From: Acidimicrobiales bacterium
GTDB taxonomy: Bacteria; Actinomycetota; Acidimicrobiia; Acidimicrobiales; RAAP-2
Length of the DNA stretch: 34,339 bases
Direction: 5' to 3'
Assembly (NCBI GenBank): GCA_017883025.1
Contig: JADGOH010000057.1
Location: forward strand, 1-34,339
Shown here: one piece after another, positions 1 to 34,339 of the stretch
How the letters are laid out: the number at the start of each line of letters is the position of its first letter
Numbering within the stretch: position 1 is the stretch's first letter
Position numbers and translations under genes: made by a program
Notes under the pieces: model-generated
Told to the model about the DNA's origin: nothing
Database searches by the model: none
The model's input: only the letters and a program-made list of their open reading frames with translations

Positions 1-468
1 CTCTCCCCCGCCACGGCACTGGGCCCGGCCACCGGCGGCAAGCTGCCGATGGGCCTGGCCGTCGGCCCCCGGGTCGGCGCCACCACCCTCGTGGTGGGCG
101 ACGCGGCGGGCACCATCAACCCGTTCAACGGTGAGGGCATCGCCTACGGGTACGAGACCGGACGCCTGGCCGCCGCGTCACTCGGCGAGGCGCTGTCCGG
201 CGACGGCTTCGGTGGCCTCCTCCGCTACGAGGACCGGCTGGAGGACGCCTACGGCCTCTACTACCGGGTGGCCCGGGCGTTCATCCGGGTCATCGCCCAT
301 CCGGAGCTCATGAAGCTCTGCGTGGGCACGGGCATGTACTCCAGGACCCTGATGGAGTGGATCCTGCGGATCATGTCGAACCTCGTCCGCCCGGACGAGA
401 CCGGGCCGGCCGAGGCTGCCTACCGGGCACTGGCGCTGATCGCCCGCATGGCGCCCGAGGGCGTCTGA
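1..468 (+). CDS. Geranylgeranyl reductase family flavoprotein (C-terminal part)
   Basis: The frame is open from the first base, so the start lies outside the window; only the last 155 residues are present. They carry the motif GDAAGTINPFNGEGI, which is the second FAD-contacting segment of the geranylgeranyl reductase / FixC-like flavoprotein family, followed by an amphipathic C-terminal helical part. Family members reduce isoprenoid double bonds (menaquinone side chains, prenyl lipids) with FAD. The substrate cannot be read from this fragment. The gene ends 16 bp before the end of the convergent gene on the other strand. The family call is firm, the substrate open. Confidence 0.8.
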   Translation, partial: LSPATALGPATGGKLPMGLAVGPRVGATTLVVGDAAGTINPFNGEGIAYGYETGRLAAASLGEALSGDGFGGLLRYEDRLEDAYGLYYRVARAFIRVIAHPELMKLCVGTGMYSRTLMEWILRIMSNLVRPDETGPAEAAYRALALIARMAPEGV

Positions 469-484
469 CCCCCGGCCCCGTCGG

Positions 485-2854
485 CTACTTGCCGGCGGCG
501 GCCGCCACCCGCCCGGCAACGGCGTCGAAGGCCGGGGAGAACACGTCACCGGGGATGGCCGGGCCGTTGGTCGACGGCGTCAGGATGGAGACGACCCGCC
601 CACCGAGCATGTAGGCGTCGCCCACCACCTCGGTGCCGGCGCCGGGCAGCGTGTAGGTCGTCACGACGCCGTAGGCCTGCACGCCGGTCGGGCCGGTCAA
701 CGTCACCGGCTGCACCGCGGCGGTCGCACCGGGGACGGCCCCGGCGGCCACCGCACCGGCATACTGCTGGAAGCAGGCGTCGAACTTCGGGTTGGTGAAC
801 ACGGCGTCGAGGGCCTGGACCTGGCCGGGCGACGCCAGCGTCATCGTCTTCGAGCCCATCTCGACCGTGGAGCCGGCCGCGCTCTGGAACGTCGGCGACT
901 GCACCAGGCTGGTCTGGTTCGGCAGCGAGCCGGCACTGAACAGGCCGGCCACGACGGAGTAGCTCGTGTTCAGGCACGAGGCCATCGAATTGGTGGCGTC
1001 GGCCTGCGCGACGGCCGGAGCCACCGGTGGGCGCACCACGGCCTGGGCCGGGGCGGCCTGGGTCCACCCGGACGGGAGGTCGGCCAGTCGGAGGTTGATG
1101 GAGCCGGCGAGCGCGGTGTCGGCCGCGGCCGACGCGGCCGACGACGCCGGAGCCGGTGCGGTGGACGTCGACGCGCTGTTGCGCTTGGAGAGCACGTATG
1201 CGGCTCCGCCGACCAGCACCAGGACCAGGGCGGCGACGAGGGCGATCACCGCGGCACGGTTGGGCTGCTTCTTCGCGGTCGCCAGCACGACACCGGATGC
1301 GGCCCCGGTACTCGAGGCGCCGTCGGCCGGGGTGCCGCCCGGGCCTCCGGTGAGGTCGTCGCCGGGGCCCGTCGTCGTCGGACCGGTAGCCGACACCGGC
1401 GCGGGCGGCTGCACGGCGAGCGGGACGGGGTCGGCGGGCGGTGCGGGCGGGGGCGGAGGTGCCATCGTCGGCGTCGGGCCGAAGAACGCCGTGCCGGGGG
1501 CCGTTGCTGCAGCCGTGGCCCCGGCAGCCTTGGACTTGCTCGGAGCCAACTTGTACCAGGGGGTCTTCGCGTCGGCTGCCGTCGTGTCGACGGACTCGGG
1601 GGGTGCTGCCGCCGGTGTCGCCGGTGGCGGGGCGGGCGGTGCGGGTGCGGCGGCAAACGGGGCGGGGGGAGGAGCGGGTGCCGGTGCCGCAGCAGTCGGT
1701 GCAGGCGCCGGAGCGGGTGTGTGGCCGCTGAGCAGGGCTTCGGTGGCGATAGGGGCGGCCATGGACTTCGGCTCGCGAGGGGCGAGCTTGTACCACGGCG
1801 TCTTCGCGTCCGCCGGTGGGGCGTCGGAGGTCGTCGTCGGCTCGATCCCGGGCGCCGCGGCTGCGGTGCCCACGGGTGCGGACGGTGCGGCTCCGACCGG
1901 GGTCGCCGGTGCGGCCTGCACCGCTTCGGGGGCGAGCGCCGCCGCGGCGCCTGCCGCTGCGGCGGTCTCGGTCGCCTTGGGCTTCCGCGGCGCCAGCTTG
2001 TACCACGGGGTCTTGGCCGGGGCTTCGGGCTCGGTCGACGCCAGCGGCGGGTCCTCCCACGCACTCGTGGGTGCAGGCGTGGGTGCCGAGAACGCCGACC
2101 CTCCGCCCGGCGGGGTCTGCGTCATGGGCGCCTGCGGCGCTGCCGGACGGAAGGTCGGTGCAGGCGTGGGCGGAGGTGGCGACCCTGCCGACGGCGCGGA
2201 CGGCGCGGGCGGTGGAGCGAGGCGCGAGCTCGGGGACATGTCGGGGGCCGTGCCGTCCACCGGAAGGGAACGGGTGCCGTTCTCATTGGCCGGCGGGCTG
2301 CTCGTCTCCAAGCGGTCGGCCGCGGTGACGCCGGCGACCGCACCGGCGGCGGCAACTCCGGCGGTGGCGTAGGACGGGGCCGGCGGTGGAGCGGGCGCCG
2401 CAGCCGCAGCCGCAGCGGGACCGGGTGCAGGGAGTTCCACGCCGATGTCGGCACCCTCGTACGCGGAAGCGGCGGCAGTTGCGCCCGCCATCTGGCCCTT
2501 GTAGCGGCCGAGCCACGCAGGAAGCGCCTGGTCGAGGTAGGCGGCTTGGCCGGGCGAGACGGTGTCGGTCGGGAGCAGGAACCGGATGGACTGGCCGCCC
2601 GAGGTGAGCTCCATGATGGCGGCCTCGCGGGCATCGGCCAACTGCACGACCTCGTGGCACGTGGCCGAGTCGAGCGCCGACCACACCAGGAGCCGCTCGA
2701 TCTGCGGCTGTGGGCCCTGCACGGTGATGCCGGCTGTCGTGAACAGCAGGCTGATCCCCTCGGTGGTCTTGGTCCCCCGGTCGGCGTCACCGGCCAGGGC
2801 GACACCCGGCAACTGCATGCCTTCCGGAGGCAACTCCGTTATCCCGACCGTCAT
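485..2854 (-). CDS. Membrane-anchored protein with Pro/Ala-rich linker and KTPWYKLAP repeats, function unknown
   Basis: A 789-residue protein whose family I do not recognise. I chose the ATG at 2854 because AAGGAG (2861-2866) sits six bases upstream; the frame stays open for 27 more codons. Residues 1-130 form a compact folded-looking domain without a signal peptide. A long Pro/Ala-rich linker follows, holding three copies of KTPWYKLAP near residues 281, 351 and 430. One hydrophobic helix lies at about 533-555 and a C-terminal domain of about 230 residues carries two cysteines (C627, C694) that could form a disulfide. The likely topology is N-in, C-out. The start of the outer domain (LRLADLPSGWT) recalls actinobacterial extracellular sensor or lipoprotein domains, but this is weak. 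It lies downstream of hemL with a 255-bp gap, so it probably has its own promoter. Confidence 0.8.
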   Translation of the reverse strand: MTVGITELPPEGMQLPGVALAGDADRGTKTTEGISLLFTTAGITVQGPQPQIERLLVWSALDSATCHEVVQLADAREAAIMELTSGGQSIRFLLPTDTVSPGQAAYLDQALPAWLGRYKGQMAGATAAASAYEGADIGVELPAPGPAAAAAAAPAPPPAPSYATAGVAAAGAVAGVTAADRLETSSPPANENGTRSLPVDGTAPDMSPSSRLAPPPAPSAPSAGSPPPPTPAPTFRPAAPQAPMTQTPPGGGSAFSAPTPAPTSAWEDPPLASTEPEAPAKTPWYKLAPRKPKATETAAAAGAAAALAPEAVQAAPATPVGAAPSAPVGTAAAAPGIEPTTTSDAPPADAKTPWYKLAPREPKSMAAPIATEALLSGHTPAPAPAPTAAAPAPAPPPAPFAAAPAPPAPPPATPAAAPPESVDTTAADAKTPWYKLAPSKSKAAGATAAATAPGTAFFGPTPTMAPPPPPAPPADPVPLAVQPPAPVSATGPTTTGPGDDLTGGPGGTPADGASSTGAASGVVLATAKKQPNRAAVIALVAALVLVLVGGAAYVLSKRNSASTSTAPAPASSAASAAADTALAGSINLRLADLPSGWTQAAPAQAVVRPPVAPAVAQADATNSMASCLNTSYSVVAGLFSAGSLPNQTSLVQSPTFQSAAGSTVEMGSKTMTLASPGQVQALDAVFTNPKFDACFQQYAGAVAAGAVPGATAAVQPVTLTGPTGVQAYGVVTTYTLPGAGTEVVGDAYMLGGRVVSILTPSTNGPAIPGDVFSPAFDAVAGRVAAAAGK
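1535..2014 (-). repeat. Three dispersed copies of a KTPWYKLAP-coding repeat
   Basis: Three copies of a roughly 33-bp unit lie inside the membrane-protein gene at about 1982-2014, 1772-1804 and 1535-1567. Each encodes KTPWYKLAP followed by a basic tail (RKPK, REPK, SKSK). They are 70 and 79 codons apart in low-complexity Pro/Ala sequence, where they are the only aromatic and basic islands. Confidence 0.85.
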
Positions 2855-3109
2855 GCCTCGCTCCTTCGTGGACAGGGTTGGTTCGCAATCGGGCGGCATC
2901 CGCCCGTCGGTCCTCGGTTCCCCCGTCGGGACCATCCCGGGCCAGACGGGTGAAGTGCGCGAATCCCGCGGGTCGACGCACCGTGTTCATTCTGCCCCAT
3001 GGGCGGACCGGAACGGGGGTACCCACGTACCACGCCCGTTTCATCGGCACCCCCAGGCGTCACCTTGAACGCCGCCCGCCGGCGACGTCCGCCACCGTCC
3101 GAGGGGCTG
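2855..3109. other. Intergenic region between hemL and the membrane-protein gene
   Basis: This 255-bp gap contains the ribosome-binding site of the downstream minus-strand gene (2861-2866) and presumably its promoter. I see no clear -35/-10 pair, no U-tailed terminator after hemL and no conserved small reading frame. Confidence 0.4.
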
Positions 3110-4438
3110 TCACGGGGAAACCGCCGCCACGATGGCCTCGGAAGCGCACGTCAGGGCGCGGTCGTAGTCGGCGGCGCCATGGGCCATCGACGGGAAGGCC
3201 ACCTCGTAGGGGCCGGGCGCCAGCGCCACGCCACGGTCGAGCATGGCCCGGAAGAAGCGCGCGTAGATCCCCGTCGCCGCCGACGCCGCTGCGCCCGCAT
3301 AGTCGTGGACGTCCGACCCCCCGAGGGGCACGAAGAACAGGCCGAAGAGCGGGCCCACCACCGGGACCCGCGCCGTCAGCACCCGGCCGTCGGCATCGGT
3401 GGTCCCGGCCGCCGCCAGTGCGTCGGCCAGCACCTGCTGGAGCGAGTCGCCGAACGACGCCACCCGCGCCGCCAGACCGACGTAGGAGTCCTCCGACAGC
3501 ATCCGCAGGACCGTGAGCCCCGCCGCGGTCGCCAGCGGGTTCCCCGAGAGCGTGCCGGCCTGGTACACCGGGCCCAGCGGTGCGAGCACGGACAGGAGCT
3601 CGGCGCTGCCTCCGAAGGCCCCGACGGGCAGGCCGCCGCCGATCACCTTGCCGAAGCACCAGAGGTCGGGCCGCACGCCGATGTACGCGGCCGCGCCGCC
3701 CTCGCCCAGGCGGAACCCGGTGATCACCTCGTCGAAGATCAGCAGGGCGCCGGCGGCGTCGCACGCCGCCCGCAGGCCCTCGAGGAAGCCGTCGGCCGGG
3801 GGGACGAGGCCCATGTTTGCGGCCACCGCCTCCACGATCACGCAGGCCACCCGGTCGTCGATCTCGGGGACCACGTTGTACGGGGCGACGACGGTGTCGG
3901 CCACCGCGGCGGCGGGCACGCCGGCCGAGTCCGGGAGCCCCAGCGTGGCCACCCCGCTACCCCCGCCGGCCAGCAACCCGTCGGAGTGCCCGTGGTAACA
4001 GCCGTCGAACTTGACGATGCGATCACGCCCGGTCACCCCGCGGGCCACCCGGATGGCGCTCATGGTGGCCTCGGTGCCCGACGACACCAGCCGGACCTGC
4101 TCGCACCCCGGCACCCGCTCGGCGATGGCCTCGGCCAGGAGGACCTCGCCCTCGGTCGGCGCGCCGAAGGTGGTGCCGTGGCCCGCCGCGGCGCGCACCG
4201 CCGCCACCACCTGGGGGTCGGCGTGGCCGAGGATCGACGCCCCGTAGGACTGCACGAAGTCGAGCAGCTTGTTGCCGTCCGCGTCCCACACGTGGGCGCC
4301 CTCGCCCCGGGCGACGAAGTAGGGGTGGCCGCCGACGGAGCGGAAGGAACGGACCGGCGAGTTCACCCCGCCCGGGATGACCCGGACGGCCCGGGCGAAG
4401 AGGTCCTCTGACCGGTCGTGCCCGTGGTCGTCAGTCAT
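3110..4438 (-). CDS. hemL: Glutamate-1-semialdehyde 2,1-aminomutase
   Basis: This PLP enzyme converts glutamate-1-semialdehyde to 5-aminolevulinate, the second committed step of the C5 heme route, in the cytoplasm. The 442 residues match the usual length. Recognisable parts are the N-terminal PGGVNSPVRSF, the SSGTEATMSAIR cofactor loop (119-130), FDEVITGFR (235-243) and the lysine that forms the PLP Schiff base, K264 in CFGKVIGGGLPVGAFGG. The usual VEPVAGNMG segment reads VEAVAANMG, a mild deviation. The ATG overlaps the hemB stop by eight bases, so translation is probably coupled to hemB. This is the last gene of the hem run. Confidence 0.97.
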   Translation of the reverse strand: MTDDHGHDRSEDLFARAVRVIPGGVNSPVRSFRSVGGHPYFVARGEGAHVWDADGNKLLDFVQSYGASILGHADPQVVAAVRAAAGHGTTFGAPTEGEVLLAEAIAERVPGCEQVRLVSSGTEATMSAIRVARGVTGRDRIVKFDGCYHGHSDGLLAGGGSGVATLGLPDSAGVPAAAVADTVVAPYNVVPEIDDRVACVIVEAVAANMGLVPPADGFLEGLRAACDAAGALLIFDEVITGFRLGEGGAAAYIGVRPDLWCFGKVIGGGLPVGAFGGSAELLSVLAPLGPVYQAGTLSGNPLATAAGLTVLRMLSEDSYVGLAARVASFGDSLQQVLADALAAAGTTDADGRVLTARVPVVGPLFGLFFVPLGGSDVHDYAGAAASAATGIYARFFRAMLDRGVALAPGPYEVAFPSMAHGAADYDRALTCASEAIVAAVSP

Positions 4439-5444
4439 GCAGCACCTCGGCCAGCTCGCCGGCGAAGTAGGTCAGGACGAAGTCGGCGCCGGCCCGCTTG
4501 ACCGCGGTCACCTGCTCGAGGGCGACGGCCGGCCCGTCGATCCAGCCCCGTTCTGCCGCCGCCTTGACCATCGCGTACTCGCCGCTCACGTGGTAGGCCG
4601 CCACCGGCACGTCCACGGCGCCGCGCACCTCGGCCACCACGTCGAGGTAGGTGAGGGCCGGCTTCACCATGACCATGTCGGCCCCCTCGGCCACGTCGAG
4701 CACGACCTCGGCGAGTGCCTCTCGTCCGTTGCGCGGGTCCTGCTGGTAGCCCTTCCGGTCGCCGCCGCCCACGATGGTCACGTCCGCCGCCTCGCGGAAC
4801 GGGCCGTACAGCGCCGACGCGTACTTGGCCGCGTAGGCCAGGATCGCCGTGTTCGTGTGCCCGGCGGCGTCGAGGGAGGTCCGGATGGCGGCCACCTGGC
4901 CGTCCATCATCCCGCTGGGGGCGATCACGTCGGCGCCCGCCGCCGCCTGGACCACGGCCAGGTCGGCGTAGAGCTCGACGGTTGCGTCGTTGTCCACGTC
5001 CCCGGTCGACGGGTCGAGCACGCCGCAGTGCCCGTGGTCGGTGAACTCGTCGAGGCAGCAGTCGGCCATCACCACGAGGTCGTCGCCCACCGCGTCGCGC
5101 ACCGCCTCGAGTGCGCGCCGGGTAATGCCGTCGGGATCGAGCGCGGCCGAGCCGGTGGCGTCCTTGTCCCGTGGGCGGGGCAGGGGGAACAGGATCACGC
5201 CGGGGACGCCCAGGTCGGCCAGGCGCCGCACCTCCTCCACCAGGGACGGGATCGTGTGCTGGACCACGCCGGGGAGCGACCCCACCGGCCGCGGCACCTC
5301 GAGTCCGTCGGCCACGAAGAGCGGGGCCACCAGGTCGTCGGTCGTCAGCCGTGTCTGGGCCACCAGGCGGCGCAGGGCCGGGGTGCGGCGCAGGCGGCGC
5401 AGGCGGCGGGTGGGGAAGCCGGGGACGGCAGGGACGACAGGCAC
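4431..5444 (-). CDS. hemB: Porphobilinogen synthase (5-aminolevulinate dehydratase)
   Basis: It condenses two 5-aminolevulinate molecules to porphobilinogen. The protein has 337 residues from a GTG start at 5444, the only start before the conserved GFPTRRLRRLRRTPALRRL opening. The two Schiff-base lysines are K207 (AYAAKYASALYGPFR) and K261 (VMVKPALTYLD). The metal loop reads DCCLDEFTDHGHCG: two of the three classical zinc cysteines are in place (C130, C140), while the middle one is Asp (D132). This is intermediate between zinc-type and magnesium-type enzymes. The gene sits between hemD (52-bp gap) and hemL (8-bp overlap). Family call very secure; metal type undecided. Confidence 0.97.
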   Translation of the reverse strand: MPVVPAVPGFPTRRLRRLRRTPALRRLVAQTRLTTDDLVAPLFVADGLEVPRPVGSLPGVVQHTIPSLVEEVRRLADLGVPGVILFPLPRPRDKDATGSAALDPDGITRRALEAVRDAVGDDLVVMADCCLDEFTDHGHCGVLDPSTGDVDNDATVELYADLAVVQAAAGADVIAPSGMMDGQVAAIRTSLDAAGHTNTAILAYAAKYASALYGPFREAADVTIVGGGDRKGYQQDPRNGREALAEVVLDVAEGADMVMVKPALTYLDVVAEVRGAVDVPVAAYHVSGEYAMVKAAAERGWIDGPAVALEQVTAVKRAGADFVLTYFAGELAEVLHD

Positions 5445-5496
5445 GGTGTCCCAGCCTACGCCGACCCGGGCGCGCCCCCGGCCGGGCGGGCGGGCC

Positions 5497-6357
5497 TCAC
5501 CGGCGGCCGGACAGTGCGAAGGCGATCGCGGCCACCAGGCCGTCGAGGGTGTGCTCGACGGCCTCCACCGTCACCTCCAGCCCCGCTGCACGGGCGGACG
5601 CGCTGGTGACCGGGCCGATGGAGGCGACCACCGGCGGCACGCCGGTCACGCCCAGCAGGTCCACGGTCCGCTCCACCGTCGAGGACGAGGTGAAGGCCAC
5701 GGCGTCCGCAGCCCGCGCCGCCTCGACGGCCGTCGGGTCCACCTCGCCGGCCACGGTGCGGTAGGCGACGGCCTCGTCCACCCGCCAGCCTTTGGCCACC
5801 AGGCCCGGGGCGACCACGTCGCGCACCCGCTCGGCCCGGACGAAGAGCACCGCGCCCTCGCAGGTGCCGCTCCCGGGGGCCGCACCCGACGCAGTGGCGA
5901 CCGGGAAGGCCTCGACCAGCGCGTCCGAGACCGCGACGGGTGGCACCAGGTCGGGGACGATCCCCCGCGTCATCAGCGCCTTGGCCGTCGACGTCCCGAC
6001 GGCCGCCCACCGGGTGGCGGCGGGCGGCTGGCGCCGCCCGAGCGCGTCGACGAGCCGGGACACCGCGTTGGACGAGGTCACCACCAGCCACTCGTACTCG
6101 CCGGACACCACGCGGTCAGCGGCTGCAGCCAGTTGCGCTCCGCCATCGGCCGGCCCCTCGATGGCGATCACGGGCAGCTCGACCACCGCAGCGCCCAGGT
6201 CGGCCAGGCGCTGCACCAGCGTCGAGGCCTGCACCCGTGCCCGGGTGACGACGACGCGGGTGCCGGCGAGCGACCCCGGCGCCGGGACCGGCAGCGCCTC
6301 GGGCGGCGTGGGCGGGGGTCCCGGCCCGTGCCCGGACCCGTGGTCGGGGCCGTGCAC
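5497..6357 (-). CDS. hemD: Uroporphyrinogen-III synthase
   Basis: It closes and inverts ring D of hydroxymethylbilane to give uroporphyrinogen III, the branch point of heme, siroheme and B12. The 286 residues start at a GTG at 6357, five bases after the cobA stop. HemD is poorly conserved, but the bilobed pattern is visible: GTRVVVTRAR (32-41), VTSSNAV (93-99), VAYRTV (197-202), and FTSSSTVERTV (222-232), followed by SIGPVTSASARAAGLEV. The first about 28 residues are rich in His, Gly and Pro (HGPDHGSGHGPG), which is unusual and may bind metal or be unstructured. Position directly behind hemC and cobA supports the call. Confidence 0.93.
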   Translation of the reverse strand: MHGPDHGSGHGPGPPPTPPEALPVPAPGSLAGTRVVVTRARVQASTLVQRLADLGAAVVELPVIAIEGPADGGAQLAAAADRVVSGEYEWLVVTSSNAVSRLVDALGRRQPPAATRWAAVGTSTAKALMTRGIVPDLVPPVAVSDALVEAFPVATASGAAPGSGTCEGAVLFVRAERVRDVVAPGLVAKGWRVDEAVAYRTVAGEVDPTAVEAARAADAVAFTSSSTVERTVDLLGVTGVPPVVASIGPVTSASARAAGLEVTVEAVEHTLDGLVAAIAFALSGRR

Positions 6358-6361
6358 CGGC

Positions 6362-7087
6362 TCAGACCTCCGTCGCGACGACGGCTGTCACGTCGAGTGC
6401 GGCCACGGCGCCGACCACGATGGTCGCCGGCGCCTCGAGCCCGACCTCGGCCAGGCGGTCCAGGGTGGTGCGGGCCACCTCCTGGCGGTCGGTCGTCCCC
6501 CATCGCACCACGGCCACCGGGGTGTCGGGTCGGCGTCCGGCGGCCATCAGTCGCTCGGCGATCACCGAGCGGGCTCCCATGCCCATCAGGACGACCAGCG
6601 TCCCCTCGAGCCGGCCCAGCACGTCCCAGTCGACCCCGGGCAGCGTCGGGTCGCCGGCATGTCCGGTGACCACGGTCACCGAGGTGGAGACCGTCCGGTG
6701 GGTGACCGGGATGCCGGCGGCGGCAGGTGCGGCGAACGCCGAGGTCACCCCGGGGACGATCTCCACGTCGACCCCGGCGCGGCGCAGGGCCTCAGCCTCC
6801 TCGCCCCCGCGTCCGAACACGAACGGGTCGCCACCCTTCAGACGGACGACCCGGCGCCCGGACCGGCCGTAGGCGACCAGCAGCTCGTTGATGTCGGCCT
6901 GACGGCCGGACTGGCCGGGGCCCTTGCCGACGTCGACGAGCTCGGCCCCGTCAGGTGCCAACTCGAGGAGCTCGGCAGCGACCAGGCGGTCGTAGACGAC
7001 GACCTCGGCCGTCTCGAGGAGCTCGGCGCCACGGCGCGTCAGCAGCCCGGGGTCGCCGGGACCGGCCCCGACGAGGGCGACGGTCAC
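6362..7087 (-). CDS. cobA: Uroporphyrinogen-III C-methyltransferase
   Basis: This SAM-dependent enzyme methylates uroporphyrinogen III at C2 and C7 to precorrin-2, directing tetrapyrroles to siroheme and cobalamin. All signature motifs are present: VGAGPGDPGLLT (6-17), VYDRL (31-35), GKGPGQSGRQADIN (54-67), RLKGGDPFVFGRGGEE (82-97) and VPGVTSAFAAPAAAGIPVTHR (111-131, with R131). I chose the GTG at 7087, giving 241 residues, because it forms a GTGA overlap with the hemC stop and places the first motif as in the family; an in-frame start at 7102 would also be possible. It is a single-domain enzyme, not fused to HemD or to CysG-type domains. Confidence 0.95.
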   Translation of the reverse strand: MTVALVGAGPGDPGLLTRRGAELLETAEVVVYDRLVAAELLELAPDGAELVDVGKGPGQSGRQADINELLVAYGRSGRRVVRLKGGDPFVFGRGGEEAEALRRAGVDVEIVPGVTSAFAAPAAAGIPVTHRTVSTSVTVVTGHAGDPTLPGVDWDVLGRLEGTLVVLMGMGARSVIAERLMAAGRRPDTPVAVVRWGTTDRQEVARTTLDRLAEVGLEAPATIVVGAVAALDVTAVVATEV

Positions 7088-8046
7088 GACGCCGGGCTCC
7101 ACGGCCCGAGGTCGGACCCGCCGGCGTCGTCCAGCAGGTAGCGGGCCACGGACCGCCCGAGGGCGGGCCCGTCGTCGCCGGTCGCCTCGTGGCGCAGCAC
7201 CACATGACCGTCAGCACCGGCGAGCAGTCCGGTCAGCCGCAGGAGGGCCCCACCGGAGGCGCCGGTCCCGGACGGGGCATCGGCCACGGCGTGGGCACCC
7301 ACCGGCAGGGTGCAGCCGCCGCCCAGCTCGGCCAGGAACGCCCGCTCGGCCTCGACCACGGTCCGGACCCCGGCGTCGTCGATCGCCGCCAGCGAGCGTC
7401 TGGTCGCGTCGTCGTCGGCCCGGCACTCGACGGCCAGGGCGCCCTGGGCCACCTGGGGCAGCATCACGCCCGGCTCGAGCGTCTCGACCTCGACACCGTC
7501 GGGCGCCCGCCAGTCCAGCCGGTCCAGCGCGGCACGGGCGGCCACCACCGCGGTGATCCCCTCGTCCCCCACCCGGGCGAGCCGGGTGGCCAGATTGCCC
7601 CGGAGGTCCGCGAAGGTGAGGTCGGGCCGGAGGTTCGCCAGCTGCGACCGTCGGCGCGCCGACCCCGTGGCCACGGTGGCACCGGTGGCCAGCGTGTCGA
7701 GCCGGCCGCCCACCAGCACATCACGCGGATCGGCCCGCTCCGGGAATGCCGCCAGCACCAGTCCGGGGACCCCCAGGGCGTCGGATGCCGGCAGGTCCTT
7801 GGCCGAGTGCACGGCGGCGTCGGCGTCGCCCCTGGCCACGGCGGCCTGGACCTCCTTGACGAAGACCCCCTGGCCGCCCAGCTGGGACAGCGGCACGTCG
7901 GTGCGCCGGTCGCCCTCGGTGTCCACCAGGACGGGCGCGGCATCGATGCCGGCAGCCGCCAGCAGCGCGACGACGCGGTGCGCCTGCCACAGGGCGAGGG
8001 GGGAGCCGCGGGTGGCCAGCCGGAGCGGGCCCGGTGCCGAGGTCAT
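7084..8046 (-). CDS. hemC: Hydroxymethylbilane synthase (porphobilinogen deaminase)
   Basis: It polymerises four porphobilinogens to hydroxymethylbilane. I start it at the ATG at 8046 (320 residues), just before the conserved LRLATRGSPLALWQAHRV; the frame runs open further upstream but would then overlap hemA. Active-site features are the catalytic Asp D84 in HSAKDLP, the arginine cluster GSARRRSQL (128-136) and the dipyrromethane-cofactor cysteine C245 in LGGGCTLPVGAHA. The gene follows hemA after 20 bp and its stop overlaps the cobA start (GTGA). Confidence 0.97.
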   Translation of the reverse strand: MTSAPGPLRLATRGSPLALWQAHRVVALLAAAGIDAAPVLVDTEGDRRTDVPLSQLGGQGVFVKEVQAAVARGDADAAVHSAKDLPASDALGVPGLVLAAFPERADPRDVLVGGRLDTLATGATVATGSARRRSQLANLRPDLTFADLRGNLATRLARVGDEGITAVVAARAALDRLDWRAPDGVEVETLEPGVMLPQVAQGALAVECRADDDATRRSLAAIDDAGVRTVVEAERAFLAELGGGCTLPVGAHAVADAPSGTGASGGALLRLTGLLAGADGHVVLRHEATGDDGPALGRSVARYLLDDAGGSDLGPWSPAS

Positions 8047-8066
8047 GCAGCCCGACCGGTCATGGA

Positions 8067-9350
8067 TCAGATGTCGAACAGGGCGCGCAGCGCCTCGACG
8101 AGGCGCTCCCCCCGCGGGGTGCCGGCGGCCTCCTTGAGCGTGACCGTCGGCTGGTGCAGGAGCTTCGCCACGAGGGACCGGGTCACCGCGTCCACCTGTT
8201 CCCACTGCGCCTCGTCAAGGTCGGACCGCTTCGACCGCAGTCGCTCCAGCTCGGCCACCCGGGCGTCCTCCACGCGCATGCGGAGCGCCGACACGATCGG
8301 GGCGGCGTCGCGGGCGCGGGATGCCGCCCGGTACCGCTCCACCTCGTCGGTCACGATCCCCGAGGCGGCGGCCACCTCGTCCTGGCGCCCGCCGATCGCC
8401 TCGGCCACCGCGGCGCGCAGGTCCTCCATGTCGAGGAGGACGAGCCCGGCCAGGGTCGAGGCGTCGGGCTGCACGTTGCGGGGCACGCCCAGGTCGACGA
8501 CGACCAGGTCGCCCCGGTCGCCGCGCGGCGCCACGGCAGCCTCGAGCATCGCCCGGTCGACGACGGGGTGCGAGGTGCCCACAGTGGTGAGGACGACGTC
8601 GGACGACATCAGGAGCACGTCCAGACCGCCGAGGTCGGCGGACACCACCGAATCGGCCACACCGGGCGGCAGCGCGGCGACCACGGCCTCGGCCCGCTCG
8701 ACGGTCCGGTTGGCCACCACCACGTGGTCGACCCCGCGGCCGGCCAGCGCCTGGGTCACGCCTTCGCCCATCTCCCCGGCGCCGACGACGAGGACGCGGG
8801 CCCCGGCCAGCCCGCCCGGTCGGCGGTCAGCGGCCAGGGCGACGGCGCCGTGGGACAGCGAGGTGATGCCACGTGCGATGGCCGTCTCGGAGCGGACACG
8901 CTTGCCCGTCTCCACGGCGTGGCGGAACAACGTGCCGAGGACCGGGCCCGACGCGTGCTCGCCCTGGGCCCGCTCCCAGGCCCGGCGCACCTGGCCGAGG
9001 ACCTCGGACTCGCCGAGGACGGCCGACTCCAGGCCGGAGGCGACGGCGAACAGGTGCTCGATGACGTCGTCGTCGAAGCGGATCGTGCAGTACTCGCCGA
9101 GGGCGTCCACCGAGCTGCCGCTCCTGTCGGCGAGGAATTCCTGGATCTCGGCCACGCCGTCGTGGAACCGCTCGACGACGGCGTACACCTCGGTACGCAG
9201 GCAGGTCGACACCAGCACGGCTTCGGACAGGTTGGGCTGGTCGCGGAGGCGGCCGAGCGCCTTGGCGGTGTCCGCCTCGGTCACCGAGACGCGGTCCAGG
9301 AGCTCCAGCGGCGCGTGCTTCTGCTCGAGTCCGACGACGATCACCGACAT
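8067..9350 (-). CDS. hemA: Glutamyl-tRNA reductase
   Basis: It reduces glutamyl-tRNA(Glu) to glutamate-1-semialdehyde with NADPH, the first committed step of C5 tetrapyrrole synthesis. The 427 residues have the three-domain layout: catalytic domain with C50 in VSTCLRTEVY, GESEVLGQVRRAW, an NADPH Rossmann domain (VLVVGAGEMG) and a C-terminal helical dimerisation domain. The normally near-invariant Asn after the catalytic Cys (STCNRTE) is Leu here. The ATG at 9350 gives the expected MSVIVVGL opening. A 211-bp gap separates it from rex upstream, so the hem genes probably have their own promoter. Confidence 0.97.
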   Translation of the reverse strand: MSVIVVGLEQKHAPLELLDRVSVTEADTAKALGRLRDQPNLSEAVLVSTCLRTEVYAVVERFHDGVAEIQEFLADRSGSSVDALGEYCTIRFDDDVIEHLFAVASGLESAVLGESEVLGQVRRAWERAQGEHASGPVLGTLFRHAVETGKRVRSETAIARGITSLSHGAVALAADRRPGGLAGARVLVVGAGEMGEGVTQALAGRGVDHVVVANRTVERAEAVVAALPPGVADSVVSADLGGLDVLLMSSDVVLTTVGTSHPVVDRAMLEAAVAPRGDRGDLVVVDLGVPRNVQPDASTLAGLVLLDMEDLRAAVAEAIGGRQDEVAAASGIVTDEVERYRAASRARDAAPIVSALRMRVEDARVAELERLRSKRSDLDEAQWEQVDAVTRSLVAKLLHQPTVTLKEAAGTPRGERLVEALRALFDI

Positions 9351-9378
9351 GGGGCGGCCGCCTCGGTCGGTACGTGGC

Positions 9379-9417
9379 TCACAGGATCGGTCACTTGGTC
9401 ACAGCCTCGATGTCACA
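9379..9417 (-). promoter_or_regulatory. Clustered TGTGA half-sites in the hemA leader
   Basis: Read on the minus strand, TGTGA occurs at 9417-9413, 9403-9399 and 9383-9379, with a related AGTGA at 9395-9391, all within 39 bp and 29-67 bp before the hemA start. TGTGA is the half-site of actinobacterial Rex operators, but these copies are direct, not inverted, so this is not a canonical Rex box. A -10-like TAGGGT lies upstream at 9467-9462 on the same strand. The link to Rex is inference. Confidence 0.3.
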
Positions 9418-9561
9418 GCGTCGGACGACTCGGTCGATGGAACGGCACGTGCCTCCCGACCACCCTACCGAGCTACGGGAACCCGCCGGTCACCAGGGCC
9501 GACGTCGCCCCACCAGCATCGCGGCACCGGGCCGACCCCGCCAGTCGCCGGTTGCGGCCGC

Positions 9562-10350
9562 TCACGACGGGCCGGCCGGGGTGCGCCCGATCGATCGGAT
9601 CCTCGGCATCCGGGCGTCGGGGCCGGCGTCGAGTTGGCGGGCCTGGTAGAAGCTCATGACCTGGAGCTCCATGCTCAGGTCCACGTAGCGGAGGAGCACG
9701 CCGGGCGGTACGTCGAGCACCCGCGGTGCGAAGTTGAGCAGTGACCGCACCCCGGCGTCGACCAGCAGGTCCGCCACACGCTGGGCCACCGGGGCCGGGG
9801 TGGTGATGACACCGATCGACAGCGACGTGTCGGCGACGATCGAGGGCAGGTCGTCCGGGTGGCGCACGTCGATGCCGTCGATGCGCTCGCCGATGATCGC
9901 CGGGTCGGTGTCGATGAGGGCGGCCACCGTGAAGTTCCGCGCCGCGAAGCCCTGGCTGCGGGCCAGGGCCCGACCCAGGTTCCCGATGCCGGCGATCACG
10001 ACCGTCCATTCCCGGTCGAGCCCGAGCTGGCGGTCGATCTGCTCGACCAGGAAGGCGACGTCGTAGCCGGCGCCACGGGTGCCGAACGAGCCGAGGAGCG
10101 AGAGGTCCTTGCGCACCTTGGCCGCATTCACCTGGGCGGCGGCGCCCAGCAGCTCGGAGGAAACGGTGGACGTGCCGGACCGGAGGAGCTCCTCGAGGAT
10201 CCGCTGGTAGACCGGCAACCGTGCCACGGTGGCCTCGGGGATCCGTCGGCCCGCCGCACCAGGCGACACGGACCGGGGGCCGCTGATCGGCGGCGGAGGA
10301 TTACTCGGCACGGCAGGATCGTAGGGCGGCGGGACCGAGCGCGTCGTCAC
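9562..10350 (-). CDS. rex: Redox-sensing transcriptional repressor Rex
   Basis: Rex senses the NADH/NAD+ ratio and represses respiratory and, in Streptomyces, heme genes when NADH is high. The protein has up to 262 residues from a GTG at 10350; a second GTG at 10311 would shorten the low-complexity Pro-rich start. A winged helix (about 38-105, VYQRILEEL and VRKDLSLLGSFGTRGAGYDV) precedes the Rossmann domain with VIAGIGNLGRAL (118-129). The C-terminal domain-swapping helix follows (DLSMELQVMSFYQARQL). It lies 34 bp after proC and 211 bp before hemA; rex next to hemACD is the Streptomyces arrangement, so hemA is a likely target. Confidence 0.95.
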   Translation of the reverse strand: MTTRSVPPPYDPAVPSNPPPPISGPRSVSPGAAGRRIPEATVARLPVYQRILEELLRSGTSTVSSELLGAAAQVNAAKVRKDLSLLGSFGTRGAGYDVAFLVEQIDRQLGLDREWTVVIAGIGNLGRALARSQGFAARNFTVAALIDTDPAIIGERIDGIDVRHPDDLPSIVADTSLSIGVITTPAPVAQRVADLLVDAGVRSLLNFAPRVLDVPPGVLLRYVDLSMELQVMSFYQARQLDAGPDARMPRIRSIGRTPAGPS

Positions 10351-10384
10351 CCGGACCGGACCCGCCCCGCCGCGGTCGGGCCGG

Positions 10385-11176
10385 CTAGCGGCCGAGCTGC
10401 CTCGAGCGCTCGACGGCGGCGGCCACCGCCTCGATGAACGCGGAGCGCACGGCCTTGAACTCCAGGGTGCGCACGGCGGCGGCCGTGGTCCCGCCCGGCG
10501 ACGTGACCGCGGCCCGCAGCTCGGCGGGATCCTGGCCCGTTTCGTCCAGCATGCGGGCCGAGCCGAGGAGCGTCCCCACCACCAGCTGCCGGCTGACGTC
10601 CCGGGGCAGGCCGGCGGTGACGGCGGCGTCGATCATGGCCTCGGCCACCAGGAAGACGTAGGCCGGACCCGACCCCGACACCCCGGTGACGGCGTCGAGT
10701 TGACGCTCGGGGAGCCGGACGACCGTTCCGACGGCGCCGAGGATGCCTTCGGCCCAGGCGAGATCGGCCGACGTCGCCGCCATCCCACCCGACAGCCCGG
10801 CCACGCCGGCGCCCACCAGGGAGGGGGTGTTGGGCATGGCCCGCACCACGACCGAACCCGCCGGCATGACGGCCTCGAGCCGGGCCGAGGAGATGCCGGC
10901 CACGATGGACAGGACCCTGCGGGCACCGTTGGCGGCCAGCGTGAGCAGGACCGGCTCGGCCACGTCGGGCTTGACGGCGAGCAGCACGTCCTCCGCCTCG
11001 ACGGGGCCGGGCACGACGGTCAGGCCGGGATGGGCTGCTTCCAGTCGATCGCGCTGAGCGGCGTCGACCTCGCTGACGACGAGGTCGCCGATCGGGGCCC
11101 AGCCGGCGGCCACCAGCCCGCTGACCAGGGCCGAGCCCATCTTGCCGCCGCCGACCACGAGGAGCTTGGGTGCCAT
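10385..11176 (-). CDS. proC: Pyrroline-5-carboxylate reductase
   Basis: It catalyses the NADPH-dependent last step of proline synthesis. The 263 residues match the family. Motifs are VVGGGKMGSAL (7-17, nucleotide binding), AMPNTPSLVGAG, the signature VSGSGPAYVFLVAEAM and SPGGTTAAAVRTLE in the C-terminal dimer domain. The ATG at 11176 is unambiguous. It lies 80 bp after the YbjN gene and 34 bp before rex; a shared transcript with rex is likely, which would tie a metabolic enzyme to the redox regulator. Confidence 0.97.
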   Translation of the reverse strand: MAPKLLVVGGGKMGSALVSGLVAAGWAPIGDLVVSEVDAAQRDRLEAAHPGLTVVPGPVEAEDVLLAVKPDVAEPVLLTLAANGARRVLSIVAGISSARLEAVMPAGSVVVRAMPNTPSLVGAGVAGLSGGMAATSADLAWAEGILGAVGTVVRLPERQLDAVTGVSGSGPAYVFLVAEAMIDAAVTAGLPRDVSRQLVVGTLLGSARMLDETGQDPAELRAAVTSPGGTTAAAVRTLEFKAVRSAFIEAVAAAVERSRQLGR

Positions 11177-11256
11177 GGACGCACGCTACCAGCGGCCGTT
11201 TCGGCCTCCCGGGGTGCCATGCCGGCGGACCGGCAGGTCGTGCCCCGTCGCTGCGG

Positions 11257-11763
11257 TCAGCGCTCGGACTGCGGGCGGCGGCGGTACCGGCCCTCGTAGC
11301 CGAGTGACATCGCCGTCGGGAAACACTCGTCGGTGTAGGCCAGCGACGACCCGATGATGCGGTCCAACTCGTCGTCGTCCACCCGCGAGACGGGCACCCG
11401 GCCCACCAGGTAGACGGCGTCCTCCGCCCCCAGGGCGAACGACAGGCCGACCAGATCGGCATTGCGCGTGAGGAGGTACTGCCAGGTCGCCTCGACGTTC
11501 GTCTCGGGCGCGGGCATGAACTGCGTCTCGTGGCGCAGGGTCCGCTGGCGCAGGGTCAGCCACACCGTGACGAACTCCTTCTCCTCGCCTTGCAGCCGGA
11601 GGTACCACCGGGGTGCGCCCGTGACCGGGTCGCCGCCGGCCTGGCGGTCGACCGCCAGCAACGCCCCGCCGGTGGCCAGCTCTCGCTCGGCCCAGGCGTC
11701 GATCCGGGCGCAGACGGCGTCACGCTCGGCGGGCGCCAGGACGCCCGCCCACTCGTCGGTCAC
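11257..11763 (-). CDS. YbjN domain-containing protein
   Basis: A 168-residue protein of the YbjN type (fold shared with type III secretion chaperones). It begins at a GTG at 11763 whose GTGA overlaps the mshA stop by four bases. Recognisable elements are WYLRLQGEEKEFVTVWLTLRQRTL, the central PAPETNVEATWQYLLTRNADLVGLSFAL and the C-terminal DELDRIIGSSLAYTDECF. The biochemical role of actinobacterial YbjN proteins is not settled. The mshA-ybjN pair is a recurrent actinobacterial arrangement (M. tuberculosis Rv0486-Rv0487), which supports both calls and suggests a role tied to mycothiol metabolism. Confidence 0.88.
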   Translation of the reverse strand: MTDEWAGVLAPAERDAVCARIDAWAERELATGGALLAVDRQAGGDPVTGAPRWYLRLQGEEKEFVTVWLTLRQRTLRHETQFMPAPETNVEATWQYLLTRNADLVGLSFALGAEDAVYLVGRVPVSRVDDDELDRIIGSSLAYTDECFPTAMSLGYEGRYRRRPQSER

Positions 11764-13022
11764 CGGCACTCCACCAGCCGGCCCACCGTGAGGTCGGCGT
11801 AGATGTCGACCAGCAGGTGGGCGGCCCGGGCCCAGGTGTACCGGCGGGCCCGCAGGACCGACCCCGTGCTCAGGCGCTCGGCCAGCAGCGGCTCGGCCAG
11901 GATCTGGCGCACCCAGGCGGCGTACGCCTCGGGATCGGGCTCCTCCACGAGGTACCCGGTGCGACCGTGGTCGACCAGGCTGCGCAGGCCGCCGACGTCG
12001 GAGGCGACGACCGGCGTACCGCACGCCGCCGCCTCGAGCGCGACCAGTCCGAACGACTCCGAGCGACTCGGCACCAGGCACACGTCGGCCGCCCGGTAGA
12101 ACGTCGAGAGCAGCTCGTGGGGTCGTGGCGGCACGAACACCACCCGGTCCCGAAGCCCGAGCCCGTCGACCAGCTCGTCGATGCGCGCGACCTCCTCCTC
12201 GCCGTGGGGTCCGCTGGGGCCGCCGACGACGACCAGATGGGCGTCGGGCTGGTCCCGCACCACCGACGCCAGGGTGGCCACGGCGACCGCCGCCCCCTTC
12301 AGCGGCTGGATGCGGCCGACGAACAGGAGGAGCGGACCGTGGACGGGCAAGCCGAGGGCGCGGCGGGCCTGGGCTCGGTCGCCGGGACCGAAGAAGGCGT
12401 GATCCACGCCCGGGGCCACGATGCGGATCCGAGACGGGTCGGCACCGTAGAGCTCGGAGATCTGGGCGGCCTCGACCGAGCACGACGCCAGCACCGTGTC
12501 CGAGCACCGGATGATGGCCGCCTCGGCCTCGGCCCGGATGTGGCGCGAGTGGGCCTCGACCTCCTCGGGGCTGGCCTCCGCCTTGACCCGGTCCAAGGTG
12601 TGGAACGTCGACACCAGGGGGAGGTCGAGCTGGTGCTTGATGGTGTGGCCGGCGATGCCGCTCAACCAGTAGTTGGCGTGCACGGCGTCGAAGGGCAGGT
12701 CGTCGTGGCCTCCGTAGGCACCGGCCGAGGACATCGACTTGAGGACGCCATCGGCGAATTCGTCGACTACGCCGATGAGCGCCTCCTTGGGCAGGGGCGC
12801 AGGCGGGCCGGCGGCGACGTGGTGGAGGCGGAACCCGGGCTCGATCTCGAGGACGGTCGGCAGGTCGTCGGTGGCGGCCCGGGTGTAGACGTCGCACTCG
12901 ACGCCGGCACGGGCGAGGGCGGACGACAGCTCGCGCACGTACACGTTCATGCCACCACCGTCCCCGGTGCCGGGTTGCGCCAAGGGGGAGGTGTGGAGGG
13001 AGAGAACGGCGAGTCGCCTCAT
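11760..13022 (-). CDS. mshA: D-inositol-3-phosphate glycosyltransferase (mycothiol synthesis)
   Basis: MshA transfers N-acetylglucosamine from UDP-GlcNAc to 1D-myo-inositol 3-phosphate, the first committed step of mycothiol, the actinobacterial thiol buffer. The 420 residues show the GT-B/GT4 fold: HTSPLAQPGTGDGGGMNVYV (10-29), a very MshA-specific N terminus, then VHANYWLSG (114-122), FVGRIQPLKG (234-243) and the donor-site SESFGLVALEAAACG (321-335, Glu322 and Glu330). The ATG at 13022 is clear. It follows the XRE gene by 29 bp and is coupled to ybjN by GTGA. Confidence 0.95.
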   Translation of the reverse strand: MRRLAVLSLHTSPLAQPGTGDGGGMNVYVRELSSALARAGVECDVYTRAATDDLPTVLEIEPGFRLHHVAAGPPAPLPKEALIGVVDEFADGVLKSMSSAGAYGGHDDLPFDAVHANYWLSGIAGHTIKHQLDLPLVSTFHTLDRVKAEASPEEVEAHSRHIRAEAEAAIIRCSDTVLASCSVEAAQISELYGADPSRIRIVAPGVDHAFFGPGDRAQARRALGLPVHGPLLLFVGRIQPLKGAAVAVATLASVVRDQPDAHLVVVGGPSGPHGEEEVARIDELVDGLGLRDRVVFVPPRPHELLSTFYRAADVCLVPSRSESFGLVALEAAACGTPVVASDVGGLRSLVDHGRTGYLVEEPDPEAYAAWVRQILAEPLLAERLSTGSVLRARRYTWARAAHLLVDIYADLTVGRLVECR

Positions 13023-13051
13023 GCCGCGTCGATCCTACCGGGAGGGCCGCG

Positions 13052-13531
13052 TCAGCCCGCTGCTGCGGCCGGGTCGGCCACGCCGGACCCGCCGTCGGGC
13101 TCCTCCGGCGGTGGCACGGCCCCGATGTCGGTGCCGGGCGGCTCGAGGTCCTGGTTCTCGTGGCGGAACGACAGGTAGATCCGCATGAGCGCCTGGCGCT
13201 GCTCCTCGGTCAGGTGCTGGTCGGCGAAGATGTGCCGCGACAGGTCCGTGTCGCCGGTCGGGCGCTCCAGGATCCCCGCCTGCACGTACAGGGTCTCGGC
13301 GGAGATGCGCAGCGCCTTGGCGATCTGCTGGAGGATCTCGGCCGAGGGCCGGCGCAGCCCCCGCTCGATCTGGCTCAGGTAGGGGTTCGAGATCCCGGCC
13401 AGCTCGGACAGCCGGCGGAGCGACAGGCGAGCCGAGCTGCGCTGTTCGCGGATGAAGGACCCGAGTTCGTTGAAGCGCTCCGGCAGCTCCTTGACGAACC
13501 GGTCGCCGTCGTGGCCGACCGGGTCCTTCAT
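13052..13531 (-). CDS. XRE-family transcriptional regulator
   Basis: A 159-residue regulator with a Cro/C1-type helix-turn-helix at about residues 36-77 (LSLRRLSELAGISNPYLSQIE ends the recognition helix). The C-terminal part is helical (LTEEQRQALMRIYLSFR) with an acidic, Pro/Gly-rich tail. The HTH resembles a widespread actinobacterial family that includes the mycobacterial regulator encoded beside hbhA; its targets are not known to me. The ATG forms an ATGA overlap with the stop of the upstream RsiG-like gene, so the two are co-translated and may act in one circuit. It lies 29 bp before mshA. Confidence 0.88.
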   Translation of the reverse strand: MKDPVGHDGDRFVKELPERFNELGSFIREQRSSARLSLRRLSELAGISNPYLSQIERGLRRPSAEILQQIAKALRISAETLYVQAGILERPTGDTDLSRHIFADQHLTEEQRQALMRIYLSFRHENQDLEPPGTDIGAVPPPEEPDGGSGVADPAAAAG

Positions 13532-14070
13532 GACAGGAGGCCGTCCACCGACGCACGCCCCGACTTGTGGCGCTCGACCAGCTCCGCCTGGAGCGTGTCG
13601 ATCCGCTCGTGCAGGCCCCGTCGCTCGCCGGACACCCGGATCTCCAGTTCCTGGAGCCGGTTGGCCAGGTCGCGCAGCTCGTCCTCGGTCAGGTCAGCGA
13701 GGTGGCCGATCTCGTCGGCGCCGAGGATGGCGTCGAGCTCGGTGGTCAGCGCCTCCATGTCGTCCGTGTCCGGCGAGTAGAGCACCGGGTTGCGACCCGG
13801 GCCCGACGGCCGGCCGGGGCCGGCGAGGATCCCGGCCAGGTTGTCGACGACGCTGGACAGGTCGGGTGCGTCGGAGCCCGCGGGCCGCTCGAGGTAGGCG
13901 TGGACGATGTCCAGGCGACCCTGGATGAGTCGGCGCAGGTAGGAGAGGGACGCCTCCGCCTCCTGGCACTCGGTGCGCATACGACGGATGTCGTCGAGCG
14001 TCAACGACCCGACGTCCGCCAGGTAGGTCGGGGCGAGGAGTCGGCTCAGTTCGTCCAGGGTGCTCGGCAT
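13528..14070 (-). CDS. rsiG: RsiG-like c-di-GMP-binding anti-sigma factor
   Basis: A 180-residue, largely helical protein. RsiG of Streptomyces is an anti-sigma factor that, armed with c-di-GMP, holds the sporulation sigma factor WhiG; its coiled coil binds the dinucleotide through two E(X)3S(X)2R(X)3Q(X)3D repeats. Here the first repeat is perfect (E39, S43, R46, Q50, D54 in EASLSYLRRLIQGRLD) and the second matches at four of five positions (E143, S147, R150, H154, D158; Gln replaced by His). The ATG at 14070 lies in TGATG with the sodX stop; a GTG one codon earlier (14073) is equally possible. No sigma factor gene is in the window. Motif visible; ligand and partner inferred. Confidence 0.8.
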   Translation of the reverse strand: MPSTLDELSRLLAPTYLADVGSLTLDDIRRMRTECQEAEASLSYLRRLIQGRLDIVHAYLERPAGSDAPDLSSVVDNLAGILAGPGRPSGPGRNPVLYSPDTDDMEALTTELDAILGADEIGHLADLTEDELRDLANRLQELEIRVSGERRGLHERIDTLQAELVERHKSGRASVDGLLS

Positions 14071-14564
14071 CACGATCGATCGTACCCCCTGGGCCAGGGC
14101 CCAGGGCCGGTTCGGCCCGTCGGGGCGTAGCGGTAGACCGCACGGCCGACCACCGAGGCGACCGGGACGGGGCCGAACTGGCGGCTGTCGGTGCTGGCAC
14201 CGGGGTCGTCGCCGCGTAGCTCGAGCGTGCCGGCGGCCCGGTCCACGGCTGCCACCCGCTTCACCAGCGTGCGGTCCGGGTCACGGGGGTCGGCCACCGC
14301 CACGACGTCGCCGACCGAAGGCCACGCCGGGTTCCCCAGGGGTCGGGCCAGCACCAGGAGCCGGTCACCGGGAAGGAACGTGGGGGCCATCGAGCCGCCG
14401 GCCACCTCCACCCGTCGCAGGACCCGGGAGGCGGCCAGGCCGGCGCCCCCGAGCACCAGTCCGAGCAGTGCCGTCCGGAGCGCCACCCGTCGCCCCGTCC
14501 AGCCTTGTCGACGCCGGGGCGTGCCCGGGCCCGGACTGGGTAAGGTGGCGACGTCGGGGCCCAT
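14070..14564 (-). CDS. sodX: Nickel-type superoxide dismutase maturation protease
   Basis: An S26 signal-peptidase-like protease of 164 residues that removes the propeptide of NiSOD so that His1 can bind nickel. A hydrophobic segment (about 28-48) anchors it to the membrane. The Ser/Lys dyad is S58 in GGSMAPTFLPGD and K102 in TLVKRV; the GDDPGASTDSRQFGPV box (118-132) completes the family signature. I start it at the ATG at 14564; the frame stays open further but would run into sodN. It is divergent from sodN (122 bp), the standard sodN/sodX pairing, and its stop shares an A with the RsiG-like start. Confidence 0.9.
   Translation of the reverse strand: MGPDVATLPSPGPGTPRRRQGWTGRRVALRTALLGLVLGGAGLAASRVLRRVEVAGGSMAPTFLPGDRLLVLARPLGNPAWPSVGDVVAVADPRDPDRTLVKRVAAVDRAAGTLELRGDDPGASTDSRQFGPVPVASVVGRAVYRYAPTGRTGPGPWPRGYDRS
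14541..14546 (+). promoter_or_regulatory. Possible -10 element (TAAGGT) for sodN
   Basis: TAAGGT fits the actinobacterial TANNNT -10 consensus. It would give a leader of roughly 135 nt for sodN that overlaps the 5' end of divergent sodX. I see no good -35, so this is tentative. Confidence 0.3.
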
Positions 14565-14686
14565 CCCCCACTCTGTACCAGACGGGTCGGCGCCAGCCGT
14601 GCCCGGGCCCGGCGCGCGAGCGCCGTCCCGTCCGTCAAGACCCACCCGAGCACCCAGCACACCGAACCCAGGAAAGAGGAGCACCC

Positions 14687-15103
14687 ATGCGCATCGCAGA
14701 ACACCTGCTCGCCATTGCCGACCGCGTGTCACCCCCGACCGTCGTCCACGCCCACTGCGACCTGCCCTGCGGCGTCTACGACCCGGCCCAGGCACGGATC
14801 GAGGCCGAGTCGGTCAAGGCCACGATGGAGAAGGCCAACGCCTCGGACGACGAGACCTTCAAGGTCCGCGCCGTCATCATCAAGGAGGAGCGGGCCGAGC
14901 TGGTCAAGCACCACCTGTGGGTGCTGTGGACCGACTACTTCAAGCCGGAGCACCTCGAGCGGTTCCCGGACCTCCACGACAAGTTCTGGAAGGCCACCAA
15001 GACCGCCGGCGAGGCCAAGAAGACCAATGACGTGGCCGTCGGCGAGCGCCTGCTGGCCGAGATCGCCGAGATCGACGCCATGTTCTGGGAGTCGAAGAAG
15101 TAG
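14687..15103 (+). CDS. sodN: Nickel superoxide dismutase
   Basis: NiSOD dismutates superoxide in the cytoplasm. The 138-residue precursor has a 22-residue propeptide followed by the nickel hook HCDLPCGVY at 23-31: after cleavage before His23, the His1 amine and imidazole and Cys2 and Cys6 ligate nickel. The mature length of 116 residues matches known NiSODs and the remainder is the expected four-helix bundle. GAGGAG at 14676-14681 lies five bases before the ATG. The protease needed for cleavage is encoded divergently. Expression probably responds to nickel, as in Streptomyces, but no operator is evident. Confidence 0.97.
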   Translation: MRIAEHLLAIADRVSPPTVVHAHCDLPCGVYDPAQARIEAESVKATMEKANASDDETFKVRAVIIKEERAELVKHHLWVLWTDYFKPEHLERFPDLHDKFWKATKTAGEAKKTNDVAVGERLLAEIAEIDAMFWESKK

Positions 15104-15110
15104 GGACGCC

Positions 15111-15128
15111 GCCGGGGCCCGCCCCGGC
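15111..15128 (+). terminator. GC-rich hairpin after sodN
   Basis: GCCGGGG and CCCCGGC (15111-15117 and 15122-15128) form a perfect 7-bp stem with a 4-nt loop, starting eight bases after the sodN stop. No U tract follows, which is common for terminators in such GC-rich genomes. Confidence 0.45.
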
Positions 15129-15225
15129 ACACGATCCACGGTCCGACGGCCACGCACCCTGTGTGCGCGGCCGTCGCCGCGTCCGGGCGCTGGGCAGCGG
15201 CAAGCGGTCCGACCGCGAGGACCCG

Positions 15226-15322
15226 GTTGCCAGCGGTGAGACAGCGTCGTCCGGCGGCCTCCCTGTGACCTGTGTCAACTTCCCCCGGGGTTGGCAACGG
15301 GAACGACAACGGGGGTGGCAAC
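15226..15322. promoter_or_regulatory. GTTGNCAAC palindrome and half-sites upstream of a TetR gene
   Basis: A short palindrome GTTGGCAAC lies at 15290-15298, with further half-sites GTTGCC at 15226 and TGGCAAC ending at 15322, nine bases before the TetR start. TetR regulators usually bind such sites in their own promoter, so autoregulation is plausible but not shown. Confidence 0.3.
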
Positions 15323-15330
15323 ATGGCCAC

Positions 15331-15969
15331 GTGACCGAACCGGACGAGCGCCCGTATCACCACGGCAACCTCAGGCCGGCGCTCATCGAGGCCGCCGTGG
15401 CCCGTGCCCGGGCCGACGGGCCGGACGCCGTCAGCCTCCGGGACGTTGCCCACGACGTCGGCGTGTCCCCGTCCGCCGCCTACCGCCACGTGCGCGACCG
15501 CACCCACCTGATGACCCTGGTCTCACAGGTGGCCCGCCAGGAGCTGGCCCGCACCATGATCGACGGGCAGGACGCCGTGGTCCCGACCGGGGACGACGCC
15601 GCCGACGCGGTCGCCCGCTTCGAGGCGTGCGGACGTGGCTACATCGACTTCGCCACCCGGTCGCCCGAGCTGTTCCGCACGGCATTCCTGGCCACCGGCT
15701 GTGCTCCCGACACGGTCGACCATCCCGACCCGGCACTCGTCCTGGGCACGGCAGTGGACGGGCTGGTGGCCGCCGGGCTGCTCGAGGCGACCCGGCGCAT
15801 GGACGCCGCCCTCATCGCCTGGACCGCCGTGCATGGGCTCAGTGCCCTGCTGGTCGACGACATGGTGGTGCTCGGCTTCGGCATCGAGTCCGACCAGGCC
15901 CACCGGGCCGTCCTCGACGGCGTACTGCGCGCCATCGTCGGTCCGAGCGTCACGACGCCCACCCGCTGA
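15331..15969 (+). CDS. TetR-family regulator (WHG-domain type)
   Basis: A 212-residue repressor-type regulator. I chose the GTG at 15331 because the conserved opening YHHGNLRPALIEAAV (9-23) follows at once; this YHHGNLR start is typical of TetR regulators with a C-terminal WHG domain. The helix-turn-helix spans about 35-56 (SLRDVAHDVGVSPSAAYRHV). The ligand domain contains the family-typical FEACGRGYIDFATRSPELFRTAF segment. No obvious target operon lies next to it; sodN upstream is separated by 227 bp. Autoregulation is likely. Confidence 0.9.
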   Translation: MTEPDERPYHHGNLRPALIEAAVARARADGPDAVSLRDVAHDVGVSPSAAYRHVRDRTHLMTLVSQVARQELARTMIDGQDAVVPTGDDAADAVARFEACGRGYIDFATRSPELFRTAFLATGCAPDTVDHPDPALVLGTAVDGLVAAGLLEATRRMDAALIAWTAVHGLSALLVDDMVVLGFGIESDQAHRAVLDGVLRAIVGPSVTTPTR

Positions 15970-16028
15970 GTCCGACGAGGGGTTCGCCGATCGGGGCACC
16001 GTCGGAAGGAGTTCGGCGCACCACCCGT

Positions 16029-16057
16029 CCGAATCCGTCGTCCATGCGCCGATTCGG
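16029..16057 (+). terminator. Weak inverted repeat downstream of the TetR gene
   Basis: CCGAATC (16029-16035) and GATTCGG (16051-16057) can pair over a 15-nt loop, 60 bp after the TetR stop. It may be a terminator for that gene, but the stem is short and there is no U tract. Confidence 0.25.
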
Positions 16058-16116
16058 GGCGCGTAATGCCTGTTCAGAAGCGAATTGCCGGAAATCGGGA
16101 ACATCCTCGAGAAATC

Positions 16117-16146
16117 GCTCAAGTTCCGGCCGGTGCATGCCGATAC
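16117..16146 (+). promoter_or_regulatory. WhiG/FliA (sigma-28)-type promoter-like site, copy 1
   Basis: GCTCAAG (16117-16123), exactly 15 bases, then GCCGATAC (16139-16146). The layout fits promoters of WhiG and FliA-type sigma factors (CTCA or TAAA, about 15-17 bases, GCCGA-TA). The 40 bases upstream also resemble a second copy near 29714, including GAATT and GAAATC blocks. Transcription would head toward the 3' end of the minus-strand zinc-finger gene; no plus-strand gene starts within 500 bp. Confidence 0.5.
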
Positions 16147-16148
16147 AA

Positions 16149-16189
16149 CCCGCGGCGTCCCCGTCAAGACCATACGTGGACGCCGCGGG
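16149..16189. terminator. Strong 12-bp inverted repeat between convergent units
   Basis: CCCGCGGCGTCC (16149-16160) and GGACGCCGCGGG (16178-16189) are perfect inverted copies around a 17-nt loop. It lies 30 bp beyond the stop of the minus-strand zinc-finger gene and on that strand is followed by TTGTAT, so it may terminate that gene. It also begins where a transcript from the adjacent sigma-28-type site would start, so it could be the 5' hairpin of a small RNA. Confidence 0.55.
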
Positions 16190-16218
16190 GGACCGCCGTC
16201 AGAGCCGGGCGGTCAGGC

Positions 16219-16665
16219 TCAGGCGGTGACCGGCTCGACGGGGCCGGTGGCCGGTGCGCCCCCGTCCACCTGGTCGCAGTTCCCGCACGTGCGCGCGATC
16301 GGCAGTCGGGCCAGACGGTCGTCGACGATCGGCTCCCCGCACGCCTCGCACCGGCCGTAGGTGCCGTCGTCGAGCCGGGCGAGCGCCAACTCCACCTCGT
16401 CGAGCAGCCCGTCGACCGCGTCGACGGCCGCGCGGTGCAGCTCCTCTTCGGCGACCTGCTCGGGCCCGGCGACCTGCCCGTGCTCGACCTGCCCGTGCTC
16501 GAACTGCCTGAGCTCGATCTCGATGGCGGGCTCGACCTCGACGGTCGCCGCGCCGACGGAGGGCTCGTCATCCACGGCAACTGCGCCGGTGTGCGCCGGC
16601 GACCAGCGCGCCGGTTCGGGCGCGATCGACGACTCGTCGTTCTCGGGGGACCACTCGGTCTGCAT
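16219..16665 (-). CDS. DksA/TraR-type zinc-finger protein
   Basis: A 148-residue protein ending in a C4 zinc finger: C106 and C109 in YGRCEACG, C127 and C130 in ARTCGNCD, preceded by the helix ELALARLDDGTYG. That is the DksA/TraR C-terminal domain. The N-terminal 70 residues are acidic, low in complexity and contain a short FEHGQVEHGQV repeat; the long DksA coiled coil is reduced to one helix, so direct DksA-like action in the RNA polymerase channel is uncertain. The ATG at 16665 is divergent from the class V aminotransferase start (47 bp apart). Confidence 0.88.
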   Translation of the reverse strand: MQTEWSPENDESSIAPEPARWSPAHTGAVAVDDEPSVGAATVEVEPAIEIELRQFEHGQVEHGQVAGPEQVAEEELHRAAVDAVDGLLDEVELALARLDDGTYGRCEACGEPIVDDRLARLPIARTCGNCDQVDGGAPATGPVEPVTA

Positions 16666-16712
16666 GCCCGGGAGCGTACCTCCGTGCGAGGGCCATCTCG
16701 TAGGGTGGGCAG

Positions 16713-18131
16713 GTGGAGCACGCCCGACACGACCCTGCCGCCGCCCTGGCGCAGCTGGTGGGGTCCGGCCAGCCCGTCCCCTGCCTCGACGGCGTGGAGC
16801 GGCCCGCCGTCGAGCTCGACCAGGCCGCCTCGACCCAGGCGCACCCGGCCGTCGCCCAACGGGTCACCGAGTTCCTTCCGTGGTACTCGAGCGTGCATCG
16901 GGGCGCCGGCTTCCGGTCGCGTCGAGCAACCGCCGCCTACGAGGAGGCACGCCGGGCGGTGCTCGCCTTCGCCGGCCGGGACGTGGACGGCGACGACGTC
17001 GCCATCCTGTGCCGCAACACCACCGAGGCCATCAACCATCTCGCCTACCGGCTGCGCCTGGATCCGGGCGACGTGGTGGTCACCACCGTGGTCGAGCACC
17101 ACGCCAACCTCCTGCCCTGGGGACGGGTGGCCGAGCGCCGCTACGTCGAGTGCGGGACCGACGGGACCTTCTCCGTCGACGACGTCGTCACCGCCCTCGA
17201 GGCCGGGCCGCGTCGTCCGGCCCTCCTGGCGGTCACCGGTGCCTCCAACGTGTCCGGGTGGCTGCCGCCCCTCGACGGGATCATCGCCGCCGCCCACGAA
17301 CGGGGCGTGCCGGTGCTGGTGGACGCCGCCCAACTGGCCCCGCACCGGCCGCTTCCGGCCGAGGCCGACTACCTGGCCCTGTCCGGGCACAAGCTCTACT
17401 CGCCCTTCGGCTGTGGCGCCCTGATCGGGCCCCGGGCCCTGTTCGAGACCGGCGACCCGTTCCTGGCCGGAGGTGGAGCCGTCGACCTGGTGGGGCTGGA
17501 CGAGGTGATCTGGACGGCGCCACCCGACCGCGAGGAGGCAGGATCGCCCAACGTCGTCGGCGCCATCGCGCTCCACGCCGCGATCGACACACTCCTCGAA
17601 CTCGGATGGGACAACGTCGCGGCACACGAGAACGAGCTCGCCGGTCGGCTCCACAGCGGGCTCGCGGCGATCGACGGCGTCCGCCTGCTCGGCCCGGTCG
17701 GTGCCGGCGTGCCCGACGTGTCGACGCTTCCGGTGGCCGCGTTCACCGTCGAGGGCATGCACCACGCCCTGGTGGCGGCCCGGCTGAGCGCCGAGTACGG
17801 CATCGCCGTCCGCCACGGCTGCTTCTGCGCCCACCCTTACGTGATCCGGCTCCTCGGGATGGACGAGACCGCCGTCGACGCCTACCGCCGGGAGGTGCTC
17901 CGCGGCGACCACCGGGGGATCCCGGGCGCGGTCCGGGCCAGCGCAGGACTCGGCACGGCGGGCGTCGACATCGACGCGCTGGTCGCCGCCGTGGGCGACC
18001 TGGCCGCCGGCACGCCGCCGCCCGTCCCCTACCAGCAGGACACCGCCACGGGCGACTTCTTCCCGGTGACCGACGAGCCGGGGTGGCGACACGCCGCCCA
18101 GGAGCTCGGCGCCGCCTGCTCGCGCGGGTGA
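16713..18131 (+). CDS. SufS-like class V aminotransferase (cysteine desulfurase family)
   Basis: A 472-residue PLP enzyme from a GTG at 16713. Cofactor and active-site features are H129 (EHHANLLPW), D204 (VLVDAAQLAPH), Schiff-base K227 (LSGHKLYSPFGCG), the cysteine pair in RHGCFCAHPYV (C370, C372) and RASAGLGT near the C terminus. Members with this build release sulfur from cysteine or act on related substrates. No suf genes and no scaffold protein lie nearby, so a role in general Fe-S assembly is not supported by context. The last about 50 residues extend beyond the usual fold. Family certain; substrate inferred. Confidence 0.85.
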   Translation: MEHARHDPAAALAQLVGSGQPVPCLDGVERPAVELDQAASTQAHPAVAQRVTEFLPWYSSVHRGAGFRSRRATAAYEEARRAVLAFAGRDVDGDDVAILCRNTTEAINHLAYRLRLDPGDVVVTTVVEHHANLLPWGRVAERRYVECGTDGTFSVDDVVTALEAGPRRPALLAVTGASNVSGWLPPLDGIIAAAHERGVPVLVDAAQLAPHRPLPAEADYLALSGHKLYSPFGCGALIGPRALFETGDPFLAGGGAVDLVGLDEVIWTAPPDREEAGSPNVVGAIALHAAIDTLLELGWDNVAAHENELAGRLHSGLAAIDGVRLLGPVGAGVPDVSTLPVAAFTVEGMHHALVAARLSAEYGIAVRHGCFCAHPYVIRLLGMDETAVDAYRREVLRGDHRGIPGAVRASAGLGTAGVDIDALVAAVGDLAAGTPPPVPYQQDTATGDFFPVTDEPGWRHAAQELGAACSRG

Positions 18132-18174
18132 CCCCGGCCGCCCCCTACGATCGCCCGGTGCACCGGAGCGCCCG

Positions 18175-19182
18175 ATGACTACCCTACGGACCCGGGTCCG
18201 TCACCTGTCTGCTGCCGTGGTCGCACTCGCCCTCGGCGCGCCCGGGCTGGCCGGGTGCACCACCGAGTCGGTCACCCCGGCCTCCTCCCCCGTCGCCTAC
18301 GCCACGCTCGGCTCGGGGATCGCCAACCCCGGCAGCACGGTCGCCGTCGTCGACGCCGCCAGCGGCAAGGTGGGCCGTCCGGTCACCGTCGGAACCCTCC
18401 CGTCGGGTCTCGCCCTGCTGCCGGGTGCGAAGGACCTGGTGGTGGCGGTCAAGGCCCAGAACGAACTCGTCGAGGTGTCGACGGCCACGGGCAAGGTCGT
18501 GCACCGGGTGACCGTGGGGCTCGAGCCCGATGCGGTGGCGGTCACCCCCGACGGGACGACGGCGCTCGTCGCCGACTTCGGGGACAACACGGTCACCACG
18601 GTCCACCTCCCGAGCTTCACCGTCGGCACCACCGTTGCCGTCGGGCGCCAGCCGGTGGCCGTGGCGGTCACCCCCGACGGGACTACGGCGCTCGTCGCCG
18701 ACTTCCAGGACGGCACGGTGACGCCGATCGCCCTGCCGGCGCTGACCCCGGGCCCGCCGATCGCGGTCGGCCCCGAGCCCGGTGCCGTGTTCGTCGCGTC
18801 GAGCGGAGCCACGGCACTCGTGGCCGGGTTCCAGACGAGCTCCGTGACCCCGGTGGCCCTGCCGTCACTCGTCGCCGGCCCGGCGATACCGGTCGGAGCG
18901 AACCCGACCGGTATCGCCGGCGCCGCCGGGTCGCCCGTGGCCTGGGTCAGCGGTGGTGACGCCGTCACCCCGATCGCCATCGCCACCCTCCAGGTCGGCA
19001 ACCCCGTGGTCACCGGGGCACCCGCCCAGTGCGTCGCCGCCTCGCCGGCCGGCGCCGTATGGGTGTGCAGCGGCAACGGCGCGCTGGTCGAAGTGGACCC
19101 GGCCAAGGGTCGGGTCGTGCGCACGGTGGCCCTGGACGGCCTGCCGTCCTCCGTGGTCCTCAGCCCAGGGGTGGGAGCGTGA
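18175..19182 (+). CDS. YncE-like beta-propeller lipoprotein
   Basis: A 335-residue exported protein. The N terminus has a basic start, a hydrophobic stretch and the lipobox LAGC with C28 as the acylation site. The rest is built of about 40-residue beta-propeller units of the YncE / YVTN type (VAVTPDGTTALVADF, then a polar turn and TVTPIALP). Such proteins sit on the outer face of the membrane; ligands are mostly unknown. GGAG lies nine bases before the ATG. It follows the aminotransferase by 43 bp, and its 3' end overlaps that of the convergent GNAT gene by 23 bp. Confidence 0.88.
   Translation: MTTLRTRVRHLSAAVVALALGAPGLAGCTTESVTPASSPVAYATLGSGIANPGSTVAVVDAASGKVGRPVTVGTLPSGLALLPGAKDLVVAVKAQNELVEVSTATGKVVHRVTVGLEPDAVAVTPDGTTALVADFGDNTVTTVHLPSFTVGTTVAVGRQPVAVAVTPDGTTALVADFQDGTVTPIALPALTPGPPIAVGPEPGAVFVASSGATALVAGFQTSSVTPVALPSLVAGPAIPVGANPTGIAGAAGSPVAWVSGGDAVTPIAIATLQVGNPVVTGAPAQCVAASPAGAVWVCSGNGALVEVDPAKGRVVRTVALDGLPSSVVLSPGVGA
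18535..18705 (+). repeat. Near-identical 45-bp direct repeat in a propeller gene
   Basis: Bases 18535-18579 recur at 18661-18705 with a single difference. The spacing of 126 bp equals one 42-residue propeller unit, so one blade was copied recently or is kept uniform by gene conversion. Confidence 0.9.
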
Positions 19183-19906
19183 GCGCGGGCTCACCCGTCG
19201 ACGGCATGCCCGGTGACCGGGCGGCCACGAAACGGGTGCGGCGCCTGACCGAGAATCCCATCGCCTCGTAGAGCCGGACGGCGCCGGTGTTGTCGGCCGC
19301 GGCATGGAGCATCGGCGTCTCGCCACGGGCGGCGATGCCCGCCGCCACCACCCGGACCAGCAGCTCGCCCAGACCCTGCCGCCTGTGGTCGGGGTGTGTG
19401 GCCACGGCGCTGATCTCCGCCCAGCCGACCGGACGCATGCGCTCGCCGGCCATGGCCACGAGCTGCCCGTCCCGCCGGACGCCGACGTAGCCGCCCAGCA
19501 CCCATGTCCGGGGCTCGAAGGGCCCGGGCCGGGTGCGTGCCACCAGTCCGAGCATGTCGTCGACATCGTCCGCGCCGAGCACGACGACCTCGATCCCGTT
19601 CGGTGCCGGCGGCGGGTCGTCCGCCAGCGCCTCGCCCGTGAGCTGCACACCCTCGCCGTCGTATTCCACCTCCCACCCTTCGGGAGGCGCGCCGGTGCAC
19701 CCGGTGGTGATCACGACCGCGCCCGGCCCCACCAGCTCGGCCAGAGCGGACCAGTCCGCGGTGCCGGGGACGTGGGCGAAGGCCCCGAAGGCGGAGACCT
19801 GGCGGTGGTAGCAGGCCACGGCGCCGACCACCTCGCCCCGGACCCGCTGGGGACCGTTCAGTGCCGACCAGGCCGGGTTGTCGAGCACGTGCAACGGAGC
19901 GGTCAC
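19160..19906 (-). CDS. GNAT-family N-acetyltransferase
   Basis: A 248-residue protein with an FR47/GNAT acetyltransferase domain in its second half: the acetyl-CoA binding loop is ATHPDHRRQGLGELLVR (169-185), followed by LHAAADNTGAVRLYEAMGF (200-218), the typical motif-B end. The first 100 residues form a separate domain (LDNPAWSALNGPQ opening), a combination recurrent in actinobacterial GNATs of unknown substrate. The start is a GTG at 19906. The gene ends inside the 3' end of the convergent beta-propeller gene (23-bp overlap). Confidence 0.9.
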   Translation of the reverse strand: MTAPLHVLDNPAWSALNGPQRVRGEVVGAVACYHRQVSAFGAFAHVPGTADWSALAELVGPGAVVITTGCTGAPPEGWEVEYDGEGVQLTGEALADDPPPAPNGIEVVVLGADDVDDMLGLVARTRPGPFEPRTWVLGGYVGVRRDGQLVAMAGERMRPVGWAEISAVATHPDHRRQGLGELLVRVVAAGIAARGETPMLHAAADNTGAVRLYEAMGFSVRRRTRFVAARSPGMPSTGEPALTLPPLG

Positions 19907-19993
19907 CTTCGCGAGAGGAGCAGTGGGGAACCCGAACCTACAACGGAGCGGACCCCGCGGATCCGCCGTCGGCGAGCCGATACGCTCCTCGGC

Positions 19994-20066
19994 GGGCCGT
20001 TAGCTCATCCGGTAGAGCAGGGGACTTTTAATCCCAAGGTGGCGAGATCGAGACTCGCACGGCCCA
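19994..20066 (+). tRNA. tRNA-Lys(UUU), with unusual core positions
   Basis: A 73-nt cloverleaf: acceptor stem GGGCCGT/ACGGCCC, D stem GCTC/GAGC, anticodon loop CTTTTAA (anticodon TTT, Lys), T stem GCGAG/CTCGC, discriminator A. CCA is not encoded. Three positions are odd: the T loop reads ATCGAGA (A at position 54, normally T), the Levitt pair is T15-G48 instead of a purine-pyrimidine pair, and the first anticodon-stem pair is G27-A43. All stems are otherwise intact, so I regard it as functional. Confidence 0.93.
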
Positions 20067-20167
20067 CTGAACCGCAACGTCGAGCCGCAGCGCGGGCCGC
20101 GAGTCGGGCGATCCGCCCCGCTCCGCCTCCCGGTCGCACGGGAACGAGGTACCGCCGATCCGGTCGG

Positions 20168-20536
20168 TCAGCGGTGCGCGTTCAGGAACGGGGCGATCCG
20201 GTCCTTGGGTCGGCCGATGATGGCGGCGCCGCCGGCCACGAGCACCGGGCGCTGGAGCATCTCCGGATGGGCGGCCAGGACCTCGGCCACCTGCTCGACC
20301 GTCCGGACGTCGGACTCGTCCAGGCCGAGCTTGGTGAAGGTGGCGTCCCGGCGGACGAGTGCGGTGGGCTCGTCCTCCAGGATCGCGAGCAGGCCGCGCA
20401 GCTCGTCGACCGTCGGCCGCTCGGCCTTCAGCAGGTACCGACGGATGTCCACCGGCACGCCGAGCTCGGCGGCGATCTCGGTCGCCGCCCGGGAACTGGA
20501 GCAGTTGGGGTTGTGGAAGATGGTGATGGTCGCCAT
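20168..20536 (-). CDS. ArsC-family (arsenate reductase-like) protein
   Basis: A 122-residue thioredoxin-fold protein of the ArsC/Spx group. The catalytic cysteine is C12 in HNPNCSSSR, and RPVLVAGGAAIIGRP near the C terminus is the conserved substrate-binding segment with its arginine. Enzymes of this type reduce arsenate with glutathione/glutaredoxin or related thiols. There is no ars operon nearby (no ArsR, no efflux pump), so arsenic resistance is not supported by context; a general thiol oxidoreductase role is possible. The ATG at 20536 is clear. Confidence 0.9.
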   Translation of the reverse strand: MATITIFHNPNCSSSRAATEIAAELGVPVDIRRYLLKAERPTVDELRGLLAILEDEPTALVRRDATFTKLGLDESDVRTVEQVAEVLAAHPEMLQRPVLVAGGAAIIGRPKDRIAPFLNAHR

Positions 20537-20578
20537 GGCACCGAACCTACCGGTCGCTCCCGACCGGCCGCTCCCGAC

Positions 20579-21331
20579 TCACCCCACGTCGGACGAGGCC
20601 AGCCACTCGGCGGGCCCGGGGCCGGCGACGACGGCACCGGCACCGGGCAGCAGGGCGCCGGTGCGCACGGCGGTCCCGACCCGCCCCGGCAGGTGCACGG
20701 GGACGACGCATCGGCGCTGCCCCCGGACGCGCACCGTCCGCCGGGCGAGCTCGACCAGGTCGATCTCCTCGGGTCCGGCGAGCTCGGTACGCTCCACCGG
20801 GGCGGAGCCGGTGGCCACCTCGACCAGTTGCTCGCCCACCGTCCGGGCCGCCACGGGCTGGATGCGCATCGTCGGCATCGGGGCCACCGGCCCGATCGAC
20901 ATCCGGTCGAGCAGCTGCCCGGCGAACTCGTGGAACTGCGTGGCCCGCACGACGACGGCCGGCACCGGCCCCTGGAGCGCCACCTCCTCGTGGGCCAGCT
21001 TGGCGTCGTAGTAGGCGAACCCGGGGACCCGGTCGATCCCGACGATCGACAGGACGACGATCCGGGACACGCCGGCCCGCTCCCCGGCGGACTGCAGGTT
21101 GCGGGTCGTCGTGACGAAGAACGCGGTGGCCCGGGACCGGCCTGACGTCGGCCCGTTGAGCGCGTCGATCACCACGTCGATGCCGGCCAGTGCGTCCTCG
21201 AGCCCCGAGCCGTCGACGACGTCCACACCGTCGGCCCGACTCAGCGACACGACGTCGTGGCCCGCCGCCCGCCCCGCGGCCACGGCGTGCCGTCCGGCGG
21301 TACCCGTCCCTCCGGCCACTGCGATCCGCAT
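20579..21331 (-). CDS. NAD(P)-binding NmrA-like atypical SDR
   Basis: A 250-residue atypical short-chain dehydrogenase/NmrA-like protein. The Rossmann loop is VAGGTGTAGRHAV (G7, G10, G13), followed by VVIDALNGP and a YYDAKLAHEE segment. The ATG at 21331 has a strong AGGAGG (21337-21342) five bases upstream. It is divergent from an RsrR-type Rrf2 regulator with a 25-bp palindrome between them; in Streptomyces venezuelae the redox regulator RsrR is likewise divergent from an NAD(P)-binding NmrA-like gene and controls it. Its substrate is unknown; a role in sensing or adjusting the pyridine nucleotide pool is inference. Confidence 0.88.
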   Translation of the reverse strand: MRIAVAGGTGTAGRHAVAAGRAAGHDVVSLSRADGVDVVDGSGLEDALAGIDVVIDALNGPTSGRSRATAFFVTTTRNLQSAGERAGVSRIVVLSIVGIDRVPGFAYYDAKLAHEEVALQGPVPAVVVRATQFHEFAGQLLDRMSIGPVAPMPTMRIQPVAARTVGEQLVEVATGSAPVERTELAGPEEIDLVELARRTVRVRGQRRCVVPVHLPGRVGTAVRTGALLPGAGAVVAGPGPAEWLASSDVG

Positions 21332-21342
21332 GGGGTCCTCCT

Positions 21343-21367
21343 AACTCGGATATCAGATATCCGAGTT
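21343..21367. promoter_or_regulatory. Perfect 12-1-12 palindrome, operator of the RsrR-type regulator
   Basis: AACTCGGATATC (21343-21354) and GATATCCGAGTT (21356-21367) are perfect inverted copies around one central A. It lies 11 bp before the NmrA-like start and 39 bp before the Rrf2 start, covering both promoters. Size and symmetry match the long inverted repeat bound by RsrR. Confidence 0.85.
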
Positions 21368-21394
21368 CTACACGGTTCGGCGTTCACGGACAAG

Positions 21395-21400
21395 TAGTAT
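21395..21400 (+). promoter_or_regulatory. -10 element implying a leaderless regulator mRNA
   Basis: TAGTAT fits TANNNT and ends six bases before the ATG of the Rrf2 regulator. No Shine-Dalgarno sequence precedes that ATG. Together these suggest that transcription starts at or next to the start codon. No clear -35 is visible. Confidence 0.45.
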
Positions 21401-21406
21401 CCGGGT

Positions 21407-21898
21407 ATGCGGATGAGCGAGCGGGTCGAGTGGGCGGCCCACTGTGCGGTCCTGCTCGCCCTCCTGCCCGACGGTCGGTCCCTGACGGCGGCGCAGCTGG
21501 CCGAGTACCACGGCGTCCCCGGCCCCTACCTGGCCAAGTCGCTCCAGGCACTCATGCAGGCCGGGATCGTCGCATCCCGGTCGGGACGGTCGGGGGGCTA
21601 CCGACTGGCCAGGGCGGCAGACGCCGTGTCGCTGCTCGACGTGTTCGACGCCATCGAGGGTGAGGGTGCCTTCTTCCGGTGCACCGAGATCCGCCGCCGG
21701 GGCCCGTCGCGGGTGGCCGCGGCCAGGTACACCCCCGTGTGCGGGGTGGCCGGGGCCATGTGGGAGGCCGAGCAGGCCTGGCGTGCCTCCCTCGCCCGGG
21801 TCAACATCGCCGACCTGGCCGCCGGGACCGTCGCCGACGCGCCACCCGAGGCCGTCGCCAAGGGTGTGCGGTGGCTGGCCACCGTGCGCGTCACCTGA
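21407..21898 (+). CDS. rsrR: RsrR-type Rrf2 [2Fe-2S] transcriptional regulator
   Basis: A 163-residue winged-helix regulator of the Rrf2 family. The HTH lies at about 27-53 (LTAAQLAEYHGVPGPYLAKSLQ), with the wing SGRSGGYRLAR (59-69). RsrR of Streptomyces venezuelae holds a [2Fe-2S] cluster through one Glu, one His and two Cys; here E8, H12, C92 and C112 take the same places, with the same spacing (EWAAH; cysteines 20 apart). The numbering supports the ATG at 21407 over the one at 21413. The palindrome and the divergent NmrA-like gene reproduce the RsrR locus. It should sense redox state through its cluster; conditions are inference. Confidence 0.88.
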   Translation: MRMSERVEWAAHCAVLLALLPDGRSLTAAQLAEYHGVPGPYLAKSLQALMQAGIVASRSGRSGGYRLARAADAVSLLDVFDAIEGEGAFFRCTEIRRRGPSRVAAARYTPVCGVAGAMWEAEQAWRASLARVNIADLAAGTVADAPPEAVAKGVRWLATVRVT

Positions 21899-21947
21899 CC
21901 ACCCCCGCCGTCCCGGCCCCGTCCCCACCGGCGGTACCCTCGTGCCG

Positions 21948-23681
21948 GTGAGCGTCCTCGTCGATCTGCAGGGCGTCGGCGTGACCATGGCCGACCGGGC
22001 GCTCTTCGCCGACCTGGCCGTGACCGTCGGGACCGGGGACCGACTCGGCGTCGTCGGGATCAACGGGACGGGCAAGTCGACCCTGCTGCGGGTGCTGGCC
22101 GGGCGCATGGCGCCCGATTCCGGCGTCGTGCGCCGTGGCCGGGGCGTGCGCACGAACTACCTCGGCCAGACGCCCGAGCTGCCCGCGGGCACGGTCCGCG
22201 CCGCGGTGGGCGACGGGTGGGAGGCGGCCGCCGCACTCGACCGGCTGGGCATGTCCGGCTCGGTCGGCGCCGACGTGGCCACGCTGTCGGGTGGCCAGGC
22301 CAAGCGGGTGGCTCTGGCCCGGGTGCTCGCCGACCCGGGCGAGCTGCTGGTGCTGGACGAGCCCACCAACCACCTCGACCTGGGCGCCGTGGCCTGGCTC
22401 GAGGACTGGCTCATGGCCTACCCCGGCGGGCTCGTCCTCGTCTCCCACGACCGCTACCTGCTCGACCGTCTGACCACCCGGATGCTCGAGCTCGACCGCG
22501 GAAGGGCCTACGTGCACGAGGGCGGCTACGCCTCCTACCTCGAGGGGAGGGCGGAGCGCGAGGAGCAGGCCGCCAGCGCCGAGTCGACGCGCCGCAATCT
22601 GGCGCGGACCGAGCTGGCCTGGCTCCGACGCGGGGCCAAGGCCCGCAGCCGCAAGCCGCGGGCGCGGATCGACGCGGCCCGGGCGCTGCTGGCCGGCGGG
22701 CCGGCCGAGGCGGCCCGGGCGGGCGTCCTGGAACTCGACGTGGCCATGACCCGGCTGGGCGACAAGGTGATCGCATGCACCGGGGTGTCGGCCGGCTACA
22801 CCCCGGGCGAGCCGGTGCTGCATGACGTCGACCTGCTCCTCGGCCCCGGCGACCGGCTCGGCGTGGTCGGGGCCAACGGGTCGGGCAAGTCCACCCTGCT
22901 CGACCTCCTGGCCGGGCGGCTGGCGCCGACGTCGGGAACGGTCGATGTCGGCCCCACCGTCGTCGTCGGCTACTACGACCAGCACGGTACGGACCTCGAC
23001 CCCGGGGCCCGGGTCCAGGAGGTCGTCGCCGGCCCTCACCGGACGCCGGGGTCGCTCGCCGACGTCGCGCTCATGAAGCGCTTCTGGTTCACCGGCAACC
23101 TCCCCTACACGACGGTCGCCAACCTGTCGGGCGGCGAGCGGCGCCGACTCCAGCTGCTGGCCGTGCTGGCCACCCGACCGAACGTCCTGCTCCTCGACGA
23201 GCCGACCAACGACCTCGACCTCGACACGTTGCGGATCCTCGAGGACTTCCTCGACGACTGGCCGGGGACGCTGGTGGTGGTCAGCCACGACCGCGCCTTC
23301 CTCGACCGGACCATCGAGACGGTCGTCGCCGTCGATGCCGACGGGGTGTCGCCTGTGGCGGGCGGTCTCGACGCCTGGCTCGCCGCACTCGCCGCCCCGC
23401 CGCCGCGGGCGCCCCGTACGGCACCACCGACGGCGTCGCCCGCGGCGGCGTCCCGTGTCACCGATGGCCCGCCGGTCGGCCGCCTCCTGCGCGAGGCCGA
23501 CAAGGAGCTCGCCCGACTGGGCCGCCAACGGGACAGGCTGCACGAGTCCCTCGTCGTCAGCACCGACCACGTCGAGCTGACCAGGCTCGGGGCGGAGTTG
23601 CGTGCCGTGCAGGCGGAGTTGGACGCCGCCGAGGAGCAGTGGCTGACCCTCGCGGAACAGGCCGAGGACCCGGCCGACTAG
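21948..23681 (+). CDS. ABC-F ATPase (Uup-like)
   Basis: A 577-residue soluble protein with two ABC domains and no membrane segments. NBD1: Walker A GINGTGKSTLL (38-48), LSGGQAKRVALAR (113-125), Walker B LLVLDEPTNHLDL (133-145). A charged linker (about 200-245) follows. NBD2: GANGSGKSTLL (308-318), LSGGERRRLQLLAVL (393-407), VLLLDEPTNDLDL (413-425). The C-terminal coiled coil (515-575) is Uup-like. ABC-F proteins act on ribosomes. Only about 70 residues separate Walker A and signature in NBD1, so the arm subdomain seen in EttA/Uup is missing or minimal. The start is a GTG at 21948 (another at 21942). It ends five bases from the convergent FAH-like gene. Confidence 0.92.
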   Translation: MSVLVDLQGVGVTMADRALFADLAVTVGTGDRLGVVGINGTGKSTLLRVLAGRMAPDSGVVRRGRGVRTNYLGQTPELPAGTVRAAVGDGWEAAAALDRLGMSGSVGADVATLSGGQAKRVALARVLADPGELLVLDEPTNHLDLGAVAWLEDWLMAYPGGLVLVSHDRYLLDRLTTRMLELDRGRAYVHEGGYASYLEGRAEREEQAASAESTRRNLARTELAWLRRGAKARSRKPRARIDAARALLAGGPAEAARAGVLELDVAMTRLGDKVIACTGVSAGYTPGEPVLHDVDLLLGPGDRLGVVGANGSGKSTLLDLLAGRLAPTSGTVDVGPTVVVGYYDQHGTDLDPGARVQEVVAGPHRTPGSLADVALMKRFWFTGNLPYTTVANLSGGERRRLQLLAVLATRPNVLLLDEPTNDLDLDTLRILEDFLDDWPGTLVVVSHDRAFLDRTIETVVAVDADGVSPVAGGLDAWLAALAAPPPRAPRTAPPTASPAAASRVTDGPPVGRLLREADKELARLGRQRDRLHESLVVSTDHVELTRLGAELRAVQAELDAAEEQWLTLAEQAEDPAD

Positions 23682-23685
23682 GGCC

Positions 23686-24402
23686 TCAGGCGGGGGCGTC
23701 GCCGGGTAGCAATGGCAGGACGGCTGACAGCTGGGAGATCAGCGAGGGCACGTCGAAGATCAGCCCCGAGGTGCGGACGTCCTGCATCGTCTCGCCGTTG
23801 ACGCTGCACCCCAGCGCGAGGTCGTCCGGGTCGTCAAGCTCGACCGGGGTGATCAGCCACGGCCCGACGGGCGCGAAGCCCCGGTAGGACTTGCCCAGCG
23901 AGAACTGGACCCCGGTGGCGAACTGGACCGTGCGCTCGGACAGGTCCTGGCCCACGCACTGGCCGGCCACGTGCGACCACGCCCCGGCCTCCGCCACCCG
24001 GTCGGCGCGGCGGCCGATGACCACCACGGACTCGACCCCCCAGTGGACGGTGTCCGCAGGCAGCTCCACGACGGACTCCGGCCCGGTCAGGCAGGTCGGG
24101 AACTTCGTGAACACCGCCGGGATCGACGGCGCCGGCATGCCGGTCTCATCGGAGTGGGTCCCGTAGTTCACGCCGATCCCGAACACCTGTCGGGGCATCG
24201 GGGACGGGCACCCGAGGTCGGCGGGCACGACCTCGACGCCGGGGGACAGCTCGACCCCGTCGACCCATGCCGCGAACCCGTCCCACGCCTCGTAGACGTC
24301 CGCCAGAGCGGGGCCGAACCGACCGTCCGACGCCCGGGCGACGTCGAGGGCGGTCGACCCTTCGAGCAGGACGGCCCGGTCAGCCAGGTTCCCGAGCCTC
24401 AC
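23686..24402 (-). CDS. Truncated fumarylacetoacetate hydrolase family protein
   Basis: A 238-residue member of the FAH superfamily, which hydrolyses C-C bonds or decarboxylates ring-cleavage products. Recognisable: IGVNYGTHSDETG (76-88), PAVFTKFPTCLTGP (95-108), VESVVVIGR (123-131), GQDLSERTVQF (151-161), FAPVGPWL (176-183) and VNGETMQ (201-207). Two things are odd. The protein stops at LLPGD, just before the usual GTPAGVG segment and last strands, about 45 residues short. The first of the two metal-binding Glu (normally WEVE) is Gly (G122). It starts at a GTG in a GTGA overlap with the hydroxylase stop and is the last gene of the catabolic operon. It may be decaying or have changed role. Confidence 0.8.
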   Translation of the reverse strand: MRLGNLADRAVLLEGSTALDVARASDGRFGPALADVYEAWDGFAAWVDGVELSPGVEVVPADLGCPSPMPRQVFGIGVNYGTHSDETGMPAPSIPAVFTKFPTCLTGPESVVELPADTVHWGVESVVVIGRRADRVAEAGAWSHVAGQCVGQDLSERTVQFATGVQFSLGKSYRGFAPVGPWLITPVELDDPDDLALGCSVNGETMQDVRTSGLIFDVPSLISQLSAVLPLLPGDAPA

Positions 24403-26123
24403 GCCCGGCCGCCGAGTCCGGCGAGCACCTCGGCGAGCACGGCGACCGGATGGTCCACCGCTGCCGCCGACCGCCAGGCCACGTGCTGGTCGGGACGCAC
24501 GAGCACGGCGCCCTCGGCACCGATCCCCGACACTGCGTCCCACATCCCGTCCGTGTCGAGGACGTCGGTGCCGACCCGCACGACAGTGACCGGAACGGGG
24601 CCGCCCGCCAGCGACTCGGCCGCGTCGGCCCACGCCGGCGAACCCGTCACCACCACGTACCGGTCCGGCGGCACGACGTCGAGCGTCGACACCCGCTGCC
24701 CGTCACGGGCCACCCAGGCGTGGGGCAGCCGGCCGCCGGGTCGGGTGCTCGGCGCGTACTCACGCACCGGGTTGGCCACCGCCACCGGTTCCGAGCCGTC
24801 GTCGACCACGACCCCGGGAGCGGGCGGATAGGCGAATCCCAGCTGCAGGCCGAGCATGTCGAAGTGCTCGTCCTGCCCTTCGGTGGCCGCTGCGATGGCG
24901 GCCCGGCCGTCCTCGCTCGACAACGCGGCGTCAAACGCGGCCCGGGACTCGTCGGGCGTGCCCGTGAGCCCGCACGCCACGAAGACCTCGATCATCCGCA
25001 GTGCGTTGTCGAGGCTCTTGGCCGCGTTGTGCTCGGCCACCGGGCGCCGCTCGGTTCCGTAGGTGTCGAGCAGGCCGGCGGGCGCCCAGCCCCGCTCGGT
25101 GGCGGCCAGCTTCCACACCAGGTTGTGGACGTCGGCCACGCCGGTGTTCAGCCCCAGACCGCCGGTGGGCGGGAACCGGTGGGCGGCGTCGCCGACCAGG
25201 AAGATGCGGCCGTCCGAGTACCGCTCGGCGATCTGGCACGTCATCTGCCACGGGCGGATGTGACGGATCTCCAGGTCCACGTCGTCGGTGCCGGCCGCGG
25301 CCCGGAACAGCGCCTCGCACCGCTCAACCGAGTACGACTCGAGGCCCTCGGTCTCGGGATCCCAGTCGGTCATGAGCACCCAGGTGGACCCGGGGTCGTG
25401 GGCGACGAGCACCCCGCGGGCGTCGGGGTCCATCGTCCAGTACAGGGTGGCCGGACGGTCGGCGACCAGGTGGCGGAGGTCGGCGGTGGCGTGGATCATC
25501 ACGAAGTTCTGGAGGACGTCGGGGCCCTCCATGTCGATCCCCAGCGATGCCCGCACGCGGCTTCCCGCCCCGTCGGCCGCGATCACGTAGCCACTGGTGA
25601 TCGTGGTGGTGGCCCCGGTGGCCGCGTCGTACAGCGTGCTGGTCACCCCGTCGGCGTCCTGGGTGGCGCCCGACCACTCGACGCCGTCGACCAGCTCGTC
25701 GACGTGGTCGCGCAGGATGGGCTCGAGCCGGTGCTGCGACAGGTTCCGGAGCGGGGTCGGCGTGACGACATCGAGCTCGCGGATCCGGTGCTGGAGCTCG
25801 AAGGGGACCTTGCCGAGCTCGTCGCCGACCAACGTCGTCACCCACCGGACCCAGGCACCCTCGTCAGGATCCTGGCAGGCGGCGAGCACCCGGTCCATGT
25901 CGGCACCGGCCGAGCGCAGGATCTCGAACGTGCGGGCATTGGTCACGTGGGCCGCCGGGGCCGACTGCGCACCGTCCCTGCGCTCGACGATCACGTGGTC
26001 GATCCCCTGCCGGGCCAGCAGGAGCGACGCGACCAGGCCCACCGGCCCGCCACCCACCACCAGGACGGTGGTCCGGTCAGGCAGCGCGTCCAGTCCCGTC
26101 GCGGTGGTCGTCGTCGTGCCCAT
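24399..26123 (-). CDS. FAD-dependent aromatic hydroxylase (class A)
   Basis: A 574-residue flavin monooxygenase of the phenol hydroxylase / 2,4-dichlorophenol 6-monooxygenase type. The dinucleotide fold is VLVVGGGPVGL (20-30), the DG motif AADGAGSRVR (182-191), and the second FAD motif GDAAHRFPPTGGLGLNTGVADVHNL (311-335). The C-terminal about 170 residues form the thioredoxin-like domain of this group. Such enzymes ortho-hydroxylate phenols or aromatic acids with NAD(P)H and oxygen, preparing rings for extradiol cleavage, which fits the dioxygenase gene upstream. The ATG shares one base with the SDR stop (TGATG). The actual substrate cannot be read from sequence. Confidence 0.92.
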   Translation of the reverse strand: MGTTTTTATGLDALPDRTTVLVVGGGPVGLVASLLLARQGIDHVIVERRDGAQSAPAAHVTNARTFEILRSAGADMDRVLAACQDPDEGAWVRWVTTLVGDELGKVPFELQHRIRELDVVTPTPLRNLSQHRLEPILRDHVDELVDGVEWSGATQDADGVTSTLYDAATGATTTITSGYVIAADGAGSRVRASLGIDMEGPDVLQNFVMIHATADLRHLVADRPATLYWTMDPDARGVLVAHDPGSTWVLMTDWDPETEGLESYSVERCEALFRAAAGTDDVDLEIRHIRPWQMTCQIAERYSDGRIFLVGDAAHRFPPTGGLGLNTGVADVHNLVWKLAATERGWAPAGLLDTYGTERRPVAEHNAAKSLDNALRMIEVFVACGLTGTPDESRAAFDAALSSEDGRAAIAAATEGQDEHFDMLGLQLGFAYPPAPGVVVDDGSEPVAVANPVREYAPSTRPGGRLPHAWVARDGQRVSTLDVVPPDRYVVVTGSPAWADAAESLAGGPVPVTVVRVGTDVLDTDGMWDAVSGIGAEGAVLVRPDQHVAWRSAAAVDHPVAVLAEVLAGLGGRA

Positions 26124-26902
26124 CAGAGCAGCCCTTCATAGGCGCCGCCGTCGAGCTGGAGGTTCTGGCCGGTCAGGTAGCCCGACTGCGCCGCGCACAG
26201 GAACGCACAGGCGTCGCCGACCTCCTCGGGCCGGCCCAGTCGACCGGCCGGGATGGTGGCGGCGATCTCGGCGTACGCCGCCTCCAGGGTGACGCCCCGG
26301 ACGGCCACCGCCAGCTCGGCCATCTGCAGCTGGCGGGCCGTGTCGATCCGCTCGGGCAGGAGGTTGTTGACCGTGACGTTGTCACGCGCCACGTCGCGGG
26401 CCACGGCCTTCATCACGCCGGTCAGTCCGGCGCGCGCCCCGACCGACGGGGTCATCAGCGCATGGGGTGACTTCACCATGGCGCTGGTGATGTTGACGAT
26501 GCGCCCGAACCGGCGGGCCCGCATGCCGGGCAGGACGGCCTGGACCAGCTCGACGGCGGCCAGCATGTTGGACTGCAGCGCGGCCAGCCACGCGTCCGGG
26601 GCCACGTCGGTGAAGACGGCCGGCGGCGGCCCGGCGTTGTTGGTCACCAGGATGTCGGGGTCGGGGCACGCCGCCAGCAGCGCCCGTCGCCCCGCGGCCG
26701 TGTCGAGGTCGGCGGCGACACCGAGCACGGCCACATGGTGGCGTCCGGCCAATTCGGTCGCCGCGGACTCCACCCCGGTGGCGTCCCGGCCGTTGACCAC
26801 GAGGTCCACGCCTTCGGCGGCCAGCGACTCGGCGCAGGCCCGGCCGAGGCCCCGGGTCGATGCGCACACCAGCGCGGTGTACCCGCGGATGCCCAGGTCC
26901 AC
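26123..26902 (-). CDS. Short-chain dehydrogenase/reductase family protein with altered active site
   Basis: A 259-residue SDR. The cofactor loop is CASTRGLGRA (13-22), then NGRD (37-40, NADP-type arginine) and VTNNAG (86-91). The catalytic Ser140 (NITSAMV) is in place, but where YXXXK is expected the alignment gives S153-X3-R157 (SVGARAGLTGVMKAVAR). A known SDR subgroup lacks the Tyr/Lys pair in this way, so the reaction may differ or the protein may be non-catalytic. I start it at the GTG at 26902, one base after the dioxygenase stop. Second gene of the catabolic operon. Confidence 0.87.
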   Translation of the reverse strand: MDLGIRGYTALVCASTRGLGRACAESLAAEGVDLVVNGRDATGVESAATELAGRHHVAVLGVAADLDTAAGRRALLAACPDPDILVTNNAGPPPAVFTDVAPDAWLAALQSNMLAAVELVQAVLPGMRARRFGRIVNITSAMVKSPHALMTPSVGARAGLTGVMKAVARDVARDNVTVNNLLPERIDTARQLQMAELAVAVRGVTLEAAYAEIAATIPAGRLGRPEEVGDACAFLCAAQSGYLTGQNLQLDGGAYEGLL

Positions 26903-26903
26903 G

Positions 26904-27845
26904 TCAGCGCCCTGCGGCCTCGCGGGCCTCGGCCAGCTGCTCGATGTCGGCAGGCAGGAAGAAGTCGGGCTTCGAGGGGCCGGGCTCCCACGAGGCGATG
27001 GTGAAGGGATCCCAGTCGTCCCGGTACTCGTCCGCCTCCCACGCCTCGTCGTCGGTGATCTGGTCCATGTCGGCAAACAGTTCGAACATCCCGCCCTGCG
27101 GGTCGAGCAGGTACCAGAAGAGGTTGGCGCCCAGCACGTGCCGCCCGATGCCGTAGACCGCGGACTCGGGCTGCTCGGTCACGACGCGCATGCCGGCCAG
27201 TCCGATGGCGTCGACGTCGTCCATCTCGACGGCGTAGTGGTTCATGCACGGGACCGGCGCCGGCATCAGGAGCAGGTTGTGATGGTCGGTCGAGCACCGC
27301 AGGAACGTGCCGATCCCGCCGTCGATCGTGTCGGACAGCTTGAAGCCGAGCCCGTCGCGGTAGAAGGCGACGCTGCGGGCCACGTCGGTGGAGCCGAACA
27401 CCACGTGTCCGACGCGGCGCGGCGGCGCCGGCGTCGGGCGGACCGCGCCGGACGAACGTCGGTTGACCCGTGCCGGTGACCCCGGCCGGTTGATCTCCCG
27501 GGGGGGCGGCGCGGTGAGCGGTGGCGCCCCGGCGACCTCGACGACCACGTCGTGGTCGGCCAGCGGGTCCGCGCAGCGCAGCACGCCGTCGCCCATGGTC
27601 GACGCCACGCCGAGTGCGGCCAGCCCGTCGCGGATGGCGACCAGGTCGGCCTCGTCCGTGCAACCCAATCGGAGCTCGGACACGTGGCGGTAGGTGCTCT
27701 CGGCCAGCCGTAGTTGGGAGGGGCGGTCGGCCGTGCCGAGCGTGGCGTCGTCGGTCCGCTCCATGCCGAGGCCGGTCCAGAACCCGACCAGGGCGTCCGG
27801 GTCCGGCACCGACAGCTCGAGGTCCAGCAGCGTGTGGAGCGCCAT
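26904..27845 (-). CDS. Extradiol-type VOC-family dioxygenase
   Basis: A 313-residue protein of two vicinal-oxygen-chelate domains, as in type I extradiol dioxygenases. The second domain keeps the iron ligands: H147 (VGHVVF), H203 (CMNHYAVEM) and E255 (GGMFELFADMD). The first domain lacks them, as in the 2,3-dihydroxybiphenyl dioxygenase family. A Pro/Arg-rich linker (about 108-143) joins the domains. Such enzymes open catecholic rings next to the hydroxyl pair. The ATG has AAGGAGG seven bases upstream (27852-27858). It is the first gene of an operon with an SDR, a hydroxylase and an FAH-like protein, and is divergent from a TetR regulator. Confidence 0.9.
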   Translation of the reverse strand: MALHTLLDLELSVPDPDALVGFWTGLGMERTDDATLGTADRPSQLRLAESTYRHVSELRLGCTDEADLVAIRDGLAALGVASTMGDGVLRCADPLADHDVVVEVAGAPPLTAPPPREINRPGSPARVNRRSSGAVRPTPAPPRRVGHVVFGSTDVARSVAFYRDGLGFKLSDTIDGGIGTFLRCSTDHHNLLLMPAPVPCMNHYAVEMDDVDAIGLAGMRVVTEQPESAVYGIGRHVLGANLFWYLLDPQGGMFELFADMDQITDDEAWEADEYRDDWDPFTIASWEPGPSKPDFFLPADIEQLAEAREAAGR

Positions 27846-27869
27846 GGCTCGCCTCCTTGCTCGCCGACC

Positions 27870-27898
27870 AGGGTATATGTTTAATTGTCACATGTCAA
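27870..27898 (-). promoter_or_regulatory. Promoter of the catabolic operon
   Basis: On the minus strand TTGACA (27898-27893) is followed after exactly 17 bases by TACCCT (27875-27870). This is a consensus -35 with a TANNNT -10, giving a start near 27863 and a leader of about 18 nt that carries the AAGGAGG ribosome site. The surrounding AT-rich patch stands out from its neighbours. Confidence 0.7.
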
Positions 27899-27899
27899 T
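27884..27899. promoter_or_regulatory. Imperfect palindrome overlapping the -35, likely TetR operator
   Basis: ATTGTCACATGTCAAT is a 16-bp inverted repeat with six of eight pairs matching. It covers the -35 of the dioxygenase operon, so a bound repressor would block RNA polymerase. The divergent TetR regulator is the obvious candidate; binding is inferred. Confidence 0.5.
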
Positions 27900-27938
27900 C
27901 ACTGCTCCCGATAGCCGGTACTGCTAACAATTGTGGAT

Positions 27939-28796
27939 ATGGGAGATTTCGAGACGGTCGACACGGGGACGGGCGCTCCGGAGGCGCCCGCCACCCCCGT
28001 TGACACCGCCCCCGTCGACACCACCCCCGTCGACGCTGTCCACACGGTGGAGCTGCAGGCCCCGCCGGAAGCGCGCGGCCGCCCCCGGATACGCCAGGAC
28101 GACGAGATCCTGGCCGCCGCCCTCGAGGCGTTCGCCGCCCAGGGGTACGACGCCATGTCGCTGCGGTCCCTGAACGCCCACCTCGGACTCAGCCACGGCA
28201 CGATCAGCCAGCGCTTCGGCACCAAGGAGCGTCTCTACTTCGCCGCAATCGACCTCGGGTTCAGCCGGTTCATCGAGGACATCGATCAGCGTCGCCGCCA
28301 CCTGCTGGCTGCCATCGAGATCCTGGACGACCTGGCCGACCTCCGGGCCACCATCCGCGCCTTCCTCGGCGCCGCGCACCTCCGTCCCGAGCTCGGCCGG
28401 CTGATGAACCAGGAGGGGCTGCACTCGACCGTTCGGCTCCAGTACTTCGTCGACACGATCATGCTCCCCCTGTTCGGCCCCATCGGCGAGCTCCTCGACC
28501 GCCTGCGGCGGACGGGCCGCATCCGACCGGTCACCGCTCGCGGGCTCTTCTTCCTCGTCGGTCACGGCGCCGAGGCGCCCTACACGCTGACCGCCATGTC
28601 CGAGGCGTTCGACGCGGTCGACGGCCCGCTCGACCCCGAGCGGCATGCCGACGACATGACCGACCTCATCATGCGCGGCATCACGCTCACCGACCGGGAC
28701 GCCCCCGAGGGCGCAACCTCGGCGCTGCGCCACCGCGCCGGCCCGACGCCGCCACCGGGCCCGACGCCGCTGCTCGACGCGCTCAAGCGCCGCTGA
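27939..28796 (+). CDS. TetR-family regulator of the catabolic operon
   Basis: A 285-residue TetR regulator. The HTH spans about 54-98 (DEILAAALEAFAAQGYDAMSL, then LNAHLGLSHGTISQRFGTKERLY). It is preceded by an unusually long 45-residue acidic/Pro-rich N terminus containing three PVDT-type repeats. The ligand domain is all helical (FLGAAHLRPELGRLMNQEG). I use the ATG at 27939; a GTG at 27933 is in frame. TAACAA at 27925-27930 is a possible -10 that would make the mRNA leaderless from this ATG. Divergent orientation and the palindrome at 27884-27899 point to the dioxygenase operon as target, with an aromatic compound as likely inducer. Confidence 0.88.
   Translation: MGDFETVDTGTGAPEAPATPVDTAPVDTTPVDAVHTVELQAPPEARGRPRIRQDDEILAAALEAFAAQGYDAMSLRSLNAHLGLSHGTISQRFGTKERLYFAAIDLGFSRFIEDIDQRRRHLLAAIEILDDLADLRATIRAFLGAAHLRPELGRLMNQEGLHSTVRLQYFVDTIMLPLFGPIGELLDRLRRTGRIRPVTARGLFFLVGHGAEAPYTLTAMSEAFDAVDGPLDPERHADDMTDLIMRGITLTDRDAPEGATSALRHRAGPTPPPGPTPLLDALKRR
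27994..28038 (+). repeat. Three tandem 15-bp units in a TetR gene
   Basis: Units beginning CCCCCGT at 27994, 28009 and 28024 differ at few positions and encode PVDT-like steps (PVDTA, PVDTT, PVDAV). An in-frame 15-bp period can expand or shrink without breaking the gene. Confidence 0.85.
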
Positions 28797-28863
28797 CCGG
28801 CACGCCGCGGCCGGTCCCCGCCGCCCTAGAGTGCGGTGAGCCGCGACCGAGGAGCGAACCACC

Positions 28864-29610
28864 ATGAGCAGGACCGTCATGATCACCGGGGCCGGTTCCG
28901 GCTTCGGCAAGGGGGCCAGCCTGGCGCTGGCGGCGCGGGGCCACACGGTCATCGCCACCACGGAGACCGAGGAGCAGGCGGCGGCCCTGGCGGCCGAGGC
29001 GCCGCAGCTCCGGGTCGAGAAGCTCGACATCACCACCGACGACGTGGGCAAGGCGTCCGGGTGGGACCTCGACGTCCTCATCAACAACGCCGGCGCCGGC
29101 CAGACCGGCCCGATGGCCGACGTCCCCATCGACCGCGTCCGCCGGCTCTTCGACGTCAACGTCTTCGGCACACTGGCCGTCACCCAGGCCGTCCTGCCGA
29201 GGATGGTGGCCAAGGGTTCCGGTCGGATCATCATCATGTCGTCGATCTCGGGGGTGCTGTCCGCTCCCGCGTTCGGCCCCTACTCCATGACCAAGCACGC
29301 ACTCGAGGCGATGGGCAAGGCCATGCGTGGCGAGCTGGCCGGCCAGGGGATCGACGTCTGCCTGCTCAACCCCGGCCCCTACCTCACCGGGTTCAACGAC
29401 CGCATGGCCGACTCGATGTGGGAGTGGTTCGGGGACGACGCCGTCAACGCCGGCTCGACGCCGCTGTTCGAGATGATGCGCGACTTCGTGAAGAACGACC
29501 AGCGGGACCCGATCGAGGTCGTCGACAAGATGGTCGAGCTGACCGAGGCGGACACCACCGAGGAGCACAACTTCGTGCCGCCGGAACTGGCCGCCTTCCT
29601 CGGCGGCTGA
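28864..29610 (+). CDS. Short-chain dehydrogenase/reductase (classical type)
   Basis: A 248-residue SDR with a complete classical active site: TGAGSGFG (8-15), LDITTDD, NNAGAG (74-79), S127 in MSSISGV, Y140 and K144 in YSMTKHALE, followed by NPGPYLTG. The cofactor is probably NAD(P)H; the substrate is unknown. GGAG (28851-28854) lies nine bases before the ATG. It begins 67 bp after the TetR gene in the same direction, so it could share that transcript, and it ends before a strong hairpin. Confidence 0.92.
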   Translation: MSRTVMITGAGSGFGKGASLALAARGHTVIATTETEEQAAALAAEAPQLRVEKLDITTDDVGKASGWDLDVLINNAGAGQTGPMADVPIDRVRRLFDVNVFGTLAVTQAVLPRMVAKGSGRIIIMSSISGVLSAPAFGPYSMTKHALEAMGKAMRGELAGQGIDVCLLNPGPYLTGFNDRMADSMWEWFGDDAVNAGSTPLFEMMRDFVKNDQRDPIEVVDKMVELTEADTTEEHNFVPPELAAFLGG

Positions 29611-29623
29611 GCCACCCCTACCA

Positions 29624-29653
29624 GCCCAGGCCCCCCCGGGGGGGAGCCTGGGC
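29624..29653 (+). terminator. Rho-independent-like hairpin after the SDR gene
   Basis: GCCCAGGC (29624-29631) and GCCTGGGC (29646-29653) form a perfect 8-bp stem; inside it runs CCCCCC against GGGGGGG with one bulged A, so the helix can extend to about 14 bp. It starts 13 bp after the stop. No U tract follows. Confidence 0.6.
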
Positions 29654-29712
29654 GAGATCCCGGGTCCGAGACCTCCCTGGTCAGAGGTGAATTCGGGAAA
29701 TCTCGGGAAATC

Positions 29713-29743
29713 CGCTCAAGTCGCGTCCCGAACCTACCGATAC
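29713..29743 (+). promoter_or_regulatory. WhiG/FliA (sigma-28)-type promoter-like site, copy 2
   Basis: GCTCAAG, 15 bases, then ACCGATAC, the same layout and spacing as the site at 16117-16146. Bases upstream (CAGAGGTGAATT, two GGGAAATC blocks) also resemble that copy. Transcription would run into the 3' end of the minus-strand DUF3054 gene; no plus-strand gene follows closely. Confidence 0.5.
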
Positions 29744-29786
29744 GGCGGTGAGGGTCGCCGCTCCGCCAGGAGGGGCACGGTCCGCG

Positions 29787-30215
29787 TCAGCCCGGGTCCG
29801 GACCCGGCGTCCGGACTCGTTGGAGCAGTCCGGCAGCGGCGCGCCAGCCCAGCAGGCCGAGCCCGACGAAGGCCAGGGCGACTCCGATGAAGGCTCCCGC
29901 CACCCCCTGTCCCGAGGCCGCCCGCAGCACCATGGCCACCGCCACGCACACCGGCCAGACCACCACGCCGGTCGGTACCACTGTCGCCGGACGGCGCCAG
30001 GCCCGTGCCGCCACCCACCCCACGGCGAGCCCGACCAGGAAGGGCCAGAGGGTGCGAGCGACACCGGCCACCGACTCGCCCTCGGTGTGCGACGACCGGC
30101 CGAGGACCACGAAGGCCCCCAGCCACACGACGTCGGCGGCGACGGCCACTGCCGGCTGCGCCCGGCCGGCACGCAGCCAGTCCGTCCGGCCCGGTCCCGA
30201 GTCCTCGACGAGCAC
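29787..30215 (-). CDS. DUF3054 family membrane protein
   Basis: A 142-residue integral membrane protein. The motif VVWLGAFVVLGRSSHTEG, followed by TLWPFLVGLAVGW, identifies DUF3054 (D...F...GR.SH, PFL.G). Four hydrophobic stretches are visible: about 20-40, 55-72, 83-101 and 109-128. Function unknown. The frame is open further upstream, but I start at the GTG at 30215, which lies four bases after the SDR stop and gives the usual family length. It forms a two-gene unit with that SDR. Confidence 0.82.
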   Translation of the reverse strand: MLVEDSGPGRTDWLRAGRAQPAVAVAADVVWLGAFVVLGRSSHTEGESVAGVARTLWPFLVGLAVGWVAARAWRRPATVVPTGVVVWPVCVAVAMVLRAASGQGVAGAFIGVALAFVGLGLLGWRAAAGLLQRVRTPGPDPG

Positions 30216-30219
30216 CGCG

Positions 30220-31038
30220 TCAGCCGTCGCGCATGCCCGGGTGCACCTTGGCCAGCATCGGCAGGAGCACTCTGCGGGGCGACAGCCAGGCGGCACGCGC
30301 ACTGACGCGATTGGGCAGCCCGGGGATGACCACGGCGCGGTTGGCGTCCATGCCGTCGACGCCCGCCTTCGCCACGTCGGCAGCCGACTCCCAGAAGAAC
30401 TGGGGCATCAGCGTGGCCACCTCCTCGGGGTCGAAGCCGGCGGCTTCGCCGAACCCGGTGTCCACCGGGCCGGGGCACAGGACGGTCGCCGTCACGCCGT
30501 GGGGGCGGAGCTCCACCCGGATGGCATGGGTATAGGAGAGGACGAAGGCCTTCGACGCGCCGTACCCGGCCTGGCCCGGGATCGGCTGGAATGCGGCGGT
30601 CGAAGCGACGTTGAGGACGCAGCCGCTCCGGCGCTCGACCATGCCCGGTGTGAACAGCGCGCACAGATGGACGACGGCCTCGACGTCGGTGCGGACCATG
30701 GCGATCTCCCGGTCGGGGTCGGCCCGGTAGACGGTCCCGAGTGTCGAGAACCCGGCGTTGTTGACCAGGACGTTGACCTCGAGGCCGAGCTCGGCCACCC
30801 GGCCCGGCAGTGCGCTGCGGGCATCGCTGTCGGTCAGGTCGGTCGGGAGGACCTCCACCCGGACCCCGTGACGGGCGGCGAGCCCTCCGGCCAGCTCGAG
30901 GAGCTTCGTCTCGGACCGGGCCACGAGGGTGACACCCAGGCCTCGGGCGGCCAGCAGGCCGGCGATCTCCTCACCGATGCCGGAGGAGGCTCCGGTCACC
31001 AGGCACGTGCGGTCGGGGCGGGGTGCGGGCAGGCTCAT
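30220..31038 (-). CDS. Short-chain dehydrogenase/reductase (classical type)
   Basis: A 272-residue SDR with TGASSGIG (15-22), LVNNAG (91-96), S146 in NVASTAAF, Y159 and K163 in YGASKAFV, and LCPGPVDTGF. The C terminus extends into LSPRRVLLPMLAKVHPG, a basic amphipathic tail seen in SDRs related to the DltE/YqjQ group, often membrane-associated. I start it at the ATG at 31038 because the conserved fold begins ten residues later; the frame is open 44 codons more. The substrate is unknown. The DUF3054 gene follows after four bases. Confidence 0.9.
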   Translation of the reverse strand: MSLPAPRPDRTCLVTGASSGIGEEIAGLLAARGLGVTLVARSETKLLELAGGLAARHGVRVEVLPTDLTDSDARSALPGRVAELGLEVNVLVNNAGFSTLGTVYRADPDREIAMVRTDVEAVVHLCALFTPGMVERRSGCVLNVASTAAFQPIPGQAGYGASKAFVLSYTHAIRVELRPHGVTATVLCPGPVDTGFGEAAGFDPEEVATLMPQFFWESAADVAKAGVDGMDANRAVVIPGLPNRVSARAAWLSPRRVLLPMLAKVHPGMRDG

Positions 31039-31091
31039 GGGCCCGAGCGTACGCCCCCGCCCGCGCGGTGCGTCCGGCCGCGGCGGCTGCG

Positions 31092-31565
31092 TCAGCGTGC
31101 GGGGCCGACGTGGTCGACCGGCCGCTCCTCGATCCACCGCAGGTGCAGCTCGCGCCGGGCGATCCGCCATCCCTCGGGCCCCCGTCGGTACCGGTCCCGG
31201 TAGCGCAGGTACCAGGCCGAATCGGTGCCCTGGCCCCCGCCGACGACGGTACCGGTGTCGGGTCCGGTCGCCCTCAGGTGGTGGGCGACCCCGGTCACCT
31301 CGCCGGTGGCCACGTCACCGCTGACGGCGTAGGTCGCCGGTCCCACCCGGTGGTGGGTCGCGTGGTACCGGGCCAGTCCGGACGGGATCCGCGACAGCGC
31401 CGGGCCCCCCGATCGGCAGATCGTCGGATCCGGCCCGCGGGTCACGTCCGGCACCCAGAGCTCCCCGTCCCCGGTGAACAGGGCGGCGAACGCCTCGCCG
31501 TCGAGGGCGTCGACCGCCGCCGCATACCCGAGGGACAGTGCGCGGAGCGCGGCGTCGTCGGTCAT
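31092..31565 (-). CDS. SnoaL-like / NTF2-fold protein
   Basis: A 157-residue protein of the cone-shaped NTF2-like fold: an N-terminal helix pair (ALRALSLGYAAAVDALDGEAFAALF) followed by LWVPD, a central HATHHRVG segment and the strand-rich end GWRIARRELHLRWIEERP. Members are polyketide cyclases, dehydratases or ring-hydroxylating dioxygenase small subunits; no catalytic assignment is possible here. The ATG overlaps the stop of the LLM oxidoreductase gene by four bases (ATGA), so the two probably act in one pathway. Confidence 0.85.
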   Translation of the reverse strand: MTDDAALRALSLGYAAAVDALDGEAFAALFTGDGELWVPDVTRGPDPTICRSGGPALSRIPSGLARYHATHHRVGPATYAVSGDVATGEVTGVAHHLRATGPDTGTVVGGGQGTDSAWYLRYRDRYRRGPEGWRIARRELHLRWIEERPVDHVGPAR

Positions 31566-32452
31566 CCTGGCGCCGACAGGCCGAACCGGGTGGCGAACGC
31601 CGACACCTCGTCGGCCAGGCCGTCGAGATCCTGGCTCATCGACGTGGACAGCAGCATGCGGTCGATCCCGGCGGCCTCGGCCGCGGCCACCTCGTCCTCG
31701 GTGGTCGTCGGCAGGTACCCCGACACCGACAGCTCGATCGCCGCGGGGTCGCGTTCGGCGGCCTCGGCCGCCTCGCGCATCTGCCCGATGCGCAGCGCCA
31801 GGTCCCCGGGCGACAGGCCCAGCGGCTGGAAGCCGTCGCCCAGCCGCCCGGCCCGGCGGGCTGCGGCCTCGCTGTGCCCGCCGATGTGCAGCGGCACCCC
31901 GCCGGGGCGCGCCGGCTTGGGGAACGAGTGCGCATGCTCGAACCGGACGAACTCGCCCGAGTACGCCGCTCCCTCGGGGCCGGAGTCGGCCCACAGCACC
32001 CGCATGGCCTCGATCGTCTCGTCCATCCGGCGGCCCCGCGTCCTCGGGTCGGCCCCGGTGGCCCGCAGCTCCTCCTCCATCCACCCGACCCCCAGGCACA
32101 TCCGCACCCGGCCGTGCGCCAGGACGTCGACGGTGGCGATGCGCTTGGCCAGGACGACCGGTTGGTGGTTGGGGACGACCAGGACGCCGGTGGCCAGCGT
32201 GATCCTGTCGGTGACCGCGGCCAGGAAGGCCATCAGGTCCAGCGGGTCGGGGATCCGGCAGTCGTCGGGCAGCGGCATCCTCCCCGACGGGGCATAGGGG
32301 TACGTGCTCGTGTAGCCGGAGATCACCACGGCGTGCTCGACGAGCACCAGCGACTCGAACCCGGACGCCTCGACATGGCGCGCGAACACCGTCATCCACT
32401 CGGGGTCGGCCGTGGCCCCGGTGCGGACGGGCGGGATGATTCCGAACTCCAT
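31562..32452 (-). CDS. F420-type LLM-class oxidoreductase
   Basis: A 296-residue TIM-barrel enzyme of the luciferase-like monooxygenase class, in the subgroup usually annotated as F420-dependent. It opens with MEFGIIPP and carries TDRITLATGVLVVPNHQPVVLAKRIATVDVLAHGRV (81-116), GVGWMEEELRATG (121-133) and PLHIGGHSEAAARRAGRLGDGF. The ATG at 32452 has AAGGAG (32460-32465) seven bases upstream. Deazaflavin use is inferred from the family; no F420 genes are in the window. Coupled to the SnoaL-like gene. Divergent from the dimethylformamidase-like gene (230 bp). Confidence 0.9.
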   Translation of the reverse strand: MEFGIIPPVRTGATADPEWMTVFARHVEASGFESLVLVEHAVVISGYTSTYPYAPSGRMPLPDDCRIPDPLDLMAFLAAVTDRITLATGVLVVPNHQPVVLAKRIATVDVLAHGRVRMCLGVGWMEEELRATGADPRTRGRRMDETIEAMRVLWADSGPEGAAYSGEFVRFEHAHSFPKPARPGGVPLHIGGHSEAAARRAGRLGDGFQPLGLSPGDLALRIGQMREAAEAAERDPAAIELSVSGYLPTTTEDEVAAAEAAGIDRMLLSTSMSQDLDGLADEVSAFATRFGLSAPG

Positions 32453-32612
32453 GACGTCGCTCCTTGGTGCCGCCGCGTCGCCCGGTGCTCCACGCCCCGC
32501 GCCCGGCTGCCGCCCGAGCGTACGCACGGCCGGACCGCGGTCGCCACGATGGTGCCCGACGGGGATCCGGGCACGGGGCACGGGTGACCTCCCGGCACCC
32601 GGTCCGCGTCGG

Positions 32613-32618
32613 TATCGT
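32613..32618 (+). promoter_or_regulatory. Possible -10 (TATCGT) of the dimethylformamidase-like gene
   Basis: TATCGT fits TANNNT and would start transcription near 32625, just before a long inverted repeat. No convincing -35 is visible. Confidence 0.3.
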
Positions 32619-32627
32619 GGATCGATC

Positions 32628-32671
32628 CCCTTCGGCCGGGACCCACCCAAGTGGGTGCTCGGGCCGAAGGG
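32628..32671 (+). promoter_or_regulatory. Leader hairpin covering the ribosome-binding region
   Basis: CCCTTCGGCC (32628-32637) pairs perfectly with GGCCGAAGGG (32662-32671). Inside, ACCCAC (32641-32646) pairs with GTGGGT (32651-32656) over a CCAA loop. The right arm contains GAAGGG, the only Shine-Dalgarno-like sequence before the ATG at 32683, so folding would hide it. Confidence 0.6.
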
Positions 32672-32682
32672 CACGACACTCC

Positions 32683-34339
32683 ATGAGCAGAACCGGCGCC
32701 CACAGTCCGAAGCGACATCCGGACACCACCGGCGGGACCGACGGGGACGGGCGGCGCTCCACGATGAGCCGACGCCGGTTCCTGGGATGGACCGCGGCCG
32801 GGGGTGTTGCCGCCGCGACCGCGGTCGTGGCCATCGAGGCCGGCGGGACGGGTTCCCACCGGACGACGGCTCGGGCCACGACGACGACTGGGACGCACGG
32901 ATCGACCACGACCACGACCACCCGGCCCCCTGGAGCGCAGCTCACCAACGTACAGGGCGTGATGCTCCCCACGTCGCCGGCGATCATCGCCGAGAACGCC
33001 CGCACCGGTGATGCCTGGTGGGTGACGACGTCCCAGGCCGCGGGTGACATCGAGGGCTTCACCGACCGGGTGAGCGCACAGGTCGGCGACACCGTGACCC
33101 TGCGGGTGAGCACCAAGGCCCCGTCGTTCCACGTCGAGGCCTACCGCATGGGCTGCTACCAGGGGATCGGTGCCCGGCGGGTGTGGACGTCGGCGGAGGT
33201 GCCCGGTGCGCGCCAGGCGCCGCCCGTGCTCGTCGCGCCCACCAACACCGTCGAGTGCCAGTGGACCCCCTCCCTCCAGGTCGTGGTCGACGCCACGTGG
33301 CCGCCCGGGGCCTACCTGCTCAAGCTCGTGGGATCGGGCGGCGAGCAGGGTCTCGTCCCCTTCTGCGTCCGCGACGACACGTCCAACGCGGCGATCCTCG
33401 TCATGCAGGGAGTGACCAGCTGGCAGGCGTACAACCGCTGGGGCGGCTACTCGCTCTACTTCGGCAACAAGGGCGGAGCACAGACCTTCACGCAGTCATC
33501 GGGCGGCGGCTCGTATGACGACCGCGCCCGTGTCGTCTCCTACGACCGGCCCTACAGCCATGACTGGGCGTCGGGGGCGGCGGACTTCGTAGGCAACGAG
33601 TTGCCCGTCGTGTTCCAGGCCGAGCAGCTGGGGCTCGACGTGTCGTACTGGACCGACGTCGATCTCCACGAGCGTCCCGAGGTCCTCCCGAACCACCGGG
33701 CGCTGGTCAGCCTCGGGCACGACGAGTACTGGTCGGCCGCCATGCGTGCCAACGCCCAGACGGCGCTGCAGCAAGGTCTCAACATCGCCTTCCTGGGCGC
33801 CAACGCCTGCTACCGGCAGATCCGCCTCGAGCCGTCGGCGCTCGGTCCCGACCGGCACGTCGTCTGCTACAAGTCGGCGGCCGAGGACCCGATGACGGGC
33901 AAGGACGATGCCGTGGTGACCGTGAACTGGGACCAGCCGCCCGTGTCGAGCCCCGAGTCGACGCTGACCGGCGCCATGTACCAGGACATCGACGCCGAGG
34001 CAGACATGGTGATCACGGACCCGACCTCGTGGGTGCTCGCCGGCACGGGGCTCACGGCCGGCCAGCACCTCCCCGGCGCCGTACGTGGCGAGTTCGACCG
34101 GTACGTGCCCGGGCCGTCGGCACCGGCCGACGCCGACGTGATCGCCCACTCACCCATTCCCAACCGTCGCGGCAACTACTCCGACGTCACCTGGTTCACG
34201 GTGGCGGGCGGCGGCGGCGTCTTCGACAGCGGGAACGCGTCGTGGGTCGGTCAGTTGGCGGATGCGCCGCTGATCCCACCCAATGTCCTCCAGGCACCGG
34301 AGCCCGGGGTGACCGAGCATCTGCAACGGATCATGCTCA
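32683..34339 (+). CDS. Tat-exported N,N-dimethylformamidase large-subunit-like protein (5' part)
   Basis: The frame is open to the window end; 552 codons are present. A twin-arginine signal (TMSRRRFLG at 27-35, then a hydrophobic Ala/Gly/Val stretch) indicates export of a folded protein. A Thr-rich linker follows (about 65-85). The mature part matches the large-subunit family of N,N-dimethylformamidase: DAWWVTTSQAAGDIEGFTD, FHVEAYRMGCYQGIGARRV, YDRPYSHDW, ADFVGNELPVVF, DVSYWTDVDLHERP, LVSLGHDEYWS and FLGANACY. Whether members outside the true DMFase hydrolyse amides is unknown. An in-frame ATG at 32764 is an alternative start. Exported location differs from cytoplasmic DMFase. Confidence 0.85.
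   Translation, partial: MSRTGAHSPKRHPDTTGGTDGDGRRSTMSRRRFLGWTAAGGVAAATAVVAIEAGGTGSHRTTARATTTTGTHGSTTTTTTRPPGAQLTNVQGVMLPTSPAIIAENARTGDAWWVTTSQAAGDIEGFTDRVSAQVGDTVTLRVSTKAPSFHVEAYRMGCYQGIGARRVWTSAEVPGARQAPPVLVAPTNTVECQWTPSLQVVVDATWPPGAYLLKLVGSGGEQGLVPFCVRDDTSNAAILVMQGVTSWQAYNRWGGYSLYFGNKGGAQTFTQSSGGGSYDDRARVVSYDRPYSHDWASGAADFVGNELPVVFQAEQLGLDVSYWTDVDLHERPEVLPNHRALVSLGHDEYWSAAMRANAQTALQQGLNIAFLGANACYRQIRLEPSALGPDRHVVCYKSAAEDPMTGKDDAVVTVNWDQPPVSSPESTLTGAMYQDIDAEADMVITDPTSWVLAGTGLTAGQHLPGAVRGEFDRYVPGPSAPADADVIAHSPIPNRRGNYSDVTWFTVAGGGGVFDSGNASWVGQLADAPLIPPNVLQAPEPGVTEHLQRIML

Follow-up and report, generated by a model that had tools for sequence, protein, structure and literature searches.

A twin-motif RsiG-family protein encoded between sodX and xre in an Acidimicrobiales genome, a probable partner of WhiG

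Between a nickel superoxide dismutase maturation gene and an XRE regulator gene of an Acidimicrobiales genome lies a gene whose product resembles RsiG, and this locus raises the question of whether the protein is a c-di-GMP-dependent anti-sigma factor and whether its position ties c-di-GMP signalling to redox genes. We analyzed the window, that is, the whole stretch of 34,339 nucleotides of contig JADGOH010000057.1, together with related genomes. The protein belongs to the already known RsiG family, as the preliminary description had correctly assigned it. The Pfam RsiG profile PF22802 matched it at 104.8 bits (cut-off 27, E 1.9e-30), and in a phmmer search against solved structures Streptomyces venezuelae RsiG (6pfj/6pfv) aligned with residues 18–179 (E 9.5e-19); given these two E values, the likeness lies far beyond chance. 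In the same search, RsiG of entries 7lq2–7lq4 matched helix 1 only (E 4.8e-5 to 6.6e-5). Inspection of the open reading frame placed the start at the ATG at 14070, a GTG at 14073 also being possible. One chain carries two E(X)3S(X)2R(X)3[Q/H](X)3D motifs, and the earlier observation of a perfect motif followed by one with Gln replaced by His was confirmed at residues 39–54 and 143–158. The protein is therefore of the twin-motif kind and, since a helix bearing the second motif is present, not of the single-motif homodimer kind known from Rubrobacter.

Table 1 Features of the rsiG locus in the window. Motif coordinates were computed from residues 39/54 and 143/158 with the ATG at 14070 as the start.
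Feature	Position	Strand	Description
YbjN-domain protein	11257..11763	-	PF10722, E 2.7e-8; overlaps the mshA-like gene
mshA-like GT4 glycosyltransferase	11760..13022	-	PF00534; TIGR03449 407.7 bits, below the cut-off of 462.5
xre	13052..13531	-	HTH_3 regulator; PF01381, E 8e-13; start overlaps the rsiG stop by 4 bases
rsiG	13528..14070	-	twin-motif RsiG, 180 aa; putative c-di-GMP-dependent anti-sigma factor (PF22802, 6pfj, AlphaFold2 model)
motif 2	13597..13644	-	E143 S147 R150 H154 D158, EIRVSGERRGLHERID; His for Gln; on predicted helix 129–169
motif 1	13909..13956	-	E39 S43 R46 Q50 D54, EASLSYLRRLIQGRLD; perfect; on predicted helix 25–60
sodX	14070..14567	-	nickel superoxide dismutase maturation protease; TIGR02754 67.1 bits (cut-off 63.25); start codon tentative
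sodN	14687..15103	+	Ni superoxide dismutase; TIGR02753 160.7 bits (cut-off 90); divergent

An AlphaFold2 model, built from an alignment of 11 sequences (the window protein and ten relatives' loci), gave two long helices that bear the motifs, with a mean pLDDT of 79.1 and values below 50 at residues 84–99. Ten named relatives are metagenome-assembled genomes, six labelled Acidimicrobiaceae, three Acidimicrobiales and one only Actinomycetes bacterium. Foldseek against the PDB returned only three matches at E ≤ 0.001 (6pfv_T, 6pfv_E and 6pfj_T), all from S. venezuelae RsiG–WhiG entries and with TM scores of 0.61–0.64 by query length. The predicted structure is a two-helix coil as in 6pfj, whose antiparallel order we infer from the fold match; the helical hairpin that had been named as a check on the assignment thus appears in the model, each helix bearing one motif. 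With S. venezuelae RsiG (6pfj/6pfv) the window protein shares the single chain with two motifs, homology over residues 18–179, the predicted fold and a WhiG partner gene in the genome, but S. venezuelae RsiG has Gln in motif 2 where the window protein has His. With Rubrobacter RsiG (7lq2–7lq4) it shares the motif-bearing helix 1, whereas that protein is presented in the relevant sections of PMC8325347 as a single-motif homodimer. According to the same sections, Rubrobacteria and Thermoleophilia have single-motif forms, and twin-motif RsiG, of the same kind as the window protein, was found in three of four Acidimicrobiales species. It is highly probable that the protein is an ordinary twin-motif RsiG, a monomeric component of a c-di-GMP/WhiG switch.

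The window's own genome (2.5 Mb, 71.65% complete) supplies the partner. A WhiG/FliA-type sigma factor, for which a genome search had been suggested, is present: Sigma70_r3 matched at four places, of which the one on contig C106 is WhiG (ORF 1156..1992 of locus L004), scoring 358.3 bits with NCBIfam NF004935 (cut-off 343) and 308.1 bits against 6pfj_A. This gene lies on another contig than rsiG. Furthermore, the genome contains 11 GGDEF matches. Owing to the family, the fold, the WhiG gene, the GGDEF matches and the co-occurrence of RsiG with FliA/WhiG described below, a c-di-GMP/RsiG/WhiG switch very likely operates in this organism. By analogy with published Streptomyces and Rubrobacter work, from which c-di-GMP binding, WhiG binding and the direction of control are carried over, the RsiG monomer would fold into an antiparallel two-helix coil and bind two c-di-GMP molecules through both E-S-R-Q/H-D motifs. 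RsiG armed in this way would hold the WhiG encoded on contig C106, and a fall in c-di-GMP would free the sigma factor.

We then compared the distribution of the two proteins across genomes. PF22802 matches were found in 247 of 395 genomes of the class, 10 of 41 of the family and, in a phylum sample with class members among its genomes, 200 of 296; relatives of the window protein occur in 13 of the 14 genus genomes, its own counted. These counts extend the known range of the RsiG–WhiG switch to 247 of the 395 sampled class genomes. FliA_WhiG scored above cut-off in 255 of the 395; for the crossing with RsiG, genomes whose best E fell below about 1e-55 were counted as above cut-off, again 255 in all. 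Both proteins were present in 237 class genomes, RsiG only in 10, WhiG only in 18 and neither in 130, a table on which a Fisher test ignores kinship; with the 42-genome clade f34 left out, the counts are 237, 10, 18 and 88. Joint absence stands beside joint presence within at least nine families (f1, f2, f3, f4, f6, f13, f15, f39 and f50), a pattern in the profile matches that argues for repeated joint loss of RsiG and WhiG. Among the 41 family genomes, nine have RsiG together with a FliA_WhiG match below 1e-75, and the two exceptions both fall in genus g361, G688 with RsiG alone and G674 with such a FliA_WhiG match alone. Incompleteness fails to explain all discordant class genomes, as G122 and G205 are 96% and G360 95% complete; G205 has a weak RsiG match (2.1e-6). 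Some of the 18 genomes counted as WhiG only may hold other FliA-type sigma factors, their scores being weak (down to E 3e-56). That two unlinked genes are present together and absent together supports their acting as a pair. PF22802 matched five times in genome G461 and six times in G506; as one twin-motif protein often accounts for two matches, these numbers suggest several RsiG copies.

Chance similarity does arise among coiled coils, and the protein might merely resemble RsiG without acting on WhiG; the near full-length match to 6pfj, the fold match and the presence and absence shared with WhiG speak against this, and we consider it extremely improbable. The histidine of motif 2 raises a different doubt, namely that the motif is degenerate, so that c-di-GMP would sit on one helix only or the protein would form a Rubrobacter-like dimer. 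Motif 2 is indeed looser than motif 1, ESR[QH]D being kept in 51 as against 57 of 71 distinct class rows, a non-random sample drawn from the genus, from selected neighbourhoods and from the loci with the best scores. In these rows the fourth residues of motif 1 and motif 2 were Q/H in 39, Q/F in 14, H/H in 9, H/Q in 7, H/Y in 1 and Q/Y in 1, so that Phe or Tyr takes the stacking place of motif 2 in 16; in 20 further rows, drawn from other parts of the phylum, they were Q/Q in 7, Q/F in 3, H/L in 2 and H/H, Q/L, H/M and Q/I in 1 each, with one motif missing in 4 and Leu, Met or Ile at the motif 2 place in 5. Against degeneration, all 11 close sequences keep the E, S, R and D of motif 2 unchanged; H154 is kept in 10 of them and replaced by Phe in the remaining one. 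Moreover, no residue other than H, F, Q or Y takes this place among the 71 class rows, which fits stacking, and the AlphaFold2 model places both motif helices in a single chain. Degeneration or dimerization is thus very improbable. The relevant sections of PMC8325347 describe the motifs as well conserved save for a frequent Q-to-H change in motif 1, and state that His is able to make the same stacking as Gln. The Q/H variation reported there thus concerns motif 1, whereas the His of the window protein stands in motif 2, and those sections make no mention of His or Phe in motif 2, which the present counts reveal as a common state in the class. The preliminary description had suggested an intermediate between one-motif and two-motif forms, a suggestion that we do not uphold, because both helices lie in one chain, His can stack like Gln and Q/H is the commonest state in the class. 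In three loci from elsewhere in the phylum (L098, L099 and L101), motif 1 has His and the stacking place of motif 2 has Met or Leu, residues not expected to stack as Gln and His do.

The ordinary twin-motif RsiG favoured here overlaps the genes on either side of it, as had been claimed: the sodX stop and the rsiG ATG share one base, or more with the GTG start, and the overlap with xre is equally real. The XRE regulator may be kin of mycobacterial Rv0474. The name mshA-like is the safe one for the glycosyltransferase gene, because its best model, MshA, scores below the curated cut-off; for the same reason, mycothiol synthesis is not to be assumed. One tRNA also lies in the window. Of the 13 rsiG-bearing genomes in the genus, all have sodX upstream and all have xre; the mshA-like gene is present in 12, the 4-base rsiG/xre overlap is possible in 12, and sodN is present in 12, the contig of the remaining one ending there. 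We examined neighbours in 40 class loci, two of which lie in the genus. Downstream of rsiG on the same strand, xre was found in 25 and the mshA-like gene in 35, each being on the opposite strand in one further locus; of the 38 loci outside the genus, sodN lies near rsiG in 4, and the fetched stretch of the other 34 gave no sodN match. Other parts of the phylum likewise show rsiG next to xre and an mshA-like gene, with rsiG followed by xre on one strand in 11 of 16 twin-motif-like loci (L105 included). Around rsiG of three presumed Streptomyces genomes, a 19.5-kb stretch gave no xre or mshA match, whereas the window rsiG has both, and no such match was found in the stretch around the single-motif-like loci L111–L114. 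Literature searches pairing RsiG with mshA or with Acidimicrobi returned nothing related by title beyond PMC8325347.

Does this arrangement bear on function? The adjacency that led to the proposal of a tie between redox genes and c-di-GMP signalling is real, and a shared transcript of sodX, rsiG and xre could serve to tune c-di-GMP/WhiG output with oxidative-stress genes; the overlapping sodX–rsiG–xre genes, the upstream sodX in all 13 rsiG-bearing genus members, the 4-base rsiG/xre overlap possible in 12 of them and the four class loci outside the genus with sodN nearby would all suit a functional operon position. The family loci around xre tell against it. Among 20 such loci, 5 with and 15 without rsiG, the mshA-like gene is kept in all 20, and sodN and sodX remain upstream of xre in 12 of the 15 rsiG-less ones, in one of which (L181) about 0.7 kb separates sodX and xre. 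In three rsiG-less loci (L175, L176 and L193), a possible xre start and a sodX stop share 4 bases. The sodX–xre adjacency is therefore independent of rsiG and gives no evidence of a functional link; the redox proposal accordingly lacks support. Nor do the 34 class loci lacking a sodN match favour it, and no spacer-15 flagellar-type site with up to three mismatches lies at 3068–16119 of the window, the nearest being at 16120, about 1 kb past the end of sodN. Taken together, a redox-tuned operon is improbable. The genomes of the five rsiG-bearing loci all showed a FliA_WhiG match below 1e-75, as against none of the 15 without, one of which (G679) has weaker FliA_WhiG matches above cut-off; judged by these scores, none of the 15 has WhiG proper. 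Because the whiG match follows rsiG while the neighbours stay without it, rsiG travels with whiG and not with its neighbours. Thus, xre, the mshA-like gene and sodX probably tell little about the job of rsiG, and operon position alone would mislead on function.

Finally, we searched for possible WhiG targets. Flagellar-type consensus promoters have a spacer of 15. With the consensus hexamers given in the relevant sections of PMC8325347, the window contained four matches at up to three mismatches, as compared with a shuffle mean of 1.47 and 10 of 100 shuffles that reach four. The exact consensus with spacers of 14–16 gave no match in the window's own genome, in which spacer 15 with up to two mismatches gave 9 matches versus 1 in the reversed control; across the 14 genus genomes the same search gave 285 versus 289, and no regulon emerged from that scan. 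PF00437, the type IV pilus ATPase, had no match in the 71.65% complete own genome. A motif assembled from matches, TCAAGT-N13..15-CCGAT, occurred at 10 sites in 95 sequences (the window and 94 loci, 1.34 Mb) versus none in the reversed control and one or two in each of six Markov simulations; it was picked after four of its ten sites had been seen, and four of the ten belong to two genomes of one family. Two variants were rejected, CTCAAGTT with 18 sites versus 35 in the reversed control and AAATC-n-TCAAGT with 2 versus 1. Given the post hoc choice, the family-biased sites, the weaker variants and the lack of convincing genes behind the window sites, the motif is a lead only. Six loci, most of which have TCAAGT-N13/15-CCGAT sites, gave no Rfam match that reached the gathering threshold.

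A speculative and rather unlikely extension would be that RsiG–WhiG of Acidimicrobiia governs, instead of sporulation or type IV pili, an undescribed set of genes, perhaps including some for secreted proteins with TCAAGT-N13/15-CCGAT promoters, and that rsiG and the unlinked whiG are lost together, rsiG dropping cleanly from between sodX and xre. At 16119 (+) and 29716 (+) of the window, GAAATC stands shortly upstream of CTCAAGT-N13/15-CCGATA, which is sigma-28/WhiG promoter-like, with no convincing downstream gene; the site at 16119 (+) is then followed by what by eye is an inverted repeat. In loci L045 (12678, −) and L069 (12856, −), from two genomes of one family, TCAAGT-N13/15-CCGAT lies about 30 bases before a gene whose product has, by eye, a signal-peptide-like N-terminus; the two also share a second site (14887/14966), with no clear long gene behind it.
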